Below are positions 1 through 64,000 of a DNA stretch of 64,000 bases, one piece after another. The translations under genes were made by a program, and so were the position numbers. Numbering within the stretch: position 1 is the stretch's first letter; every line of letters begins with the position of its first letter. The stretch is from positions 1 through 64,000 of the forward strand of contig NZ_VORB01000008.1 of NCBI RefSeq assembly GCF_007995015.1, read 5' to 3'. Source of the stretch: Luteibaculum oceani. Lineage in GTDB: Bacteria > Bacteroidota > Bacteroidia > Flavobacteriales_D > Luteibaculaceae. A model generated the notes under the pieces. That model was not told where the DNA came from. It searched no databases and saw nothing but the letters and a program-made list of their open reading frames with translations.

Positions 1-120
1 TAGAAATCGAGGAAGTATTTCTTGTAGGTAATTATTTCTTTAACCACAGTTCAAAGTTAACTCATTAGTTTACTTAATCAAAATGGTTTGTCGAAGAGTA
101 ACTGTGTTTTTATTATGGCA
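1..120. other. left-edge remnant of a further cassette, no gene seen
   Basis: No open reading frame of note is visible on either strand. The right end, GGCAGGCAAC at 117-126, has the form of the left core of the palindromic elements further right. If the array is integron-like, this stretch is the end of a cassette whose gene lies left of the window. That cassette should begin with GTTGCCTGCC. Confidence 0.4.
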
Positions 121-307
121 GGCAACGACCCGGCTATGAATAGTGCGGCTTTAGAGCTATAATGTTTGGCTCTCGCGACACGGTTAGCCGAGGCTTTTAT
201 TTGTGTGGTAAATTACTAAAACCAAGAAGAATAAAAGACGAGGCGGAGGCAAAAGCTAAAATGTGTTCTTAACCGACTAACCCGCATTATTCATAGCCAT
301 TGTTGGC
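121..307. repeat. attC-like palindromic element A (187 bp)
   Basis: The element begins GGCAAC and ends GTTGGC. Its outer arms pair: GGCTATGAATAGTGC near the left end against GCATTATTCATAGCC near the right end. An inner pair is GCTTTTATT against AATAAAAGAC. The exact centre is GGTAAATTACTAAAACC at 207-223, itself a near-palindrome. The whole element could fold as one long hairpin from a single strand. It shares layout, length and centre with the elements at 1044 and 1944. The flanks differ on the two sides and form no target-site duplication. The expected exchange point by analogy with integrons is G302|T303. Confidence 0.8.
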
Positions 308-317
308 AAGCGTAATT

Positions 318-611
318 TTAAATCTCGATGTTTATAGAGACTTTACCACCTAGGCCTTTTTCAACGATATCGTAGAGCGTTTTTAATGTGATGTTGCTGC
401 CATCATTCTCAACTCGGGAGATGTATGTCCTTTTTTTATCAATGATTTCAGCAAGCTGTTTTTGTGTGAGGTGCTTTTCTTCTCTAGCCTGTCTTAATAA
501 ATAACCGATTCGAAATGTTTGAGCACTTCTTTCCAGGTCATCTCTTCTGGGAGTTCCCTTTTTCCCATAAACCTCATCTTTAATTTGGTCCCATGATTTA
601 GTCTTTCCCAT
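318..611 (-). CDS. XRE-family antitoxin (HigA-like), cassette 1
   Basis: This is a 97-residue DNA-binding protein, predicted to neutralise the toxin encoded just upstream and to repress the pair. A helix-turn-helix of the XRE/Cro type occupies roughly residues 35-90, with the motif LTQKQLAEIIDKKRTYISRVEN. The N-terminal 30 residues are charged and probably form the toxin-binding arm. The toxin is read first and overlaps this gene by 14 bp, which is the HigB-HigA gene order. Both lie between palindromic elements A and B. Its relative at 1243-1527 has the same layout (MGK start, YGKKGT/YGKEGS stretch), so the two cassettes carry related antitoxins. The partner match is inferred from order and family, not shown. 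Confidence 0.85.
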   Translation of the reverse strand: MGKTKSWDQIKDEVYGKKGTPRRDDLERSAQTFRIGYLLRQAREEKHLTQKQLAEIIDKKRTYISRVENDGSNITLKTLYDIVEKGLGGKVSINIEI

Positions 612-951
612 CTTTTTTCTCTTTTAAATACTGCAACATTAATTTCTTGGCTTTTTCGATTTCCTTCTTGGGTGTTTTCTGTGATTTCTTTTGAAATCCG
701 TTAAGAAGGATGACAAGCTTGTTTCCATCAAAAAAGCAGAACACTCTCCAGATGTTGGATCCAAGTTTAATGCGTCCCTCAAAAAGGCCTTTTACTCCAG
801 TTATGCTTTTAAGATGGTTAGAAGGAATACGTTCAATGGTTTCTAACATCTCAATTAACTTAAAGACTTTGTTTTGGGTCTTTTGGTCCAAAGAGTTTAG
901 GAACTTTTCGAAGTGTCCTTCGTATGATGTAACCGATCTTATTTTGTCCAA
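598..951 (-). CDS. RelE/HigB-type toxin, cassette 1
   Basis: This predicted mRNA-interferase toxin of the RelE/ParE superfamily has about 117 residues. The motif GSNIWRVFCFFDGNKLVILLNGFQKKSQKTP is split here for clarity: GSNIWRVFCFFD, then LLNGFQKKSQKTP, then a lysine-rich C-terminal helix. These are typical of phage-derived Gp49-like/HigB toxins of Bacteroidota. The open frame extends to an ATG-type start at 1035, but I prefer the TTG at 951. A good promoter and palindromic operator lie at 973-1004, inside the longer frame, so the extra 28 residues would precede transcription. It overlaps the antitoxin gene at its 3' end. Toxicity and target are inferred from the family. Confidence 0.8.
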   Translation of the reverse strand: MDKIRSVTSYEGHFEKFLNSLDQKTQNKVFKLIEMLETIERIPSNHLKSITGVKGLFEGRIKLGSNIWRVFCFFDGNKLVILLNGFQKKSQKTPKKEIEKAKKLMLQYLKEKKDGKD

Positions 952-972
952 ACTGGTTCGATTATTTAACGA

Positions 973-1004
973 CAAAGGTAACTTAAAAGTTACTTGAAAC
1001 GCAA
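973..1004 (-). promoter_or_regulatory. promoter with palindromic operator of toxin-antitoxin pair 1
   Basis: On the minus strand TACCTTTG (980-973) matches the Bacteroidota -7 consensus TAnnTTTG exactly. A TTG at 1004-1002 sits 21 bp upstream. The perfect palindrome GTAACTT-AA-AAGTTAC at 978-993 overlaps the -7 element and is the likely antitoxin operator. The operator outline GTAAC-N6-GTTAC recurs in the same place in cassette 2. Confidence 0.7.
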
Positions 1005-1043
1005 GAAAATCTTTGGGGATTAGGGCAGAGCGCAATTATGCTT

Positions 1044-1229
1044 GCCAACGGCTCGCCTATGAATAGTGCACTCCGTAGCTCTAAAATTTAGATGCTGGCG
1101 ATACACTTAGCCGAGACTTTTGTTTGAGTGGTAAATTAGTAAAACCGCGTAAAAGAAAAGGGGAGGCGGAAGTGCGGGCGAAACCATTTAAGAACCGATT
1201 AAGCCGCATTATTTATAGGCATTGTTGGC
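1044..1229. repeat. attC-like palindromic element B (186 bp)
   Basis: The element begins GCCAAC and ends GTTGGC. Outer arms are GCCTATGAATAGTGC and GCATTATTTATAGGC. The centre GGTAAATTAGTAAAACC at 1130-1146 matches the centre of element A in 16 of 17 bases. The left flank GCTT complements the right flank of element A. The right flank ACTA complements the left flank of element C. Pairing of flanks therefore runs across the gene packets, not across the element. The expected exchange point is G1224|T1225. Confidence 0.82.
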
Positions 1230-1242
1230 ACTAGTACTTTAT

Positions 1243-1527
1243 TTATTCTGGATTAATCTGAATAGAGAGTCCAAGAGCTTTAGCTAACAAAGCAAAATTT
1301 GATAGTCTAATGTCTTCACCATTTTCTATTCGAGAAATGTAAGGTCGTTTTTTACCCACTTTTTCAGCGAGATCTTCTTGACTCAAATGGAGTTCCTTTC
1401 GTCTGTTACGAATGATTTCTCCGAAGTAATATGAAAAGGCGTCTTCAGTGAATTTCTCTCGTGATTCTGAACCTTCTTTTCCGTACCTCTTATCCAAAAG
1501 TTCCTTGGCGTTGAATGCTTTACCCAT
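1243..1527 (-). CDS. XRE-family antitoxin, cassette 2
   Basis: This 94-residue helix-turn-helix protein is predicted to be the antitoxin and autorepressor of cassette 2. The XRE domain spans about residues 36-90, with LSQEDLAEKVGKKRPYISRI as its core. The N-terminus (MGKAFNAKELLDKRYGKEG) parallels that of the antitoxin in cassette 1. It overlaps the upstream toxin frame by 8 bp. The two proteins appear homologous but clearly diverged, so cassettes 1 and 2 are not a recent duplication. Confidence 0.85.
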   Translation of the reverse strand: MGKAFNAKELLDKRYGKEGSESREKFTEDAFSYYFGEIIRNRRKELHLSQEDLAEKVGKKRPYISRIENGEDIRLSNFALLAKALGLSIQINPE

Positions 1528-1867
1528 TTTCTTTACGATTTAAATATTCCTCTAAAATTTTTTCTGCAGCTTTAATTGCCTTTTTATAATCCTTGGTGGA
1601 CTTTTTTATAAACCCAGTTAAACAGACCACCTGGTTAGCTTGAGAGAAGTTTAAATGATCAATTGCAAATATGATAATACGGTATTCATTTCCAGCTTTT
1701 ACTCGGAGTTCATAGAATTTGGTGGATTGCAACTTCTTAATGAACAAAGCGTGCACCACTTTCTCTTGCATCATCACTTGCACAAGCTGAAAAAATTTTA
1801 ATGAAACCCTTTCACCTTGTTTGTCGATAAACTCTAAGCATTCTTCCGTAATATCAACATCTCTCAC
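1520..1867 (-). CDS. RelE/HigB-type toxin, cassette 2
   Basis: This 115-residue predicted toxin belongs to the phage-derived Gp49-like/HigB group. Key stretches are FYELRVKAGNEYRIIIFAID, then VVCLTGFIKKSTKDYKKAI near the C-terminus. The start is GTG at 1867, and no alternative upstream start exists before the promoter. TACATTTG ends at 1872, only four bases before the GTG, so the message is probably leaderless or nearly so. Toxin-first order and overlap with the antitoxin are as in cassette 1. Confidence 0.8.
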   Translation of the reverse strand: MRDVDITEECLEFIDKQGERVSLKFFQLVQVMMQEKVVHALFIKKLQSTKFYELRVKAGNEYRIIIFAIDHLNFSQANQVVCLTGFIKKSTKDYKKAIKAAEKILEEYLNRKENG

Positions 1868-1871
1868 GGTA

Positions 1872-1892
1872 CAAATGTAACGAATTAGTTAC
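1872..1892 (-). promoter_or_regulatory. promoter and operator of toxin-antitoxin pair 2
   Basis: Minus-strand TACATTTG (1879-1872) matches TAnnTTTG exactly. The inverted repeat GTAAC-GAATTA-GTTAC at 1877-1892 overlaps it. Its arms and spacing are the same as in the operator of cassette 1. No clear -33 TTG is seen at the usual distance. Confidence 0.6.
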
Positions 1893-1943
1893 GAAAAAGG
1901 TTTAAGAATCTAGCAAAAAATAGTAGGGAGAACGAGTATTAGT

Positions 1944-2135
1944 GCCAACGGCTTGGCTATAATTTAGTGCGGGTGGATCGGGCTTTGTCCGATCATGCCG
2001 CACGGAAGCTAGCAAGCCTTTTATTTAGGTAGGTAAATTAAATAAAACCGAGAGAAATAAAAGGAGAAGCGGAGGCGAGGGCGAAAATGTGTTCTGTCAA
2101 CGGTTAACTCCGCATTAATTATAGCCTTTGTTGTG
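1944..2135. repeat. attC-like palindromic element C (192 bp)
   Basis: The element begins GCCAAC and ends GTTGTG. Outer arms are GGCTATAATTTAGTGC and GCATTAATTATAGCC. The centre GGTAAATTAAATAAAACC at 2032-2049 sits in the middle of the element. Its inner portion is more diverged than in A and B and includes an extra local hairpin, ATCGGGCTTTGTCCGAT. The expected exchange point is G2130|T2131. The sequence after it, TTGTGTGC, is repeated inverted at 2916-2924 beyond the genes. Confidence 0.8.
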
Positions 2136-2147
2136 TGCTGGCCGTCT

Positions 2148-2582
2148 TTAAATTAATTGTCTTTCAACGTGTTTTTCTAATTCCTTTTGCTTGAAATCAA
2201 ACCAGTCTTGCCTAAAGTCCGAATGATCAACTAGATGTTTAAAGTGACGGAAAGGTTTTCTTTTTGATAAAGCTTCTATTAATCGATTCTTAAATAACCC
2301 TTCATTTAGTTGATAAGCGAAGTTTTCCATGATTTCAAAGGATTCCCAGGATTCAAGTGGGGTAATGCACTGAAATTCGGGATCTTCTACTTTCTCTATT
2401 TCCTCACCTAAAAATTCTTTAAACTCTTCTTCCTCATAGTGATCGTTGAAATTAGGGATGCAAATTAATTCCTCGGATTTAGGATTGTAATAGGCCTTAT
2501 TTCCGCAGTCAATTTGCTGAGCAATTTCATTTAATATTTCTGGTTTAATCTTAGCCAAAGAAACAACCGAGTTTATCTTCAT
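2148..2582 (-). CDS. UPF0158 family protein, cassette 3
   Basis: This 144-residue acidic protein matches my recollection of UPF0158, a small family of unknown function common in accessory DNA. Recognisable parts are the N-terminal region of about 45 residues with YYNPKSEELICIP, an acidic middle, and the C-terminal RPFRHFKHLVDHSDFRQDW followed by FDFKQKELEKHV. I start it at the ATG at 2582. A TTG four codons upstream at 2594 is possible. It overlaps the end of the DUF3024 gene by 32 bp, so the two are probably translated together. No catalytic residues can be pointed to. Confidence 0.7.
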   Translation of the reverse strand: MKINSVVSLAKIKPEILNEIAQQIDCGNKAYYNPKSEELICIPNFNDHYEEEEFKEFLGEEIEKVEDPEFQCITPLESWESFEIMENFAYQLNEGLFKNRLIEALSKRKPFRHFKHLVDHSDFRQDWFDFKQKELEKHVERQLI

Positions 2583-2895
2583 TAATAATTTCAAGTAGAG
2601 CGCTTAAGTTGTTTGCTTTTGGAAATGGGGAATAGGCCTCCCATTTACCGTTTGCTCTCATCCAGTAGAGATTCCATTCATTTCTGGTTTGGTAATAGCG
2701 CAATCTGGCGAATGGGTAGTTTCTTGTTTTTGATGGGTTAATCCAAATGGGCCTAGTTGTGAATATCTCAAAAGCTTTTCTGTCAAAGGAATATCCGAAA
2801 TCAATCTTTTTTCTCAATTCAGGATCCTGAGGACGTTTGGAGTCAACAAAATCTTGAATTTTTTCTTCATTAATTTCTATAATGTTTCGTTCCAC
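2551..2895 (-). CDS. DUF3024-like protein, cassette 3
   Basis: This 114-residue protein has the look of DUF3024, a small family of unknown function also found in integron cassettes of other bacteria. Visible marks are FEIFTTRPIWINPS, ARLRYYQTRNEWNLYWMRA, and NGKWEAYSPFPKANNL followed by a short helix ending CFFG. The start is GTG at 2895, because an in-frame stop lies four codons upstream. It is the gene nearest the recombinase and reads in the same direction. No promoter was recognised in the 20 bp between it and the core site at 2916-2924. Confidence 0.65.
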   Translation of the reverse strand: MERNIIEINEEKIQDFVDSKRPQDPELRKKIDFGYSFDRKAFEIFTTRPIWINPSKTRNYPFARLRYYQTRNEWNLYWMRANGKWEAYSPFPKANNLSALLEIINEDKLGCFFG

Positions 2896-2915
2896 GGATA
2901 ATGTTCAATTAGCTT

Positions 2916-2951
2916 GCACACAACATATGAGCAACACCAGGTTGCTGATAT
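2916..2951. other. last cassette core plus 27-bp inverted repeat
   Basis: GCACACAAC (2916-2924) complements GTTGTGTGC at 2130-2138 and closes cassette 3. Immediately next to it, ATATGAGCAAC (2925-2935) and GTTGCTGATAT (2941-2951) form arms that match in 10 of 11 positions around a 5-base spacer. The AAC...GTT geometry resembles a simple two-box recombinase site. No full 190-bp palindrome is present here. Confidence 0.5.
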
Positions 2952-3023
2952 TGGTTTTTGTTTTTGTATACCGAAAAGTAAAGAAAACCCCCGGAAAACC
3001 ACGATTAGGGCAATTTAAAATGA

Positions 3024-3070
3024 GAAAATGTGATGATATTTTTTGCAAAAGAAAATGTGATGATATTTTT
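3024..3070. repeat. two direct copies of a 20-mer
   Basis: GAAAATGTGATGATATTTTT occurs at 3024-3043 and at 3051-3070, a 27-bp period. The last 12 bases, GATGATATTTTT, occur a third time at 3272-3283 inside the 3' end of the recombinase gene. These could be accessory recombinase-binding sites. A short chance tandem duplication is the alternative. Confidence 0.6.
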
Positions 3071-3219
3071 CTGGGAGCTATTCAACGTCCTCCAAATTCC
3101 AGATTTTACCAATGAGATAGAAATCGCTTTTACTTATCATCTCCCCTTAAATTGCTTACCGATTCTCCTCTGCTCTGCCCTACTCTACTTTTCCAACTAT
3201 GCCAATTGTGCATAAGCTC

Positions 3220-4353
3220 CTATTCCAATGATTTCTTCCGAAAATTTTCAGTCTTTATGCTATCAAAGGGAGATGATATTTTTAGTAAGGACGATTTGGA
3301 AACATGGGTATAAATGGCAGTTGTGTCTAATTTCTCGTGTCCCAAAAGTTTTTGAATCAATCTCGTATCGGTTCCGCCCTCCATCATGTGGGTTGCAAAG
3401 CTATGTCGCAGTACATGGGGTGTTACCCCTTTTAACCCAGCCAGTTTAGCGGCTCTTTTTACTAACATCCCTACGCTAGACGCCCCATATTGATTTCGAT
3501 TGGGCCCCTCAAAAAGCCAGTAATTAGGGCTATATGCTGCCAGATATTTTGTTAACCCAACAGCCATACGTTCACTTAATATAGATACCCGATCTTTCTT
3601 GCCCTTCCCCCCTTTTATAAATACCTGCATACGGTCAAAGTTTATATCCTCTACCCTTAACCCAATGAGCTCTCCCCTTCTTAATCCTGCTGAATACAGT
3701 AAGGCAATAATACACTGGTGCTTTAAATTGCTGGCAGCCAAAACTAGCCGTATAAGTTCTTTCTGACTGATTACTTTGGGAAGCTTTCGCTCTTTTCTGG
3801 GTCTATCCAAACTATACTTCTTTTTCTCTCGTCCCAAAACATGTTCATAATAAAATTTAATAGCGTTAATAACCTGGTTTTGGGTACTTATGCTAACATT
3901 CTTTTTCTCAATCAGAAAATTTATGTAATCCTTGATTTGATCGTCTGTTATAGATTGTAAGTCAAATTTTCTGTAGAAATGCATAAAACCACGAAACATC
4001 GAGCAGTAGGTTCTTACGGTATTGGCACTATATCGTCTGCGCACCAGTAACTCCCTAAACTCCAAGGGTAAATCCACATCATTAGTATTGTTTATTGCCG
4101 CCCTTTTACCCACGAGGATTGCGGTATTATCTACCGCAACCGTTCCATTAAACGCTCTAATAATCTCCAAATATGATTTTCTAGTGAACGGCAGGTAAAA
4201 ACACTTTTTACCTGAGTGCCAGTTCGCGTTAATCCGCCTTAGCCCACTGTATATGGTTTCGCTGTATTTAAACTGAAATCCTAGATAGCAATTACCATCC
4301 AAATGGATTTTATGTAACCGAAGAACCGGCTTACTTGAATCTTGCTTTTTCAC
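3220..4353 (-). CDS. tyrosine recombinase (integron-integrase-like, no IntI insertion)
   Basis: This 377-residue site-specific recombinase has a full catalytic set: R225 (SAGLRRGEL), K250 (GGKGKKDR), H313 and R316 (TPHVLRHSFATH), H339 (LLGHE) and nucleophile Y348 (AIYTH). The core-binding domain is about residues 95-175, with SANTVRTYCSMFRGFMHFY and VSISTQNQVINAIKFYYEHV resembling the same region of IntI. The tail KISSPFD also recalls IntI. The extra domain that defines IntI between R225 and H313 is absent, and the linker is just YSPNYWLFEGPNRNQYGASS. An added N-terminal domain (about 15-80) contains FKYSETIYSGLRRI, W45 and YLPFT, a pattern reminiscent of HARP domains. The start is GTG. It reads toward the array, not away from it. 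Confidence 0.9.
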   Translation of the reverse strand: MKKQDSSKPVLRLHKIHLDGNCYLGFQFKYSETIYSGLRRINANWHSGKKCFYLPFTRKSYLEIIRAFNGTVAVDNTAILVGKRAAINNTNDVDLPLEFRELLVRRRYSANTVRTYCSMFRGFMHFYRKFDLQSITDDQIKDYINFLIEKKNVSISTQNQVINAIKFYYEHVLGREKKKYSLDRPRKERKLPKVISQKELIRLVLAASNLKHQCIIALLYSAGLRRGELIGLRVEDINFDRMQVFIKGGKGKKDRVSILSERMAVGLTKYLAAYSPNYWLFEGPNRNQYGASSVGMLVKRAAKLAGLKGVTPHVLRHSFATHMMEGGTDTRLIQKLLGHEKLDTTAIYTHVSKSSLLKISSPFDSIKTENFRKKSLE

Positions 4354-4447
4354 GTGGTAGGTGCTTTTGTTATAATAAGATAACTAATTATTCATTAGCT
4401 GGGTTATACCTTACTTACAGAAAAAGCTCCCCCCTAGCGCAACAAAA

Positions 4448-4477
4448 AAAGGGGATGCCTAAAAAGACATCCCCTTT
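4448..4477 (-). terminator. rho-independent terminator after the M16 pair
   Basis: The stem AAAGGGGATG/CATCCCCTTT (10 bp) has a 10-base loop. On the minus strand it is followed by a run of seven T. It lies 22 bp beyond the stop of the 696-residue M16-like gene. Confidence 0.85.
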
Positions 4478-4498
4478 AAATATTGGATTTAATTAACC

Positions 4499-6589
4499 CT
4501 ACTTAAACAAGTCTGAAGATACGTTTGAGTTCACTTTCACTTCATCCATTTCAATTACTAGACTCTGAGGTCCAGAAATGCTCATTTTGTGTGCGAAAAC
4601 ATATCCTTTAACATCTTTAAAGTCGTCAAAAGACTGTACTGTAGTTACCGCACCGTTTGGCGTTTCAGCTGTTACAATTTCTTGTAGCTTAACTCCTCTT
4701 TCTACGCTGTAAAAATGAGTTGAAGGCTCTCCTACGGTTGCTGTAATCTCAACCACATAAGCATCTTCTCCATTTACAGGCTCCACACCAAGTAAAGTAG
4801 ATTTGTAACCTAGGTTTTGGTACTCTAATTCTGGTACCAATAAGGCCTGTACTTCCATTTTCTTAAGGTCGTCGCCTTCCATTTCTTTACGCCCTTGGAA
4901 AGAAATAGAAACTCCTTTTTTACCATCAAACGTTTGCTTCTGGATTACGTTACCCTGAACCATAATGCTTTGAGAGAATAAATTTGGTGCCTTTTGGTAG
5001 GTAACCATTTTAATTTCATTCCCCTGTATGCTTGCGGTTCCTTTGGTAGTAATATCCTTAAGCTTTTTAATTTTCTTAAGGGCCGACTTCATATCCTCAG
5101 ATTGCGTAAACTTCAACACAAAGTTGTCGAATACATTTTGAGCAGTCATTCCTTCTGGAGCTGGCTTGCGCTCCGTTGCATCTGCCTCGTTTCCGTAGAA
5201 ATCGTAGAAAGTTACTTCTCCGTCAGCATCGAATTTCTCTAGGCTCTTTGCTACATCTTTATTTCCAACTACAATTACCAAAGAATTATTTGGTTTGATG
5301 TACTTCTGTGCCATTTGCTTAACCTCTTCGATAGAAACTGAGCTCAATCTTGCAAGGTAATTTGCGTAGTAATCTTTAGGAAGCTTGTAACGCTCAATGT
5401 TTAAAGCAAAATTGGCTACAGTTTGTGGAGACTCTAAAGCTCTTGCAAAAGAACCGTTCATAGAGTTTTTCACTAGTGAAAGATCGTCTTTAGAAACAGG
5501 CTCTTTTGTTAAGCGGTCTAATTCGTATAAAAACTCGGTAACCGATGAGTCCGTCACTTCATTTCTTACCGAAGCAAATGCAGTAAAAGAACCAACGTAT
5601 TGGTCTGTGCTAAGGCTAGATCTTGCACCATAGGTATAGGCTTTATCCTCTCTAAGGTTTTGCATTAATCTACCGCTAAATACACCACCACCTAAAATGT
5701 TATTCATAACGCTAGATGGGATAGCATCTGGAGCTCCTGGCTTAAGGTCTACTGGATAAGTAACATTAATTACCGACTGCACTGCACCGGTTTTAGGCAC
5801 AAAACAAACCTGAGTTCCTTCGGGTCCTTTTACCTCTGGCATAACTGCCATTGGAACTTCTGCTTGTTGCCAAGCTCCAAAGTACTTCTTCACTTTCTTC
5901 TCAGCCTCGGCCTTAGTAATATCTCCAACAATTACCAGGTATGCAATGTTAGGACGGAAGTAAGTGTTGTAGAACTCCTTACAAGACTCCACGCTTACGT
6001 TAGCAACAGTTTCTTCGGTTTCAATTTCCCCGTATGGGTGATCCTTACCATATCTCAACGCTTTAGAAACGTTTGACATAATCGCGTTAGGATCTTCTTT
6101 TCCAGCCTGGATACCAGAAATGGTTTTCTTTTTCTCTGCTTCTAACTGATCTTTTGGGAAAGTTGGATTCAACAATACATCCGAAACAATTCCAAGTAAC
6201 TTATCAGTGTGCTTGGTAAGTGACGATGCGTAGAATCCAGTAGCGTAGGTACTGAAATTAGCACCAATAAAGTCTATGCTTTTATCGATCTGCTCTTTGT
6301 TTTTGCTTGTGGTACCCGCTCTTAATAAAGATCCGGCTAAAGAAGCATTTCCAGCAATTTCACCCTCCATAAATGGAACGTAATCCAAAGTAAGTGAGTA
6401 AGAGATTACTGGACGCTTATGGTTTTCAACTAAAATTACTTTTAGTCCGTTTTCAAGCGTAAATGTTTCAGATTCCCCAATTTGAATTTTTGGTGCAGGC
6501 CCTGGGGCAGGAGCTTTGCTACGATCTACTTGTGCAAAAACCGAAACGGCAAGGGTTACACAAAAGAACAATATGGATAATTTTTTCAT
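4499..6589 (-). CDS. non-catalytic M16 peptidase-family subunit with LolA-like C-terminal domain
   Basis: This 696-residue exported protein has a signal peptide of about 19 residues ending VFA-Q. Two M16 (pitrilysin/MPP) domains follow, at about residues 40-240 and 240-470. The zinc motif HxxEH is missing: the position where it belongs reads GNASLAGSLLRAG. It is therefore probably the substrate-binding partner of the catalytic M16 protein encoded 21 bp upstream, as in two-subunit M16B peptidases. Residues of about 490-696 form an extra beta-rich domain (STLLGVEPVNGEDAYVVEI, then YSVERGVKLQEI) that resembles LolA/outer-membrane-lipoprotein-sorting folds. That assignment is by general pattern only. 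Likely periplasmic. Confidence 0.85.
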   Translation of the reverse strand: MKKLSILFFCVTLAVSVFAQVDRSKAPAPGPAPKIQIGESETFTLENGLKVILVENHKRPVISYSLTLDYVPFMEGEIAGNASLAGSLLRAGTTSKNKEQIDKSIDFIGANFSTYATGFYASSLTKHTDKLLGIVSDVLLNPTFPKDQLEAEKKKTISGIQAGKEDPNAIMSNVSKALRYGKDHPYGEIETEETVANVSVESCKEFYNTYFRPNIAYLVIVGDITKAEAEKKVKKYFGAWQQAEVPMAVMPEVKGPEGTQVCFVPKTGAVQSVINVTYPVDLKPGAPDAIPSSVMNNILGGGVFSGRLMQNLREDKAYTYGARSSLSTDQYVGSFTAFASVRNEVTDSSVTEFLYELDRLTKEPVSKDDLSLVKNSMNGSFARALESPQTVANFALNIERYKLPKDYYANYLARLSSVSIEEVKQMAQKYIKPNNSLVIVVGNKDVAKSLEKFDADGEVTFYDFYGNEADATERKPAPEGMTAQNVFDNFVLKFTQSEDMKSALKKIKKLKDITTKGTASIQGNEIKMVTYQKAPNLFSQSIMVQGNVIQKQTFDGKKGVSISFQGRKEMEGDDLKKMEVQALLVPELEYQNLGYKSTLLGVEPVNGEDAYVVEITATVGEPSTHFYSVERGVKLQEIVTAETPNGAVTTVQSFDDFKDVKGYVFAHKMSISGPQSLVIEMDEVKVNSNVSSDLFK

Positions 6590-6610
6590 CTCTAAATATT
6601 TATAAAGTGA

Positions 6611-7930
6611 TTAGTTGGCTTTTGGTAAGTAATAAAGTACTACTCTATTCTTAGGAGTTAGGTACTTCTTGGCCACATTTCTAATATCTTCTTTGCTAAC
6701 TTTTAGGTAACGCTGTAACTCGGTATTAATAAGGTTAGCGTCTCCGTAATACGTGTGGTAGTTAGCTAAACTTTCAGCTACCCCCACTACTCTTGAGTTA
6801 CCTGCAACAAATTGTGCTTCAATTTGGTTTTTCACCTTGTTTAGCTCTTCGTCGCTAATTAACTCGCTTTGTAACTTTTTAATTTCCTCGTCTATTACTT
6901 TTTCAGCAGCCATAGGATCTACTCCTGAGTTACAAATAGCAAATGAAAGTGTTAATCCTGGGTGCTCTAATCCAAGTGGGAAAACACCTGTTTGTAATGC
7001 CAATTGCTCCTTATCTACTAATCTTTTGTATAGTCTAGAAGACTGGCCGCTAGAAAGTAGTGTACTTAACATTTCCATTGCATAAGCATCGGCAGTTCCT
7101 TGTGCAGGAGAGTGGTATGCTTGAATTACTGCAGGAAGTTGGATGTTATCGAAAACAGTATCTCTAATCTCTGTAGTTTGAGCTGGCTCGTTAGCCTCTG
7201 GGAAAGGAATGGTCTTGGTTCCTTTTTTGATTTCACCAAAGTACTTCGCAATTAATTTTTTGGTTTCTGGTATGTTGATATCTCCAGCTATAGAAAGTAC
7301 TGCATTGTTAGGAACGTAGAAAGTTTTGTAGAAATCCATAAACTCCTGGTCCGAAGCGGCATTTAGGTGGTCCATAGAACCAATAACCGACCATTTGTAT
7401 GGGTGAACTTTATACGCTCTTTTAAAGGTTTCTTCTAAGATAGAACCGTAAGGAGTGTTATCCATTCTTTGTCTACGCTCCTCTTTAACTACTTCGCGTT
7501 GAGTTTCAATACCAACGTTTTCAACTTTTGCGTGCATCAAACGCTCGCTTTCCAACCAAAGACCTAATTCTAATTGGTTAGACGGTAAAACCTCGTAGTA
7601 AAAAGTACGGTCTTGAGTGGTATTGGCATTTAACACCCCACCGGCATTTTCAATGTACTTATCGAACTCACCACGGCCAATATTTTCTGACCCTTCGAAT
7701 AAAAGGTGCTCAAAAAAGTGCGCCATACCTGTACGGTTTGGATCTTCGTTTTTAGATCCTACATGGTATAACATGGTAATTGCCACTACAGGAGTTGAGT
7801 GGTCTTCGTGAAGAATTACGTGGAGACCATTGGGTAGGTCGTATTCCACAAAGTCAATCTTTTTAGCTTGCGAAAAGCCCACCAAGGTGCTTAGCATCGC
7901 AAGAGCAAGACATAGATGCTTTTTATACAT
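6611..7930 (-). CDS. zinc-dependent M16 peptidase
   Basis: This 439-residue exported M16B metallopeptidase has a signal peptide ending near residue 22 (STLVGFSQA). Zinc ligands and catalytic residue are visible: H71, E74 and H75 in HFFEHLLFEG, with the third ligand near E150/E151 in VVKEERRQR. The C-terminal M16 domain follows from about residue 200 (VLSIAGDINIPETKKL). It should degrade peptides in the periplasm together with the non-catalytic subunit downstream, with which it forms a two-gene operon. A promoter and a long inverted repeat lie just upstream. Confidence 0.92.
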   Translation of the reverse strand: MYKKHLCLALAMLSTLVGFSQAKKIDFVEYDLPNGLHVILHEDHSTPVVAITMLYHVGSKNEDPNRTGMAHFFEHLLFEGSENIGRGEFDKYIENAGGVLNANTTQDRTFYYEVLPSNQLELGLWLESERLMHAKVENVGIETQREVVKEERRQRMDNTPYGSILEETFKRAYKVHPYKWSVIGSMDHLNAASDQEFMDFYKTFYVPNNAVLSIAGDINIPETKKLIAKYFGEIKKGTKTIPFPEANEPAQTTEIRDTVFDNIQLPAVIQAYHSPAQGTADAYAMEMLSTLLSSGQSSRLYKRLVDKEQLALQTGVFPLGLEHPGLTLSFAICNSGVDPMAAEKVIDEEIKKLQSELISDEELNKVKNQIEAQFVAGNSRVVGVAESLANYHTYYGDANLINTELQRYLKVSKEDIRNVAKKYLTPKNRVVLYYLPKAN

Positions 7931-7934
7931 AGTT

Positions 7935-7990
7935 TTTCCAGTTTAGCGGCTCAAAAATAGAAGTATTCTCGAGCTTTACTAAACTGGAAA
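7935..7990 (-). promoter_or_regulatory. promoter of the M16 operon framed by a 12-bp inverted repeat
   Basis: Minus-strand TATTTTTG (7959-7952) fits TAnnTTTG. TTTCCAGTTTAG at 7935-7946 and CTAAACTGGAAA at 7979-7990 are perfect inverted copies 32 bp apart, one on each side of the -7 element. This is a plausible operator pair. The gene for a TetR-type regulator starts its 3' end at 8025, directly upstream. Confidence 0.6.
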
Positions 7991-8024
7991 TACATAAGTG
8001 GTAATCTATAGCGATTGCCGATGC

Positions 8025-8645
8025 CTACATCTTACAATCGGCGATAACAGTATGAATAATCCCGTCGAACTTAATTTTAAAATACTCGTCGAAGGCCTTA
8101 TCCAAGGTTAAATTATTGTCTTTCAGGTAAGTAGTAGTTAATAAGGCATCCAAGAACCAACGGTCGGTACCCACCATAACATTTACGTCAAAGTCTTTAA
8201 AATATCCTTTTGCAATTCCTTCTTCGTAGTACTTTCCAATTACAAAGGAGAATTGGTTTCTAAACATCTCTACGTAATCCCACATTTCAGGATACGTTTC
8301 TCTTACATCTCTAACCAATCTAGGAGATACACTGGTTAATTGCTCGGCGTAATATTTCATCGCCATGTAATAGCGCTTAATAAAAGGAATGCTTTGGTCG
8401 GTTAAGTACTCCTCGTATTTTCTAATGCGGTTTAACAACATTGCTACCGCAGTTTGCACCATTTCATCCTTACTTTTAAAGTGGTTGTAGATGGTGGCTT
8501 TAGAAATATTTAATAGCTGTGCAACATCGTCCATGGTAATGTTGCGGATTCCTGTTTTCTCGAAGTGTACGATGCATTCGTTAATCCACTTTTCACGTTT
8601 TACCTCGTTGCGACTTCTTTTTTTTGCTATTGGTTTTCTACCCAT
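8025..8645 (-). CDS. TetR-family transcriptional regulator
   Basis: This 206-residue protein has an N-terminal TetR helix-turn-helix at about residues 20-70 (GIRNITMDDVAQLLNISKAT then IYNHFKSKDEM). A helical ligand-binding domain follows. The N-terminus is strongly basic (GRKPIAKKRSRNEVKREKW). It lies upstream of the M16 operon in the same direction, and a second TetR gene diverges on its other side. A 14-bp palindrome in its own leader may be its operator. The effector is unknown. Confidence 0.9.
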   Translation of the reverse strand: MGRKPIAKKRSRNEVKREKWINECIVHFEKTGIRNITMDDVAQLLNISKATIYNHFKSKDEMVQTAVAMLLNRIRKYEEYLTDQSIPFIKRYYMAMKYYAEQLTSVSPRLVRDVRETYPEMWDYVEMFRNQFSFVIGKYYEEGIAKGYFKDFDVNVMVGTDRWFLDALLTTTYLKDNNLTLDKAFDEYFKIKFDGIIHTVIADCKM

Positions 8646-8673
8646 GATGTGATATTAGAAAATTAAAAAATAT

Positions 8674-8687
8674 GCCCAATTCTGGGC
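8674..8687. promoter_or_regulatory. 14-bp palindrome between two divergent tetR genes
   Basis: GCCCA-ATTC-TGGGC is a perfect 5-bp-arm palindrome 29 bp upstream of the minus-strand tetR start. Its position suits autoregulation. No other evidence supports it. Confidence 0.35.
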
Positions 8688-8853
8688 GACTAAGATATTT
8701 CAAAAAGTTTAAAAAAGGTGGTTAATTTTACTTTATTAAGAATTTCAAGCTAAATATTCTAAAGAAACCGCATTTTCAGCCAATTTGTTTACTTTAAATA
8801 GAATTAATCACTTTTCCGTAGTAATTCATAACTTTCGGAAAATTTTTTTTTGG

Positions 8854-9486
8854 ATGGGAACGGTCGTCAAGAAACATAAGGACAAAGCGGTTAGAAAGAG
8901 CGAAATCATTGCTGCTGCTGAAAAAATTTTCTTTAAAAGTGGTATTCATCAAGCCTCAATGGACGCAGTAGCCAGCGAAGCGGATGTAAGTAAAGGTACA
9001 CTATACCTATACTTTAAGAACAAAAACGCCTTGTATCGCGCCATATTGCGTAGAGCTTTCGAAACCTTAGAAAAATACGTAACCGAGGCCATCTCAGATT
9101 TTAGTGGAAACGGCAAGGAGAAGATAAAAGAGGCGGGAAAAGCCTACATCAAATTCTCTAAAGAACATCCAGGATATTTCGATGCCATTTTGCATTACGA
9201 AAACGATACCGTGAGCTTAGACGACATGGAGGCTGAATCGCTGAAAAGCATGATTGCCGGAAACCAGGTTTTAGAAGTACTTGCCAATGTGGTTAAAGCT
9301 GGAATGGACGATGGATCTATTGGCACCCATAAAAACCCTATTAAACTGGCCATTATTTTATGGGGGTCTACAACGGGAATGCTCCAAATGCTCAACGCAA
9401 AGAGCAAATTGCTAGAGCATTATTATAATTTAAGTGAAGAGGAAATGTTAGAAGATTACTTCGAAGTAATTTTGAAAAAACTGTAA
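8854..9486 (+). CDS. TetR-family transcriptional regulator
   Basis: This TetR regulator has 210 residues from the ATG at 8854. The open frame continues upstream to 8785, but those 23 residues do not look like TetR, and the HTH normally begins soon after a short basic leader (MGTVVKKHKDKAVRKSE). The HTH is GIHQASMDAVASEADVSKGT then LYLYFKNKNALY. It is the first gene of a three-gene run with a thioesterase (2 bp away) and a glycerophosphodiesterase (overlapping). Control of lipid or acyl-CoA metabolism is a reasonable inference. Confidence 0.88.
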   Translation: MGTVVKKHKDKAVRKSEIIAAAEKIFFKSGIHQASMDAVASEADVSKGTLYLYFKNKNALYRAILRRAFETLEKYVTEAISDFSGNGKEKIKEAGKAYIKFSKEHPGYFDAILHYENDTVSLDDMEAESLKSMIAGNQVLEVLANVVKAGMDDGSIGTHKNPIKLAIILWGSTTGMLQMLNAKSKLLEHYYNLSEEEMLEDYFEVILKKL

Positions 9487-9488
9487 GC

Positions 9489-9887
9489 TTGAAGCATACT
9501 ACCGAACTAAAAATAAGAGGCTATCACCTTGATGGCTATGGACATGTTAACAATGCAAGATATCTAGAACTACTCGAAGAAGCCCGATGGCAATATTTGG
9601 ATATCATCAATGCAAAATCTTACTTCGAAGAGCGAAACCTAGCCTTCGTTGTGGTAAACATCAATATCTCATACAAATATCCAATTACCCAGGGACAGAC
9701 CCTGCGTATAGAAACGGAACCTTCTAAAAAAGGAAATACCAGTTGGATTTTCCACCAGATTGGATATCTCAACGATTCATCAACCCAAGTAATAGACGCT
9801 GTTGTTACTTTTGTTTTACTCGACGCCAAAACAGGGAAACCGGTTAAGGTTAACGAAGAAATGCAAGAAGTGCTTTTACCCAGATAA
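9489..9887 (+). CDS. acyl-CoA thioesterase, 4HBT/YbgC type
   Basis: This 132-residue hotdog-fold thioesterase probably hydrolyses acyl-CoA. The motif GYHLDGYGHVNNARYLELLE carries the conserved Asp-Gly-x-Gly-His-Val-Asn-Asn signature near residue 15. The start is TTG at 9489, two bases after the tetR stop. The next gene begins at 9887 within this stop codon. The chain-length preference cannot be told from sequence. Confidence 0.88.
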   Translation: MKHTTELKIRGYHLDGYGHVNNARYLELLEEARWQYLDIINAKSYFEERNLAFVVVNINISYKYPITQGQTLRIETEPSKKGNTSWIFHQIGYLNDSSTQVIDAVVTFVLLDAKTGKPVKVNEEMQEVLLPR

Positions 9888-10639
9888 TGACAGCAATTAT
9901 TGCGCATAGAGGTGCCTCGGCATTGGCTCCCGAAAACACCATGGCCGCAATTAATAAGGCTTTGGAGATTGGGGTGGATTACATCGAAATTGATGTAAGA
10001 CTTAGCTTAGATAATGTACCCGTTTTAATGCACGATGCCAAGGTAAACCGAACCACCAATGGAAAAGGTCCTGTGGTGTGGTTTTACTATCAATCCCTAA
10101 AAAAATTAGATGCTGGCTCCTGGTTTTCACCAGAATTTAAAGGAGAGCAAATCCCATCGCTAAATGAGGTTTTAGGCGCTGTAGTTCCCAAAGCAAAATT
10201 ACTAATAGAGCTAAAAGGCTCCTTGATGATGCAGCCACTTCTGGCGAGAAAACTGGTGCAGCAAATCAACAAACACAAAGCCCAAAAACACTGCATTATT
10301 CAGTCTTTTAGTGCCCCACTTCTTAAAAGCATACACCGAGAAAATCCAGATTTGGAGTTGAACTTGCTTTTAAACTACAGCAACCGAGCTATACCCATTT
10401 ATCGCGATCGCCTGCCCAAAGTGGGTAACATATATAGATTTAAGAAGTCGTCTGCCATCAATCCCAATTATAAATTGGTGGATAGAAAAATGGTAAACGC
10501 CATACATAAAAAAGGCCGTCAGATCTTTTGCTGGACGGTAGACGACGAACAAGAAATGCGTCGCTTAATTGATTTGGGTGTGGATGGAATCATTACCAAC
10601 CATCCCGATAAATTAAAAAAGCTCCTGAAAAGCAATTGA
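9887..10639 (+). CDS. glycerophosphodiester phosphodiesterase
   Basis: This 250-residue GDPD-family enzyme is predicted to split glycerophosphodiesters into glycerol-3-phosphate and an alcohol. Catalytic motifs are AHRGASALAPENT (general acid/base His), YIEIDVRLS (metal-binding Glu and Asp) and VLMHD. There is no signal peptide, so it acts in the cytoplasm. Start and upstream stop overlap as TAATG, implying translational coupling to the thioesterase. Confidence 0.92.
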   Translation: MTAIIAHRGASALAPENTMAAINKALEIGVDYIEIDVRLSLDNVPVLMHDAKVNRTTNGKGPVVWFYYQSLKKLDAGSWFSPEFKGEQIPSLNEVLGAVVPKAKLLIELKGSLMMQPLLARKLVQQINKHKAQKHCIIQSFSAPLLKSIHRENPDLELNLLLNYSNRAIPIYRDRLPKVGNIYRFKKSSAINPNYKLVDRKMVNAIHKKGRQIFCWTVDDEQEMRRLIDLGVDGIITNHPDKLKKLLKSN

Positions 10640-10664
10640 TTACCCGCCATTTATAGGGAAATTC

Positions 10665-10672
10665 TACCTTTG
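10665..10672 (+). promoter_or_regulatory. promoter -7 element for the DUF349 gene
   Basis: TACCTTTG is followed by CACC, the common Bacteroidota pattern around a start of transcription. It is 31 bp before the DUF349 gene. A TTG at 10636 is too far upstream to be a standard -33 element. Confidence 0.5.
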
Positions 10673-10702
10673 CACCGTTTTTAAAGATTTTATAGCACAA
10701 TA

Positions 10703-12463
10703 ATGCAAGAACTGCTGAACAAATTCTCTGACTTACTAAAGCAAGAATTTAACAAAGAACTCATTACCGAGGGTAAAACCTTGATGGAAGACATTGAAAA
10801 GGAGTTTAACCAACTTCGTGAAAAAGCACTGGAGACTTTTTTAGAAGATCCAGAAAATAAACCCGAAGACTTCTCTCCTGCTCCATCGGAAGATGAACAG
10901 AAATTTGCCGAGCTAAAAACGGAATTTAAAGACAAAAGGAAGGCATACGCCGAGCGTAGAGCAAAAGAGGAAAAAGAAAACCTCGACAGAAAACTTGCCA
11001 TCATCAAACAAATTTCCAGCATCACTAAAGATGAGGAAAACATAAAAAAAGCCTTCGATACTTTTAAGGCACTACAAGAAGAGTGGAATGGTATTGGAAG
11101 AGTTCCTGGCGATCGCCACAAAGAAGTTTTACAAGACTACCACAACGCAGTAGATACTTTTTACTACGATATTAAAATTTACAAGGACCTTTTAGAGAAC
11201 GATCTAAAGAAAAACCTTGAAACCAAACAAAACATCGTTAAAAACCTAGAGGTTATATCTAAGGCAGAAACAGAAAACTTAGAGGAAAACGTAAAGAAGT
11301 ACCAACAAGAATGGTACGATGTTGGACCGGTGCCTAGAGACGAATTTGAACCTTTAAAAGCCCGTTTCGACAAGGCTTTAGATGCCGCATACGAGATCAT
11401 TAAAACCAGAAGAGCCGCAAGAAAAGAGGAGTTAGATAAAAATCTGGCACTGAAAAAAGGTCTTCTTGGAAAAACTAGAGAGATCACCGAAAAGCTTCCT
11501 AACAATGCTAAAGCTTGGAACAAGGCAACGGAAAAGATCATAGAGATTCAGCAAGCTTGGAAACAAGTTGGATACGGCCCTAGAAAGGAAAATGAAGAAG
11601 TTTGGAAAGAATTTAGAGCCGAGTGCGATACTTTCTTTGAACATAAATCGAAGTTTTTTGAAGATTTCAAGAAAGAACTTTCGCTAAACCAAACCGAGAA
11701 AGAGGCACTTTGTGATCAGGCAGAGGTACTTAAAGATTCTACCGATTGGAAGGAGACCTCCAGAAAGCTAATCGATCTGCAGAAAAAATGGAAAAACATT
11801 GGACCTGCTCCTATGGCTTTTGAGCAAAAGCTTTGGAAAAGATTTAGAGCAGCTTGCGATGCCTTCTTCGAAGCTAAAGAGAAAAGCGCCAAGGAGTTAG
11901 ACGCCAAGTTCGAAGACAACTACAAAGCCAAACTCGAATTTATTGAGGCGTTCAAAGGGGTTAAATTACCTGAAGACAAGCAAGAAGCTGCCAAGGAAAT
12001 TAAAAGCAAACTTTCTGAGTGGAACAAACTTGGTAAAGTGCCTAAGGATAAAATAACCGAAGTAAATAACGCTTTCAACTCTATATTAGATGAGAAAATG
12101 GAAGCTATTGGATTGGCTAAAGAGGAGTTAGAACACTCTAAATTTACTAGCCGAATTCAAGGGTTACTTCAAGAAAACGACTTCGAAAAACTACTTCAAA
12201 AAGAAAAGCGTTTCATCAACGAAAAAATTGAAGAGTTTAAAAAGCAAGCCATACAGTTCGAGAACAACATGGCGTTCTTTAATTCTAGCAGCGCAAAGAA
12301 AAACCCATTGCTTGTTGAGGCTGAAAAGAAAATTACAGCTACTCGCAATGCAATAGAGAAGATGGAAAATCAGATTAAGTACATCAATAAAAACATGCGC
12401 CAAAAAATTAAGGAGCTGCAGGCGAATGAAACTGAAACACAAAACGAGGAAGCCGCTAACTAG
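10703..12463 (+). CDS. DUF349 repeat protein
   Basis: This 586-residue, highly charged, helical cytoplasmic protein has five visible DUF349 units marked by IGRVPGDRHKEV, VGPVPRDEFEPL, VGYGPRKENEEV, IGPAPMAFEQKL and LGKVPKDKITEV. Each is preceded by a W or F heptad segment, spaced about 70-80 residues. A C-terminal coiled coil (about 530-586) ends in a Glu/Asn-rich tail. The function of DUF349 proteins is not established. The long Lys/Glu helices also explain several long antisense open frames here, which I do not annotate. Its stop codon lies inside a hairpin shared with the next gene. Confidence 0.88.
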   Translation: MQELLNKFSDLLKQEFNKELITEGKTLMEDIEKEFNQLREKALETFLEDPENKPEDFSPAPSEDEQKFAELKTEFKDKRKAYAERRAKEEKENLDRKLAIIKQISSITKDEENIKKAFDTFKALQEEWNGIGRVPGDRHKEVLQDYHNAVDTFYYDIKIYKDLLENDLKKNLETKQNIVKNLEVISKAETENLEENVKKYQQEWYDVGPVPRDEFEPLKARFDKALDAAYEIIKTRRAARKEELDKNLALKKGLLGKTREITEKLPNNAKAWNKATEKIIEIQQAWKQVGYGPRKENEEVWKEFRAECDTFFEHKSKFFEDFKKELSLNQTEKEALCDQAEVLKDSTDWKETSRKLIDLQKKWKNIGPAPMAFEQKLWKRFRAACDAFFEAKEKSAKELDAKFEDNYKAKLEFIEAFKGVKLPEDKQEAAKEIKSKLSEWNKLGKVPKDKITEVNNAFNSILDEKMEAIGLAKEELEHSKFTSRIQGLLQENDFEKLLQKEKRFINEKIEEFKKQAIQFENNMAFFNSSSAKKNPLLVEAEKKITATRNAIEKMENQIKYINKNMRQKIKELQANETETQNEEAAN

Positions 12464-12959
12464 CGGCTTTATCCTTTCTATTGCAGTTTTTTGTAGCTGC
12501 AGCATACTTCTAACCCATAAAACCTTAGCTCAAAACCCTATAAAACCTGCTGGAATGGGGATAGCTGAGGTTGAGGAGGTTGTTTATTTTAGTTCGCTAC
12601 GCAATTTAATTCCAGGTAAAACCTGGAAGTACATTGTTCAGGAACACGATATCGCCCCTTACTCTAAGCTGATATTTAACTACGCCGAATTTCCAGATTT
12701 CCCCATAGAACGAGTGGAAGTACTGCGAAAGGCCGAACAACATGTTTATACCTTGGTTAAGGTAAACGGAAGGTTTGAGTGCGAATGGCTGCTAGAGGAT
12801 GCCTTTCGAGTTTTTGGAGATCTTAAAAACCCAAAACAGGAAAGTAAAACCCTTGTTGAATTCGAATGGAATGTAGACGACCATTTTGCCGATCAAACCG
12901 TTACCTATAAACTAATGGGTAAAAAACAGTGTGAGGTTAAAATGATGGTAAATTTTTAA
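12426..12959 (+). CDS. small exported protein of unknown function
   Basis: I do not recognise this 177-residue protein. Residues 1-36 form a basic N-terminus and hydrophobic stretch (SGFILSIAVFCSCSILL) ending at LAQ, so it is exported. Cysteines in the hydrophobic stretch make a lipoprotein possible, but no clean lipobox placement is seen. The mature part is beta-rich and contains FECEWLLEDAFRVFGD. It overlaps the DUF349 gene by 38 bp. Its 3' end overlaps the convergent helicase gene by four bases. Confidence 0.6.
   Translation: MKLKHKTRKPLTSGFILSIAVFCSCSILLTHKTLAQNPIKPAGMGIAEVEEVVYFSSLRNLIPGKTWKYIVQEHDIAPYSKLIFNYAEFPDFPIERVEVLRKAEQHVYTLVKVNGRFECEWLLEDAFRVFGDLKNPKQESKTLVEFEWNVDDHFADQTVTYKLMGKKQCEVKMMVNF
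12450..12469 (+). terminator. terminator-like hairpin spanning the DUF349 stop codon
   Basis: AAGCCGCT, an AACT tetraloop and AGCGGCTT form an 8-bp stem, with TAG as the stop codon at 12461-12463. The following TTTATCCTTTCT is only weakly T-rich. The hairpin also falls in the signal-peptide coding part of the next gene, so it may attenuate rather than end transcription. Confidence 0.5.
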
Positions 12960-14230
12960 GACTTTCTACCCAGCTTTTTAGAGGCAAAAATCTTCTTCTT
13001 TTTTCTTTCTTGGAAAGCTCCGCGATAATTAGGGTCAATTTTCTGACGATGTAAATCCATGCTTCGTAGCATTTCTTTTTCTTCACCCGGCAAGAATTCT
13101 TTCTCCTCAATATCAACATCTAGGACTTTCATTTTCTCTTCAATGAATTCCTCTAAGTTTTCAATTTGGAACTCTTCGGCTGGGGTGTAAAAAGTGATCG
13201 CTACTCCAGAATTCCCAGCTCTTCCTGTTCTCCCAACACGATGTACGTACTCTTCTTTTACCAGAGGAACATCGAAATTGATAACGTGACTTACCTTGGG
13301 AATATCTATTCCCCGAGCGCTAATATCCGTGGTTACCAAGTACTTGATCTCTCCCGATTTAAATTTCTCGAAAGTATTATTTCGGGTGTTTTGCCCTTTA
13401 TTGGCATGTAATAAGCCTATCTCATCCTCCCCTATTTTTCGCAATAAATATTTTTGCGTTTGGGTGGCCGTTTCTTTAGTTCTGGTGAAAATAATTACAC
13501 GTTCACAGTCTTCATTCAATAGGAACTGCTCTAAGTAATGCAATTTGGTCAGGCGGTTTTTCAATCCCACCTTAAACAGATCGATATCTTTTGCCGGTTT
13601 CTCCTGTCTAGAAACCTCAATGCGCAGTGGGTGTTCCAAAAAGTTATCTACTACGCGCTGCAAACGCTCAGGAAAAGTTGCAGAGAATAATATTTTTCTG
13701 GACTTGGAAGGTATTACCTCAAGAATTTGATTGAGTTGGGGCATAAAGCCCATATCCATTAAACGATCGGCCTCATCCAATACTAAAAATTGAATTTTCT
13801 TAAGCGGAATTAAGCCTTCGAAATAGAGGTCCATAAATCTTCCAGGGGTGGCTACAATAATATCTGCACCTCCCGCCAATTGATCTCTTTGACCCTGCTT
13901 GGCAACTCCACCAATTAAGCCCACTATTTTTAAATCGCTGTAAGCATTTAAATCTTGAGCCATACTTGTGATTTGCATGGCCAGTTCCTTGGTTGGAGCA
14001 ATGGCCAAAACCCTCGGATGTTCTGGATTAGTACCGCGAAGCATTTGCATTACAGGCAGCATAAACGCCGCCGTTTTACCCGAACCCGTTGGCGCGGTAG
14101 CAATAATTTCCTGCCCAGCTAACAGTGGTTTAATAGCCTTTTCTTGAATCTCAGTAGGCTTGGTAAACCCCAAATCTGCCAGTGCTTTTAAAAACTGTGC
14201 CTTTATTCCTAATCCCTCAAATCCTTCCAT
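12956..14230 (-). CDS. DEAD-box RNA helicase (RhlE-like)
   Basis: This 424-residue ATP-dependent RNA helicase shows its motifs in order: Q motif (GFTKPTEIQEKAI), Walker A (APTGSGKT), PTKELA, VLDEADRLMDMGF, SAT in LFSATFP, RGIDIP and HRVGRTGRAG. The C-terminal tail is short and lysine-rich (ERKKKKIFASKKLGRKS). It probably assists ribosome assembly or RNA turnover. The upstream exonuclease gene ends two bases before this start, suggesting one transcript. Confidence 0.93.
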   Translation of the reverse strand: MEGFEGLGIKAQFLKALADLGFTKPTEIQEKAIKPLLAGQEIIATAPTGSGKTAAFMLPVMQMLRGTNPEHPRVLAIAPTKELAMQITSMAQDLNAYSDLKIVGLIGGVAKQGQRDQLAGGADIIVATPGRFMDLYFEGLIPLKKIQFLVLDEADRLMDMGFMPQLNQILEVIPSKSRKILFSATFPERLQRVVDNFLEHPLRIEVSRQEKPAKDIDLFKVGLKNRLTKLHYLEQFLLNEDCERVIIFTRTKETATQTQKYLLRKIGEDEIGLLHANKGQNTRNNTFEKFKSGEIKYLVTTDISARGIDIPKVSHVINFDVPLVKEEYVHRVGRTGRAGNSGVAITFYTPAEEFQIENLEEFIEEKMKVLDVDIEEKEFLPGEEKEMLRSMDLHRQKIDPNYRGAFQERKKKKIFASKKLGRKS

Positions 14231-14232
14231 CC

Positions 14233-14829
14233 TTACAGTGTCAATAATTTAAAATAAATCCCCCTGCAAATCCATGCATCTGTTGCGGCATAAATCATTT
14301 GAGGCTCCGAAAGTTCATCAGCTTCCCAATTCGAGACTTGCTGACGTTTAGAAATTCTAATTCCTAAGAGCAGGGCGGATAGTTTTTTAGCTCCAATACT
14401 CACAAAACCCTTTTTCATGGCCAACTCATTCAGGTCGATCACACATTCGGGTTTTGCATCAATTTTAAGTTTGCGAATTTCACGCCAATCGTCGGCCAAG
14501 CTAATTCCAACCATCGTGCCGTGATAATTCCGCATCATGCTTGCGAGTTTTTCTGGGATCCCACCAATTTTATTCAAACGAACCAAATAAACGGCATGAG
14601 GCGTTGCAAATTGAAAAAGCGCCAACTTATTCACCTGCCCCTTTTTAAAACTAGGTTTAGATTCGGTATCAAACCCAATTACATCATAATTAGCGAATAT
14701 ATCCTCCTTGTAAAATTCCCGTAAACCCTCCTGGTTATCCACTAAAACAATCTCCCCCCGATAGTGATCGAGAGGGTAATTTTGGATTTCATCCTTTTGA
14801 ATTTCGTAGAGCTGTTGGGTTTTTTCCAT
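14233..14829 (-). CDS. 3'-5' exonuclease domain protein (RNase D-like)
   Basis: This 198-residue protein is essentially a single DEDD exonuclease domain. Acidic motifs are VIGFDTESKPSF, ISLADDWREI and the last motif YAATDAWICRGIY. I start at the ATG at 14829 (MEKTQQL). The longer frame to 14889 would run into the divergent rfbC promoter. It may process RNA or single-stranded DNA ends. Pairing with an RNA helicase gene favours RNA. Confidence 0.85.
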   Translation of the reverse strand: MEKTQQLYEIQKDEIQNYPLDHYRGEIVLVDNQEGLREFYKEDIFANYDVIGFDTESKPSFKKGQVNKLALFQFATPHAVYLVRLNKIGGIPEKLASMMRNYHGTMVGISLADDWREIRKLKIDAKPECVIDLNELAMKKGFVSIGAKKLSALLLGIRISKRQQVSNWEADELSEPQMIYAATDAWICRGIYFKLLTL

Positions 14830-14863
14830 TGCGTTTACTAAAGTAATATTATGTTTGACCTCA

Positions 14864-14894
14864 TTGTAGTTTCTTGAGGTGTTTTGCACCTTTG
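14864..14894 (+). promoter_or_regulatory. promoter of the rfbC-uvrA-kinase run
   Basis: TTG at 14864-14866, then 20 bp, then CACCTTTG at 14887-14894, followed by CACC. This is one mismatch from the Bacteroidota consensus. It places transcription start near 14900 and supports the TTG start of rfbC at 14913. Confidence 0.5.
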
Positions 14895-14912
14895 CACCTA
14901 AATTTTATCGAA

Positions 14913-15461
14913 TTGGAAATAATAGAAACGGGGTTTAATAACCTCCTCCTAATAAAACCTCAAGTTTTTGGCGACCAGCGCGGGTATTTTCTAGAATCTT
15001 TTAATGAAAAGAAGTTCAAAGCCCTTACTGGATTGGATGTAACTTTTGTGCAAGATAACGAATCCTTAAGCCAAGCCAATGTAGTAAGAGGGCTTCATTA
15101 TCAAAATCCACCTTTTGCGCAAGATAAGTTGGTTCGCGTAGTAAACGGATCGGTTTTAGACGTGGTTGTTGACCTAAGAAAATCTGAACCCACCTATGGA
15201 AAATCGTATGCAGTAGAGCTCAACGAAGAGAACAAATGGCAGCTATACGTACCTAAGGGGTTTGCACATGGTTTTGCAACATTACAAGACGATACCAGGT
15301 TCCTATACAAGTGTTCTGAATTCTATGCTCCAGAATCGGAAGATTGCATTTTATGGAATGATCCTGCATTTAACATTGATTGGCGAGTAAGCTCCCCCAT
15401 CCTCTCAGATAAAGATAAAAAAGGCCGTAATTTTGAGGGTTTCATTTCCCCATTTGAATAA
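14913..15461 (+). CDS. rfbC: dTDP-4-dehydrorhamnose 3,5-epimerase
   Basis: The enzyme (182 residues) epimerises dTDP-4-keto-6-deoxyglucose in dTDP-L-rhamnose synthesis for surface polysaccharide. Family motifs are VFGDQRGYFLESF, FVQDNESLSQ, VVRGLHYQNPP (catalytic His), VVDLRKSEPTYGK and VPKGFAHGF. I use TTG at 14913, giving MEIIETGFNNLL, the usual N-terminus. The ATG at 14874 lies upstream of the promoter -7 element. No other rhamnose genes are present here; the neighbours are a transglycosylase and uvrA. Confidence 0.92.
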   Translation: MEIIETGFNNLLLIKPQVFGDQRGYFLESFNEKKFKALTGLDVTFVQDNESLSQANVVRGLHYQNPPFAQDKLVRVVNGSVLDVVVDLRKSEPTYGKSYAVELNEENKWQLYVPKGFAHGFATLQDDTRFLYKCSEFYAPESEDCILWNDPAFNIDWRVSSPILSDKDKKGRNFEGFISPFE

Positions 15462-15467
15462 TATTAT

Positions 15468-16448
15468 ATGAAGTTTTTGATACGACTATTAAGCGTAACA
15501 GTTATAATCGCTCTCGGATGGTCTGGAGTGTACCTTTTCACCTATTCCAATAGCAAAGAGGGAGATGAAGTAATTCATCAAAACAATTTTAAGCAGGACT
15601 ATAAAATCTACTCACTGGCTACCCCAAAAAAGCTGGATTTTTGTGGAGAAACTGTTCCCCTAAAACTTATTGATGTTAAAGAGAAACTAGATAGAGAACT
15701 TTTGGTAAACACCTACTGGCAAAGCCAAACCATGCTTTTCTTGAAAAGATCGCATCGCTACTTCCCCATTATTGAGCAGGTTTTAAAATCTAACGGTGTA
15801 CCAGAAGACTTTAAATATCTCGCCTTGATTGAAAGTGGATTGGAGCATGTTGTTTCTCCAGCTGGAGCCACAGGTTTTTGGCAAATCATGAAAGCAACCG
15901 GAAAAGATTACGGTTTAGAAATCAATGATGATGTAGACGAGCGCTACAACCTTGTAAAATCGACAGAATTTGCTTGTAAATACCTAAAAGATGCCTACGC
16001 TAAATTCGGATCTTGGACCATGGCAGCTGCTTCATACAACATGGGTATTAATGGATTAGAGCGCAGCCTTGAAAAACAAAAGGTAAACAACTACTACGAT
16101 TTGCTGTTAAACACAGAAACCGGAAGATACCTCTTTAGAATTCTTGCGGTAAAACAAATTATGGAACACCCTAACGATTATGGATTTAACTTTTTAGATC
16201 AACATCTATACCCTCAGCTGGCTACCAAAGACACGGTAATTACCCAGCCCATTAGCGACTTAGCTGTATTTGCTGCAGAAAAGAGGATAAACTATAAAAT
16301 CCTGAAAAGCTTAAACCCTTGGCTTAGAAGCAATAACCTTCCGGTTAGTGCCGGAAAATCGTATACCCTAAAACTTCCTACTGAAAAGGACAACACATTA
16401 AAACCTTTTAAACTAGGAGAATTTGAAGCCAACGACTCGTTAAACTAA
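15468..16448 (+). CDS. membrane-anchored lytic transglycosylase (MltD/SLT type)
   Basis: This 326-residue peptidoglycan-cleaving enzyme has an N-terminal hydrophobic segment (RLLSVTVIIALGWSGVYLF) that anchors or exports it. The SLT domain spans about residues 95-240. The catalytic Glu is in ALIESGLEHVVSP, followed by AGATGFWQIM and ASYNMGI. The C-terminal 70 residues may be a degenerate LysM-like segment (NYKILKSLNPWLRSNNLPVS). It starts 6 bp after rfbC. Confidence 0.9.
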   Translation: MKFLIRLLSVTVIIALGWSGVYLFTYSNSKEGDEVIHQNNFKQDYKIYSLATPKKLDFCGETVPLKLIDVKEKLDRELLVNTYWQSQTMLFLKRSHRYFPIIEQVLKSNGVPEDFKYLALIESGLEHVVSPAGATGFWQIMKATGKDYGLEINDDVDERYNLVKSTEFACKYLKDAYAKFGSWTMAAASYNMGINGLERSLEKQKVNNYYDLLLNTETGRYLFRILAVKQIMEHPNDYGFNFLDQHLYPQLATKDTVITQPISDLAVFAAEKRINYKILKSLNPWLRSNNLPVSAGKSYTLKLPTEKDNTLKPFKLGEFEANDSLN

Positions 16449-16464
16449 GATCCAAATTAGCCAG

Positions 16465-19296
16465 GTGGAAGAAATATTTAGCGCTGAATCTGAAATTGAT
16501 ATAGTTGGAGCTAAAGAGCACAACCTAAAAAACATAAGCCTAAAGTTACCCCGAAACAAATTGGTGGTGATAACGGGATTAAGCGGCTCTGGTAAATCTT
16601 CCTTAGCCTTCGACACCCTCTATGCCGAGGGCCAAAGGCGCTACATAGAAACCTTCTCTTCTTATGCCCGCCAATTTATTGGAAACCTCGAGCGACCTCA
16701 GGTTGACCAAATAACGGGTTTGAGTCCGGTAATCTCCATTGAACAAAAAACGGTAAGTAAAAACCCCAGGTCTACGGTTGGAACCATTACCGAGCTTTAC
16801 GATTTTCTAAGATTGCTTTTTGCTCGAACCTCAACCGCCATTTCACACAAAACTGGGGAGAAAATGGTGCGCTACAGCGAGCAGCAAATTTTAGCTTTAA
16901 TCTTAGATCAGCTCAAAGGAAAAAAAGTAGATTTTTTGGCTCCCGTGGTTCAAGGACGAAAAGGGCATTACCGCGAATTACTTGAGTCCTACAGAAAAAA
17001 AGGATTTGTTAAGGCCAGAATAGATGGGGAACTCCACGATTTAAACGAAACCAAATCGCTAGACCGATTTAAGATTCACGATGTAGACATCGTAATCGAT
17101 AGGCTTAAGGTGGATGAAAAATTTGAAAAGCGAATTAAAGATGCGGTTAGCGAATGCTTTAAGCAAGGTAAAGGCATCCTAAAAATTTGGAATCACGATA
17201 CCGATTCTGGACATTTTTATTCGAAAAAGCTCATGTGTCCTACCACGGGTATCGCATACCCAGACCCAGAACCCAATACTTTTTCATTTAACTCACCTTA
17301 CGGATACTGTTCATCTTGTAAGGGGTTGGGAATTGCAGAGGTTGCGGACCAAGGTAAAATGCTTAATCCAGATTTAAGTATAAGTAAGGGCGGATTACTT
17401 CCGCTGGGAAACAGCAAAAGCTCCTGGGTATTTAAACAAGTAAAAGCTATAGTAGAAGGAAAGGGTGAAGAACTGAGCACGCCTATTAAAGACCTTCCTA
17501 AAACCCTTTTAAACACCCTATTTCAGGGCACCGACGAAAAGGTAGAAATTTCCAGTAATAGTGGTGTTAAGTCGTATAAAACGGAATTCGAGGGGATAGA
17601 GAACTTCGTGGTTCGACAATATCAAGAAACGGATAATCCAGCAATTAAAAGGTGGGCCCGAGGGTTCTTAAAACCCATTAAATGCCCTAGCTGCGAAGGA
17701 AAAAAATTAAAAAAGGTATCTCTTCATTTTAAGATTGACGACAAGGATATATCCGAAGTCGTGCAAATGGATTTAAACCATCTGGATGAATGGCTTAAAA
17801 GCTTACCAAAAAAGCTTGATGATAAAACCCTGACCATAGGTGGTGAGATTTTAGCTGAAATCCAAAAGCGTTTGGGATTCCTACTAGACGTTGGCTTGGG
17901 ATACCTTACCCTGGATAGAAGCTCCAAATCTTTAAGTGGTGGCGAAGCCCAGCGCATTCGACTTGCCACCCAAATAGGCACCCAACTTGTTGGTGTCTTA
18001 TACATTCTAGACGAACCCAGTATTGGGTTACACCAGCGAGATAATAAGAAATTAATCGAAAGTCTAAAGCAGCTCCGCGACTTGGGAAATACCGTTTTGG
18101 TGGTAGAGCACGATAAAGAAACCATGGAAGCTGCAGATCATATAGTAGATATTGGTCCTAAAGCTGGGGTACATGGAGGAAAAGTAGTGGCACAGGGAAC
18201 TTTTGAAGAAATTATTAAAGCCAACACCCTTACATCCAGCTACTTAAACGGAAACCTAAAAATTGATACCCCTAAAATTCTACGTGAGGGAAATGGGAAA
18301 AAATTAGAGCTTTTTGGAGCTTCGGGACATAATCTAAAGGATGTAAATCTGAGCATACCATTGGGTAAACTGGTGGTGGTTAGCGGCGTTTCTGGAAGTG
18401 GTAAATCGAGCTTAATAAACCAAACACTATACCCTGCACTGCACAACCACTTTTTTAAAACCAACCACGATGTACTTCCCCATAAAAAGATCAAGGGCAT
18501 TAAAAACATCGACAAGGTTATAGATATCGATCAATCGCCTATTGGAAGAACACCGAGATCTAACCCGGCTACCTATACCAAAGTCTTTGACGAGATAAGA
18601 AAACTGTTTGCCGAAATTCCCGAGGCCAAAATAAGGGGCTACAAAGCGGGGCGATTTAGTTTTAACACCAAAGGAGGTAGATGCGAAACCTGTGAAGGTG
18701 GAGGAATCCGAAAAATTGAAATGAACTTCCTTCCCGATGTGTTCGTAAACTGCGAAACCTGTCAGGGTAAACGTTATGACCGGGAAACTTTAGAAATAAG
18801 ATATAAGGGGCATAGCATCTCCGACATACTGGATATGACCATTAACCGGGCTTGCGAGTTTTTTGAACATCAACCTAGAATTGCAAGAAAAATTCAAACA
18901 CTGGTAGATGTAGGGCTGGGCTACTTAACTCTGGGCCAACAGAGTACTACCCTTTCTGGAGGAGAAGCCCAACGGATAAAACTGGCAAGTGAACTGAGTA
19001 AAAAAAGCACCGGAAATACCCTCTATATTTTAGATGAACCCACTACCGGGTTGCACTTTGAGGATATTAGATTACTGATTTCGGTAATAAATAGATTGGT
19101 AGACCAAGGAAATTCCGTTATTGTAATAGAACATAATTTGGATATCATTAAGGTCGCCGATCATATTATTGATATGGGTCCTGAGGGCGGATTTGCTGGA
19201 GGAACAATAGTTGCAGAAGGAACTCCCAAGGAAATTTTAAAATCTAAAAAATCAGTTACGGCACCTTTTTTGAAGGAAGAATATAAAAACCACTAA
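16465..19296 (+). CDS. uvrA: excinuclease ABC subunit A
   Basis: UvrA is the damage-recognition ATPase of nucleotide excision repair; this one has 943 residues, a normal length. Both ABC modules are complete: Walker A GLSGSGKSS and GVSGSGKSS, two LSGGEAQRI signatures, and zinc-binding cysteine pairs CSSCKGLG, CPSCEGKK and CETCEGGG/CETCQGKR. The start is GTG at 16465, 16 bp after the transglycosylase. The stop codon directly abuts the next ATG. Confidence 0.97.
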   Translation: MEEIFSAESEIDIVGAKEHNLKNISLKLPRNKLVVITGLSGSGKSSLAFDTLYAEGQRRYIETFSSYARQFIGNLERPQVDQITGLSPVISIEQKTVSKNPRSTVGTITELYDFLRLLFARTSTAISHKTGEKMVRYSEQQILALILDQLKGKKVDFLAPVVQGRKGHYRELLESYRKKGFVKARIDGELHDLNETKSLDRFKIHDVDIVIDRLKVDEKFEKRIKDAVSECFKQGKGILKIWNHDTDSGHFYSKKLMCPTTGIAYPDPEPNTFSFNSPYGYCSSCKGLGIAEVADQGKMLNPDLSISKGGLLPLGNSKSSWVFKQVKAIVEGKGEELSTPIKDLPKTLLNTLFQGTDEKVEISSNSGVKSYKTEFEGIENFVVRQYQETDNPAIKRWARGFLKPIKCPSCEGKKLKKVSLHFKIDDKDISEVVQMDLNHLDEWLKSLPKKLDDKTLTIGGEILAEIQKRLGFLLDVGLGYLTLDRSSKSLSGGEAQRIRLATQIGTQLVGVLYILDEPSIGLHQRDNKKLIESLKQLRDLGNTVLVVEHDKETMEAADHIVDIGPKAGVHGGKVVAQGTFEEIIKANTLTSSYLNGNLKIDTPKILREGNGKKLELFGASGHNLKDVNLSIPLGKLVVVSGVSGSGKSSLINQTLYPALHNHFFKTNHDVLPHKKIKGIKNIDKVIDIDQSPIGRTPRSNPATYTKVFDEIRKLFAEIPEAKIRGYKAGRFSFNTKGGRCETCEGGGIRKIEMNFLPDVFVNCETCQGKRYDRETLEIRYKGHSISDILDMTINRACEFFEHQPRIARKIQTLVDVGLGYLTLGQQSTTLSGGEAQRIKLASELSKKSTGNTLYILDEPTTGLHFEDIRLLISVINRLVDQGNSVIVIEHNLDIIKVADHIIDMGPEGGFAGGTIVAEGTPKEILKSKKSVTAPFLKEEYKNH

Positions 19297-20019
19297 ATGG
19301 CAGAAGAAAAATCAGATAAAAGGGATAGAATTATAGAGGCTTTTGAAAAGAAATCGTGGAATGATATTAAAACCAACGATAGTTGGGCGATTTTTAAAAT
19401 CATGGCCGAGTTTGTAGATGGCTTTGAGAAAATGGCCAAAATTTCTCCATCTGTCTCCATTTTTGGTTCTGCCAGAACACAGCCCGACAACCCTTACTAC
19501 AAGTTAGCTGAGGATATCGCTTACCGATTAACTCAAAAAGGATATGGGGTAATTACTGGTGGTGGTCCAGGTATCATGGAAGCTGGAAACAAGGGTGCTA
19601 ACAAGGGAAAAGGCACAAGTGTAGGCTTGAATATTGAACTTCCGTTCGAGCAAGAACACAACCCTTTTATTGATAGCGATAAGAATTTAAATTTCGACTA
19701 TTTCTTTGTTCGCAAAGTAATGTTCGTAAAATACAGCCAGGGGTTTATCGTACTCCCAGGTGGATTTGGTACGCTAGATGAACTCTTTGAGGCTATGACA
19801 CTCATCCAAACTCATAAAATAGGGAAGTTCCCAATTATTTTAGTGGGTAAAGATTACTGGAAAGGGCTAATCGATTGGATTAAAGACACCATGTTAGCTA
19901 AAGAAAGTAATATTAGCCGTGAGGATTTAGACTTGTTCCAGTTGGTTGATACGGCAGAGGAAGCCGTGCAACGCATCGACGATTTCTACAATTCATATCT
20001 ACATACTCCCAACTTCTAA
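19297..20019 (+). CDS. LOG-family protein (TIGR00730 Rossmann fold)
   Basis: This 240-residue cytoplasmic enzyme of the lysine-decarboxylase-like/LOG family likely cleaves nucleoside monophosphates to ribose-5-phosphate and base. Signature motifs are GGGPGIMEAGNKGA and PGGFGTLDELFEA. It is immediately joined to uvrA and overlaps the next gene by one base. Confidence 0.9.
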   Translation: MAEEKSDKRDRIIEAFEKKSWNDIKTNDSWAIFKIMAEFVDGFEKMAKISPSVSIFGSARTQPDNPYYKLAEDIAYRLTQKGYGVITGGGPGIMEAGNKGANKGKGTSVGLNIELPFEQEHNPFIDSDKNLNFDYFFVRKVMFVKYSQGFIVLPGGFGTLDELFEAMTLIQTHKIGKFPIILVGKDYWKGLIDWIKDTMLAKESNISREDLDLFQLVDTAEEAVQRIDDFYNSYLHTPNF

Positions 20020-20948
20020 TGAGGCTGGCACTTTCCATATTGTTGTTTTTAAGCATATCTGTGTCTTATGCACAGTATGAAAAGCTTCTAATTCAGGGCG
20101 ACAAAAGCTTTGAAAAAATGGAACTTAACGGTGCCCTCTTGAAATATTTAAAGGCCTACGAAGATACTGCCACTCAATTGGTAGTTAAAAAACTAGCAAG
20201 TACCTACTACCTTCTTGGAGAATGGGAAAAAGCCGAGGAGTGGTATTTTAGGGTGTTTACCTATACCACCCAAACACCACAAGACTATCTAGATTACATT
20301 ACTTGTTTGGCGTACCTAAAAAAGGAAGCAAAAGCATTGGAATTTCTGGGTTATTTGAAGGAATACTTTCCAGATTATAAAATTCCAGATGCTTTTGAAT
20401 TTTGGTTAAATCAAAGATTTTACGCCCCCTGCATCCCCGATAAAACCAAGGATGCTAAAATAAGCTACTGTGTGGATATAGATATCTCGCGTAGTGTGGA
20501 TACCCTCAACAAAAAGGTGAAATTTTATTGGGAATTCGACGATGGCACCAAACAGGCGGGATTGCGATTTAAAAAGTGTTTTAAAACACCCGGAAATCAC
20601 AAGATTAAATTAACCTCGGTAGACAGCTCCCTCGGGCATGCAAGAACTTCGGACACTACTTTAACCGTTTCTTTTATAGAGGAGGCCAACTTTAGAGTAA
20701 ATGGAAACCACACGGTGGGTGATCTGGTGAATTTTTATGCCTTTAACCTAAAAGAACACCCCGATTATTACGCCATGGCATGGGAAATAAGCGATGGTAC
20801 CCTGCACTTTAAAGAAGCCTTTGTTCATCGGTTTTACCGTCCCGCTACCTTTAAAATTACCCTCCATATTTTTGGAAAAAACAGTAATGAAGAAATTTAT
20901 CAAATCGCTTGTTTAACACAGAATTGGTCCATAAAACGAGGAAGCTAG
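20019..20948 (+). CDS. exported TPR and PKD-like protein
   Basis: This 309-residue protein has a signal peptide (LSILLFLSISVSYAQ). Residues of about 20-130 form TPR-like helices (LLGEWEKAEEWYFRVF). After that, two beta-sandwich segments resemble PKD folds (FYWEFDDGTKQAG with PGNHKIKLTS, then MAWEISDGTLHF with PATFKITLHIFG). I do not know a named relative. Translational coupling with the following two genes suggests work in the same envelope process, perhaps feeding the sensor kinase. Confidence 0.65.
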   Translation: MRLALSILLFLSISVSYAQYEKLLIQGDKSFEKMELNGALLKYLKAYEDTATQLVVKKLASTYYLLGEWEKAEEWYFRVFTYTTQTPQDYLDYITCLAYLKKEAKALEFLGYLKEYFPDYKIPDAFEFWLNQRFYAPCIPDKTKDAKISYCVDIDISRSVDTLNKKVKFYWEFDDGTKQAGLRFKKCFKTPGNHKIKLTSVDSSLGHARTSDTTLTVSFIEEANFRVNGNHTVGDLVNFYAFNLKEHPDYYAMAWEISDGTLHFKEAFVHRFYRPATFKITLHIFGKNSNEEIYQIACLTQNWSIKRGS

Positions 20949-21913
20949 TACTACTTTTATTCCTTGGTAGTATGTTTCAACTTGCTTCGGGTCAGGTAAT
21001 GCCTGCCAGTGGGGAAAATATTGACTTTCTGAGCACTTTTGGAGCACAAGCCGATCCACAATGGGGAGATGACGACCATATCCAAATTGTATTTTTTCTA
21101 ATACCAAAGACCTATAAACGTCCGATTTATTTAAGAATTTTCGACCCAGAATGTGGAGGGCAGCACGATTTACTTACCGAGGTGCCGTGGAATACAAAAA
21201 CAAACTTCTCGGTATATGGCGGGGCAAAAGCTTACAGCGAAAAAGATGCCCAACAATACAACCCAGGTCCCAATTACCGATCTGGAAACTTAATTATTTC
21301 AGTAGATTTTTCCGACAAACCATACGACAACGAATGGTACACTTTAGGTCCGTTTAACCCTGCAGAAGGAGAATACAACAAGGCATTGGATGGGTTTATT
21401 TTCAAGGTAATTGTAGAAGGAACCGAAGGAAACGATGGTAATGTTTACCGATTGGCATTAAGTACCGTTCCAAAAAACAATATCCCCATTCCTGGAGGAA
21501 ATGCCTTTACGTACAACTACACCTTCCGACTAAAAAACAGCCGCACCCAAGTAGCTCACTTATACCCTTATATCGATAATTCCGTAATCTCTATTAAGCA
21601 GTTTAACTTCGATTTTGATAGCGAAGGTGAGATAAAGCTTTATTCGGTAGCCAAAAACGGACATGTGTTAGTATCCTCAGGAGATAAAGAATTAAGCACT
21701 TCAGAACATAAGGTGGATGAAATAGAACGTGGTAAATCCATGGACATCCAGATTGCCAAAAACCAGGATAGAGTAAACGATATGACCTTCTATATCCTAA
21801 ACCAGTACAACCAAGCAATTCCTTTTTTTGCCATCCCTATTGGTGGAATTCCGAAATACAATTTTAATATTGATATCAAATACGACTATATCAATAAAAA
21901 CAAAAGCTATTAG
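20909..21913 (+). CDS. exported protein of unknown function
   Basis: This 334-residue protein has a signal sequence (KLVLLLFLGSMFQLASGQ). The start is TTG, either at 20909 or at 20924, since no ATG precedes the signal peptide. It overlaps the TPR/PKD gene by 40 bp. The mature part appears all-beta, with YLRIFDPECGGQHD and SIKQFNFDFDSEGEIKLYSV as distinctive stretches. The stop overlaps the GTG of the kinase gene. No family function is known to me. Coupling to a sensor kinase suggests an envelope role. Confidence 0.6.
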   Translation: MFNTELVHKTRKLVLLLFLGSMFQLASGQVMPASGENIDFLSTFGAQADPQWGDDDHIQIVFFLIPKTYKRPIYLRIFDPECGGQHDLLTEVPWNTKTNFSVYGGAKAYSEKDAQQYNPGPNYRSGNLIISVDFSDKPYDNEWYTLGPFNPAEGEYNKALDGFIFKVIVEGTEGNDGNVYRLALSTVPKNNIPIPGGNAFTYNYTFRLKNSRTQVAHLYPYIDNSVISIKQFNFDFDSEGEIKLYSVAKNGHVLVSSGDKELSTSEHKVDEIERGKSMDIQIAKNQDRVNDMTFYILNQYNQAIPFFAIPIGGIPKYNFNIDIKYDYINKNKSY

Positions 21914-24825
21914 TGTTTAGGCTGTTTGGAATATTTTTTCTGCTGTTATTTGTCCACCCAGGGTTTGGACAAGAAATTCCATTCTACAAAGTAAGCGAGG
22001 AGAAAATAAATGGCGAAAGCTTTATTTATGATATAGAAGTTGACGAGCATCAAGTCACCTGGATGGCTTCGTCCGAAGGCCTTTACCGGATAACTATAAA
22101 TACAGACTCGCTTTACCAGTACCCAGAAAACTCGGAGTGGAGCAGTTTTGCCACAGCGCTATTTTACGACCATAAAAACCACGTACTTATTGTCGGTTTT
22201 TTTGATGGAACCCTTTCCAAGCTGTCGGAAGACAAATTACTTCCCCCGTTTGCCCTCAAATCTGGTAAAATAGACCGAATTGTAGCCTTCTCGAATCGCT
22301 ACTACGTTGTTGCCGGCCGGGAATTAATCGAACTCACCAAGACCAAGGAGTTTTCCATAACCAACCGATTCACCTTTAACGGTAACATCAAGGACCTATT
22401 AATTCGCAACGACGAGTTCTATTTGCTTACCGACAAAGGGATTCACAAAAAAGATGGTGCCCATTTCCCCCTCATTAAAGAAGTAGATGCCTTATGTTTT
22501 GCTTCGGATAGGGCGAAAACCTACCTTTTTGGGAGGAAAGAACTTTTCCAACTAGAGGATAAGCGCCTAATCAGCCTTGGTAAAATAAACTACCCTGCGG
22601 GATTAAACAGCCTAAGTAACGCCACCTTTTACTCCGAATTTAATCAGTTTTATTTTGCAAGTAACCTCGGATTGTTATCCTACAGTACTCTTGAAAAAAA
22701 CCATTTTATTTCCCCTGTTTTAGGGCGGATTAACAATTTGGGAGCGAGTATTAATGCACTCCATAAAAATAAAAACACCCTTTGGTTAGGTACTTTTGGA
22801 GAGGGAGCCTGGTTCGCCAGACCCACCCTGTCACCCATTTGGTTTAAGGAGTACTCCAATTTCCAGGGAGATAGTAGCCTTTGGGTCGCAGAAAATGAAA
22901 CTGGAGTTGCAGTGGTTGGCAATGGATCCATACTAGGAAATTTAAGAGGGCAGAATCGCCGTATCACTGGCTTTATCAAGTACCTTGGCGAGGATAGATT
23001 TCTGTCTAGTAGAAATGGTAAACTAGTTTTAGAAAACGGTAAAAGCAGTATAAGCTTTCCTATAAAACATGGTTCCAGCAAAATTCTGGATGCATGTATT
23101 TGGGAAAACTCTCTGGTTGTTTCCCATGAGTTCAACGGGGTAATCATCTATCCTCTGGAAGCCAACAATCAACCCAAAACCTACAACACCTCTAATGGTC
23201 TGTTGCATAACGATATTATTCAGGTAATTCCGGAGGGAAATCAGCTTTGGATGCTGAGTAGAGAATCGGGAATTTTTCGCTTAAATAAAGATGGAAGCTT
23301 TTCTTATTTCACATTAAACGAAGGCCTACCCTCTCTAGAAAATACCGCAATAACACTATACGAAAACGACTTATGGATTTCCTCAGAAGGAGGCGGATTA
23401 TCGTACATAAACAGCAACGATGAGGTAATCTCAATTAACGAAAACGAGGGTAAAATTGAATATCTATATGGTATTGGGACCCATAAGGGCTACCTAATTA
23501 CCTATTCAAGAGACCGCATTTCAGTTTTTGGAAATGAGTCCAAAAAAACCATCGCCCTACCTCCTTATGCTGAAAATGTGGTGCCAAACGAGGGACCAGT
23601 TGCCTCTCTGCCATCTGGGATAGGGATTAAAGGGTTTGGAGGTGCACTTTTTATACCCGAATCTCAAATTTCTAGTGGAGATCTTGAAAGTTCCGGTGTG
23701 GCGATACAAAGTATTCAATCCAACATAAGTGGAAAATTTAAAAACAATGCCCTACTTAAAAACGGGAAACACGAGGTAGAGATTAAGTTGGATCTAAAGA
23801 GTTCTAACCCTTTGCTAAATCCCCAGGAAATTGAATACCAATTAACGGGATATCATTTAAGATGGCAAAGTTTAAACCAAAATAAAATTATCCTTCCCTC
23901 GGTGCGCTTCGGGAAATATGCACTTAAGGTCAGATTAAAGGGAGAAGAACAAACGCTTTACACCTTTACAATTGCGGAACCCATTTGGCGGAACCCCATT
24001 TTTATAGGGATAATATTTACCCTTATCCTCATTATTTACCTGCTGATTTTACGCTGGAGAACTTACAGATTAAAAAAGCGAAATGAGGAACTCGAAGAAA
24101 TTGTAAAGGCGAGAACTAAAGATTTAGCAAAGCGCAACGAGGAACTGCAGCAGTTTACCTACGCCATCAGTCACGATCTTAAAAACCCCGCAGCCAATAT
24201 CAAAGAATTGGTAATTGCTTGTCAGGAAGATTTTCCAGAAATAAACGATGAGTTAGACTTTTATCTTGGGCAAATTGGTAAGGCAAGCAGCAAGCTATAT
24301 CAAAACCTACTCGACTTACTAGAGGTATTGAAGCATGCCAATTCAGGAGAGTTACCAACCGAATCGGTAGATATCAAAACGGTTATTGAAAATATCGAGG
24401 ATAAAATTTCCAACATGCTTCAGAGCTCTGGTGGTAAGGTAGCCTTGAATCTACAGCACTTTAAGACCTTAGAATACAATAAAGCAAACCTGGAAAGCAT
24501 ACTTTACAACCTTGTTTCTAATGGTATTAAATACCGAGATTTAAGTCGTCCACCGTTGGTTCAGGTGTCCACTTTTGAAACCGACAAGCACCTTGGAATT
24601 ATAGTAAAGGATAATGGATTGGGAATGGATCTAGAGCGGCACAAGGAAAACCTCTTTGGGCTCTTTCAACGTTTTCACGATCATGTTGAGGGATCTGGTG
24701 TTGGACTATACCTAGTTAATGCTATGGTAGAAAAAAATGGTGGATTTATTGAACTAGACAGTACACCTGGACAAGGATCTACGTTTAGGTTGCATTTGGT
24801 TCCAAAAGCTCCTGAAGGTAACTAG
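21913..24825 (+). CDS. beta-propeller sensor histidine kinase
   Basis: This 970-residue membrane kinase is laid out like hybrid-type Bacteroidota sensors but without fused receiver or DNA-binding domains. Order: signal peptide; periplasmic propeller repeats (about 25-600, for example LWLGTFGEGAW, LWMLSRESGIFRL, LWISSEGGGLSYI); Y_Y_Y domain (about 610-690); membrane helix (IGIIFTLILIIYLLILRW); coiled coil; HisKA with phospho-acceptor His in AISHDLKNPA; HATPase with N box LVSNGIKY and G boxes DNGLGM and GSGVGLYL. The start is GTG overlapping the previous stop. A lone receiver gene converges on its 3' end. Confidence 0.9.
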   Translation: MFRLFGIFFLLLFVHPGFGQEIPFYKVSEEKINGESFIYDIEVDEHQVTWMASSEGLYRITINTDSLYQYPENSEWSSFATALFYDHKNHVLIVGFFDGTLSKLSEDKLLPPFALKSGKIDRIVAFSNRYYVVAGRELIELTKTKEFSITNRFTFNGNIKDLLIRNDEFYLLTDKGIHKKDGAHFPLIKEVDALCFASDRAKTYLFGRKELFQLEDKRLISLGKINYPAGLNSLSNATFYSEFNQFYFASNLGLLSYSTLEKNHFISPVLGRINNLGASINALHKNKNTLWLGTFGEGAWFARPTLSPIWFKEYSNFQGDSSLWVAENETGVAVVGNGSILGNLRGQNRRITGFIKYLGEDRFLSSRNGKLVLENGKSSISFPIKHGSSKILDACIWENSLVVSHEFNGVIIYPLEANNQPKTYNTSNGLLHNDIIQVIPEGNQLWMLSRESGIFRLNKDGSFSYFTLNEGLPSLENTAITLYENDLWISSEGGGLSYINSNDEVISINENEGKIEYLYGIGTHKGYLITYSRDRISVFGNESKKTIALPPYAENVVPNEGPVASLPSGIGIKGFGGALFIPESQISSGDLESSGVAIQSIQSNISGKFKNNALLKNGKHEVEIKLDLKSSNPLLNPQEIEYQLTGYHLRWQSLNQNKIILPSVRFGKYALKVRLKGEEQTLYTFTIAEPIWRNPIFIGIIFTLILIIYLLILRWRTYRLKKRNEELEEIVKARTKDLAKRNEELQQFTYAISHDLKNPAANIKELVIACQEDFPEINDELDFYLGQIGKASSKLYQNLLDLLEVLKHANSGELPTESVDIKTVIENIEDKISNMLQSSGGKVALNLQHFKTLEYNKANLESILYNLVSNGIKYRDLSRPPLVQVSTFETDKHLGIIVKDNGLGMDLERHKENLFGLFQRFHDHVEGSGVGLYLVNAMVEKNGGFIELDSTPGQGSTFRLHLVPKAPEGN

Positions 24826-25153
24826 CCTTTAGTGGCTTTTCTGAAAAGTGAGTTACACCCAAATCCTTTAACACCGTTTTCTTGTCCATGCTTGCCGACC
24901 CTAGCATTGCTAATACGGTGTAATCGTGCATTAAATTGTTTTCTTTTAAGAACTCCACCACTTGGATGCCATTTAAAACTGGCATGTTGATGTCTAAAAC
25001 GATCAAACCGGAAGAAACCTCCTTTAATTGATCCAATAATTGTTGACCATTTTCACAAAATACTCCCTCTACCCCCAACTTTCTGGCAATGCGTTTGTAC
25101 AGAAAAAGAGTAACCTCATCATCGTCTACAAAAAATACTTTGTGATCGGTCAT
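24785..25153 (-). CDS. single-domain response regulator
   Basis: This 122-residue protein consists of a receiver domain only. Conserved residues are the acidic pair in FVDDDEV, phospho-acceptor Asp in LIVLDINMPVLNG, and Lys in FSEKPL. There is no output domain, so it acts as a phosphate relay or protein-binding switch. It runs opposite to the kinase gene, and the two coding ends overlap by 41 bp. It is the obvious candidate partner, though that rests on position only. Confidence 0.9.
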   Translation of the reverse strand: MTDHKVFFVDDDEVTLFLYKRIARKLGVEGVFCENGQQLLDQLKEVSSGLIVLDINMPVLNGIQVVEFLKENNLMHDYTVLAMLGSASMDKKTVLKDLGVTHFSEKPLKASYLQELLEPNAT

Positions 25154-25327
25154 TATTAGAAAGCTTTAGACAAACTTAAACTTTAAGATATACCATTTCA
25201 AATCGAGCTCTATAACCTTTCAACAATTTTTATGACGACTTGTGGTTAAAAATCCTTGCTTAACCATAATTAACAGGGCTTTAGGTACTAAATTGCGTTT
25301 CTTTAATCACAAAGTGATTTTCCAAAT

Positions 25328-26932
25328 ATGCTTAAGAAATTATTATCTGTAATCGTCATCTCTACACTATCTGCATTGAGTGTGTTCGCTCAAACCAATG
25401 CCGATTTAGAGATGCAGTTTAAAAAATTCAACACCCTTCTTTATCAGCTAGATAGAAACTATGTGGATACTGTAAATCTGGAAAAAGTAGTGGAGAAATC
25501 CATTAGGGAAATGCTTCAGGAGCTTGACCCCCACTCGGTTTACATTCCAGAGAAGGAATTGAAAAAAATGAATGAACCCTTGGAAGGGAATTTCGAAGGA
25601 ATAGGAATACAGTTCAATATTCTAAAAGATACAATTACTGTGGTAAGTCCCATACCTGGTGGACCTTCAGAAAAACTAGGCATCCGCGCCAGCGACAAAA
25701 TCATAAAAATTGAAGATGAGGTGGTTGCGGGAATTGGTGTTACCAACTCAATGGTAATCGAGCGCTTACGTGGAAAAAAGGGAACCATTGTAAATGTTTC
25801 CATTAAAAGACGTGGGGAAAATGAGCTTTTAGATTATGCCATTGAGCGCGACAAAATTCCAATATTCTCAGTGGATGCATCCTACATGGGTGATGATGAA
25901 ACTGGTTATATTAAAATCAATCGCTTTGCTGCCCAAACGGCTGATGAATTTAGAGAAGCAGTTACCAAACTAAAAGCTCAGGGAATGAAGAACTTAATCT
26001 TAGATCTTCAGGGCAACGGTGGAGGTTACTTAAGAGCAGCCGTAGATATAGCAGACGAATTAATCGACGGGAACAAACTACTTGTTTATACGCAAGGGAG
26101 AACGCAACCCAAGCAGGATCTATTAGCCGGCCAGCCTGGTTTATTCGAAACTGGTAAACTAGTGGTTCTTGTGGATGAAGGTTCGGCCTCGGCTTCGGAA
26201 ATTGTTTCTGGTGCAGTTCAAGATTGGGATAGAGGACTGATAGTAGGAAGGAGAACATTTGGAAAGGGATTGGTTCAAAAACCTTTTATGTTACCCGACG
26301 GTAGTGCGGTAAGAATGACCGTATCAAGATACTACACGCCAAGCGGAAGATGCATCCAGAAACCCTACAAAGATGGAATTGAGCAATACTACAGAGAGCG
26401 TTTCGAAAGATATACTAGCGGCGAAATGTTTTCACTAGACTCTATTGAACTTCCAGATTCTTTAAAATTTCAAACGGCAAACAATAGAACCGTTTATGGT
26501 GGAGGTGGAATTCTCCCCGACGTGTTTGTACCCTTTGATACTTCAGAGAGTTCATCGTACTTCTCTGCCATGGTGAGAAAGGGAATTATAAACGACTACG
26601 CTTTGGAGTATTCGGATGGAAATAGAAGAAAATTAAAGAAGCAGTTTCCCGACATGGTGGCCTTTAAAGCTGGGTTTAATGTAAATGAGGAAATGATGAA
26701 CGAGATGATCAAACAGGCTGAGAAAGCAAAAATAGAGTTTGTAGAAACCGACTTCATCAAATCTAAAAACATCATCGAAACAAGATTTAAAGCCTTGTTA
26801 GCCAGATCTTTATACGAAAGCGAAGCCTTTTACTACATCATTAACGACCTCAATGAATCATACCAAAAGGCTTTGAAAGTATTACAAGATGGCACGTATT
26901 CTAAAATGAAGTTAGCACAAAATAAGAACTAG
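25328..26932 (+). CDS. C-terminal processing peptidase (S41)
   Basis: This 534-residue periplasmic serine protease of the CtpA/Prc family has a signal peptide ending SVFAQ. A PDZ domain spans about residues 85-170 (GIGIQFNILKDTITVVSPIP). The S41 core follows, with catalytic Ser in DEGSASASEIVSGA and Lys in GRRTFGKGLVQ. A 140-residue C-terminal helical region completes it. It should trim or degrade exported proteins. The 175-bp gap to the divergent receiver gene carries its promoter, but no clear -7 element was found. Confidence 0.93.
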   Translation: MLKKLLSVIVISTLSALSVFAQTNADLEMQFKKFNTLLYQLDRNYVDTVNLEKVVEKSIREMLQELDPHSVYIPEKELKKMNEPLEGNFEGIGIQFNILKDTITVVSPIPGGPSEKLGIRASDKIIKIEDEVVAGIGVTNSMVIERLRGKKGTIVNVSIKRRGENELLDYAIERDKIPIFSVDASYMGDDETGYIKINRFAAQTADEFREAVTKLKAQGMKNLILDLQGNGGGYLRAAVDIADELIDGNKLLVYTQGRTQPKQDLLAGQPGLFETGKLVVLVDEGSASASEIVSGAVQDWDRGLIVGRRTFGKGLVQKPFMLPDGSAVRMTVSRYYTPSGRCIQKPYKDGIEQYYRERFERYTSGEMFSLDSIELPDSLKFQTANNRTVYGGGGILPDVFVPFDTSESSSYFSAMVRKGIINDYALEYSDGNRRKLKKQFPDMVAFKAGFNVNEEMMNEMIKQAEKAKIEFVETDFIKSKNIIETRFKALLARSLYESEAFYYIINDLNESYQKALKVLQDGTYSKMKLAQNKN

Positions 26933-26986
26933 AATTGAAGCTAATTTTTAATTTCGCCAACGAAAAAAAGTAAACAACATAACACC

Positions 26987-27508
26987 ATGAACAAAGAGAA
27001 CATCAAAATCGGTCTATTGGCAATTATCGCATTGGTATTGGTAGTAGATACTTTTGTTATGGATGATGAAGGAGGATCCTACCAGCAATCTACTTCCCAG
27101 CCAAAGAGTAACTTAGTTGCTAACAACCCCAACCTTCCAACTAGTAATTTGGTAAACCCTCCGGTTGAAGAGGAGCCAGAAAGCAATCTTCCAACAACGG
27201 TTATGAGCTTTGGCGAAATGACTCACGATTTCGGTACTATTAAGCAAGACACCGAAAACAAGAAGATTTTCACCTTTACCAACACAGGTTCTGAGCCATT
27301 AGTAATCTCTAATGCAGTTGGATCTTGTGGTTGTACTGTTCCTGCTTATCCAAAAGAGCCAATCGCTCCGGGTGAAACAGGAGAAATTGAGGTAGTTTAC
27401 AAGCCTGGAAAACAGAAAGGTCAGCAAAGCAAAACTGTTACCATTACTGCCAACACTGAGCCAAAAACAACTCGTTTATCAATCTCTGCAAACGTAGAAG
27501 AAGTTTAA
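26987..27508 (+). CDS. membrane-anchored DUF1573 protein
   Basis: This 173-residue protein has an N-terminal membrane anchor (IGLLAIIALVLVVDTFVM) and a Pro/Asn/Ser-rich linker. A DUF1573 beta-sandwich spans about residues 75-170, with the family mark GSCGCTVPAYPKEPIAPGE. The two cysteines may bind metal or form a disulfide. DUF1573 has no settled function. A strong terminator follows. Confidence 0.88.
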   Translation: MNKENIKIGLLAIIALVLVVDTFVMDDEGGSYQQSTSQPKSNLVANNPNLPTSNLVNPPVEEEPESNLPTTVMSFGEMTHDFGTIKQDTENKKIFTFTNTGSEPLVISNAVGSCGCTVPAYPKEPIAPGETGEIEVVYKPGKQKGQQSKTVTITANTEPKTTRLSISANVEEV

Positions 27509-27526
27509 GAGATAACTTTATAAAAC

Positions 27527-27558
27527 AAAAAGCCCCACGCTTTAGCGTGGGGCTTTTT
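27527..27558. terminator. bidirectional rho-independent terminator
   Basis: AAAAAGCCCCACGC, a TTTA loop and GCGTGGGGCTTTTT form a 14-bp stem. A-rich and T-rich ends allow it to work for the DUF1573 gene (plus) and the dehydratase gene (minus). Confidence 0.92.
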
Positions 27559-27577
27559 GTTTTAAAGCTTTTACTAT

Positions 27578-27817
27578 TTATTCTTTCGGAAGAACATGAT
27601 CTAGTTCTTCAGCCAGCTTCCAATCCTTTTCAGTAACAATATTTCCCGCATCGTGCGTAGTTAAACTCAAGGTTACCTTGTTATATACATTAATGATTTC
27701 TGGATGGTGATTATGCTTTTCTGCAATGATTCCAACCTGAACGATGGAAGCCAAGGCTTCAGAAAAATTCTTGTAAACAATTACGCGCTCTAATCTATTG
27801 TTGCTCTCTTGCCACAT
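27578..27817 (-). CDS. pterin-4a-carbinolamine dehydratase
   Basis: This 79-residue enzyme of the PCD/DCoH family dehydrates 4a-hydroxytetrahydrobiopterin or acts in pterin recycling. The active-site stretch AEKHNHHPEI is followed by NVYNKVTLSLTTHDAGN. It is shorter than the usual 95-100 residues, missing part of the first helix, but the catalytic part is whole. It lies 24 bp downstream of the S46 peptidase gene in the same direction. Confidence 0.85.
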   Translation of the reverse strand: MWQESNNRLERVIVYKNFSEALASIVQVGIIAEKHNHHPEIINVYNKVTLSLTTHDAGNIVTEKDWKLAEELDHVLPKE

Positions 27818-27841
27818 ATATCTTGTTACTTTTTATTTCGA

Positions 27842-29998
27842 TTAATTATTCTTCGAACTTATTAAATCCATCTCCTCTATCAAATGATTAGCGTTTGCAT
27901 ATTTATCAACAACAAACAGTACATAACGAATATCAACCGCTATGTTTCTACAAATAGAAGGGTCGAACATAATATCACTCATAGTAGATTCCCAGCTTCT
28001 ATCGAAGTTTAAACCTATTAATTCGCCCTTTCCATTAATCACAGGACTTCCAGAATTCCCACCAGAAGTATGATTACTCGACGTAAAACAAACGACCAAT
28101 TCACCGTTTTCGTTCGCATATTGACCGTAATCTTTGTCCTTAGCAAGACTTAACATTTTCTCAGGCAAATCGAATTCCTTATCTCCTGGAATATACTTAG
28201 CAATTAATCCGTCCATGGTTGTTTGTGGATCATAAATCACACCGTCCTTTGGTTGTGATCCCTCTACTTTCCCGTAACTCAAACGAAGGGTTGAATTAGC
28301 GTCTGGCCAGTGATCAATTTCTGGGAATAACTCTAAAATCCCCTGAACATAAGTTTTCATTAATTCCTCATGCGCAGCGTTGGCCACTTGGTAACTTGGA
28401 GCAATCTTGCTAAAATAAGTACCATACAATTCCTTCATGGCTAGGTACACAGGGTCTTTAGACAACTTCTTTAATCCAACTGCACCACCAGCATTTAATA
28501 TTTTCCTTAACTCATCAGGCTGGGTAAACAAGGTTTTTGCATACATTTTATCCACCCACTCATTAATATTTCCATTGCGCTTTACTTCTAATAAGGTTTC
28601 GCTCAAATAAGCTTCGTCCATGTATTTAAAATAAACCGGTAGTTGAGCTTTTAAAATATCCATATCCACCTGGGCGTTGTAATCCTTGAAAAAAGCATCA
28701 ATTCCATTTACCTTTTTTTGCTTGGCATTAAACAATGTGGTATCAGCTGCCTTAGATGCATACAAATCCATGATTTGATTAAAGCCATATGCGTACTTGA
28801 AAATTTCGGCTCCAACGTATACCAACTCAATAAAATTGGCTCGAGCAAGGGTAATATCTCCCCTGTTTTTCTGATTTTCTATTAACTGATCTAAAGCCGC
28901 AGCATATTCAGTTTTACCCTTTTGCTTTGCTCTTTCACGGTAGTCAGCTTCGAACCCCAATTTTTTATCTATGGCATTAAACATGATTAGCCCTCTATTC
29001 TGACCGCGCCATTTCTTCCAAGCATTTGAAATAGAAGATTGCTTTGCTGCATATTGGATTTTAATTTTTGCGTCGCTTTCACGAGCCTCGTTAATAACCT
29101 CCAAACTAGCATCGCGCATAGATATACGTGCTGGGTTAATGGTTTCTACAATGTGCTTTACCTCCTCAGAACTTAAGAAGTGTTCTGTTCTACCTGGGAA
29201 TCCATAAACCATGGCAAACTCACCGTCATCGGAACCTTTTAAGGAAATCGGAAGGTGCTTTTTAGGCTTAAATGGAACATTATCCTCGCTATATGCCGCC
29301 GGTTCGTTGTTCTTGTTAGCGTAAATTCTAAAAAGCGAAAAATCGCCCGTATGTCTTGGCCAAACCCAGTTATCTGTGTCTCCACCATATTTCCCGATAG
29401 ACGAAGGTGGAGCTCCAACTAAACGAACATCGTTATATGTTTTGGTTTTGATTAAAAAGTATTGATTTCCGTAGTAGAAAGCCCTAACAAAACCATCCAT
29501 TCCATTTTCGCCTTTTACCGCCTTATTAATCTCAGCGATGTTTCGTCGAATTACTGGTTCTGGATTTTTCAGAGTATCCGTTCCTTGAAGCACCTTTTCG
29601 GTAACATCCTCAATGGAAACAATAAAGGTGACAAACAGATCTGGATTACTTAATTCCTGCCCTTTATTTTTTGCCCAAAATCCATGTTCTAAGTAATCGT
29701 TTTCTACGGAGCTATGCGATTGAATGGCACCATATCCACAGTGATGATTGGTTAAAACCAATCCTTGATCCGAGATGATTTCTCCAGTACAAAAGCCACC
29801 AAAATGTACAATTGCATCCTTTAGTGAGGATTGGTTGATGCTATAAATATCCTCGGCAGATAATTTCAATCCCAGGGTTTTCATTTCCGACTCGTTCAGA
29901 GCCTTTAATAACGAGGGAATCCACATCCCTTCATGAGCGATTATTCTCAAGGAAATTGAGAATAAAAATCCAAAAAGAATTAAGCTTTTCTTCATCAT
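27842..29998 (-). CDS. S46 dipeptidyl peptidase, predicted DPP11 type
   Basis: This 718-residue exported serine peptidase releases dipeptides from oligopeptides. I start at the ATG at 29998, which gives a clean signal peptide (KKSLILFGFLFSISLRIIA). The longer frame to 30097 adds unlikely sequence. Catalytic His lies in LTNHHCGYGAIQ at residue 86, and the nucleophile is the first Ser in GGNSGSPV. The residue 18 positions after that Ser is Arg (NFDRSW). In the studied Porphyromonas enzymes this position (673) is Arg in Asp/Glu-specific DPP11 and Gly in DPP7. Acidic-residue specificity is therefore predicted. Confidence 0.88.
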   Translation of the reverse strand: MMKKSLILFGFLFSISLRIIAHEGMWIPSLLKALNESEMKTLGLKLSAEDIYSINQSSLKDAIVHFGGFCTGEIISDQGLVLTNHHCGYGAIQSHSSVENDYLEHGFWAKNKGQELSNPDLFVTFIVSIEDVTEKVLQGTDTLKNPEPVIRRNIAEINKAVKGENGMDGFVRAFYYGNQYFLIKTKTYNDVRLVGAPPSSIGKYGGDTDNWVWPRHTGDFSLFRIYANKNNEPAAYSEDNVPFKPKKHLPISLKGSDDGEFAMVYGFPGRTEHFLSSEEVKHIVETINPARISMRDASLEVINEARESDAKIKIQYAAKQSSISNAWKKWRGQNRGLIMFNAIDKKLGFEADYRERAKQKGKTEYAAALDQLIENQKNRGDITLARANFIELVYVGAEIFKYAYGFNQIMDLYASKAADTTLFNAKQKKVNGIDAFFKDYNAQVDMDILKAQLPVYFKYMDEAYLSETLLEVKRNGNINEWVDKMYAKTLFTQPDELRKILNAGGAVGLKKLSKDPVYLAMKELYGTYFSKIAPSYQVANAAHEELMKTYVQGILELFPEIDHWPDANSTLRLSYGKVEGSQPKDGVIYDPQTTMDGLIAKYIPGDKEFDLPEKMLSLAKDKDYGQYANENGELVVCFTSSNHTSGGNSGSPVINGKGELIGLNFDRSWESTMSDIMFDPSICRNIAVDIRYVLFVVDKYANANHLIEEMDLISSKNN

Positions 29999-30101
29999 AT
30001 ATTTTAATAAACTATTTGTAATTTGCCTCTTTAGCAACGGATGGATGAACCAACCGTCTTTTATTAAAACCCAACCGTTGTATCCCAGCTGGAGCACGAA
30101 G

Positions 30102-33100
30102 ATGAATAAAATTTTACCTGAAGCGAAATTCTTTTTTATTGGCCTGCTTTTATTTGTGGTGAACGGTGCTCTAGCGCAGTGGTCGTTTCAAGAAAACAAA
30201 GGACAGCACCCCGACCACGTTGCTTTTCATGCTAAAATACCCGGAGGAGATTTCTACGTTGAAAATCAAGCATTTACTTTCGATTTCCACTTAATAGATA
30301 GCGCTAAAGTGGATGGGGACCACGGTCATGCTCACATTCATGGGGATCCACCCAGTAGAAAATTTGCTTACAAAATTCTTTTTCAGAATGCAGATGGAAA
30401 TGATATCATCCCCTATTCTGCCCCTCTAGAAACCAGATTCAACTACCTGAAGGGAAATAATCCAGAAAACTGGGCATCCAATGTTAGGGCCTTTCCCGAA
30501 ATCGCATATAAAGACCTATATCCTGGAATAGATATCGTACTACGCGGACGAGACAATGAGTTGAAATACGACTTTGTTATTGCCCCAGGGGCGCACCCAG
30601 AAAGAATTAAAATGAAAATCGATGGGTTTGATGGATTAAAGATCATTGACAATAAAATCCACCTTAACCACCCCGAAATAAACATCGTAGAAAACATCCC
30701 TCTCTCCTATCAAATTATAGATGGAGATACAGTTCAGGTTAAGGTAAACTACACCCTTTCGAAAGAGGGTCTGGGCTTTGTGGTGGAACGCTACCTTCCA
30801 GAATACCCTTTGATCATCGATCCACAGCTAATCTTTTCTACGTTTTCCGGTTCCTTTTCGGACAATTTCGGATTCACCGCCACCTACGATAATGAAGGTT
30901 TTTTATATGGTGGAGGAAATGTGTACGGAACACAGTACCCAACTACCACAGGCGCCTACGATCTAACTTTTAATAATGGTGATTTCGACATGGCCATTAC
31001 AAAGTTTGATACCACTGGAACAAAACTTATATACAGCACCTACATAGGAGGAAATGACAACGAACAACCCCATAGTATAGTCGCCAATGAATTTGGAGAG
31101 TTATTCATTATGGGAACCTCTGGATCGGCAAACTATCCCACCACGGCTTCAGCATACAGCTCTGTATTTCGAGGGGGGCCAGCAACCAGAACGGCAACCG
31201 GGGTAAGTTATCCTTCGGGATTAGACATTGTAATTAGTAAACTTTCGGCCGACGGCTCACAGTTATTAGCTTCAACCTATCTCGGTGGAACTGAAAACGA
31301 TGGATTTAATGGACGGAGACAAAATTCAGGTACTGGAAGTAACCTTTTTCCTCTTACCTACAACTTCGCCGATGAATTTAGAGGTGAGATAGACATAAAT
31401 GCAGACGGAGAGGTTTACATTGCCTCCTGTACATTTAGCACCGATTTCCCTAAGGCAGGCACCCCATTACAGAGTAATTTTACAACGGGTACAGGTTCGG
31501 AGGGAATCATTTCCATTTTTAACGACGATTTAAGTGTTTTAAAGTACTCAACTTTCATAGGAGGAACGGGGTTTGACGCTTTACACTCCATTGCAATTAG
31601 AGAAAATGATGTGCTTTTTGCTGGGGGGAGTTCTAGTCCCACTTTCGCATTTCCTGCATCCGCTTTTACCTTTCAGCAAAATAATGGTGGAGGTAGAAGT
31701 GATGGTTTCTTCGGCTCCTTTGATCCCAATACTGGGACCCTAAATTTTATTTCCTTTATCGGGCGCGGTGAATATGATCAAACCTATTTTATTGAAACCG
31801 ATAAAGAAGATTTCATTTACCTTTTTGGACAAACCGAGGAAACAAGCAACTATTTTTCCACTGGAAACCCAGGTTATATAGACCCAGCTGGTGGATTATT
31901 TGTAACCAAGTTTAGTTCCGACGGAAAAAATCTCCTTTTAAGCTCCACCATTGGGCAAGGAGCTGGACAACCAAGAATTTCACCCACAGCATTTTTAATA
32001 GACAACTGCCAACGGATTTACATTTCTGGTTGGGGCTCGAGTATCGTTTCTGGTTCCTCAAAAGACACCCGATTTTTACCAGTCACTCCAGACGCCTTCG
32101 ACGGTGTTTCAGAAGATGGAGAAGACCAATATCTCGCCGTTTTCGCCCCCGATATGGCATCTATGGTTTATGCAACCTATTTAGGTGATCCAAATGCACA
32201 GGAACATGTTGATGGTGGAACAAGCCGTTTTGATAAAAAAGGAATCGTTTATCAGGCGGTTTGTGCAGGTTGTGGGGGAAGATCTGACTTCCCAACAACC
32301 CCAGATGCCCACAGTACAACCAACAACGGAAGAAGACCCAATGGCTCTGAAACAGGTTGTAACCTTGCCGTTTTTAAATTTGACTTGGAACCACCTTTGG
32401 TTACTGCAGATTTTAGTATTCCCAGTCCAGCTTGTCAACCCTCTGCCACCTTTACCTTTAGCAATTTATCTAGCCCTGCTAACGAGTATAAATGGGATTT
32501 TGGAGATGGAAATACCTCCACTGACAAAAATCCTACCCATACGTATGCAGAACCTGGCGAATACACAGTAACCCTTGTCGCCAACAAACCCGATGCTTGT
32601 AATATTTCGGATACCGTAAAAAAAACGTTCCCTTTTGTTTTTGGGGGGACATTTGAAATAAAAGATACTGCCATCTGTAAAGGAGCTTCCTTAGAAATTG
32701 GTCCCAATCTAAATGGACTAGAATTCAGTTCGTATAGCTGGGAGAATAACTCAGATATCGGCGACCCCAACGAGCTCAATCCTACCGTAACTCCAAGCAC
32801 CAATCAAACTTATGTTCTTAACGGAGTTATAGAAAGTTGCGACGTACGCTATGAATACAACGTAAGCGTTGAACAATTTGAGCCCAACTTAAGTAACGAC
32901 ACCACTATTTGCGGTGATAACCAATCCCTATTGCTGCAGGCAAATACCGGCAATGGAATTATCAATAGCATTGCCTGGAGTTTACTGCGAGATTTCCTGC
33001 CAGTATTGAGTAATGATTTTAATTACAACCATCCAGTTACTGGAGATGAATTATTATTTGCAAAATGGGAAAGTGACCTTTGTACTTACATCGACTCCAT

Positions 33101-36100
33101 CCAGATAGAAAACGTTAGCATCTCCTTACCAGAGGACACCGTTTATTGTGATGAAACCACCTTGACGTTGACCTTAGATTTTGATGCAAAGATTCAATCC
33201 TACAAGTGGTCCTCCAACAAAAACTTTACGGATCAATTAAACAGTAATAACCTGGATAGAGATATTGAGGTCGCGCCCAATGAAACCACCACTTACTTCT
33301 ACCGAGTAATAACCGAAGACTGTATTTTAACCGACAGTGTGGAGGTATCTCCTATTGCCTTTGCTCCATTGAACGACACCATCGTTTGTTTGGGGAATTT
33401 ATTAGAACTGGGATTTATGGTCCCCGACAATTTTGACTTCACTTGGGAAGATCACCCCGACATTGCGGATAACAAAGACCCAAACCCTCAAATATTCCCT
33501 ACACAAAACACAACTTATAGACTAACAATAGATGCTGGAAATGGATGTATTCTAGAACGCGAGTTAAATGTTACTGTTGAAGATTTAAGGTATGATCTAA
33601 CCCCTGACACGCTTATATGTGACCGAGAAAATGCATTGATTTTAGACGTTGTTGCCGTTTTAGCACAGGTAGAATTTACATGGAGCGACAAGAGAGATCT
33701 TTCCAACAAATTAAACACCGGAAATAATTCCAGCATTGCTGTTCAGCCCGATCAAGGAAAATACGTTTACTACATTGAATTAAAATCCACAGCTTGTCAG
33801 GCACTTGATAGTGTTACCGTATTTGTTCACGAACCGGTAATCCAGAATTTGGAAGATATCTGTCAGGACTCCGACTCCCTAGAATTAATTAGTGACGGGC
33901 TTGGTAGAATAGACAATTTTGAATGGAGCAAGGATAGAAACTTCGCGGTTTTAGAAAATGAAGATCCACAGGATTCCACCATCTTGGTTAAACCAGAAAT
34001 TGAAACCTGGTTCTATATCCGTACATCAACAGCTTATTGCCAATATGTTGACAGTGTATTGGTAAGGCCATTTAATTACACTTTAAGTCCGGACACCCTT
34101 TTATGTGAGCCCTCTGGAAACATCGTTTTAAGTGCATCGGGTTCCAGGCCCAATACTAAATACTTTTGGAGCGAAAACTTGAATTTCGATCCCGTTTTAA
34201 ATGGACAAGCGGAGGGATCCATCACGGTACCACCGTCCCCAGAAACCAAATATTATTACATAAATCTCAAAAATGGTATTTGTAGCGATACCGATAGTGT
34301 TGCCCTTGTAGTACATGAACCCATAGAACCCACCAACATTGTCAATTGCTACTTCAGAGATAGCCTAGAATTAATATCAGATGGTTTAGGCTTCATAAGT
34401 TCTTTTCAATGGAGTAGCGCCAGTAATTTTAGCGATACCCTAAACCAAACGGTGTTAGATTCCATTGTAAAAGTATCGCCAAGGACCAATACCACCTACT
34501 ACCTGAGAACTAAAACGGATTACTGCACCTACATCGATTCCGTTTTAGTGGAACCTTTTATCATAGAGGTTAGCCCCGACACACTGGTTTGTGACCTAAA
34601 CACACCAGTGACCTTTTCGGCGTCAGGAAATTTTGCGAACACCAATATATCATGGAGCGATAAAGAAGATTTTTCCAACATTCTTAATCCCGGTGGAAAT
34701 CCAGAAATAACAGTTATTTCTGGCGATCAAACGGATCCTTATTACGTTCGATTGCAAAGCAGAGGATGTGATGTAATAGACAGTTCACGAGTATTGATAC
34801 ACGACCCAATTGACGCGGATGAGCAGGTAATTTGTAACGAAATTGATTCTCTCGAACTCATCTCAAATGGTTACGGTAAAATTCAAAGCTTCCTCTTTAG
34901 TAAATTCAGAGATTTCTCCGACACACTAAATGATGGACCACTAGATTCTACTGCCATTGTAAACCCTCCAATTAGCTCCTGGTATTACATTAAAACCCAC
35001 TCGGAATTTTGTAGTTACATCGATAGTGTTTTTGTAAAGAGACTTATTCCTGCCCCCATAAAAGACACTTTGGTTTGCGATCCAAATCAGCCTATTATAC
35101 TTACCGCGGATGGTAATGGTGTCACCCTAAAGTTCACTTGGGATACCCTAAGAGATTTTAGCTCCAACCCTCCTCTCCTTCCCGACCCCGACGATTCGTC
35201 TATTACGGTTTTACCCGATGCGAGCACGCGCTACTATATTAAACTCGCAGCCATTAATTGCAACTATTTTGATAGTGTTGATGTATACCGGATTAATACG
35301 GGATTCGAACTAGATACCATACCCTATTGCCCAGAAGATGGGTTTCCAGTTACGGCGGTTAACGATGGATTGGGTAATGCCTTTACCTGGTCTACAAATA
35401 GAAATTTCACAGATACTTTAGCTACCGATTCAACGTTCCTAATCAGCGCCGATACTGCCGGTAAATACTATATAAGAATTGAAACCGATTATTGCGAAGT
35501 GATCGATAGTGTCTCGGTAAGCCCCTTTGTTCTATCGGAGTTAAAAGATAGCGTGTTGTGTGATGGGGCGAGCATTTTGTTAGGTTACGATCAGGTACCA
35601 TTTTCTGATTTGGTTTACAAATGGGATGACCACCCTGATATAACAGATCCAACCGAGAAAAATCCTTTGGTTACACCAACCTCTGGAACCCATACCTATT
35701 GGTTAACAGTAAGTAAACCTGGTTTAAATTGTGATGTAAGGGTTAGTCAAACCATTACGGTTTCCAGTTTATTAGACTCCATTTCTCCATCGCAAATTGT
35801 ATGCGACACCAGTTTAACCACAGTTCTTAATGGATACAGCTTAATATCCAACAATGAAATTTTTACTTGGAGTGACAAGTCTGATTTTAGTAATGTGCTA
35901 AATCAGAATAACGAATCCTTTATATCGGTTAAACCTACGCAAAGCACCACCTACTACTTTAAAATTGAAAATGCCGAGTGCAGTGCGGAAGACTCTGTAC
36001 GATTATTTATTATAAACCCCATAGAGGTTAGCGACACCCTACTTTGTAATAACATAGATAGTGTTGACCTTACAATAAATGGTTTTGGGTTAATAGAAGA

Positions 36101-38030
36101 ATTTCAATGGGCCTGGAATAGAAATTTTAATCCTCTGCTGAAAAGTTCATCCATTGATTCCAGCATTTCCATCCTACCCCAAAAAACTTCGTGGATATAC
36201 TTTAGAGGTTTAACCCCATTTTGTGAGGTTATCGACAGCTTAGAAATTAGAAAGTTCAATAATGCTTTAGTAGCCGACACCTTAGTTTGTGATACCAGTT
36301 TGCCTACCATATTAACCGCTACGGGAGATGGTCCTGGCACTATATTTACTTGGGACACCTTAGCAGATTTCTCGAGTAATCCCCCCCTACCCACTATAGG
36401 GAGTGGTGAAAGTATTAGTGTAAAGCCGAAAAAGACAACCAAATACTTTGTGCGGGTAAATACAAAGTACTGTACCTATGAAGATAGTACCACCGTGTTT
36501 GTGTTGGATAACCAACTCCCAGACGACACCCTGATAATTTGTCAGTTCGGCTCTCCATACACGCTTATTGCTAATACAGGTGGATTCGCTAACTCTGTTT
36601 ACTGGTCGGAGAATAGAAACTTTAACCCCATTTTAAAATCGGATTCTATTTTCTTGGTGACCCCGGATACCTTAACAACCTACTACATCCAAATAAATGC
36701 AAGAAGTTGTCAATTTATAGATTCAGTTTCTCTAAGTCCTTTCGAATTACCCAACCTTCCAGATTTCGACATTTGTCCCGGGGATCAAGTCACTTTGGGA
36801 CCTAAAGATCCAAGTTTATATATCCATAGTACCTATAGATGGAGACTTGATGCGCCCATAACCCCTGCGGATGAATTTAATCCCAATCCAGTTATTGCAC
36901 CAGACACCACAACGATTTACAAACTGTTTTATGCGCAAAAGAATTGTAACACCGAAATGTTACAAACAGTGCGAGTTGCATACGGTGGAAATATTTTAGC
37001 CTATCCCGATCCCTATGCTGTTTGCGATAGATCTCAGCCTATTAATTTAATTGCAAATGGGCATGGAAGTATAGACCGATGGGAATGGTCAGAAAATCCC
37101 AGCTTCACACCTCTTCTAAACAACAGTTTACAGGACTCCACCGTTGAATATTTCCTGAATAATACCAGTCAAACTCTTTATCTAAGGGCATCAAGCGATG
37201 CGGGTTGTGATTTCGAGGAAACGATAAATCTTGTAGACGTTGGGCCTGACCCGGCCATTACTGCAAAAAGTCCTTTCTGTCTTGGAGATACCTTAACACT
37301 AGAAGTAGATCCAAGTAGCTACAGCATAGCACCTCAAGAAATCAGGTGGTCGCCAAGTCAATATATTGTTGATTTTCCACCCGTTGGTGCATCTGTTTTA
37401 GCTAAACCCCTTGAATCGACAACCATTACGGCCGTATTTACGTTTAGCTCGGGATGTATTCGTCAGGTAAGTCAGAAGATTAATCCTGCACCTATTTATT
37501 CTTATCAGCCTAATATAAAGGTTGTAGATACCATTGTGTTTACATCCCTTCCATTTACGGTTATCAATACCAACCCAAGCGCCTTTAAAACGAAATGGGT
37601 CCCCACTGGATTAGATGGCGATCCTTTTACCATAGATCAGCGCTACATTGCCGATCGCGATTTCAAGTTTATCGTACTGGAAACAACAGATGGAGTTTGT
37701 ACCCGTAACGACACATTAGATTTAACTCATTACTACCGCGACTTAATTTGTGGACCACCCAATATATTCGTTCCAAACGCATTCTCACCCAATGGAGATG
37801 GCGAAAACGATAGATTTAGAGTGCGTGGTAGGTTCATAGAAAAAATGTTATTCCGCGTTTACGATCGGTGGGGCCAAATGGTCTTTGAAAGTAGAGACCA
37901 GAAAATTAGCTGGGATGGGACCTTTAGGGATGAACCCCTAAATCCAGCGGTTTACGTTTATTACCTAGAGGCCACCTGTACAGGAGGCATGAAATATTTT
38001 ACTAAAGGAAATGTTACCTTAATCCGCTAA
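30102..38030 (+). CDS. giant T9SS type-B surface protein with about 20 internal repeats
   Basis: This 2642-residue secreted protein starts at the ATG at 30102, which gives a standard signal peptide ending GALAQ. Order: an N-terminal domain of about 230 residues (FQENKGQHPDHVAFHAK); SBBP-type propeller repeats (about 250-760; FSTFSGSFSDNFG, YSTYIGGNDNEQP, ASTYLGGTENDG); one PKD domain (YKWDFGDGNTSTDKNPTHTY); about 20 cysteine-paired repeats of 80 residues; and a type-B gliding-motility C-terminal domain (PNAFSPNGDGENDRF ... YDRWGQMVFES). The next gene, starting in its stop codon, is a PorP/SprF protein. This matches SprB-SprF pairs, where the partner is needed for secretion. Adhesion is the likely role. 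Confidence 0.9.
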   Translation: MNKILPEAKFFFIGLLLFVVNGALAQWSFQENKGQHPDHVAFHAKIPGGDFYVENQAFTFDFHLIDSAKVDGDHGHAHIHGDPPSRKFAYKILFQNADGNDIIPYSAPLETRFNYLKGNNPENWASNVRAFPEIAYKDLYPGIDIVLRGRDNELKYDFVIAPGAHPERIKMKIDGFDGLKIIDNKIHLNHPEINIVENIPLSYQIIDGDTVQVKVNYTLSKEGLGFVVERYLPEYPLIIDPQLIFSTFSGSFSDNFGFTATYDNEGFLYGGGNVYGTQYPTTTGAYDLTFNNGDFDMAITKFDTTGTKLIYSTYIGGNDNEQPHSIVANEFGELFIMGTSGSANYPTTASAYSSVFRGGPATRTATGVSYPSGLDIVISKLSADGSQLLASTYLGGTENDGFNGRRQNSGTGSNLFPLTYNFADEFRGEIDINADGEVYIASCTFSTDFPKAGTPLQSNFTTGTGSEGIISIFNDDLSVLKYSTFIGGTGFDALHSIAIRENDVLFAGGSSSPTFAFPASAFTFQQNNGGGRSDGFFGSFDPNTGTLNFISFIGRGEYDQTYFIETDKEDFIYLFGQTEETSNYFSTGNPGYIDPAGGLFVTKFSSDGKNLLLSSTIGQGAGQPRISPTAFLIDNCQRIYISGWGSSIVSGSSKDTRFLPVTPDAFDGVSEDGEDQYLAVFAPDMASMVYATYLGDPNAQEHVDGGTSRFDKKGIVYQAVCAGCGGRSDFPTTPDAHSTTNNGRRPNGSETGCNLAVFKFDLEPPLVTADFSIPSPACQPSATFTFSNLSSPANEYKWDFGDGNTSTDKNPTHTYAEPGEYTVTLVANKPDACNISDTVKKTFPFVFGGTFEIKDTAICKGASLEIGPNLNGLEFSSYSWENNSDIGDPNELNPTVTPSTNQTYVLNGVIESCDVRYEYNVSVEQFEPNLSNDTTICGDNQSLLLQANTGNGIINSIAWSLLRDFLPVLSNDFNYNHPVTGDELLFAKWESDLCTYIDSIQIENVSISLPEDTVYCDETTLTLTLDFDAKIQSYKWSSNKNFTDQLNSNNLDRDIEVAPNETTTYFYRVITEDCILTDSVEVSPIAFAPLNDTIVCLGNLLELGFMVPDNFDFTWEDHPDIADNKDPNPQIFPTQNTTYRLTIDAGNGCILERELNVTVEDLRYDLTPDTLICDRENALILDVVAVLAQVEFTWSDKRDLSNKLNTGNNSSIAVQPDQGKYVYYIELKSTACQALDSVTVFVHEPVIQNLEDICQDSDSLELISDGLGRIDNFEWSKDRNFAVLENEDPQDSTILVKPEIETWFYIRTSTAYCQYVDSVLVRPFNYTLSPDTLLCEPSGNIVLSASGSRPNTKYFWSENLNFDPVLNGQAEGSITVPPSPETKYYYINLKNGICSDTDSVALVVHEPIEPTNIVNCYFRDSLELISDGLGFISSFQWSSASNFSDTLNQTVLDSIVKVSPRTNTTYYLRTKTDYCTYIDSVLVEPFIIEVSPDTLVCDLNTPVTFSASGNFANTNISWSDKEDFSNILNPGGNPEITVISGDQTDPYYVRLQSRGCDVIDSSRVLIHDPIDADEQVICNEIDSLELISNGYGKIQSFLFSKFRDFSDTLNDGPLDSTAIVNPPISSWYYIKTHSEFCSYIDSVFVKRLIPAPIKDTLVCDPNQPIILTADGNGVTLKFTWDTLRDFSSNPPLLPDPDDSSITVLPDASTRYYIKLAAINCNYFDSVDVYRINTGFELDTIPYCPEDGFPVTAVNDGLGNAFTWSTNRNFTDTLATDSTFLISADTAGKYYIRIETDYCEVIDSVSVSPFVLSELKDSVLCDGASILLGYDQVPFSDLVYKWDDHPDITDPTEKNPLVTPTSGTHTYWLTVSKPGLNCDVRVSQTITVSSLLDSISPSQIVCDTSLTTVLNGYSLISNNEIFTWSDKSDFSNVLNQNNESFISVKPTQSTTYYFKIENAECSAEDSVRLFIINPIEVSDTLLCNNIDSVDLTINGFGLIEEFQWAWNRNFNPLLKSSSIDSSISILPQKTSWIYFRGLTPFCEVIDSLEIRKFNNALVADTLVCDTSLPTILTATGDGPGTIFTWDTLADFSSNPPLPTIGSGESISVKPKKTTKYFVRVNTKYCTYEDSTTVFVLDNQLPDDTLIICQFGSPYTLIANTGGFANSVYWSENRNFNPILKSDSIFLVTPDTLTTYYIQINARSCQFIDSVSLSPFELPNLPDFDICPGDQVTLGPKDPSLYIHSTYRWRLDAPITPADEFNPNPVIAPDTTTIYKLFYAQKNCNTEMLQTVRVAYGGNILAYPDPYAVCDRSQPINLIANGHGSIDRWEWSENPSFTPLLNNSLQDSTVEYFLNNTSQTLYLRASSDAGCDFEETINLVDVGPDPAITAKSPFCLGDTLTLEVDPSSYSIAPQEIRWSPSQYIVDFPPVGASVLAKPLESTTITAVFTFSSGCIRQVSQKINPAPIYSYQPNIKVVDTIVFTSLPFTVINTNPSAFKTKWVPTGLDGDPFTIDQRYIADRDFKFIVLETTDGVCTRNDTLDLTHYYRDLICGPPNIFVPNAFSPNGDGENDRFRVRGRFIEKMLFRVYDRWGQMVFESRDQKISWDGTFRDEPLNPAVYVYYLEATCTGGMKYFTKGNVTLIR
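32660..37490 (+). repeat. coding array of about 20 repeats of 80 residues
   Basis: Each unit starts near a (S/T)PDTLxCD motif, has a central (F/Y)xWSxxRDFSxxLN motif and ends with a second cysteine before (I/E)DSV. Types alternate: a WSDKxDFS type and a DSLELISDGLG type form pairs. A WDDHPDI type and a WDTLxDFSSNPPL type recur at longer intervals. Units near 33400 and 35570 are alike, as are those near 35060 and 36260. The array therefore grew by duplicating blocks of several units. Confidence 0.8.
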
Positions 38031-39046
38031 TGAGAATAATCGGTTACATATTATCAACCGCTTTTATGTTGGCTAGCTTCGTTGGAGCTGGACAGGATTT
38101 ACATTTTTCTCATTTCGATAAAAACCCGCTTTACATAAATCCCGCAATGGCTGGGAAATTTAACGGTAAGTACAAGCTCATGAGCATTGCTCGAAACCAA
38201 TGGAACACCGTTACTGTACCCTACCGAAGCTTTGGAGCCATGGCAGAATTCTCTCAAATTGTGGACGGTTCTCCTATTGGATCGGCTTTTTCTCTCTACC
38301 GAGATGTGGCAGGAGACAGTAGGTTTACCACTACAAAATTAGATGTGGGTTTAAGTTATTCGGTAAGTGTAAACTACAACCGAACTAGCGTTGTTGCCTT
38401 TGGATTGCAGGCAGGTATGCATCACTACGGACTAGATTACAGTCAACTTAGTTGGGATAACCAATACGATAACGACAGTGGATTTAATCCTGGTTTACCC
38501 TCTAGGGAATCTACCGAGTTTCAAAGCATTTTTGCACCATCGGCTAGTGCTGGAGTAGCATTCATTAAACAAAGGGGGCGTTACACTTTTATAGGAGGAG
38601 TAGGAGCTTATAACCTGTTGCGCGGAAATCTTAGTTTTAGCAGAATTGGGGTTGAAGAGGTGAAACAAAACATCCGCCTTAATTACTATGGAAGTATGGA
38701 AATACTCTCAGGAAAATTCGTTTTCGTTCCTACCCTACTCCGCACTCAAAGCTCGGTGTTGCACGAAAGTATTGTTGGCTTTAAAACCAGATACCAACCC
38801 GATGCCTATCTACCCGAATTAAGTTTGGGAGTTATGTACCGTTGGAAAGACGCTTTTGTGTTAACCACTGGAGCTGCTTATGGACCTTGGGAAGCTGGAT
38901 TTAGTTTTGATATTAACACCAGCAATTTAGTTCGGGCTAGCAATGGCTACGGAGCTGTTGAATTTTTTATTTCCTACGTTGGACAGTCAACCAAAAGAGC
39001 TGTTAAACGTAAAAATAGATTCCAAGTCTGTCCAACCTATATTTAA
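38030..39046 (+). CDS. PorP/SprF-family outer-membrane protein
   Basis: This 338-residue beta-barrel protein of the type IX secretion family has a signal peptide ending VGAGQ. The hallmark opening follows: HFSHFDKNPLYINPAMAGKF and a conserved RNQW. SprF-type members help secrete and anchor a cognate type-B protein, almost certainly the giant protein upstream, whose stop codon this start overlaps. It ends about 95 bp before the PorE-like gene. Confidence 0.92.
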   Translation: MRIIGYILSTAFMLASFVGAGQDLHFSHFDKNPLYINPAMAGKFNGKYKLMSIARNQWNTVTVPYRSFGAMAEFSQIVDGSPIGSAFSLYRDVAGDSRFTTTKLDVGLSYSVSVNYNRTSVVAFGLQAGMHHYGLDYSQLSWDNQYDNDSGFNPGLPSRESTEFQSIFAPSASAGVAFIKQRGRYTFIGGVGAYNLLRGNLSFSRIGVEEVKQNIRLNYYGSMEILSGKFVFVPTLLRTQSSVLHESIVGFKTRYQPDAYLPELSLGVMYRWKDAFVLTTGAAYGPWEAGFSFDINTSNLVRASNGYGAVEFFISYVGQSTKRAVKRKNRFQVCPTYI

Positions 39047-39056
39047 TGACTCATTC

Positions 39057-39127
39057 TCGGTTGTATAAATTGCGTAATAGCACGGAAAAACTATTTTCGA
39101 ATAGTAATTTTAAATTGTTACAACCGA
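39057..39127. promoter_or_regulatory. nested inverted repeats before the PorE-like gene
   Basis: TCGGTTGTA at 39057-39065 and TACAACCGA at 39119-39127 are perfect inverted copies. Between them ACTATT-TTCG-AATAGT at 39090-39105 forms a 6-bp stem. The stretch fills most of the intergenic gap, so it is likely regulatory or an RNA structure in the leader. No standard promoter motif was found inside. Confidence 0.4.
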
Positions 39128-39140
39128 ACCCTAGCGTTTA

Positions 39141-41444
39141 ATGAATCGAATATTCTTCTGGTTGAAAATTTTTCTCACTATCCTAACCGTATTTTTTTAT
39201 TTCACGGTATTTAGCCAGGAAAAGACGAGTGCAGCTACCCCATATATTTCAGAAGCCAAACAGGCCCTCGAGGCAGGAGATCCATACCTAGCTGAAAGAG
39301 CACTAGATAAAGCTTTTAAGGTAGATGGTGAAAACCTGGAGTTACTCCATTTATTCGGTACAACTCTTTTAAGGATTAACGAATACCAACGAGCCAGCGA
39401 AATCCTTTTTAAGGCATACAATGCTGATGAGGAGAATAATTACCCCGAATTGATCCACCTACTTGGTCGGGCTCAAAAAAGCGCTGGTCTTTTTCGCAAA
39501 GCACTAGAAACCTATGAATTAATCTACAGTGAAACTTCCCAAGATCCTAAATCGGCCGAGCACAAGCATGCCGTTAAGGAAATATCAACCATTAAACGGC
39601 TAATTGATGGAGATTTTGAAGGAATAGAAACTCCATTTTACAATTTGGAAAAGGTAAACTCGGTAGAATCCGATTTTGCTCCACTCTATCTATCTGAAGA
39701 AGAAATGCTACTTAGTACAAGTACCGGAGTTTTTGATGCTCCAGAACTTAGAGGTATTGTTCAAAAGACAGCTTCAAAAAAGGGAAAAGACTGGAAACTC
39801 GGAAATGAACTTCCCCCAAACATTAACAAGCCAGGCTACCTCTCTGCAAATGCCGCATTTTCAACCGACAGTTCAGCGCTGTTTTTTACCCTGTGCAAAT
39901 CCAGCTCCGAATGTCTTATTTATTCTAGTAAAAGAAATGGACAAGGATATGGAATCTCCAGACCCATAAAAATAGAAAGCGATGCACAGTTAATGTCACA
40001 CCCCTATCCTTTCCGGAGCAAAGCGGGAAGAGAAGGACTTCTTTTTACCTCTAACATGAATGGCGGATATGGAGGAATGGATATTTGGCTCGCTTGGAAA
40101 GATAGTATTGGCAATTACGGCAAACCCATAAATTTAGGCGCCTCTGTAAATACCTCTTCCAATGAAATTAGTCCGTTTTACTTACCAAAAAAGGACTTGC
40201 TGTTTTTTAGTTCCCAGTGGCATGGAGGGATTGGTGAACAAGATATTTTTTACACCTACACTCCTGATTTAAAAAGATTTAGTCAAATCATCAATCTCGA
40301 AAAACCATTTAATAGTCCTGCCAACGACACCTACTTTAAGCTGGATAAAAAGCTTACAAAAGGACTTTTAGTGTCGAACAGAGAAGGAGGAAAAAAAGGG
40401 CGCTACAAAACCTGTTGCAACGATATTTACGAATTTGATTACCCTTTTGATAGTATCCACGGCAATTATGAGCAACTCATGGCTCAGTTATTGGATACCA
40501 TTCAATACAAGCAATTGGATAAAACCCCAAGCATTTTACAAGAAGTTTCAGAAATAGTGGATTCGCTTAGGAATATGCTCCCCGTGCCGCTTTATTTTCA
40601 CAACGACGAGCCCAATCCAAAAACAACAAAAAGATTCACGGATATCGATTACGATAGTTGCTTTAACAGCTATATGTCGCTAAAACAATTGTATCTGGAA
40701 AAGAATCCAGATGCAAAGGTGAGTGACTTTTTTAAGAACACCCTCCCTAGTAGTTTTCAAACCTTCAACAACTTTTTAGCCACGCTAAAGCGCCTGTATC
40801 AAATCACCCCATACCCAGTGGTAATATCGGTTCGAGGATATGCTTCACCATTGGCTAAATCGGATTATAACATTTATCTCTCGGAGCGAAGAATATCAAG
40901 TGTTCAGAATTATTTTAACGCCCAAAACATAGTTCCCGACAGCCTAAAAGACGCGGTGGGCTGGGCAACCAATCCATACGGAGAAAGTACGGCAGATAAA
41001 AGTGTAAGTGACGATTACTTTGACCAAAAGCAATCGGTATTTTCTATTGGCGCTGTAATGGAAAGAAGGGTCGAAATTCAATGGTTACAGTTGGATAAAA
41101 CCAGAATTTTAAGAGATACAACTCCCACCCAACCTAATGAGATAGAAACACTTTTCTATCCCTTGGGAAAAATTAAACCCAACCAAGTTAAAAAGGCGGT
41201 GATTGCTTTATACAACCCCTATCCCGAGGAACTAAATATTTCAGAAATTAGAAATAGTTGTGGATGCACCGATATTCACCTAGAGGATTACCGCATTAAA
41301 AAGGAAGGCAGTATCCCAGTAGAACTAGAGATAATCGGAAAGGATATTGAAGGCGAATACAGCCTTGAATTGATGTTTTACCCAGCTTCTACTGAGCAAA
41401 AACCTATAAGAGTTGTATTGGGATTAACTGTGGACCCTAATTAA
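39141..41444 (+). CDS. PorE-like TPR/PD40/OmpA protein with C-terminal DUF1573-like domain
   Basis: This 767-residue envelope protein has a signal peptide ending TVFSQ. TPR helices span about residues 30-160. A PD40/WD40-like propeller covers about 170-440 (MNGGYGGMDIWLAW, SSQWHGGIGEQDIFYTY, CCNDIYEFDY). An OmpA-type peptidoglycan-binding domain spans about 490-650 (VISVRGYASPLAKSDYNIYLSERR). This order is that of PorE-type proteins, which tie type IX secretion to peptidoglycan. The last 110 residues are unexpected: LGKIKPNQVKKAVIALYNPY then NSCGCTDIHLEDYRI looks like DUF1573. It ends four bases into the convergent MORN-like gene. Confidence 0.85.
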   Translation: MNRIFFWLKIFLTILTVFFYFTVFSQEKTSAATPYISEAKQALEAGDPYLAERALDKAFKVDGENLELLHLFGTTLLRINEYQRASEILFKAYNADEENNYPELIHLLGRAQKSAGLFRKALETYELIYSETSQDPKSAEHKHAVKEISTIKRLIDGDFEGIETPFYNLEKVNSVESDFAPLYLSEEEMLLSTSTGVFDAPELRGIVQKTASKKGKDWKLGNELPPNINKPGYLSANAAFSTDSSALFFTLCKSSSECLIYSSKRNGQGYGISRPIKIESDAQLMSHPYPFRSKAGREGLLFTSNMNGGYGGMDIWLAWKDSIGNYGKPINLGASVNTSSNEISPFYLPKKDLLFFSSQWHGGIGEQDIFYTYTPDLKRFSQIINLEKPFNSPANDTYFKLDKKLTKGLLVSNREGGKKGRYKTCCNDIYEFDYPFDSIHGNYEQLMAQLLDTIQYKQLDKTPSILQEVSEIVDSLRNMLPVPLYFHNDEPNPKTTKRFTDIDYDSCFNSYMSLKQLYLEKNPDAKVSDFFKNTLPSSFQTFNNFLATLKRLYQITPYPVVISVRGYASPLAKSDYNIYLSERRISSVQNYFNAQNIVPDSLKDAVGWATNPYGESTADKSVSDDYFDQKQSVFSIGAVMERRVEIQWLQLDKTRILRDTTPTQPNEIETLFYPLGKIKPNQVKKAVIALYNPYPEELNISEIRNSCGCTDIHLEDYRIKKEGSIPVELEIIGKDIEGEYSLELMFYPASTEQKPIRVVLGLTVDPN

Positions 41445-42076
41445 TTGGGGCTCCAGTTTTGGTTCGACAATTGAGGATCACGAGCTTCCGGGCATACAAT
41501 TTCTCTACTGTCTTCAATAAACATCCCGTAATTGACCATTTTATTCTCGAAAACTCTATATCCTTCTATAAGATTCGGGGACATGTGACCGTTAAAAAAT
41601 GGCGATAAACCATTTGCAGTCATCAACTGAATTCTACCCTTCCCTTTATACTTGTTTTTGTAACGATCTCCATCGTAATAACAGTATAGGAAACCGCGCA
41701 TATCATTTCCGCCATATCTACTCTGACGCGAGATATCTCCTTGAAATTTCAACTCACCATTGGAGAAATACTCCGTAAACACCCCAGTTAAATCACCATC
41801 TTCATAAGTTAAGATGAAATGAGTTTGCCCCGAAGGATAAAAGCCTTTTGTACTTCCTATTAGCTTTCCATCCTTTACAAGGGAAACCCATTTCAGCTTT
41901 CCGTTGGAATACTTTTCTTCCAATCTCCCACTATATGGTAAACCCGTTCTTAGATCAAGAATTTTATCCTTGGCAAACATTACCTGATCATAGGCCAATG
42001 CACCTTGAGCATATCCATTGGCAAACCCCATGCTTACCAAGGCAACAACTAATGAAAGTTTAATCAATCGAATCAT
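41441..42076 (-). CDS. exported MORN/YwqK-like repeat protein
   Basis: This 211-residue protein has a signal peptide (LVVALVSMGFANGYAQ). Its repeated G-x-x-x-x-x-Y-x-x-G pattern is MORN-like (GRLEEKYSNGKLKW, GSTKGFYPSGQTHF, GVFTEYFSNGELKF). The C-terminal half is distinct and ends in a Cys-containing tail. Proteins of this kind are often labelled YwqK-family antitoxin, but nothing here supports a toxin partner. It overlaps maf by 17 bp at its start. Confidence 0.7.
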   Translation of the reverse strand: MIRLIKLSLVVALVSMGFANGYAQGALAYDQVMFAKDKILDLRTGLPYSGRLEEKYSNGKLKWVSLVKDGKLIGSTKGFYPSGQTHFILTYEDGDLTGVFTEYFSNGELKFQGDISRQSRYGGNDMRGFLYCYYDGDRYKNKYKGKGRIQLMTANGLSPFFNGHMSPNLIEGYRVFENKMVNYGMFIEDSREIVCPEARDPQLSNQNWSPN

Positions 42077-42662
42077 TTATCTCTTCTAATATCTTTACTA
42101 CTTCTTGCACCGGAAGTCCTACAACATTGTAGTAAGAACCTTCAATTTTCTCAACAGCTACCATACCTATCCATTCCTGAATTCCGTATGCGCCAGCTTT
42201 ATCTAAAGGTTTTCCATTTTTCAGGTAGTAATCAATTTCACTTTGTTGCAACGCCTTAAAATGAACTTTAGTCTTTACAACAACAGATCTTCTTATCAAT
42301 CCAAAGGCATTAATGCAAACAGCCGTGTAGACATTATGGCTTGCATCAGAAAGACGATGCAACATCTTCCCTGCATCTTCAAGATCCTTTGGTTTCCCTA
42401 AAATTTCATCTTTTCTAACTACTATAGTATCCGAGGTAATTAAAACCTCATTAGGACCAAAAGACTTGTAGGCTTCGGCTTTTTTTGCCGCGAGAAACAA
42501 AACAACCTCCTCAGGACTTAATTCTTCTGGATAAGTTTCTTCAACCCCCATTGCCTCAACGCGAACGTTAAGTCCCAACTGCGTTAGAAGCTCCTTTCTC
42601 CGGGGAGATTTAGACCCCAGAACTATCTTTAATTTTGGTAGGAATGGCTTATTCAAAAACAA
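42060..42662 (-). CDS. maf: Maf-family nucleotide pyrophosphatase
   Basis: This 200-residue house-cleaning enzyme hydrolyses non-canonical or dTTP/UTP-type nucleoside triphosphates. Motifs are LGSKSPRRKELLTQLG, ITSDTIVVRKDEILGKP and the C-terminal GAYGIQEW with YYNVVGLP. It overlaps the UbiA-family gene by 14 bp in the same minus-strand run. Confidence 0.92.
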   Translation of the reverse strand: MFLNKPFLPKLKIVLGSKSPRRKELLTQLGLNVRVEAMGVEETYPEELSPEEVVLFLAAKKAEAYKSFGPNEVLITSDTIVVRKDEILGKPKDLEDAGKMLHRLSDASHNVYTAVCINAFGLIRRSVVVKTKVHFKALQQSEIDYYLKNGKPLDKAGAYGIQEWIGMVAVEKIEGSYYNVVGLPVQEVVKILEEINDSID

Positions 42663-43626
42663 TAGTTTTTACGAAATAACTAAAACACAAACCAAAGAAT
42701 AAAATCCATTTAACTCCAGTTGCCGCCCTTTTGTATGTTTTTTCATTTGGAAACCTAAACATCATGGCCAAAATGGCGAGCATTGGAAAAATAAGTAGTC
42801 CCAATATGTAGCATAGCGATAAGGTGCTATCTAAAAATTGCCACTCCACAATAAGCAGACCCAAACACCATACCAATACATAACCTACACTTATCCATAG
42901 CCCTCCTTTTTCTCCCAGAACTATTGGCAGAGTTCTTCTTCCTGCTTTTATATCGCCTTTAAGATCGGCTAGATCTTTAAGCAATTCACGAATTAAATTA
43001 CCCCAGAAAGCAAATAAGGAAAATCCTAAAATCCAGTAGATCAAAATTTTAAAATAGACCATTAGCGAAAGTCCCTGGTCTGCTAATTCAGTCGCGGTTT
43101 CCTTAGAAACCGACTTAACAATGGGAAACAAATCGAAAAATCCTATGGTAAGTGGAACCAAACCGGTAAGCAGGGCAATTACAAAATTTCCTAGTGGAGT
43201 TTCACGCTTGAAGTAAGTGCTGTAATACCAAAGAGAAATTGCCACAAAAACGTGAAGTACAATAAATCTCAGTGTGCCAGTTTGATAACCGTAATAAGCA
43301 CCCAATCCTATTCCCAGAAAAGTAAGAATACCATGGCTATATAGTGCTACACGTCGATCTAGGTGGACCCCCACTATCATTCTACCCGGCTTGTTTACTG
43401 CATCGGTTTTTGTGTCGAAGTAATCATTAATAATGTTTCCTCCTGCTGCTATCATAACCACAGAAATTACCAACAATGTGAATAGACCTAGTGAACTTGG
43501 TAATTCAAAATTTTTAGGTTCTAGCATGGGCAAAAGGACCCAATACCGCATTGCATACAAGGTTGCAGCAATAATCACCAGGTTTAGTGGTCTAGCTAGC
43601 TTAATAAACGCCAAGGTGTTTTTCAT
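42649..43626 (-). CDS. UbiA-family prenyltransferase
   Basis: This 325-residue integral membrane enzyme has about eight or nine hydrophobic helices. The first Asp-rich motif NDYFDTKTDAVNKPGR at about residues 65-80 binds the prenyl diphosphate. A second region, ELLKDLADLKGDIKAGRRTL, follows. Bacteroidota homologues next to Maf are often called geranylgeranylglycerol-phosphate geranylgeranyltransferase. The acceptor cannot be fixed from sequence, and a quinone role is possible. Confidence 0.85.
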   Translation of the reverse strand: MKNTLAFIKLARPLNLVIIAATLYAMRYWVLLPMLEPKNFELPSSLGLFTLLVISVVMIAAGGNIINDYFDTKTDAVNKPGRMIVGVHLDRRVALYSHGILTFLGIGLGAYYGYQTGTLRFIVLHVFVAISLWYYSTYFKRETPLGNFVIALLTGLVPLTIGFFDLFPIVKSVSKETATELADQGLSLMVYFKILIYWILGFSLFAFWGNLIRELLKDLADLKGDIKAGRRTLPIVLGEKGGLWISVGYVLVWCLGLLIVEWQFLDSTLSLCYILGLLIFPMLAILAMMFRFPNEKTYKRAATGVKWILFFGLCFSYFVKTIVFE

Positions 43627-43629
43627 GTA

Positions 43630-44136
43630 TTATTTGGCTTTAAACCATTTCCCTTGCACTTTTAGGGTTTGTTCAACGATATCTCTTACGCAGCCCTCTC
43701 CACCCTTTTTAGAACTTACGTATTCTGCAATTTCCAAAATTTCTTCGGCGGCATCTTTCGGCGCGCAAGGTAGACCAACATGCATCATAACGTCGTAATC
43801 TGGAATATCATCTCCCATATACAAAACTGTTGCTGGGTCTATGGCCTCATCCTTTATGTATTCCTTAAAAACTTCTAGCTTATTACTTACCCCTAGATAC
43901 ACATCTTTAACACCCAGATCTAACAAGCGTTGTCGAACCGCTTGAGACCTACCGCCCGATATTATGCAAACTTTTAATCCTTCGTCTATGGCAGTTTTAA
44001 TCGCATAGCCGTCCCTTGTGTTCATTACACGTAAAAGATCACCATCAGGATGTAAAAGCACCTCACTATTGGTGAATACCCCATCTACATCGAATACAAA
44101 AGCTCGTATCCCCTTTAATTTAGATTTATATATCAT
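43630..44136 (-). CDS. KdsC-like HAD phosphatase
   Basis: This 168-residue cytoplasmic phosphatase has the KdsC fold. Nucleophile motif is FVFDVDGVFTNSEV, then CIISGGRS, then the metal-binding MGDDIPDYDVM. The likely substrate is 3-deoxy-manno-octulosonate 8-phosphate, on the path to lipopolysaccharide Kdo. I use the ATG at 44136, one base after the DUF2520 stop codon, rather than the frame start at 44208. Confidence 0.87.
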   Translation of the reverse strand: MIYKSKLKGIRAFVFDVDGVFTNSEVLLHPDGDLLRVMNTRDGYAIKTAIDEGLKVCIISGGRSQAVRQRLLDLGVKDVYLGVSNKLEVFKEYIKDEAIDPATVLYMGDDIPDYDVMMHVGLPCAPKDAAEEILEIAEYVSSKKGGEGCVRDIVEQTLKVQGKWFKAK

Positions 44137-44137
44137 C

Positions 44138-44911
44138 TTAATTGCTGTCTTTAATTCGGTTTGAAAATCGCTTATAAATTTCACTCCAATCGGGGTGATA
44201 ATCTTCAAGCAATTTTAAGTGCTTTTCTAAGGTGTTGTGATCGCCGCGCTTAGCCGGACCTGTTTGCGATGAGCTAGGACCTAATTCCATTGCTTTAGCA
44301 AGGGTACGGTTATACAAAGGAGCTATATCGGATAATTCAAGGTCGCTGCCTTCAAAAATCTCCGAAGTAAGTGCCAGCAATTGATTTCCAAAATTGTTTA
44401 TCAGGACGCCCGCCAAATGGAGCTTTAATCGATTATTACTGGACAATACCTTTATTAGAGAGAAATTCTTTTTAGCCCAGTCACATAACAATAGCTCATC
44501 GTCCTTTAGAGCTGCCTCAAGGTAAACAGGAACGTTCACGAAAGCTATTTGCTCTCCTTTTGAAATACTCTGGAAGAAATACAGCGCCCCTTTTCTTCTT
44601 TGAATCAATGCATCTATACCAACCGTTCCTGAACAATGTACTACGAGTGCCTTTGTTTCTCCTATGAATTTGGAGACCGCTGGAATGGAATCATCATTCA
44701 CACAAAGGATAATCAAATCTGATATTCCAGCATTTAGATTCTCGAGGGCAATTGTAGAAACTACTGTATCCTGAAATTCGATATCCCTTAGGGAACGGCC
44801 ATACCATTTTGTAGCGTAACCTTGGTTCTTGAAAAAATATCCGCACTGCAGTCCAACGTTTCCGCTTCCTACAATGTGTATTTTATCAAAATCCTTAGTT
44901 GGCATAGGCAT
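44138..44911 (-). CDS. Rossmann-fold DUF2520 protein
   Basis: This 257-residue predicted NAD(P)-dependent oxidoreductase has an N-terminal Rossmann domain with the nucleotide loop IHIVGSGNVGLQCGYFF. Next comes HCSGTVGIDAL. A C-terminal DUF2520 helical domain follows (LHLAGVLINNFGNQLLAL). The substrate is unknown. It follows ccmF by 4 bp. Confidence 0.85.
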   Translation of the reverse strand: MPMPTKDFDKIHIVGSGNVGLQCGYFFKNQGYATKWYGRSLRDIEFQDTVVSTIALENLNAGISDLIILCVNDDSIPAVSKFIGETKALVVHCSGTVGIDALIQRRKGALYFFQSISKGEQIAFVNVPVYLEAALKDDELLLCDWAKKNFSLIKVLSSNNRLKLHLAGVLINNFGNQLLALTSEIFEGSDLELSDIAPLYNRTLAKAMELGPSSSQTGPAKRGDHNTLEKHLKLLEDYHPDWSEIYKRFSNRIKDSN

Positions 44912-44915
44912 TTAT

Positions 44916-47711
44916 CTAATTACGCTGAACTCGCTTTTTTCTCGAATACGAATATAGCGAACTAAAAATCCCAAGTCCCATTACAATGCAGCCCAACCAA
45001 AGTATGTTAATCGCTGGGAAGATAATCGCTTGCATCACAATAAATTCTTTACGGTTTTCCTTATGCTCAGCAATGTTTAGGGTTATTTTACCCGATTCTG
45101 GATTCACCTCGGTAAAGGTTAACTTAAGTCCCAAATCTGTGACCTCGGCAACATCTGGAATTACCAAACTACTATCGCGCAATATAAAAAGAGGCTCTGC
45201 ATTATAGATTGAATCATTAACCCCAGTGATCTCCACACTCGCAGCTATGGCTAGATCGTTCTTAGCCAATCGGTACTTTTCGTAGTCTCTAACCACTTTT
45301 AAGTCTTTAAGCACCGCCATATTCTGGGATGTATACACCGTATCTCCCCGCTTAATTTTGTGTTCGTTTGCAGGATAGAAACCCGTCTCATCCACTTTTG
45401 GGTCTTCCAATTCAGCCCAGCGAATATGGGTGTATATATCTCTATCTAGGTAGTGTTTAGTACTTGGTTCGGCTACGTTTCCAAAGGTTGGGTTCAACTG
45501 AATTTTCGGATAAAGGCTAAACACCTTATCCCCTGGTTTATCCGCATTCCAGTTTTTGGCCTTCGACCATTGCGACGGACTAGGCTTGCTTACGTATTCC
45601 CAATACTTTTCTCTGTCGCTAAGGAAGCTCGTTGGCTTATGGTCTGCTAAACATCTAAACACCAATCCTTGACTAAGTACTAAGTCTCCATTTTTATATG
45701 TTCTTGGTACCCTTTCGAAGTACTCTATCTCATAATACAGGTTTACACCTTCTTTAGACTTGTCCTTGTAACGAATGAAATACTTATTCATGCTAAGGGT
45801 ATCTCCCTTAAACAGCAGGATATCATCGTTATTCTTAAAATCTTCACCTAAAGCAGCTAGGTCGATACCAGAAGTGTTTTCTGAGACTTTTTCTGAGCGA
45901 CCAGTTGAAATTAAGGCCCCAAGGATAATCATACCAAACCCAACATGGGAAAGCGAAGAACCACTTTTAGACCATGTTAATTTGAGGTTTTTAAAGAGGT
46001 AGAAAGCATTGGCAATTACCGCAAATAAAGAGGTAAAAAGCAACAATAATAGAGGTCCATTATTAGTATCGAACTCATAGTAATAGCCCAAACCAAAAGC
46101 AAAACCAAGAGCCAACATTAATGGAAACCAAAGGGATTTCATCAATTCTTTAACCGGAGTATTTTTGTACTTTAAATACTGGGTAAAAGCAATTAATAAT
46201 GAAGTAATAATAGCAAACGGAACCTGCCATTTGTTGTAGTGATCGATGGGCTCCGCAGGAGGTGCAAAACTTGGATTTTGCAAACCTTTTAGAAATGCCC
46301 ATTCGGTGGCAGCATATAAATCTCTAAATATTGGAGAAAATGGTTTTAGTAGGATATTGTAAACTGGTGTACTGGTAGAAAAGCTAATTTGCATAGCACT
46401 TAAAAAGAGCACCAAAGACCCAGCAAACATCCAAAACTCTCTAGACCACAACCTGTCTTCTTCCTTGGCCTTAAAGAGCAAGTTTTGTCTACCCAAGAAG
46501 GTAAATAACAAGGCTCCTATTAAAAAGAATACCAATACCGCACTTTGTTCTTCAACCAGGGAGAACAAAATTAATACGGCGACTATGAATCCTGTAAAAA
46601 GCAATTGCTTGCGCTTCTCAATTTGAAGGGCAAAAACCATGGTAGCCAATGTTAAACCAAGGTAGAACATAAGTTGTCCACTCATTCCATTATCGGTAAA
46701 AGAGTGTACCGACGAATCGCCTAGAACCCCACTTTTGGTAAGAAAAGTAGAATACACCACTAAAGTGTACGAAGCCATAGCAAAAAGTAACAGACTGAAT
46801 AAATGAGAGGCCTTCTTAAGATTAATGGACATAAGGTGAACACATCCAACTAAAATTAACCACGGAACTAAAGAAGCATTTTCTACAGGATCCCAGGCCC
46901 AAAATCCACCAAAACTAAGCGCCTCGTATGCCCAGGCTCCTCCCATTAATATCCCTATTCCCAGAATGGCAAGAGCAAAAAGAGAAAGGGGCATGGCAGG
47001 TTTAATCCATCCACGATAATCTTTATTCATTATACCCGAAAAAGCATAAGCAAAGGGTATAAGAGTGGCTGCAAATCCTAGAAAAATAATGGGTGGATGA
47101 ATGGTCATCCAATAATTTTGTAGTAATGGGTTTAATCCCCTACCATCTTGGAACTGAGGAATTTTTTCTAAATAATCTGGAAGCATGGTCCAGGGCACTC
47201 CAAGGTTATCTGGCAACTCGCGAATCAGGATAAAAGGATTGCTTCCAACCTTCCAGTCGCCAATATAAACTCCCAAAACCATGGTAAGCAATACACACTG
47301 AGCCATAGCAAAAATGGCAAGGGCCCAGGCTTCAAACTTTTCTGCTCGTTTAAAAAGAAACAGCCCCAGAATTGCCTGCCAAACCATCCAAATTAAGAAG
47401 CTCCCTTCGTAACCCTCCCAGAAACAGGCTAAAATGTACTTCATGTCCATTTTGCTGTTGGAATGTTTCCAAGCGTAATCGTATTCAAAAAGTCCGTTGA
47501 AAATGATGTAAAATAGTGCTGCACTGGCAACTACTATCCCTAGTCCCTGTCCTACAAACGCTAGTCTTGCAGTACGCAGAAGGCTTTGGTCGTTTTCTTT
47601 TTTCGCTGAAAAAATTGCGAGAATAAAGGCATAAAGCCCAAGAACAAATGCAATTAACAATGAAGTTTTACCTATTAAACCCGGTAAAAGGTTTTCGCCA
47701 ACATACTCCAT
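44916..47711 (-). CDS. ccmF: cytochrome c heme lyase subunit CcmF
   Basis: This 931-residue multi-helix membrane protein transfers heme from CcmE to apocytochrome c. The tryptophan-rich WWD motif is FGGFWAWDPVENASLVPW. The histidine-bearing loops are IHPPIIFLGF and SVHSFTDNG. A large periplasmic domain lies at about residues 600-880, before a last helix and a basic tail. It ends the ccmB-C-D-E-F run. Confidence 0.95.
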   Translation of the reverse strand: MEYVGENLLPGLIGKTSLLIAFVLGLYAFILAIFSAKKENDQSLLRTARLAFVGQGLGIVVASAALFYIIFNGLFEYDYAWKHSNSKMDMKYILACFWEGYEGSFLIWMVWQAILGLFLFKRAEKFEAWALAIFAMAQCVLLTMVLGVYIGDWKVGSNPFILIRELPDNLGVPWTMLPDYLEKIPQFQDGRGLNPLLQNYWMTIHPPIIFLGFAATLIPFAYAFSGIMNKDYRGWIKPAMPLSLFALAILGIGILMGGAWAYEALSFGGFWAWDPVENASLVPWLILVGCVHLMSINLKKASHLFSLLLFAMASYTLVVYSTFLTKSGVLGDSSVHSFTDNGMSGQLMFYLGLTLATMVFALQIEKRKQLLFTGFIVAVLILFSLVEEQSAVLVFFLIGALLFTFLGRQNLLFKAKEEDRLWSREFWMFAGSLVLFLSAMQISFSTSTPVYNILLKPFSPIFRDLYAATEWAFLKGLQNPSFAPPAEPIDHYNKWQVPFAIITSLLIAFTQYLKYKNTPVKELMKSLWFPLMLALGFAFGLGYYYEFDTNNGPLLLLLFTSLFAVIANAFYLFKNLKLTWSKSGSSLSHVGFGMIILGALISTGRSEKVSENTSGIDLAALGEDFKNNDDILLFKGDTLSMNKYFIRYKDKSKEGVNLYYEIEYFERVPRTYKNGDLVLSQGLVFRCLADHKPTSFLSDREKYWEYVSKPSPSQWSKAKNWNADKPGDKVFSLYPKIQLNPTFGNVAEPSTKHYLDRDIYTHIRWAELEDPKVDETGFYPANEHKIKRGDTVYTSQNMAVLKDLKVVRDYEKYRLAKNDLAIAASVEITGVNDSIYNAEPLFILRDSSLVIPDVAEVTDLGLKLTFTEVNPESGKITLNIAEHKENRKEFIVMQAIIFPAINILWLGCIVMGLGIFSSLYSYSRKKRVQRN

Positions 47712-47715
47712 GTAC

Positions 47716-48111
47716 TTATAAACTTCCTGTACTAATTTCTAACTCTTCGTTGTACTTGGATGGGCATTTAACCAAAATATCCTTAGCTAAAAACACCTCT
47801 CCCTTGGCCTTTCCAATAACCACCACATTTTCGCTTCGCTCAAAATCCTGGGGCTTACTTTTTTCTAGGTAAACCATTGCTGTATCGCCATTGTTATCTA
47901 CCATCTTAAACTTAGTAAGCTGTGCATTTTCAATGGGGTTATACTCTACTGGAAATGATCTATCAAGAACACCCACCACGTGAAACTCAGAGTTTGGGTC
48001 CTCGAAAGCCTCCGATAGCGAAGCATAGGTACTACTATCGTAGATTGAGCTTATTAAAAAACCTATTAGGGTAGCCAGCACCAAAAGGATTAAAATTTTC
48101 GACTTTCCCAT
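47716..48111 (-). CDS. ccmE: heme chaperone CcmE, cysteine variant
   Basis: This 131-residue membrane-anchored periplasmic OB-fold protein carries heme to CcmF. The helix is ILILLVLATLIGFLISSIY. In well-studied CcmE the heme-binding residue is His in HxxxY. Here the position is C116 in VKCPSKY (CxxxY), with Y120 kept. The same Cys form is described for archaeal and some sulfate-reducer CcmE proteins. It overlaps the ccmD-like gene by one base. Confidence 0.9.
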   Translation of the reverse strand: MGKSKILILLVLATLIGFLISSIYDSSTYASLSEAFEDPNSEFHVVGVLDRSFPVEYNPIENAQLTKFKMVDNNGDTAMVYLEKSKPQDFERSENVVVIGKAKGEVFLAKDILVKCPSKYNEELEISTGSL

Positions 48112-48326
48112 TACTTATCTTTTAATTCATTTAACCTATTCTCCAGTCGTTTGGTTTTCCGATCTAGCATAACGAGCAAAACAAAAATCCCCACTAAAAC
48201 CACAAGGGCTACAGCGATAAAAACACCAAACTTCCCTTGAAACTCGTTCACCCTTGGGGTTTGCCCATAAGTGAATTGTGATATCGCCACAGCGATTAAA
48301 AACAAAATGTATTTACAGCTCTTCAT
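48111..48326 (-). CDS. ccmD: CcmD-like small membrane protein
   Basis: This 71-residue protein has a cleavable N-terminal segment (YILFLIAVAISQFTYGQ), one membrane helix (FIAVALVVLVGIFVLLVML) and a charged cytoplasmic tail (RKTKRLENRLNELKD). Position between ccmC and ccmE and the helix-plus-tail build support CcmD, which stabilises the CcmABC-CcmE complex. Sequence alone is too short to be certain. Confidence 0.75.
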   Translation of the reverse strand: MKSCKYILFLIAVAISQFTYGQTPRVNEFQGKFGVFIAVALVVLVGIFVLLVMLDRKTKRLENRLNELKDK

Positions 48327-49335
48327 TATCTGTATGTAATTCTATTTTCTGGATTCTGACTTTAATGGTCCAGATCCAAATACCTATTAATATCCAACCT
48401 AAAGCAGCTGGATAGAAAATCATTTTTAAGTTATTGTCAAGATCGTACTGACTAAACGCCGGATTACCACCATTTCCTGGGTGCAAGGAGTCGGTTAATC
48501 GTGGCAATACCTGAATAAATACGATCATTAACACATAGGCAAATATGTTGTATACCGCAGATATACGTGCCTTTTTTTCGTCGTCTGGAATGGATTGACG
48601 TAAAACCAAATAAGCGAGATACACTAAGAAAGAGAGGGCAGCACCATTTAATTTCGGATCTTTTACCCACCAGGCACCCCAGGTATATTTAGCCCAAATA
48701 CTTCCCGAAATAATTCCAAGAAGAGCAAAATACAATCCAACTTTTGCCGCTTGCGATGCTTTTATATCGATTAACTGGTTGTCGCCATTTAAGTATTTAA
48801 CGGAGTATACCAGCGAAATGGTCATTAGAATTAGCAGAACAAACCACATAGTAACGTGGAAGTTTAAATTTCTAATGGTTTCGTAAAGAATATTCTTAAA
48901 AGGAATTTCAAATTTATCGCGCCCCATAACGTATGCACTGCGATCAAAAGTGGTGTGAAGCACTGAATCTGTGCTTTGCTCTACAAAATGGGCTTGAGGT
49001 AAAAAAAGTGTTTTATCGATGTTATTATAAACCCATAAGGAGTAATTTCCGTTCTGGGGGAAATCCTTCGTTTGAAATTCGAATGAACCAATGGTAGCAC
49101 TGTAAATTTCCTCAGCAACAGGGCGCACTGCCTGCTTGTCTTCGCTTTGAAGCCAAAGCACCACGGTATCGGCATCGAAATGCGTGTTATACCCACTAAC
49201 GGTTAAGGTGAAAGTTGAATCTGATTTGGTGGTTGGATTTACCGACTGCAAACCCGGTGCCATTGGTAGAAAAAAACTACTGATACAGGCGTAGGTTACT
49301 AACAGAATGGCAAGCAATTTCCAGCTGTTTCTCAT
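48313..49335 (-). CDS. ccmC: heme exporter/handling protein CcmC
   Basis: This 340-residue membrane protein loads heme onto CcmE. The WWD motif is YTWGAWWVKDPKLNGAAL, flanked by hydrophobic helices. It is longer than the roughly 240 residues of proteobacterial CcmC because of an extra periplasmic domain of about 100 residues after the first helix. It overlaps ccmD by 14 bp. Confidence 0.9.
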   Translation of the reverse strand: MRNSWKLLAILLVTYACISSFFLPMAPGLQSVNPTTKSDSTFTLTVSGYNTHFDADTVVLWLQSEDKQAVRPVAEEIYSATIGSFEFQTKDFPQNGNYSLWVYNNIDKTLFLPQAHFVEQSTDSVLHTTFDRSAYVMGRDKFEIPFKNILYETIRNLNFHVTMWFVLLILMTISLVYSVKYLNGDNQLIDIKASQAAKVGLYFALLGIISGSIWAKYTWGAWWVKDPKLNGAALSFLVYLAYLVLRQSIPDDEKKARISAVYNIFAYVLMIVFIQVLPRLTDSLHPGNGGNPAFSQYDLDNNLKMIFYPAALGWILIGIWIWTIKVRIQKIELHTDNEEL

Positions 49336-49344
49336 TCCCGCTTT

Positions 49345-50013
49345 TTAATCGCGCCAAAGGTAGGGAAATAAGAGGGATGCCAAGACCAGAATTATAAGAT
49401 CTAAAGCTAATAAAGACAAAAAATACTTTTGGAATACAGCTATAGGCTGTCCGGCCAATATGTGTGTAGAAATTCGAATCAATAAAATCACTAGCGGCAT
49501 AGAAAGCGGAAGACCGAGAATACTGGCCATCCCGATGGAGTTACCAGATTTAAAAGCAATACCATTAATAAGAGCCAATAGCGCTCCTAATCCAAGACCA
49601 GCCAGTAAGATTAAAAGACCAAACCAGGCTACAGATGCCAGGGTGGTTTCACTGGGAAGCCCCATAAAAACGACAAAGCATGCGAATCCTATTCCCGCAA
49701 CTACTATACTTAACAGCGATGCAAATACTGCTTTTGCCCAATAAATAACCTGCGGTGCTACCAATTGAGAAAGGAACAAATCTTTCCCACCTTGTTCCTT
49801 ATCAAAAACTCTAAGTGTAGCGTTAAAGGCCCCGAAAAGAACAATTACCCAAAATAATGCATTCCAGGTGCTTATACTAAGCACCTTGGTAAAACACAAA
49901 TAGGTTACGTAAACAGAACTTAATACATAGAGCAATATTACCAAGGTTGCGTTTTGCTCACTTAACTCCTGCTGTATCTCTTTTCTTAATAGCCGATAAA
50001 TATCTCTAAGCAC
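49345..50013 (-). CDS. ccmB: heme exporter membrane subunit CcmB
   Basis: This 222-residue protein with six hydrophobic helices is the ABC-type permease subunit of CcmABC. RKEIQQELSEQNATL at the N-terminus and FDKEQGGKDLFLSQL are typical. It is the first gene of the ccm run. The ATPase gene ccmA is not in the window. Confidence 0.9.
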   Translation of the reverse strand: MLRDIYRLLRKEIQQELSEQNATLVILLYVLSSVYVTYLCFTKVLSISTWNALFWVIVLFGAFNATLRVFDKEQGGKDLFLSQLVAPQVIYWAKAVFASLLSIVVAGIGFACFVVFMGLPSETTLASVAWFGLLILLAGLGLGALLALINGIAFKSGNSIGMASILGLPLSMPLVILLIRISTHILAGQPIAVFQKYFLSLLALDLIILVLASLLFPYLWRD

Positions 50014-50048
50014 GGGGGTAAAAGTAATACATAGGCTTATAAAACAAC

Positions 50049-50073
50049 AAAGCCCCCCAATTTGGGAGGCTTT
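50049..50073 (-). terminator. rho-independent terminator after the M49 gene
   Basis: AAAGCCCCCCAA pairs with TTTGGGAGGCTTT with one mismatch. On the minus strand it is followed by GTTGTTTTAT. It separates the peptidase gene from the ccm run. Confidence 0.8.
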
Positions 50074-50095
50074 GAGATAACTCTAGGTTGGAAAA

Positions 50096-52108
50096 TTACA
50101 ATACACCGAATTTCTCAGCATATTCTAGCATTTGCTCGGTAAAGCTCCCAACATATTCCACTTTAACATCGGTAATTTCCCCAGCATCATTAGTAACAGG
50201 TACTAATCTTGGGTTGATGAAACCACCGTATGGCGCCGACTTAAATTTAGCCGCTCTATCCAATACTTCTTGGTGGATATCTTGATCTACTTTAACCCCG
50301 TAACCTTCTACCAAATTTTTAGCAGCTTCGTAATCTCCTTGAGATTTTATGCGCTGAACCTCTTTCAACAATTCTCCGAATAAGGCTCTAAGTTTATCGT
50401 AATCTCGGATAACAAAGTAGGTTTTACCTTCTTTTACGACCTTCTCGATTACGTTATCTGCTTTACCTTTTTCGTAAACCCATTTAGAAATCCACTGTCT
50501 GTTTCTCATGTGAGCTTCCTCTACATCTTCACCAACAGCTAACCTTCTAAGTTGAAGCATTAAACCATTTCTAATGTATGATTGATATTCAGCTTTCCCC
50601 ACGTCAAGGGTTGTCATCAATCCTAAATCAATCATTTTCTGATCCATCAAATAGTAAAGCGCTACAAGATCGGCTCTACCCTCTTCTATTGTAGATGAGT
50701 AGTTCTTTAATGTTTCCTTAGGAGTACCTACACCGGGCTCCAATTTCCCAGATGCATGGCCCACTACTTCGTGAAGAGCAGTATGAAGTTTACCTGCCAA
50801 TTTTCCGTGTTTCTTAGAAAGCTCCACTTCCTCTTCGTTAAAAGCAAACTCTTCAAGAATGCCCCCTGCCGAAGCCTCGCTATAAGCTGAAACGATATTT
50901 CCTAAACTTACAGATTTAGATCCGTGATTAGCTCTAATCCAGTTGGCGTTAGGAAGATTTACTCCAATTGGCGTTGAAGGAGAAGCATCTCCAGACTCAC
51001 CAGCCACGTTAACAACCTTGTATGAAACACCTTTTACTTTTTCCTTTTTATGTTTTGGCATAATAGGAGCATTATCTTCGAACCACTGGGTATTTTTTTG
51101 AAGCATAGCCATGCGCTCAGAAGCTTCAAAATCCTTAATCTCGATGATTGACTCGTAAGAACCACGGTATCCTTTTGGATCGTTATACACCTCAACAAAT
51201 CCGTGAATAAAATCTATTTCACTTAAGGTATCATTTACCCATGCGATATTGAAAGCATCCCAGGTTTTAAGATCACCAGTTTTATAGTAATCTATCAACA
51301 AGCTAATAGCTAAAGCTTGCTGCTCATTTTCTGCAACTTCTTTGGCTTTTTCTAACCAGGAAATAACATTTTCTAAAGCCGGACCATACAATCCGCCGAC
51401 CTTATACACTTGTTCAACCAACGCCCCATTAACCTTTGCTATTCTTGAGTTTAGTCCGTAGGAAATTGGTTCCAAGTCTGACTTGTCCATCTTTTTAGCA
51501 TAAAAGGCATCGACCTCTTTCTCAGTAACATCCGGCGAATAGAAATTAACCGCAGAACCTTTCAGTAATCCTTTTTCGGGATCTAGGTTAACTTTTTTCG
51601 CGTCAAAGCTTGGATCGAAAATAGCTTTAACCACCTCCCCTTCAAGAGATTGACCCGTTGCTGCTAATAAACTTGCAAAATAATCCTTAGAAAATTCAGG
51701 AAGAATTTTTGCAGTACTATAATGGTGATGGATACCGTTAGAGAACCATACACGCTTAACGTATACCATAAAATTCTCCCAATCTTTTCCTGATTTATCA
51801 CCATCGTATTCACGAACAATTTTTTCTAAGGCCTTTCTAATGGTTAGGTTGTGGCGATAATTTTGATCCCACATTATATCCCTACCTGCATAACCCGATT
51901 GGGTTAAGAAATAAACCAGCTTTTTCTGTCTAAGATCCAACTGATCCCATTGAGGAATTTTATATCGAAGAATTTTTAAGTCCGCAAACTGTTCTGCTAG
52001 ATACTCAAACTTATCTTCCTTTTTAACTTCTGACTTGGCCTCTTCGGTGGTTTGATTACAAGAAAACAAAAATCCAGCCGCGACACCATAAAGCAATATT
52101 TTCTTCAT
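50096..52108 (-). CDS. dipeptidyl-peptidase III family lipoprotein (M49)
   Basis: This 670-residue zinc peptidase is predicted to remove dipeptides from short peptides. The family-defining six-residue zinc motif HExxGH is LHEVVGHASG, and the second motif is EEGRADLVALYY. The N-terminus is a lipoprotein signal (LLYGVAAGFLFSCNQTT), so it sits at an envelope membrane. Similar proteins are sometimes mislabelled as dihydrofolate reductase; nothing here supports that. It is a single-gene unit with its own terminator. Confidence 0.9.
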   Translation of the reverse strand: MKKILLYGVAAGFLFSCNQTTEEAKSEVKKEDKFEYLAEQFADLKILRYKIPQWDQLDLRQKKLVYFLTQSGYAGRDIMWDQNYRHNLTIRKALEKIVREYDGDKSGKDWENFMVYVKRVWFSNGIHHHYSTAKILPEFSKDYFASLLAATGQSLEGEVVKAIFDPSFDAKKVNLDPEKGLLKGSAVNFYSPDVTEKEVDAFYAKKMDKSDLEPISYGLNSRIAKVNGALVEQVYKVGGLYGPALENVISWLEKAKEVAENEQQALAISLLIDYYKTGDLKTWDAFNIAWVNDTLSEIDFIHGFVEVYNDPKGYRGSYESIIEIKDFEASERMAMLQKNTQWFEDNAPIMPKHKKEKVKGVSYKVVNVAGESGDASPSTPIGVNLPNANWIRANHGSKSVSLGNIVSAYSEASAGGILEEFAFNEEEVELSKKHGKLAGKLHTALHEVVGHASGKLEPGVGTPKETLKNYSSTIEEGRADLVALYYLMDQKMIDLGLMTTLDVGKAEYQSYIRNGLMLQLRRLAVGEDVEEAHMRNRQWISKWVYEKGKADNVIEKVVKEGKTYFVIRDYDKLRALFGELLKEVQRIKSQGDYEAAKNLVEGYGVKVDQDIHQEVLDRAAKFKSAPYGGFINPRLVPVTNDAGEITDVKVEYVGSFTEQMLEYAEKFGVL

Positions 52109-52175
52109 GTGTTTTACTTTGGGGCTGGAAATTAATGAAAGTCTTTGGAACTGTTGAGTTTCCTTATACGAATTG

Positions 52176-53675
52176 TTAGATCTTGTTTGGAAGCATAATT
52201 ATAAAAGTACTTCCTTTATTAAGTTCACTTTTTACTTCTATTTTACCATTGTGGAGGTTCACAATTTTCTTGCAGTGGGCCAATCCTATACCACTACCTT
52301 TAAAACTCGAAGACACACTGGATCTAGAGAACATTTCAAAAATACTCTCCAATTCTTCCGGTGGTATACCTATACCATTATCCTCCACTAAAAATTTGTG
52401 ATAATCCCCTGAGAACTCGTAGAAAATTTTCACCATGGGTGCCTGATTTTCCTTGGAAAATTTTAATCCATTGGAAATAAGATTCTGGAATAAAATTCTC
52501 AATTCGGTTTCATCACCATAAATGACAGGCAGTTGATCAGGAATTTCTAATGTTCCGTTGGTGTCTTTGATGTGATAACGCAAATCTTCTTGTACGTTTC
52601 GCAATACTTTTGCTAAGTCTACTTCACCAATTTCTCTATCCAGCCCTATCTTGGCATGCGCCAACAATGTACTAATTTGCAAAGCCACCCTGTCTCCAGC
52701 CTCTTTAACGTAGTTTAAATAAGTCTCTAATTCCTCGTTTTTATATGGTTCTATTTCATCACGAATTAACTCCACAAATGATCGAATATTATTTATGGGG
52801 CTTTTAAGGTCGTGAGAGGTTACATAGGCAAATTGTTCTAATTGTAAGTTTTTTTCCTCGAGACTTTCGTTAGCTTCCTTAAGCTTAGCTTGATCTTTCA
52901 CATACTGGGTTGCATCGTACTTTACCCCTAAAATTTTAATTGGGGTTCCATCTTTATCGTATTCCACTTTTGAGGTGGATTTTACCCAAATGGTTTCTTT
53001 TGTTTTGCGGTTAATACATCGGTACTCGCAGTAGAAATCTTGTTTTTTGATTAAGGCATCCGTAAAGTCCTTCATAACCCTTTCATGATCCTCTGGATGC
53101 ACAATTTCCTCAAATTCACTCATGGTAAATGGCTCCTCACTTTTGTTGAAACCGAAAATCCTACAAAAGCGATCACTGGCAGTCCAAGTCTGCTTCACTA
53201 AATCCGTTTCGTAATGCCCAAACTGGGACAATGACTGCGCAGTATTAAGCTTAATCTGCTCGTCCTCCAACAGCCTTACCTGGGTTTCGTAATCGGTAAT
53301 ATCCTGAATGGCCCCCCACAACTTAATGATCTTCTCCCCTTTAAATTCTGGTTTTCCTACCACCAAGACATCCTTCTTCACTTTTTTAGCTGATACAATT
53401 TGGAGCTTAAGCCTAAAAGTTGTGCCAGTAGCAAGGCATTTGGAAATAGCATCCGTCAATAATATTTGGCTTTGATTGGTGTAATAGGAAACACCTTGCT
53501 CCAAATCGGTAGCCGTTTTAGGATCTAAATCGTAAATGGCATAAACCTGTTTAGACCAAATAGTTTTTTCCGTTTCTAAATCCAACACCCATGCACCTAT
53601 GTTGGCTAAATCTTCTATAGTTTCAAAAAATTTAGGCGTATTGAGAAATTCGGAGGAAGAGGAAATTTTGCTCAT
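52176..53675 (-). CDS. soluble PAS-domain histidine kinase
   Basis: This 499-residue kinase has no membrane segment. Two PAS domains lie at about residues 10-130 (NIGAWVLDLETEKTIWS) and 140-265 (RFCRIFGFNKSEEPF). A short coiled coil follows, then HisKA with the acceptor His in YVTSHDLKSPINNI, then HATPase (LISNGLKFS, DNGIGIPP, GSGIGLAHC). The second PAS/PAC segment ends in the standard TIWVKSTSKVEYDKDGTP. No response regulator is adjacent. Confidence 0.9.
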   Translation of the reverse strand: MSKISSSSEFLNTPKFFETIEDLANIGAWVLDLETEKTIWSKQVYAIYDLDPKTATDLEQGVSYYTNQSQILLTDAISKCLATGTTFRLKLQIVSAKKVKKDVLVVGKPEFKGEKIIKLWGAIQDITDYETQVRLLEDEQIKLNTAQSLSQFGHYETDLVKQTWTASDRFCRIFGFNKSEEPFTMSEFEEIVHPEDHERVMKDFTDALIKKQDFYCEYRCINRKTKETIWVKSTSKVEYDKDGTPIKILGVKYDATQYVKDQAKLKEANESLEEKNLQLEQFAYVTSHDLKSPINNIRSFVELIRDEIEPYKNEELETYLNYVKEAGDRVALQISTLLAHAKIGLDREIGEVDLAKVLRNVQEDLRYHIKDTNGTLEIPDQLPVIYGDETELRILFQNLISNGLKFSKENQAPMVKIFYEFSGDYHKFLVEDNGIGIPPEELESIFEMFSRSSVSSSFKGSGIGLAHCKKIVNLHNGKIEVKSELNKGSTFIIMLPNKI

Positions 53676-53859
53676 GGATAAAGTAATACGTTGAATAAAG
53701 AAAACAAAAGCTGGCTTTTTACTAATAATCCGACCAATTAGTCTAAAATACCTATAAAAGCTATGTTTACAGGGTTAATGCAAGTTATCCAAATTTACTA
53801 ACAATGCTTTCAAAAAGGCACTATTGGACGTACTTTTAATGTTCAATTCCAGACCGACC

Positions 53860-56800
53860 ATGTTTTTAATTTACGATACCGAAACTACCGGGAAAGCACT
53901 TTCATTTCAGGAGTCTTATAAAAACACCGACAACTGGCCAAGACTGGTACAGTTGGCTTGGCAGCTCCACAATGAAAACGGTGAGTTAGTGGAGGTTAAA
54001 AACTACATTGTTAAACCCGATGGTTTTACCATCCCCTTTAATGCCCAGCAAATTCATGGCATAAGCACCGAAAGGGCGGAACGCCAGGGTATGCCTCTGG
54101 AATTCGTTCTGGATGAATTTAACAAGGCCGTAGAAAAGTCGGAATTTTCAGTGGGTCACAACGTTGAGTTTGATATCAATGTTATGCTTTGTGAGTTTTT
54201 CCGTTTGGAAAAAGAAACCAAGCTGGGGGAATTAAAGATTGCCGACACCATGAAGGATACCGACAATTATTGTCAGATTCCTGGTGGTAAGGGTGGAAAA
54301 TTTAAATGGCCAAAACTCGAAGAGCTACATCATAAATTATTTGGTGAGGGATTTGATGCTGCACATAACGCTGCAGCCGATGTTGAAGCCACCGCTCGCT
54401 GTTTTCTGGAGTTGTTAAGACGCGATGATTTCCCCAAACCCTATTTAGATCTTCCCACGGATTTCTTCGAAAATTTTAAATCTAAGAATCCACAGCCCAT
54501 AAAGGCTATTGGATTAAACATCGAACCCTACCTCCCTGACGATGTTGAGTTTGATGATATTGAAGAAGAATCCAAATCTAAAGGGCCCAGTAAAACGGAA
54601 ATAAAGGAAAATAAAGCCCTGCTTTCAGATGTTCCCTTTTCTCATCTTCACAATCACAGTCAATTTTCGGTTCTGCAATCCACCACAGAAATAAAAGCAT
54701 TGGTGGACAGAGCAGTTCAATATAAAATGCCCGCGGTTGCCTTAAGTGATCATGGAAATATGATGGCGGGATTTCAGTTTGTAGAAACCATTAACGCCAA
54801 AAACAAGGAAATTGAAAAGAAAATTGCAGAAGCAGCTGAAGCGGGAGAAGAAACAGATTTAAAACCGCTTAAGGCTATCCTTGGAGTAGAACTTAATCTT
54901 TGTAAAGACCATAAAAACAAGGAGTTTAAAGACAACGGATACCCCACGGTACTACTCGCAAAAAATAAAAACGGTTTCCATAACCTAGCCAAGTTGGCTT
55001 CCCTTGCCAACACAGAAGGATTCTATTACCTGCCTAGAATAGACAAAAAGCTCCTAGAACAATATAAAAATGATGTAATCCTATTATCTGGTGGGTTAAA
55101 TTCTGAAATACCCCATTTAATCTTAAACGTCGGTGAAAACCAGGCGGAAGAGGCCTTTTGCTACTACAAAGATTTATTTGGAGATGATTTTTACGTTGAA
55201 CTGCTTCGGCATGGCCAGGTAGAAGAAGACAAAGCCAATGAAGTTCTGCTGCGGTTTTGCGAAAAACATGGGGTTAAATATATCGCAGCTAATAACACCT
55301 ACTACCTAGAGAAGAAAAATGCCGAAGCCCATGAAATTTTACTGTGTGTAAAAGATGGTGAACGCATGAGCACTCCAGTAGGTAAGGGACGTGGATTTAG
55401 ATTCGGACTTCCTAATCAAGAATATTATTTCAAGTCGCCAGAGGAAATGAAATCCATTTTCATAGATCTTCCGGAGGCAATAAGTAACACCAACGAGATA
55501 GTAGAAAAAATTGAGCCCTACACGCTATCCAGAAGTGTATTGCTCCCCAAATTTGCCATTCCCGAGGAGTTTATAGATCCTGAAGATGATAAGGACGGAG
55601 GAAATAGAGGTGAAAATGCCTATTTAAGGCACCTAACTTACGAGGGAGCAAAAAAACGCTACGGTGAAATTACCGACGAAATCCGAGAAAGACTGGATTT
55701 TGAGCTTGCTACGATTGCCAACACTGGATACCCCGGTTACTTTTTAATTGTTCAGGATTTCACCAACCAAGCAAGAAAAATGGGTGTATCAGTTGGTCCG
55801 GGACGTGGATCTGCTGCGGGGTCAGCCGTAGCCTACTGTATTGGTATCACGAACGTAGACCCTATCAAGTACGATCTCCTATTTGAGCGTTTCTTAAATC
55901 CTGATCGTGTATCCATGCCCGATATCGATATTGACTTTGACGATGAAGGTAGAGGTAAAATTATCGACTGGGTAATTGATAAGTATGGAGCAAACCAGGT
56001 GGCTCAAATTATCACCTATGGATCTATGGCGGCAAAATCGGCCATTAGAGATACTGCCAGAGTACTTGAATTGCCACTTCCGGATGCCGATCGCATTGCT
56101 AAGCTAATTCCCGATAACTGTAAACTTGGTTTCCTTCTTAATGCCGAGGAAAAGGCACTTAAAGAAAAAATCAGAAGTGACGATATGGAGCGGGCCCTGC
56201 AATTCAGAAAACTGGCTGAAGGAAAGGACTTAACCGCGAAAACTATCAACCAAGCAAAGGTTTTAGAGGGCTCGGTGAGAAACACCGGAGTACACGCCTG
56301 TGGGGTAATCATAACCCCAGAGGATATCACCAATTTTGTACCGGTTGCTACTGCAAAAGACTCAGATTTAAGGGTAACCCAGTTCGATAATGCCGTGGTG
56401 GAAGATGCTGGACTCCTTAAAATGGATTTCCTTGGGCTAAAGACGCTTACAATCATTAACCACGCCATAGATAATGTTAAGGAGCGCCATGGAGTGGAAA
56501 TTGTTCCAGACGATATTCCCCTTGATGACCCCAAAACATATGAATTATTCCAACGAGGCGAAACCGTAGCCATATTCCAGTATGAATCTCCTGGAATGCA
56601 AAAGCACCTTAAAGCACTTAAACCGGATCAATTTGCCGATTTAATTGCTATGAACGCATTGTACCGGCCAGGTCCTCTTCAGTACATCCCCAACTTTATT
56701 GCTCGTAAACACGGAAAGGAAGAAATTACCTACGACCTGGATGCCATGGAAGAGTTTCTTAAGGAAACCTATGGAATTACCGTCTACCAGGAGCAAGTAA

Positions 56801-58227
56801 TGCTTTTATCCCAAAAGCTTGCAGGATTTACAAAGGGTGAAGCAGATACCCTGCGTAAAGCAATGGGTAAAAAGAAAAAAGATGTTCTGGACAAGATGAA
56901 ACCCAAGTTTCTCGAAGGTTGTGAGAAAAATGGGCATGCCAGAGATATCTGTGAGAAGGTTTGGAAAGACTGGGAAGCATTTGCGAGTTATGCATTCAAC
57001 AAATCACACTCTACCTGTTATGCATATGTTGCCTTCCATACAGCATATTTAAAGGCCCACTACCCTGCCGAATTCATGGCGTCGGTACTTTCCAACAACA
57101 TGAACGACATTAAGACGGTAACCTTCTTTATGGAGGAATGCCGTAGAATGAAGTCTCCTGTGCTTGGACCTGATGTAAACGAATCTGGTTACCACTTTAA
57201 AGTAAATGATAAGGGTGAAATTAGATTTGGAATGGGCGCCATAAAAGGTGTTGGTGGAAGTGCCGTAAATGCGATAGTTGAAGAACGATTAGAAAACGGA
57301 CCCTATAAGGATGTTTTCGATTTCTTTAAGCGCATAAACTATAAACTCATCAACAAAAAGACGCTAGAAGGCCTAGTGCTTGCGGGTGCCTTAGATGGGT
57401 TTTCTGAATGCCACAGAAGCACCTATTTCCACGAAAACAACAACGGAACCAATTACCTCGACACCCTGGTTAGATTTGGGCAGTCTTACCAAGAATCTAA
57501 AGACGCACCACCAGATTTGTTTGGAAATGCGAGCGAAGTATCTATCCAAAATCCACCTATTCCCGAAATTGAACCTTGGAATGAACTCTATAGATTAAAT
57601 AGGGAGAAGGAAGTGGTGGGAATCTACATCTCAGGGCATCCACTAGATATATACAAACACGAAATTGCCTTCTTTAAAAACACAGATATCGTAGAGCTTT
57701 CGGCTCCCGAAAACATTCGCAAAAGCGAAATAAGAATTATAGGAATGATTACCTCTGTGGCTGAATTTCGAGATAAGAAAGGTAATCCTTTTGGTCGCTT
57801 CACATTGGAAGATTATTCGGGGGCTCATGAATTCTTAGTCTTTAGAGATGAATACAAAAAGCTTAGACCAGAGTTAATTCCAAACACCTTTGTTTATGCC
57901 AGATGTATCATCACAACCTTGCGTTGGAGAAACGACGCCAAGGAAGTGAAGATTCAAAAAATGGCTGCATTGGAAAATGTACTCAGAGAAGAGACCAAGG
58001 AAATCTTAATTAAAACCGAGTTAAGCTCGATAAACGAGGAATTTATAGAAAACATTGAAGGTATTGTTCAGGACCAAAAGGGTAACCTAAATCTTAAGAT
58101 TAAGGTATTTGACCCCTCCTCTAAAATAGAGCTAGAAATGATGAGTAAAACGATTAAGATAGAGTCAAACTCTGAAATTTTGGATAGACTAGCCCAGATT
58201 GATAATATTAGTTTTCAGTTAAACTAA
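53860..58227 (+). CDS. dnaE: DNA polymerase III alpha subunit with N-terminal proofreading domain
   Basis: This 1455-residue replicative polymerase begins with a DEDDh 3'-5' exonuclease (about 1-200: MFLIYDTETTG, HNVEFDINV, HNAAADVEAT). Then come a PHP domain (about 265-500: FSHLHNHSQFSVLQ, VALSDHGNMM), the C-family palm with PDIDIDFDDEGRG, fingers, a helix-hairpin-helix region and an OB fold (about 1290). I start at the ATG at 53860, placing the exonuclease motif at residue 3. The open frame reaches a TTG at 53824. Its 3' end overlaps the convergent GSCFA gene by 20 bp. Confidence 0.95.
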   Translation: MFLIYDTETTGKALSFQESYKNTDNWPRLVQLAWQLHNENGELVEVKNYIVKPDGFTIPFNAQQIHGISTERAERQGMPLEFVLDEFNKAVEKSEFSVGHNVEFDINVMLCEFFRLEKETKLGELKIADTMKDTDNYCQIPGGKGGKFKWPKLEELHHKLFGEGFDAAHNAAADVEATARCFLELLRRDDFPKPYLDLPTDFFENFKSKNPQPIKAIGLNIEPYLPDDVEFDDIEEESKSKGPSKTEIKENKALLSDVPFSHLHNHSQFSVLQSTTEIKALVDRAVQYKMPAVALSDHGNMMAGFQFVETINAKNKEIEKKIAEAAEAGEETDLKPLKAILGVELNLCKDHKNKEFKDNGYPTVLLAKNKNGFHNLAKLASLANTEGFYYLPRIDKKLLEQYKNDVILLSGGLNSEIPHLILNVGENQAEEAFCYYKDLFGDDFYVELLRHGQVEEDKANEVLLRFCEKHGVKYIAANNTYYLEKKNAEAHEILLCVKDGERMSTPVGKGRGFRFGLPNQEYYFKSPEEMKSIFIDLPEAISNTNEIVEKIEPYTLSRSVLLPKFAIPEEFIDPEDDKDGGNRGENAYLRHLTYEGAKKRYGEITDEIRERLDFELATIANTGYPGYFLIVQDFTNQARKMGVSVGPGRGSAAGSAVAYCIGITNVDPIKYDLLFERFLNPDRVSMPDIDIDFDDEGRGKIIDWVIDKYGANQVAQIITYGSMAAKSAIRDTARVLELPLPDADRIAKLIPDNCKLGFLLNAEEKALKEKIRSDDMERALQFRKLAEGKDLTAKTINQAKVLEGSVRNTGVHACGVIITPEDITNFVPVATAKDSDLRVTQFDNAVVEDAGLLKMDFLGLKTLTIINHAIDNVKERHGVEIVPDDIPLDDPKTYELFQRGETVAIFQYESPGMQKHLKALKPDQFADLIAMNALYRPGPLQYIPNFIARKHGKEEITYDLDAMEEFLKETYGITVYQEQVMLLSQKLAGFTKGEADTLRKAMGKKKKDVLDKMKPKFLEGCEKNGHARDICEKVWKDWEAFASYAFNKSHSTCYAYVAFHTAYLKAHYPAEFMASVLSNNMNDIKTVTFFMEECRRMKSPVLGPDVNESGYHFKVNDKGEIRFGMGAIKGVGGSAVNAIVEERLENGPYKDVFDFFKRINYKLINKKTLEGLVLAGALDGFSECHRSTYFHENNNGTNYLDTLVRFGQSYQESKDAPPDLFGNASEVSIQNPPIPEIEPWNELYRLNREKEVVGIYISGHPLDIYKHEIAFFKNTDIVELSAPENIRKSEIRIIGMITSVAEFRDKKGNPFGRFTLEDYSGAHEFLVFRDEYKKLRPELIPNTFVYARCIITTLRWRNDAKEVKIQKMAALENVLREETKEILIKTELSSINEEFIENIEGIVQDQKGNLNLKIKVFDPSSKIELEMMSKTIKIESNSEILDRLAQIDNISFQLN

Positions 58228-59143
58228 AAGGTCGTGCAACCCAGGTATTCACGGTATTAATTTCCTTTTCATACTTCTGGATAGCTGTCTTACTCAAGGC
58301 AGCTATTTTTCCATTTAGGCGAAATACTTGACCAATTTGTTGAATAGTTTCAACGGTAAAACAGGAAGATAAAAACTGCTCCCAAATGTACTGCTCGGCC
58401 ATTTCATTTGGATGGGCTAAATCGGCTCCGTAGAATCGATAATCCCGAAGGTCATCCTCCACCCATTCCAAAACGGGTAAATAACAAACTCCTTTTATCG
58501 CACTTTCTAATTCGTGGCAAACCAGTCGCAATATAGACTTGGAAAGTTTGTTATTTACAACACCATCTCTAAGGTGTTTTACGGGGCTAACAGTAATAAT
58601 TATCTCCAATTTTGGATTTAATTCTTTCAATTTTGAGAGTACCCCAATACCCTGTTCTACAATGAAATTCACGGATAACAACTCCTTTTTGAAGTTTCCG
58701 TTCGCTTGTTTATGACAATTCGCCACCAGAACCCCTGAAGATATTAGCCTGTAGGCAAAAGCACTTCCAAAGGTTAAAACCAATTTATCTGCAGCCAGAA
58801 GTCTTTTTTTCAAATTACTCCTAGCCGAGTTTAAGTTGGCTAATAAATCCTCTGGCTTAGCACCATTAATCTGGCTATGAGAGAGATAGTGAACGAAGCT
58901 CCCATCTTTTTCACAAATGAGCTCAGGGGAAAAAGGGATATCATCTAATGCAATTTCAATTAACTGGAAAATAGATACGGGGTTAAAGAGCGTACCGAAA
59001 TGACCATTTTCCACATCAAACCTCGCCTGATGGAGCTTTGTGCCAATACGCTCCGTAAAACATGACCCCATTAAATCGATACTGCTTGTGTAGCCAAGAG
59101 GACTTCCAGGGTATTGAAAATCGAAATTAGACCTAAACTTCAT
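58208..59143 (-). CDS. GSCFA-domain protein
   Basis: This 311-residue protein of the GSCFA family is named for its motif, seen here as MGSCFTERIG near residue 25. Further on are GTLFNPVSIF, ITVSPVKHLRDGVV and YFGADLAHP-like YGADLAHPNEMAEQYIW. The arrangement of Ser, Asn and a late Asp-x-x-His suggests an SGNH-hydrolase-type fold, but no activity is established. It starts three bases after the stop of the giant type-B protein, so the two are probably co-transcribed. Confidence 0.82.
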   Translation of the reverse strand: MKFRSNFDFQYPGSPLGYTSSIDLMGSCFTERIGTKLHQARFDVENGHFGTLFNPVSIFQLIEIALDDIPFSPELICEKDGSFVHYLSHSQINGAKPEDLLANLNSARSNLKKRLLAADKLVLTFGSAFAYRLISSGVLVANCHKQANGNFKKELLSVNFIVEQGIGVLSKLKELNPKLEIIITVSPVKHLRDGVVNNKLSKSILRLVCHELESAIKGVCYLPVLEWVEDDLRDYRFYGADLAHPNEMAEQYIWEQFLSSCFTVETIQQIGQVFRLNGKIAALSKTAIQKYEKEINTVNTWVARPFSLTEN

Positions 59144-59145
59144 TC

Positions 59146-62100
59146 CTACTTAAGAATGGTTATATAACCTCGTTTGGATTCCGTAGTTTCATTGTAATAC
59201 CTCACAGTTGCTTGGTAAACATAGGTCTCATCGTTTTGAACCTTCCCTTTGTAAAATCCATCCCAGCCTTCATTTAAATCTGAACTCTGATATACTACCT
59301 CTCCCCATCGATTGTAGATGGTGAAATTCTCCAGCTCCTTGATTCCCAAACCACGAACAAAAATCCTATCATTTACATCGTCGTTATTTGGAGTAAACCC
59401 AGATGGAATATCCATTTGATACTCTTCCTTTACAAAAATCTCGAATGAAAACTGCTTGGGATAGCATCCATGAGGCTCGTCAATAACCGTTATGGTATAA
59501 TCCGAGGTTTTTAATGGCTGAGCATTATTCTCTCTGCAGGTCGCACAGTCTATAGCATAGGTATTTACCCAATTAATGTTCGCATCGTAATGCGCCAATG
59601 AAAGGGAATCCACAACATCAAAGGAGAGTAAGATAAAATCACCGATGTTAATGGTATCGCTCTGTTGTTTGGGGTCAATTATAAACTCGGGAACAACATC
59701 TACCTCAACTGTGGTTGTATCCCTGCAATTATTTACATCCGTAACAATTAACTGGTACTGGGTATTAAAATCAGGGAAGGCAAGTGGTTTCGCTACAGAG
59801 GTATCGGACAGGGACTCCGATGGTGACCACGCATACAATATCCCACCTTTACCTGTTAGCTGGATTGTATCGTAATTACAAATAATGGGGTCTGGCGTTT
59901 CGGCAATAGCAACAGGCAAATCATATACCTCGTATCTCCATTTTAGGGTATCCTGGCAATGTGTTTTAAAATATGGATTGTCTCTCGCTATAAACATCTG
60001 ATTATATACACCAACATTGCTGTATAGCATTTCATTGGAAATTCCTCCCGGTAAACTATCGACCACACCATTACCCCAATCCATTACAAACTGAACACCA
60101 ATGGATCCTAAGTCGGAAAATTGCACTCGCCCCGATCCACAGGTATCTATTCTGGTAAGCACCACATCCGCTTTAGACTTATCAATGAATACCTCCACGG
60201 CCGTATCGCTTTCACAAAAGGCAAGGGTATCTGTTACCGTTACGGTATAAATAGCGGTATTGGTTGGGGTAATATTGGGGTTATGTGCAGAAGGTAAGGT
60301 CATAATCGGCGGATTTACATCCCACCTAACCGTATCTCCACCCGAACTAAATAGCACGATACTATTTCCATCACACAAAACAGTATCAGCAATGATAGAC
60401 ACCTCAGGTTCGGGGTATATCACCACACTTTTTGTTTTAGTTTGGATACATCTTGGATGTTTATCATAACCAGACAATTCAAAATAAATAGTGTCTGGCG
60501 ATCCCGCACTGAAGGCAGTTATTGCATTAGTCGTCTGAAAATCGTGATTTTCCCCAGAGATATCCCAGATCGTATTTCCTACGTATGGCGGATTTGCACT
60601 GTAATTTATACCTATCGTCGCTTTTTGACAGGTGTCGGAATAGACCGGATTAAAATCTATGAACGTAGAATCGCGGAATATCTTAACCGATTTATCTATA
60701 ACACATTTGGTCAGGGTGTCTATCCCCGTAACTGTATATTCTCTTGATGTTGGGGGATCAACCTCAACTTCACTTGAATCTTTATTTCCCGAAACATCAG
60801 TTAAATCTAATACCGGATTCCAGCTATATTTCATAGCGCCTGTTGCCTTTAAGACCGCAGTTTCCCCGAAGCAAAGGGTATCATTTGGACTCACAACTAA
60901 AGGTGGTTTTTCAAAAATCCATAGTTGAATGGAGTCGATATCCGAACATCCTGTTGCGTCATCACTTACTCGCAAGGTTGTGGTAAAGGTTCCGTAATCG
61001 GTATAGGTTTTCGTATCCGACGGACCAAAGCCTTGTTTATCGTAATCCCATTCTACATTAGAAATATTTGCTCCCTGAGAAATACTCACGAACTGTAATG
61101 TTTGTGGAACCGAACAGAAAGTATCTACTGGTAAGGGCTCTATAAAAGCAGTTAATTCATCTACAATTAACTCCTTTTGGTAAGGAACCTTACAGGTACC
61201 GTTTATTAGGAATAATGTGACAGTTATAGGATCGGAGTACCCTCTATCGTATGCGTACTTAACAGTTGAGTCTGGAGGGGTAATTTGTTGGGAAATCCCA
61301 TCCCCAAAATTCCAACTATATAGTTGTGTATTTATAGCACCGTGAACGGTAAGCTGAAAAGTGTCATTAGCACAAAAGGCATCGTCACTAACCGAAATGG
61401 AATCGGCAAAAGGCCCCTCAATTTCTATCATTTCTGGAACGGTAATGGTATCTGAACAACCGTTTGGTGTGGTCACTATCAAACTAACATCGTAAGTTCC
61501 AGGCTTGTCATAAAACCCAATGGTAGTATCTAGAGTTGAACCACCAACACCAAGATCCCATTTATAGATGTAGCCAGAATAAGGCTCCACAAAGTCGGCC
61601 GAAAACTCTGTTATCAAGGGCGGGCAATTCGTGAAATTGGAATCAGTAGTGATTGCAAAACTTGGAATGGGGTCAACAGATATAGCGTTTTTTCTTTCCA
61701 AAGAATCCACGCAAGTGGCGTTAAAACCAATACACTTTATATCAAAAGTATCCACCTGTGTTAACACCAAGGATGGAGCTGAGTCATTGGAGAAATTAAC
61801 TCCATTAATAAACCATTTGTAATCTAAATCTTCCTCGAAATTGGTGTTGTTGGTCAATTTTAATTCTTCGCCCTTACAGTACCCTACCTTATCTACAGAA
61901 AAATTAATATCAGGATTTCGAATGGTGATATTAAAGCCTAGATCCTGAGGCGTGGGACAAAATTCTGCGTCTGTAGCCTTCATGTACAGAAAATAGGTCC
62001 CTTTGTTCTCAAAAGCTATGGGTCCGGGGTCTTGTTCGAAGATGGTATCAATGGCCACCCTTGGGTTTGGGCCGGTATTAAATAAAATCCACTCCCACTT

Positions 62101-64000
62101 CGTAATATTTGTACCCGGCGATTTTGTGGCTTTTACATCAATCTGGTTACCAGCACAAGCAATTAAATCACCACTTTCAAGTTCCACATCTACCTTTGGA
62201 ACCTTCCAAGTAATTTTTCTTCTTACGGTATCGGGGCAGACGGAGTTATAGGCAAATACTACAACGATTGTCTCTTCAAATGTGCTATCCTTTCCCGCTG
62301 GGGGGGTATAGGTATATGACTTATTTTGGTCCAGGTAGGTTAAAACGCCCTCTCTTTCTACAAACCATTTGTGATTCCTCCAACCTGGCATGGATTCTAG
62401 GAAAACGGAATTTTTCCCACTAAACCCTTGATAGCACAACTCATCAGGTATTATTACCACTTCGGTTAATGACTTGCCTCGCGCTATGAAATTAGTCACC
62501 TCACAGCCATTTGCCGAGTTAAAGGCATTGTTTACCGCTGTTACCGTTACAGACCCTACAAAACCCTCTGGAGCTGGCGCATATATCTTAAGTGTATCGG
62601 TAGTTACCGTACGCTGAGAATGAGTTAAGGCATCGACCACCATTCCGTTGTATACCGTATCCTTGTAACTGGGAAACTGCTCAATAATGATTGTATCATT
62701 TTTGGAAGGATCCGTAAAATTAATAGACCATGTTCGCTGAGTCCAACCAGCTGAATTGATCATAACATAAGCCGTATCAGATCCACATGGCTGCGAGAGA
62801 GCAATGGTTCCCATTACAGGTCCCCATTTACCATAAATTTCAAACTTTTTGAGCGTATCCCTACATCCGTTGTAAGAAACAATCAACTCAGCATCGAATC
62901 TCCCCATATTTCCGGGTCCCATATGACCCTCTGGCAAACCATTTAATGTATCGCTAAACTTTTGAGTATGCCTAACCTCTGGATGCTGCTCATTAAATGT
63001 TCCTTCACCCATTACCCAGAACCAGGAATCAATCAAATCGTAGCGCTTCACTCCATCGAGTAGTACGTACGATGTATCCCTAAATAAAGTTAGTTCTTGA
63101 GCACAGGTATCCTGAGGAAAAAAATTAAACTCCGCCGTAGGCTTAATACCTACCTGAATATCTCTAGTTACACCTGAAGTACACCCATTCTCCAGCTCAA
63201 TAAGCATGATTAACTCGTAATCTCCATGCTCTGCTATTGTATGCTGTAAATTGGGATCATTAGGTGTATTTGTGGTGAAAATAATGTTACCGGAAGGCAT
63301 CTTTCTTATGATCCATTCCCGTTTTACCACATTTACCCCTCCGTAATTACTAATATCATTGGCATTTACAAGATGTGGAGCACAGCCATCTAAATCCTGT
63401 ACGTTCAAGAATACTTGGATAGGTGTTAACTTGAATTCTTTCTCCACTGCCCTAACACAACCAGAAGGCGAGGTAATAACCAATCGTATCCTATATCTTC
63501 TATACTGATCGAATGTGTAGGTTACCTGATTTCCGGATTTGGATTGTCCACCGTTAACAGTCCAAACTACTGTAGATCCATCTGGAATTTTGGAGTTCCC
63601 CACGTCGAAGGTTAAATCTTGAGGTACCTGACATGGATTTATCTCTGGAAGTTCAAACTCCGCGCTTATGTCTTCAACCGTTATGGGTAAACAAAATGTG
63701 CTATCACAACGGTTATTATTTCCTGTTACCGTTAAACAGGCGTTGTAAGTTCCAGGTGTTGTATAGCGGTAATTTGGAGATTCCTTATCTGAAATTCCTC
63801 CATCACCAAAATTCCAACTAAAGGTTTCTGCATCCTTACCTCTAAACTTAAAATTGGCTATTCCTCCTGGACAAATGGTTTGGTTAACTTCGAAGAATGG
63901 GTCTAGTTCTGAAATTACCAACAAACCACTTTCGGAACTTTCCGCTCTACAGTTATATTGGCCATCGACCAAAAGAGACACATCATAACTTCCGGGAGTA
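59146..64000 (-). CDS. giant PKD-rich T9SS type-B protein, 5' end beyond the window
   Basis: This is the C-terminal part, about 1617 residues, of a secreted protein. The frame is open to the right edge, where it reads TPGSYDVSLLVDG, so it continues outside. It is built from PKD and Ig-like beta-sandwich units, for example FSWNFGDGGISDKESPNY, YKWDLGVGGSTLDTTI and YSWNFGDGISQQI, with paired cysteines. The end is a type-B gliding-motility C-terminal domain (PSGFTPNNDDVNDRIFV, YNRWGEVVYQS). Export by the type IX system is expected. No PorP/SprF gene adjoins its 3' end; a GSCFA gene does. Confidence 0.88.
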   Translation of the reverse strand, partial: TPGSYDVSLLVDGQYNCRAESSESGLLVISELDPFFEVNQTICPGGIANFKFRGKDAETFSWNFGDGGISDKESPNYRYTTPGTYNACLTVTGNNNRCDSTFCLPITVEDISAEFELPEINPCQVPQDLTFDVGNSKIPDGSTVVWTVNGGQSKSGNQVTYTFDQYRRYRIRLVITSPSGCVRAVEKEFKLTPIQVFLNVQDLDGCAPHLVNANDISNYGGVNVVKREWIIRKMPSGNIIFTTNTPNDPNLQHTIAEHGDYELIMLIELENGCTSGVTRDIQVGIKPTAEFNFFPQDTCAQELTLFRDTSYVLLDGVKRYDLIDSWFWVMGEGTFNEQHPEVRHTQKFSDTLNGLPEGHMGPGNMGRFDAELIVSYNGCRDTLKKFEIYGKWGPVMGTIALSQPCGSDTAYVMINSAGWTQRTWSINFTDPSKNDTIIIEQFPSYKDTVYNGMVVDALTHSQRTVTTDTLKIYAPAPEGFVGSVTVTAVNNAFNSANGCEVTNFIARGKSLTEVVIIPDELCYQGFSGKNSVFLESMPGWRNHKWFVEREGVLTYLDQNKSYTYTPPAGKDSTFEETIVVVFAYNSVCPDTVRRKITWKVPKVDVELESGDLIACAGNQIDVKATKSPGTNITKWEWILFNTGPNPRVAIDTIFEQDPGPIAFENKGTYFLYMKATDAEFCPTPQDLGFNITIRNPDINFSVDKVGYCKGEELKLTNNTNFEEDLDYKWFINGVNFSNDSAPSLVLTQVDTFDIKCIGFNATCVDSLERKNAISVDPIPSFAITTDSNFTNCPPLITEFSADFVEPYSGYIYKWDLGVGGSTLDTTIGFYDKPGTYDVSLIVTTPNGCSDTITVPEMIEIEGPFADSISVSDDAFCANDTFQLTVHGAINTQLYSWNFGDGISQQITPPDSTVKYAYDRGYSDPITVTLFLINGTCKVPYQKELIVDELTAFIEPLPVDTFCSVPQTLQFVSISQGANISNVEWDYDKQGFGPSDTKTYTDYGTFTTTLRVSDDATGCSDIDSIQLWIFEKPPLVVSPNDTLCFGETAVLKATGAMKYSWNPVLDLTDVSGNKDSSEVEVDPPTSREYTVTGIDTLTKCVIDKSVKIFRDSTFIDFNPVYSDTCQKATIGINYSANPPYVGNTIWDISGENHDFQTTNAITAFSAGSPDTIYFELSGYDKHPRCIQTKTKSVVIYPEPEVSIIADTVLCDGNSIVLFSSGGDTVRWDVNPPIMTLPSAHNPNITPTNTAIYTVTVTDTLAFCESDTAVEVFIDKSKADVVLTRIDTCGSGRVQFSDLGSIGVQFVMDWGNGVVDSLPGGISNEMLYSNVGVYNQMFIARDNPYFKTHCQDTLKWRYEVYDLPVAIAETPDPIICNYDTIQLTGKGGILYAWSPSESLSDTSVAKPLAFPDFNTQYQLIVTDVNNCRDTTTVEVDVVPEFIIDPKQQSDTINIGDFILLSFDVVDSLSLAHYDANINWVNTYAIDCATCRENNAQPLKTSDYTITVIDEPHGCYPKQFSFEIFVKEEYQMDIPSGFTPNNDDVNDRIFVRGLGIKELENFTIYNRWGEVVYQSSDLNEGWDGFYKGKVQNDETYVYQATVRYYNETTESKRGYITILK

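Follow-up and report, generated by a model that had tools for sequence, protein, structure and literature searches.

Within the Bacteroidota, the closest described system to the locus reported here, which lies at one end of a 64,000-nucleotide stretch of Luteibaculum oceani DNA (the window), is rAID (recombinase-associated acquired interbacterial defence), reportedly the subject of Ross et al. 2019. In the literature that we searched, the system was undescribed outside rAID, a result that does not extend to any likening of rAID to integrons in that work. XerA and other simple tyrosine recombinases, built like the window recombinase from core-binding and catalytic domains, act on double-stranded dif-like sites; to our knowledge, they lack a HARP-like domain at the N-terminus, and none is known to work with a cassette array. 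Chromosomal integrons (IntI/attI/attC) consist of a recombinase gene, an adjacent attI and cassettes of one or a few genes, each with a terminal imperfect palindrome, and the window locus resembles them in this layout, in an attI by the recombinase gene at which the first cassette joins, in apparent exchange at G|TT, in complementary cassette ends, in an opposite strand that folds better and in toxin-antitoxin cargo. An additional domain of IntI near patch III is treated as defining for integrons in the passage of PMC9668308 that cites Messier and Roy 2001. Integrons from Bacteroidetes/Chlorobi (Salinibacter, Chlorobi, Ignavibacteriae), broadly the phylum of the window system, have true IntI, while a survey built on the IntI domain and canonical attC found integrons to be nearly absent from Bacteroidetes proper (PMC9024848). 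The rAID arrays are those of gut Bacteroidales, and the mechanism of their biogenesis is an area of active research (PMC12247911).

All genes and sites of the window array lie on the minus strand. The tyrosine recombinase gene (3220..4353; 377 aa, GTG start) has its 3' end toward the array and is followed by six co-oriented ORFs. Unlike in integrons, the putative attI (about 2924..2960, minus strand; ATATCAGCAACC-TGGT-GTTGCTCATATG|TT, with the exchange point after G at plus-strand 2924) comes after the recombinase gene, whose reading direction is toward it. In the interval from attI to the end of that gene sit 21-nt direct repeats in three copies (3023..3283), with AGAAAATGTGATGATATTTTT at 3023 and 3050 and a 76% copy at 3263. 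The recombinase gene and the attachment site were both absent from the original prediction.

Cassette 1, the first after attI (1949..2923, 975 bp), begins with TTGTGTGCAAGC at attI and ends at the G of attC-1, its hairpin site (1947..2132; 186 nt from AAC to GTT). It encodes a DUF3024 protein (2551..2895, 114 aa; Pfam PF11225, E=2.5e-32) and an ORF of unknown family (2148..2594, 148 aa, TTG start as listed) that gave no match in Pfam and NCBIfam searches. Cassette 2 (1049..1948, 900 bp) begins with TTGGCACTAATA and ends with AGCCG; it holds a RelE/Gp49-type toxin-like gene (1520..1867; PF05973, E=5.1e-9), an HTH antitoxin-like gene (1243..1527; PF01381, E=9.1e-17) and attC-2 (1047..1226; AAC to GTT, 180 nt). 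Cassette 3 (126..1048, 923 bp), beginning with TTGGCAAGCATA, is organized alike, with a Gp49/RelE-type toxin-like gene (598..1035; PF05973, E=3.7e-22), an HTH antitoxin-like gene (318..611; PF01381, E=2e-13) and attC-3 (124..304; AAC to GTT, 181 nt). Of a fourth cassette (1..125) only the start is present, after the junction ...AGCCGGGTCG|TTGCCTGCCATAAT at 126/125; the array is incomplete because position 1 of the window is the first base of the contig, C8. The three palindromes between gene packets, the toxin-antitoxin and DUF3024 cargo and the one-way genes with a site after each, all part of the original prediction, are thus in place, and the last of these holds across loci, a packet's longest ORF pointing at its site in 40 of 43 cases.

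The central claim of that prediction was that each packet, rather than each palindrome, has complementary ends. In cassette 3, positions 302-317 pair with 1034-1049 (16 nt, 94%; 14/15 after the G) and, in cassette 2, positions 1224-1238 pair with 1935-1949 (15 nt, 93%; 13/15 after the G), so that the arms are complementary over 13-14 of 15 bases, as opposed to the 7-base core of integrons. The third pair, in cassette 1, is present but weaker, with eight perfect bases after the G, a 2-nt mismatch and then GC. The single mismatch reported in the packet ends is there too, although it proves to be a C.A position that recurs across loci and not noise. When all GTT..AAC pairs at spacings of 150-1500 nt within the first 3.3 kb are ranked, these packet ends take the top two places (13/15, 14/15) and the next pair reaches 11/15; random pairs of places in the window reached 14/16 once in 400,000. 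When successive packets were assessed with other genomes included, 33 of 46 were complementary at 6/6 bases after GTT, in comparison with 2/75 for the palindromes' own ends, 4/304 for other pairs and, under shuffled pairing, a mean of 1.1 and a maximum of 7 in 10,000. The sites entering this statistic were picked by stem, spacer and length only, with their flanks unused. A first version was redone because false sites were among its input, and a curated set of end-linked sites was left out because its use would be circular; that set served for ORF direction alone.

The sites themselves share a design. In 75 of them, AAC is followed after 2 to 4 nt by the L arm and, on the other side, the L arm is followed after 4 to 6 nt by GTT, forming an imperfect palindrome with unpaired spacers; AAC and GTT belonged to the search rule and their presence is built in. 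A plain inverted-repeat search missed most of these sites and a spacer-aware detector was used instead. Canonical integron cores are rare (RYYYAAC in 5, GTTRRRY in 5, both in 1), in line with the earlier remark that the window sites, which keep AAC/GTT, depart from the RYYYAAC/GTTRRRY rule. The shared palindrome centre, also remarked upon, has just four copies in the whole 2.92-Mb genome, three in the window array and one on another contig, C7. Near-identical attC sites occur across several Bacteroidota families, with homology that mostly stops at the site boundaries, and an Rfam search of the sites returned nothing above gathering score.

The strand opposite the genes appears to be the one that folds. 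For attC-2, the opposite (plus) strand gives -30.7 kcal/mol and the gene strand -23.3 kcal/mol; across sites, the opposite strand is the better folder in 28 and the gene strand in 4. Arm mismatches are biased in the same direction: A.C on the gene strand, equivalent to G.T on the opposite strand, was counted 114 times versus 19 for G.T on the gene strand, and the bias held in 26 of 30 informative clusters after dereplication (p=6e-5). The detector penalised A.C, a bias that runs opposite to this result. The recurrence of A.C positions in the gene strand also sets sites of the window type apart from those of integrons. Joining the ends of a cassette gives back a longer arm, with opposite-strand minimum free energies for cassettes 1, 2 and 3 of -40.3, -35.2 and -48.2 kcal/mol when joined versus -31.9, -30.9 and -38.2 kcal/mol in the array.

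Comparison with relatives, in a sample of one genome per species, places the likely point of exchange at the same G|TT. Three congeneric species have the recombinase and attI in common (97.5% and 92%), and their cassettes differ exactly from G|TT on. The paralogous copy on contig C7, whose cassette has a worn hairpin, is similar to C8 through ATATG|TTG and then different. In relatives, too, the equivalents of attI come after the stop codon of the recombinase gene; at most array loci, the complement of the first attC arm is found 59-350 nt past that codon and is typically preceded by an AT-rich motif that closes with G|TT. Sites near homologous recombinases follow them in one direction, with 95 forward and 11 reverse sites downstream, 19 and 24 upstream, and 17 when shuffled.

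The arrangement recurs in many Bacteroidota, one relative having a tandem cassette duplication that is 100% identical. The site detector found no convincing array on four long contigs with homologous recombinases (L044, L050, L058, L059). Homologous recombinases occur on plasmids too, one of which has downstream hairpin sites, while a search of phages for the recombinase gave only core-domain relatives. The toxin-antitoxin pair of cassette 2 has DNA relatives in three other genomes at about 70% identity, near which the detector found no hairpin sites; relatives outside recognisable cassettes suggest that a cassette is not the only setting in which these genes travel or persist.

The recombinase is not IntI: it lacks the IntI insert, scores below the IntI cut-off, falls outside the IntI clade and has an extra N-terminal domain. 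This domain, of about 95 aa, precedes a SAM-like core-binding domain and a catalytic domain in which R-K-H-R-H-Y is kept; in alignment A2, R225, K250, H313, R316 and H339 are invariant and Y348 is nearly so, and the AlphaFold model has a mean pLDDT of 86.1. The TIGR02249 (IntI) score is 210 bits, under the cut-off of 265 bits. The distance from GKG to the HxLRH motif, where measurable, is 64-66 residues, versus 107 in true IntI of the same phylum and 73 in Xer, and the insert region in the alignment to 2a3v has 14 residues versus 58. The true IntI of the phylum fall into a clade of their own (SH-aLRT 100), which also contains one unlabelled Pseudoalteromonas sequence. The best relatives of solved structure are XerA and simple tyrosine recombinases (NF040815; PDB 5hxy, 4a8e), and IntI4 (2a3v) is among the top structural matches. 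A TIGR02249 search of the window's genome found no IntI, and separate Xer homologues are present there. IntI carriers in the sample were 37 of 99 genomes of the phylum, and one of about two dozen marked as of the same order or class.

We tested whether the N-terminal domain is HARP (PF07443). A Pfam search with ten such domains gave no HARP match; with 30 homologous domains, four matched (best E=9.3e-7) and the window protein did not. The profile match to the HARP domain of SMARCAL1 (4o66) is weak (E=1), and a fold search with the domain did not return HARP. The term HARP-like used here is accordingly borrowed from four of 30 homologues rather than from the window protein.

From its anatomy, exchange point, direction, strand bias, recurrent recombinase and cassette divergence at G|TT, as read from sequence, the locus is best interpreted as a mobile cassette array that includes an attachment site and a recombinase of its own and applies the integron principle by means of an enzyme other than IntI (a probability of roughly 0.88). 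Each cassette would comprise an attC-like hairpin site preceded by a single gene, two genes or a toxin-antitoxin pair. The strand opposite the genes would fold into a long hairpin, which the XerA-like recombinase of the window would cut, as single-stranded DNA, at G|TT, probably with help from the HARP-like N-terminal domain. Joined to a second hairpin, the cut site would release the cassette as a circle; joined to the attI by the recombinase gene, it would install it as the first cassette. With the exchange point placed within one arm, each end of an integrated cassette would keep half an arm, which would explain why packet ends and not palindrome ends are complementary. The original prediction of circles exchanged at G|TT on folded hairpins is supported in what it led one to expect (packet-end complementarity in other genomes, attI, congeneric divergence, one-way genes, strand bias), with the qualification that the system resembles an integron without being one in the strict, IntI-based meaning; we call it a variant of the integron principle that does not use IntI, with recombination and movement inferred.

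That the palindromes are transposable elements (MITE or REP-like) or structured RNAs between incidental genes is scarcely credible. They do have homologues in many genomes, with homology mostly confined to the palindrome, yet a MITE or REP has complementary ends of its own amid unrelated flanks, whereas at the window sites the flanks are complementary packet by packet, and such elements cannot render flanks some 700 nt apart complementary. The packet-end counts contradict this reading, as do the co-directional genes that fill the packets, the one-way placement of sites after the recombinase and the Rfam result. A strict integron, in which a diverged IntI integrase serves canonical attI and attC, would account for the architecture, the exchange point, the 210-bit score and the structural match to IntI4. 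It fails on the defining features, however, and is very improbable: the score is under cut-off, the insert is missing (64-66 versus 107 residues), the IntI of the phylum stand apart in the tree, both canonical cores occur in one site of 75 and the genome has no IntI by TIGR02249.

More is shared with rAID. The recombinase of a rAID-like locus is 37.9% identical to that of the window, N-terminal domain included, both kinds of locus combine short co-oriented genes with conserved intergenic hairpin motifs, and cassette ends in rAID arrays are complementary at 8-10/10 when the sites are correctly placed. The immunity-gene arrays of gut rAID seem to belong to the same arrangement. It is nevertheless unlikely that the locus is itself a gut-type immunity locus, since rAID hairpins are about 42 nt with CCA|TT, not 180 nt with G|TT, and rAID cargo is orphan T6SS immunity genes (SUKH, Tdi1), as opposed to HTH/Gp49 pairs, DUF3024 and one unknown. 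Slightly less doubtful, though still improbable, is a decayed, inactive array whose recombinase now has another job such as dimer resolution. The genome holds just three complete cassettes and the worn one on C7, but the recombinase is intact with its catalytic residues, the Xer homologues are separate, two cassettes retain arms and end complementarity of 13-14/15, and the identical tandem duplication in a relative is at odds with inactivity.

Beyond the mobile array itself, we lean, with only modest assurance, toward a second, non-IntI class of integron across the Bacteroidota, with XerA-like recombinases, a HARP-like structure-reading domain replacing the IntI insert, capture at attI and rAID as one branch. 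Its exchange point, its strand and its attI are all defined precisely enough for direct testing. If the interpretation is true, a widespread cassette-capture system of Bacteroidota has been invisible to surveys based on IntI and canonical attC, the IntI insert would be unnecessary for hairpin-based cassette exchange, and the assembly of rAID immunity arrays in gut bacteria would have a concrete mechanism.

Cut by the contig edge and hence incomplete, the cassette array lies at the left end of the window, which is itself the first 64 kb of contig C8 in a 2.92-Mb genome of 42 contigs. On the minus strand, in order, come the recombinase gene (4353-3220), a gap of ~300 nt, a putative attachment site (attI, about 2960-2924) and three cassettes: cassette 1 (2923-1949), with a DUF3024 gene and an unknown gene, and cassettes 2 (1948-1049) and 3 (1048-126), each with an HTH/Gp49 toxin-antitoxin-like pair; beyond cassette 3, the start of a fourth is visible at the contig edge. 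Each complete cassette terminates in a hairpin site (attC-like) of 180-186 nt. Between attI and the recombinase gene there is a 21-nt direct repeat, AGAAAATGTGATGATATTTTT (3023-3043 and 3050-3070; 76% copy at 3263-3283), to which a stretch on another contig of this genome, C7, is related; these repeats are possibly regulatory or accessory binding sites. The genome holds four hairpin centres: three lie in the window, and the fourth, on C7, has one cassette and an attI copy beside it. This lone cassette (G000:C7 near 48928-49700, L001 / L063), lying between a worn hairpin and the attI copy, is apparently an orphan array remnant; no close recombinase copy was found on C7, and the only one in the genome is that of the window.

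The palindromes, and the complementarity between the two ends of each intervening packet, are as the original prediction described them. Of the GTT..AAC pairs in the region, precisely those bounding cassettes 2 and 3 are the two most complementary; the pair of cassette 1, next to attI, matches less well, over 8 bases and, past two interrupting bases, a further GC. An alignment of eleven recombinases, searched against named genomes, gave 80 loci, in which sites were detected by the rule AAC, 2-4 nt, stem, 4-6 nt, GTT. From the named homologues, the window's own genome would also be of the Bacteroidota. Downstream of the recombinase, 95 sites lay in the forward and 11 in the reverse orientation; the upstream counts were 19 and 24, and shuffled sequence gave 17. 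Arrays occur, for example, in Algibacter onchidii (L095), Winogradskyella ursingii (L074), Seonamhaeicola aphaedonensis (L075), a Sphingobacteriales MAG (L099) and a closed genome of the window's order (L045). When sites were limited to two length classes and their flanks ignored, 75 sites in 24 loci remained, and 33 of 46 successive packets had full complementarity over the six positions that follow GTT, against 2/75 for the palindromes' own outer ends and 4/304 for other pairs; shuffled pairing yielded a mean of 1.1 and a maximum of 7 in 10,000 trials. The failing packets, among those listed, mostly reflect false or missed sites.

If the first cassette obeys the same rule, its attC arm must find a complement at attI, and a match to GTT plus six bases indeed lies 59-350 nt beyond the recombinase stop codon in most array loci. 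The preceding sequence is usually AT-rich with a terminal G, as in GATATAACGAG|TT and CGTATATATAAG|TT. The comparison of strains that the original prediction suggested has a natural counterpart at the level of species: three congeneric species (G039, G013, G095) have recombinase and attI in common (97.5% and 92% identity), their alignment runs two or three bases past ...GCACTACG|TT, and their cassettes differ beyond. Similarity between the C7 and C8 copies likewise holds up to ATATG|TTG. In G029, G033, G040, G052, G056, G060, G073, G093 and G095, many recombinase homologues have their 3' end no more than a few hundred bases from a contig edge, a pattern that assembly breaks at repeated sites just past attI would produce.

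The hairpins are also biased by strand. Within the first 14 L-arm pairs, gene-strand A.C (G.T on the opposite strand) outnumbers gene-strand G.T by 114 to 19, an excess against which the detector was biased, since it favoured gene-strand G.T and penalised A.C. Once sites were clustered at 70% identity, this lean held in 26 clusters and was reversed in 4 (p=6e-5), and the better-folding strand is the opposite strand in 28 and the gene strand in 4; the recurrent packet-end mismatch is of the same C.A kind. For attC-3, attC-2 and attC-1, the hairpin sites of the correspondingly numbered cassettes, folds reach -37.2, -29.1 and -31.1 kcal/mol on the opposite strand and -28.0, -21.6 and -26.7 kcal/mol on the gene strand, and when the ends of each cassette are joined, as they would be in a circle, the fold becomes more stable, at -48.2, -35.2 and -40.3 kcal/mol. 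Such a bias, short of proof, would be expected if the recombination substrate were the strand opposite the genes, as in integrons.

In 40 of 43 packets, the longest ORF reads in the direction of its site; it usually fills the packet. Cargo in relatives includes superoxide dismutase, a cation efflux protein, NERD and HNH nuclease domains, cupin, cytochrome b561 and many unknowns. Four L095 packets (12566-12954, 15497-15934, 19244-19917 and 20040-20730) contain no ATG-started ORF of 60 aa and may be non-coding or decayed cassettes. At L045 (genome G002, 8794-10367), a 787-bp cassette bounded at G|TT stands in tandem duplicate at 100% identity, and is a recent duplication or re-insertion. One attC type is present in 8 of 295 genomes of the class, across several families, and where homologous attC sites (>90% identity) occur in different families, homology stops at or near the site boundaries.

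The window recombinase scores 224 bits against the XerA profile NF040815 (cut-off 220) and 210 bits against the integron integrase (IntI) profile TIGR02249, below the cut-off of 265; its segment at the IntI insert position is short, with 64-66 residues where true IntI have 107 and Xer 73. In a tree built by a quick method, with many weak forks, true IntI of the phylum form a clade (SH-aLRT 100) that also takes in one unlabelled Pseudoalteromonas sequence, and the array recombinases stand apart, lying among Bacteroidota homologues rather than in a single clade. The N-terminal domain is predicted with high confidence to fold as beta-beta-alpha-beta-beta-alpha. HARP domains bind structured DNA; Pfam HARP is matched by 4 of 30 homologous N-terminal domains (best 9.3e-7), with no match from the window protein itself and no HARP returned by a fold search. 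We hypothesize that this domain reads the hairpin. On related, mobilizable Flagellimonas and Arenibacter plasmids (L203 and L207; erm(F) on one), the gene for a short relative without the N-terminal domain stands ahead of one for a recombinase-family (resolvase-like) protein and one for an AAA ATPase.

Within Bacteroidetes proper, IntegronFinder 2.0 reported a complete integron only in Salinibacter, besides those in Chlorobi and Ignavibacteriae (PMC9024848). True IntI occurs in 37 of 99 sampled genomes of the phylum, and in only one of about two dozen marked as of the same order or class. On a Chryseobacterium sp. SNU WT5 plasmid (L204, NZ_CP041688.1, 9202-13754), a homologue annotated 'site-specific tyrosine recombinase/integron integrase' has hairpin sites downstream, with one 77-nt hairpin in three copies whose bases after GTT differ. 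The recombinase-associated acquired interbacterial defence (rAID) arrays of gut Bacteroidales are described as combining a tyrosine recombinase with short genes in a common orientation and with motifs conserved between the genes, and the mechanism of their biogenesis has been termed an area of active research (PMC12247911). In a rAID-like locus of a Parabacteroides distasonis plasmid (L205, NZ_OY725747.1, 8001-15100), a recombinase homologue (37.9% identity) precedes SUKH and Tdi1 immunity genes with ~42-nt hairpins. Cassette ends there are complementary at 8-10 of 10 positions, with exchange at CCA|TT, the sites being placed by hand because an automatic script misplaced three. This homologue and its cassette ends suggest that rAID uses the same mechanism, so that the two systems look like branches of one. 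The sequence comparisons very well support the cassette anatomy, exchange point and directionality; the reaction chemistry and the role of the window recombinase we infer. Since the system appears to work like an integron but departs from the IntI family in two features that define it, we place it with integrons, as a new variant.

Follow-up and report, generated by a model that had tools for sequence, protein, structure and literature searches.

The window, by which we mean the whole stretch of DNA analysed (64,000 nucleotides, positions 1 to 64,000 of contig NZ_VORB01000008.1 of Luteibaculum oceani), carries near its first base a tyrosine recombinase gene, an attI-like junction and co-directional cassettes, each with its own ORFs and one attC-like site. 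The recombinase gene, the cassette ORFs and the array all have minus-strand orientation, with the array positioned behind the gene's 3' end. It is made of three cassettes with two ORFs and one palindrome (about 180-186 nt) apiece, and it runs to the contig end at base 1. By window position, the features are:

3220..4353, minus strand: recombinase gene, 377 amino acids, GTG start, a tyrosine recombinase of the XerA/IntI type
4114..4326, minus strand: added N-terminal domain, residues 10-80, with a HARP / XPB-DRD-like predicted fold (AlphaFold2 and VIA-align; Pfam HARP in homologues)
3826..4062, minus strand: core-binding (SAM-like) domain, residues 98-176 (Pfam Phage_int_SAM_4, PF13495, E=2.5e-18)
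3295..3774, minus strand: catalytic domain, residues 194-353 (Pfam Phage_integrase, PF00589, E=2.7e-36)
2924..3219, minus strand: attI-like region, from the recombinase stop to the first cassette, placed by comparison with 15 other loci
1949..2923, minus strand: cassette A, with a hypothetical protein (2148-2594), a DUF3024 protein (2551-2895) and element 1
1947..2132, minus strand: attC-like element 1, from AAC at 2132-2130 to GTT at 1949-1947
1049..1948, minus strand: cassette B, with a RelE/ParE-like (Gp49) protein (1520-1867), an HTH antitoxin (1243-1527; both by Pfam) and element 2
1047..1226, minus strand: attC-like element 2, a palindrome
126..1048, minus strand: cassette C, with a RelE/ParE-like (Gp49) protein (598-1035), an HTH antitoxin (318-611; both by Pfam) and element 3
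124..304, minus strand: attC-like element 3, a palindrome

Upstream of the recombinase, on the same strand, lie two genes (4499-7930) that we take to be M16-type peptidases. The first cassette begins after the G at 2924, and its start is abutted by an imperfect palindrome (2925-2951; 20 of 27 positions matching) that is not outstanding, since 12 of 200 shuffles were as good. AGAAAATGTGATGATATTTTT occurs twice in direct orientation at 3023-3070, between the recombinase stop and this cassette, and a 76 percent match to it sits at 3263-3283, within the final part of the recombinase gene; these could be binding sites of the attI region. The arms belonging to cassette A itself read TTGTGTGC and GCACACAA, and the own-cassette arms of cassettes B and C match at 7 of 8 bases in each case. 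In element 2 the plus (bottom) strand folds better than the top strand (z -2.25 vs -0.36). By Pfam, the cargo consists of toxin-antitoxin pairs and a DUF3024 protein, with one ORF giving no match; Rfam returned nothing relevant for the array. A lone partial copy of the window palindrome lies far from the array, on another contig of the window's own genome (G000; the window is on C8) at G000:C7:48905-49028 (L159:6906-7029), outside any chain and near a gene pair that is presumably ParD/ParE-like.

The recombinase had been described, in an initial annotation made from the sequence, as having a complete set of tyrosine-recombinase residues, an IntI-like core and no IntI insertion, and each of these points held. 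The protein has R225, K250, H313, R316, H339 and Y348, and none of these residues varies across a 23-row alignment (A1). Against NCBIfam profiles the protein scores just over the cut-off of XerA_Arch (224 bits vs 220) and under that of the integron integrase TIGR02249 (210 bits vs 265). Its PDB sequence matches are archaeal Xer (4a8e, 5hxy) and IntI (2a3v). An AlphaFold2 model built from 28 sequences has a mean pLDDT of 87, and its core aligns with 4a8e (VIA Z 23.3, rmsd 9.5) and with 2a3v (Z 20.1, rmsd 3.0).

The IntI class is defined by an additional (I2) domain, and the window recombinase lacks it. The TIGR02249 match in its own genome covers model positions 4-180 and 243-314 and skips about 62 positions (181-242). 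From R225 to H313 the spacing is 88 residues; of the 17 rows in the IntI group, 16 have an Arg-His spacing of 131-132 (L099 has 112). Entries with a detected N-terminal domain, a set of 58 that includes repeat entries of the window protein, have a spacing of 88-91 in 55 cases; the other three have 94, 22 and none. In the tree all IntI rows fall into a single clade (SH-aLRT 100). The window protein belongs to a Bacteroidota clade of 47 rows, set apart from both IntI and Xer with a support of 93 (under the 95 mark, in a quick tree). The tree holds 88 rows, other loci having been dropped by hand as repeats, fragments or near-copies or because the catalytic motif was missing; L049 and L051, both missed by the HMM, were hand-labelled as members with the N-terminal domain. 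Just two phage records match the protein, and its place in the tree is elsewhere than among phage or transposon integrases.

A scan with alignment A1 gave 80 loci, which we supplemented with the stretches around 34 further homologue sites from genomes of the same order. The gene is followed by repeats in Rufibacter, Mediterranea, Flavobacterium enshiense, Algibacter, Seonamhaeicola and others. An ungapped hairpin search missed most elements because their stems hold bulges, and it was replaced by self-BLAST and then by a chain detector that knows just the arm rule and the stem. This detector was run on loci with at least 5 kb downstream. Among the 38 Bacteroidota-type loci, a set from which eight non-Bacteroidota loci had been excluded by hand, 16 had at least three chained co-directional elements downstream of the gene (13 of 29 with the N-terminal domain and 3 of 9 without it, by HMM). 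Chains of this length were found in 0/38 loci in the opposite orientation, 0/13 upstream, 2/190 shuffles and 0/29 other loci downstream. Canonical IntI arrays were detected on the expected divergent/upstream side (L080, L099, L101). The detector is conservative, since it missed the array of L049 (chain of 1) that other evidence shows. One of the 16 loci, L128, has a chain of three that one of its own shuffles also reached; it is outside the set of 92 elements used below. The association of the recombinase with folded palindromic cassette sites, first noticed in the window, is supported.

Arrays vary greatly in extent. In G002 one unbroken chain of 21 elements covers 25 kb directly behind the gene, and in the complete genome G105 chained stretches reach up to about 99 kb behind it. 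The G105 region (C1:4182000-4320000) has four chained stretches over some 100-130 kb behind the recombinase, and its ORFs of at least 80 aa are almost all on the recombinase strand (115 minus, 13 plus; L172-L178); this is possibly a very large chromosomal array. Elements span about 41 to 190 nt across loci, so long hairpins, as proposed from the window, are not found in every case. The ends of contigs also pile up behind the gene, as repeats there would cause: a contig ends within 500 bases of the gene's 3' end in 18/66 minus-strand copies, and within 500 bases on the 5' side in 0/74 plus-strand copies (the window's own row and another five identical copies from G180 are not in this count). 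A plasmid of Rufibacter tibetensis (MOBB; L161:11671-18871) carries a copy of the recombinase with a chain of four elements behind it, which indicates that the system can travel. Contigs C1 and C2 of G180 together hold roughly twelve nearly identical copies of a relative of the recombinase (300 aa) that lacks the N-terminal domain, as if this relative were itself a transposon or insertion element.

In 22 of the 38 loci with at least 5 kb downstream no chain of at least three was detected, and Persicobacter L163 has no array. The count of 16/38 led us to reject the view that every homologue has an array.

Co-occurrence was measured with a covariance model of one element subtype (built from 19 sequences), which was searched against 299 genomes. 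Elements of this subtype were found in 64 of them. They occur in 39 of the 126 genomes that have the gene at 1e-40, compared with 25 of the 173 that lack such a match (odds ratio 2.65, p 0.0009). The link between element and gene is real but loose, and some homologues do occur without the elements. Five stretches in the element-only genomes G014, G016, G032 and G044 had no chain longer than one.

The element-only genomes, together with the orphan element in contig C7 of G000, are what one would expect if the cassettes were moved by another integrase (a canonical IntI acting in trans, or one since lost) and the adjacent recombinase were unrelated to them. We regard this as highly improbable: no integrase above the IntI cut-off was found in the window's own genome or in eight array-bearing genomes, the first cassette lies directly behind the gene in 16/19 loci, and arrays occur on one side of the gene only.

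Over 51 adjacent pairs in 8 arrays, the two arms of the same cassette match at a mean of 6.12 of the 8 bases outside the core. The two arms of a single element match at 3.14 (n=59), and the remaining pairs at 2.97 (n=441); none of 20,000 permutations gave as high a within-cassette match. Cores for this count were placed from alignments, free of detector selection, and the 3' core of L047 was re-picked. The left arm of each palindrome therefore has its partner at the start of the same cassette, so that, as in integrons, only the circular form contains a whole site.

Folding was computed on 92 circularised elements, a set in which arm positions 3-10 are not independent evidence because the detector selects matches there. 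The bottom strand is the more stable one in 90/92 elements and in the mean at 16/16 loci, with an average advantage of 4.4 kcal/mol in computed folds. It contains more G.T pairs (4.27, vs 1.12 in the top-strand fold), and position 10 outside the core is C.A on the top and G.T on the bottom strand in 63/92 elements, although the detector favours a match there. For canonical elements the bottom strand is better in 8/11, by 2.1 kcal/mol. The inner stem shows covariation, with two-sided changes in 7/14 pairs and a score of 0.385 (0.087 when shuffled, reached in 0/500; slid controls 0.016-0.087). Within 16 nt inside the first loop, 59/92 elements have no one-sided bulge, vs 1/11 canonical ones (Fisher p 0.0006, with a small control and computed folds). 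Such a scarcity in the modelled stems would fit an enzyme without the helix that docks these bases.

On the attI side, the distance from the recombinase stop to the start of the first cassette is 41-295 nt in 16/19 loci; in L073 the first core was found at 300 nt, and L124 and L131 showed no core near the stop. In Mediterranea L049 the attC cores end in A and the attI junction reads G, which places the exchange 3' of that base. Near-perfect dif-like palindromes of 21-24 bp, reached by none of 200 shuffles, are present in five of the 15 attI stretches (L038, L045, L139, L142, L143).

These palindromes suit a different account of the enzyme, in which it works on double-stranded attC as an ordinary Xer recombinase and the hairpins are incidental or regulatory. 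Mobilisation of pdif modules by XerCD provides a model for this. The lack of the I2 helix is in line with it too, as Xer enzymes are described in excerpts of PMC4792948 and PMC7790495 as being without I2-like adaptations to single-strand substrates. Such an account leaves unexplained why one strand should be kept foldable, which brings nothing to a double-stranded site; the bias in 90/92 elements, the conserved C.A mismatch and the covarying inner stem all weigh against it, and we consider it unlikely.

We find it probable, and by a wide margin the more so, that the locus is an integron-type cassette system whose recombinase lacks I2 and acts on folded attC. On this reading, the recombinase would insert and excise circular cassettes at attI and between attC sites. 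Its substrate would be the folded bottom strand of attC, with the cut immediately 3' of the G (or A) in the core (G^TT). This strand is favoured because its stem forms G.T wobbles at positions that are C.A mismatches in the top strand. More tentatively, in most members the HARP/XPB-DRD-like domain might help to grip the hairpin or its base. Cassette recombination would then, apparently, run without the I2 helix, which is held in an excerpt of PMC7790495 (eLife 2020) to be necessary for cassette capture and present in no other protein.

The added N-terminal domain is modelled with confidence (pLDDT about 95 for residues 10-75, alone or within the whole protein) in the order strand-strand-helix-strand-strand-helix-strand, and W45 and the YLP motif are where the initial annotation had placed them. 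In the VIA comparison the seven top rows are all the N-terminal damage-recognition domain of archaeal XPB, the best being 6p66_A (Z 6.6, rmsd 1.9 over 58 residues); the HARP domain of SMARCAL1 (4o66_C) follows with Z 4.0 and rmsd 3.2 over 52 residues. Both Z values are below 8, a range that can mean merely a common arrangement, and sequence identity to these structures is about 12 percent. Pfam HARP (PF07443, gathering score 25) does not match the window protein; its cut-off is passed by two of ten scanned homologues (L058 at 29.0, L064 at 26.2), and it matches 4/24 domain rows at E <=0.1. A profile of the domain (A3) gave no useful E-value against PDB sequences (4o66 at E 0.62), and Foldseek with the N-terminal model returned nothing at E <0.1, its weak matches being mostly HIV integrase cores. 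The HARP likeness proposed earlier would amount to a probably related fold, with XPB-DRD the better and SMARCAL1 HARP the weaker match, and not to Pfam HARP membership of the window protein itself. In SMARCAL1 and archaeal XPB these modules are fused to helicases, whereas here the domain is fused to a tyrosine recombinase. The recombinases L062, L064 and L056, whose records carry the labels Firmicutes, Spirochaetota and Undinarchaeales, also have a HARP-like N-terminal domain.

HARP and XPB-DRD modules bind single/double-strand junctions, and the initial annotation had suggested that the added domain may replace the IntI insertion. A strict replacement was rejected: L142, L143 and L146 have neither I2 nor the N-terminal domain and are nevertheless followed by arrays, with 7, 4 and 5 chained elements, respectively. 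These three loci, like the weak fold scores and the empty Foldseek search, are also in keeping with another role for the domain (a multimer contact, binding of a partner protein, or an arm site on double-stranded DNA) in place of hairpin reading. Arm-binding domains of phage and ICE integrases are a model for the last of these. Pulling the other way are the seven best fold rows, all from the XPB damage-recognition domain, with SMARCAL1 HARP listed too, the two homologues that pass Pfam HARP, and the two or three copies of the domain in some homologues (L010, L017, L042, L058). We see the two possibilities as almost balanced, with another role slightly the less probable; it would alter one step of the integron-type explanation and leave the rest in place.

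Set beside integrons, the system shares the cassette logic. The array holds several palindromic attC-like sites with RYYYAAC...GTTRRRY-like cores, whole only in the circular form (the 0/20,000 permutations above), and computed folds make the bottom strand the better folder. By position and junction attI adjoins the recombinase gene (in the window by analogy), and the cassettes carry co-oriented, mostly unknown ORFs and toxin-antitoxin pairs. It differs in the recombinase, which has no I2 and in most members has the HARP/XPB-DRD-like domain, in the place of attI behind the gene's 3' end with the array in the same direction as the gene, and in having fewer one-sided stem bulges. Since it looks integron-like on each sequence-level test made, yet fails the test that defines the IntI class, it is best filed as a variant.

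XerA and archaeal Xer are the closest relatives by profile and fold (5hxy, 4a8e), with a similar Arg-His spacing, and differ in having no added N-terminal domain. They are housekeeping recombinases, and we know of no cassette arrays associated with them.

A further comparison is with the recombinase-associated acquired interbacterial defence (rAID) loci of gut Bacteroidales, in which a tyrosine recombinase is accompanied by short genes that share one orientation and have conserved motifs between them (PMC12247911, a preprint, in excerpt). The window has the same layout: its recombinase is followed by short genes in a single orientation, again with conserved motifs in the intergenic stretches. 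Its cargo is different, being toxin-antitoxin pairs and DUF3024, and Pfam detected no orphan T6SS immunity gene among the cassette ORFs. In Parabacteroides distasonis (L160) the recombinase is followed by Tdi1 and SMI1/KNR4 immunity genes; the plasmid label of this record is doubtful, given chromosome-like genes such as rpe. Because cargo in gut Bacteroidales includes T6SS immunity genes, the system there is the same as, or sister to, the rAID loci, and in these bacteria it coincides with known rAID defence loci. Among the titles and abstract openings covered by our literature search, a set without Ross et al. 2019 (reportedly the founding rAID paper), no I2-less integron or HARP-bearing recombinase was described.

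A wider reading, which we hold to be quite possible though just short of probable, is that a second class of integron exists across the Bacteroidota. It would use I2-free single-strand recombination, with the strand set by G.T wobbles and the hairpin gripped by a HARP/XPB-DRD-like domain; rAID would be a specialised branch, and the class either an independent invention or a relic from before I2. Integrons have been reported in the Bacteroidota (PMC8618304, in excerpt), and the IntegronFinder 2.0 paper, in excerpt, describes earlier Bacteroidota cases as integrase-only and reports a complete one in Salinibacter ruber (PMC9024848). A system of this kind could explain why searches that rely on IntI find few integrons in this phylum (PMC9024848). 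It also offers a mechanism for the acquisition of immunity genes by rAID islands, the formation of which is, in the excerpt of PMC12247911 (where integrons are not mentioned), not yet clear. A lineage with attC arrays and no I2 makes the claim of PMC7790495, as excerpted, that I2 is necessary directly testable. Ultimately, gene capture through folded DNA may take more than one form in bacteria.
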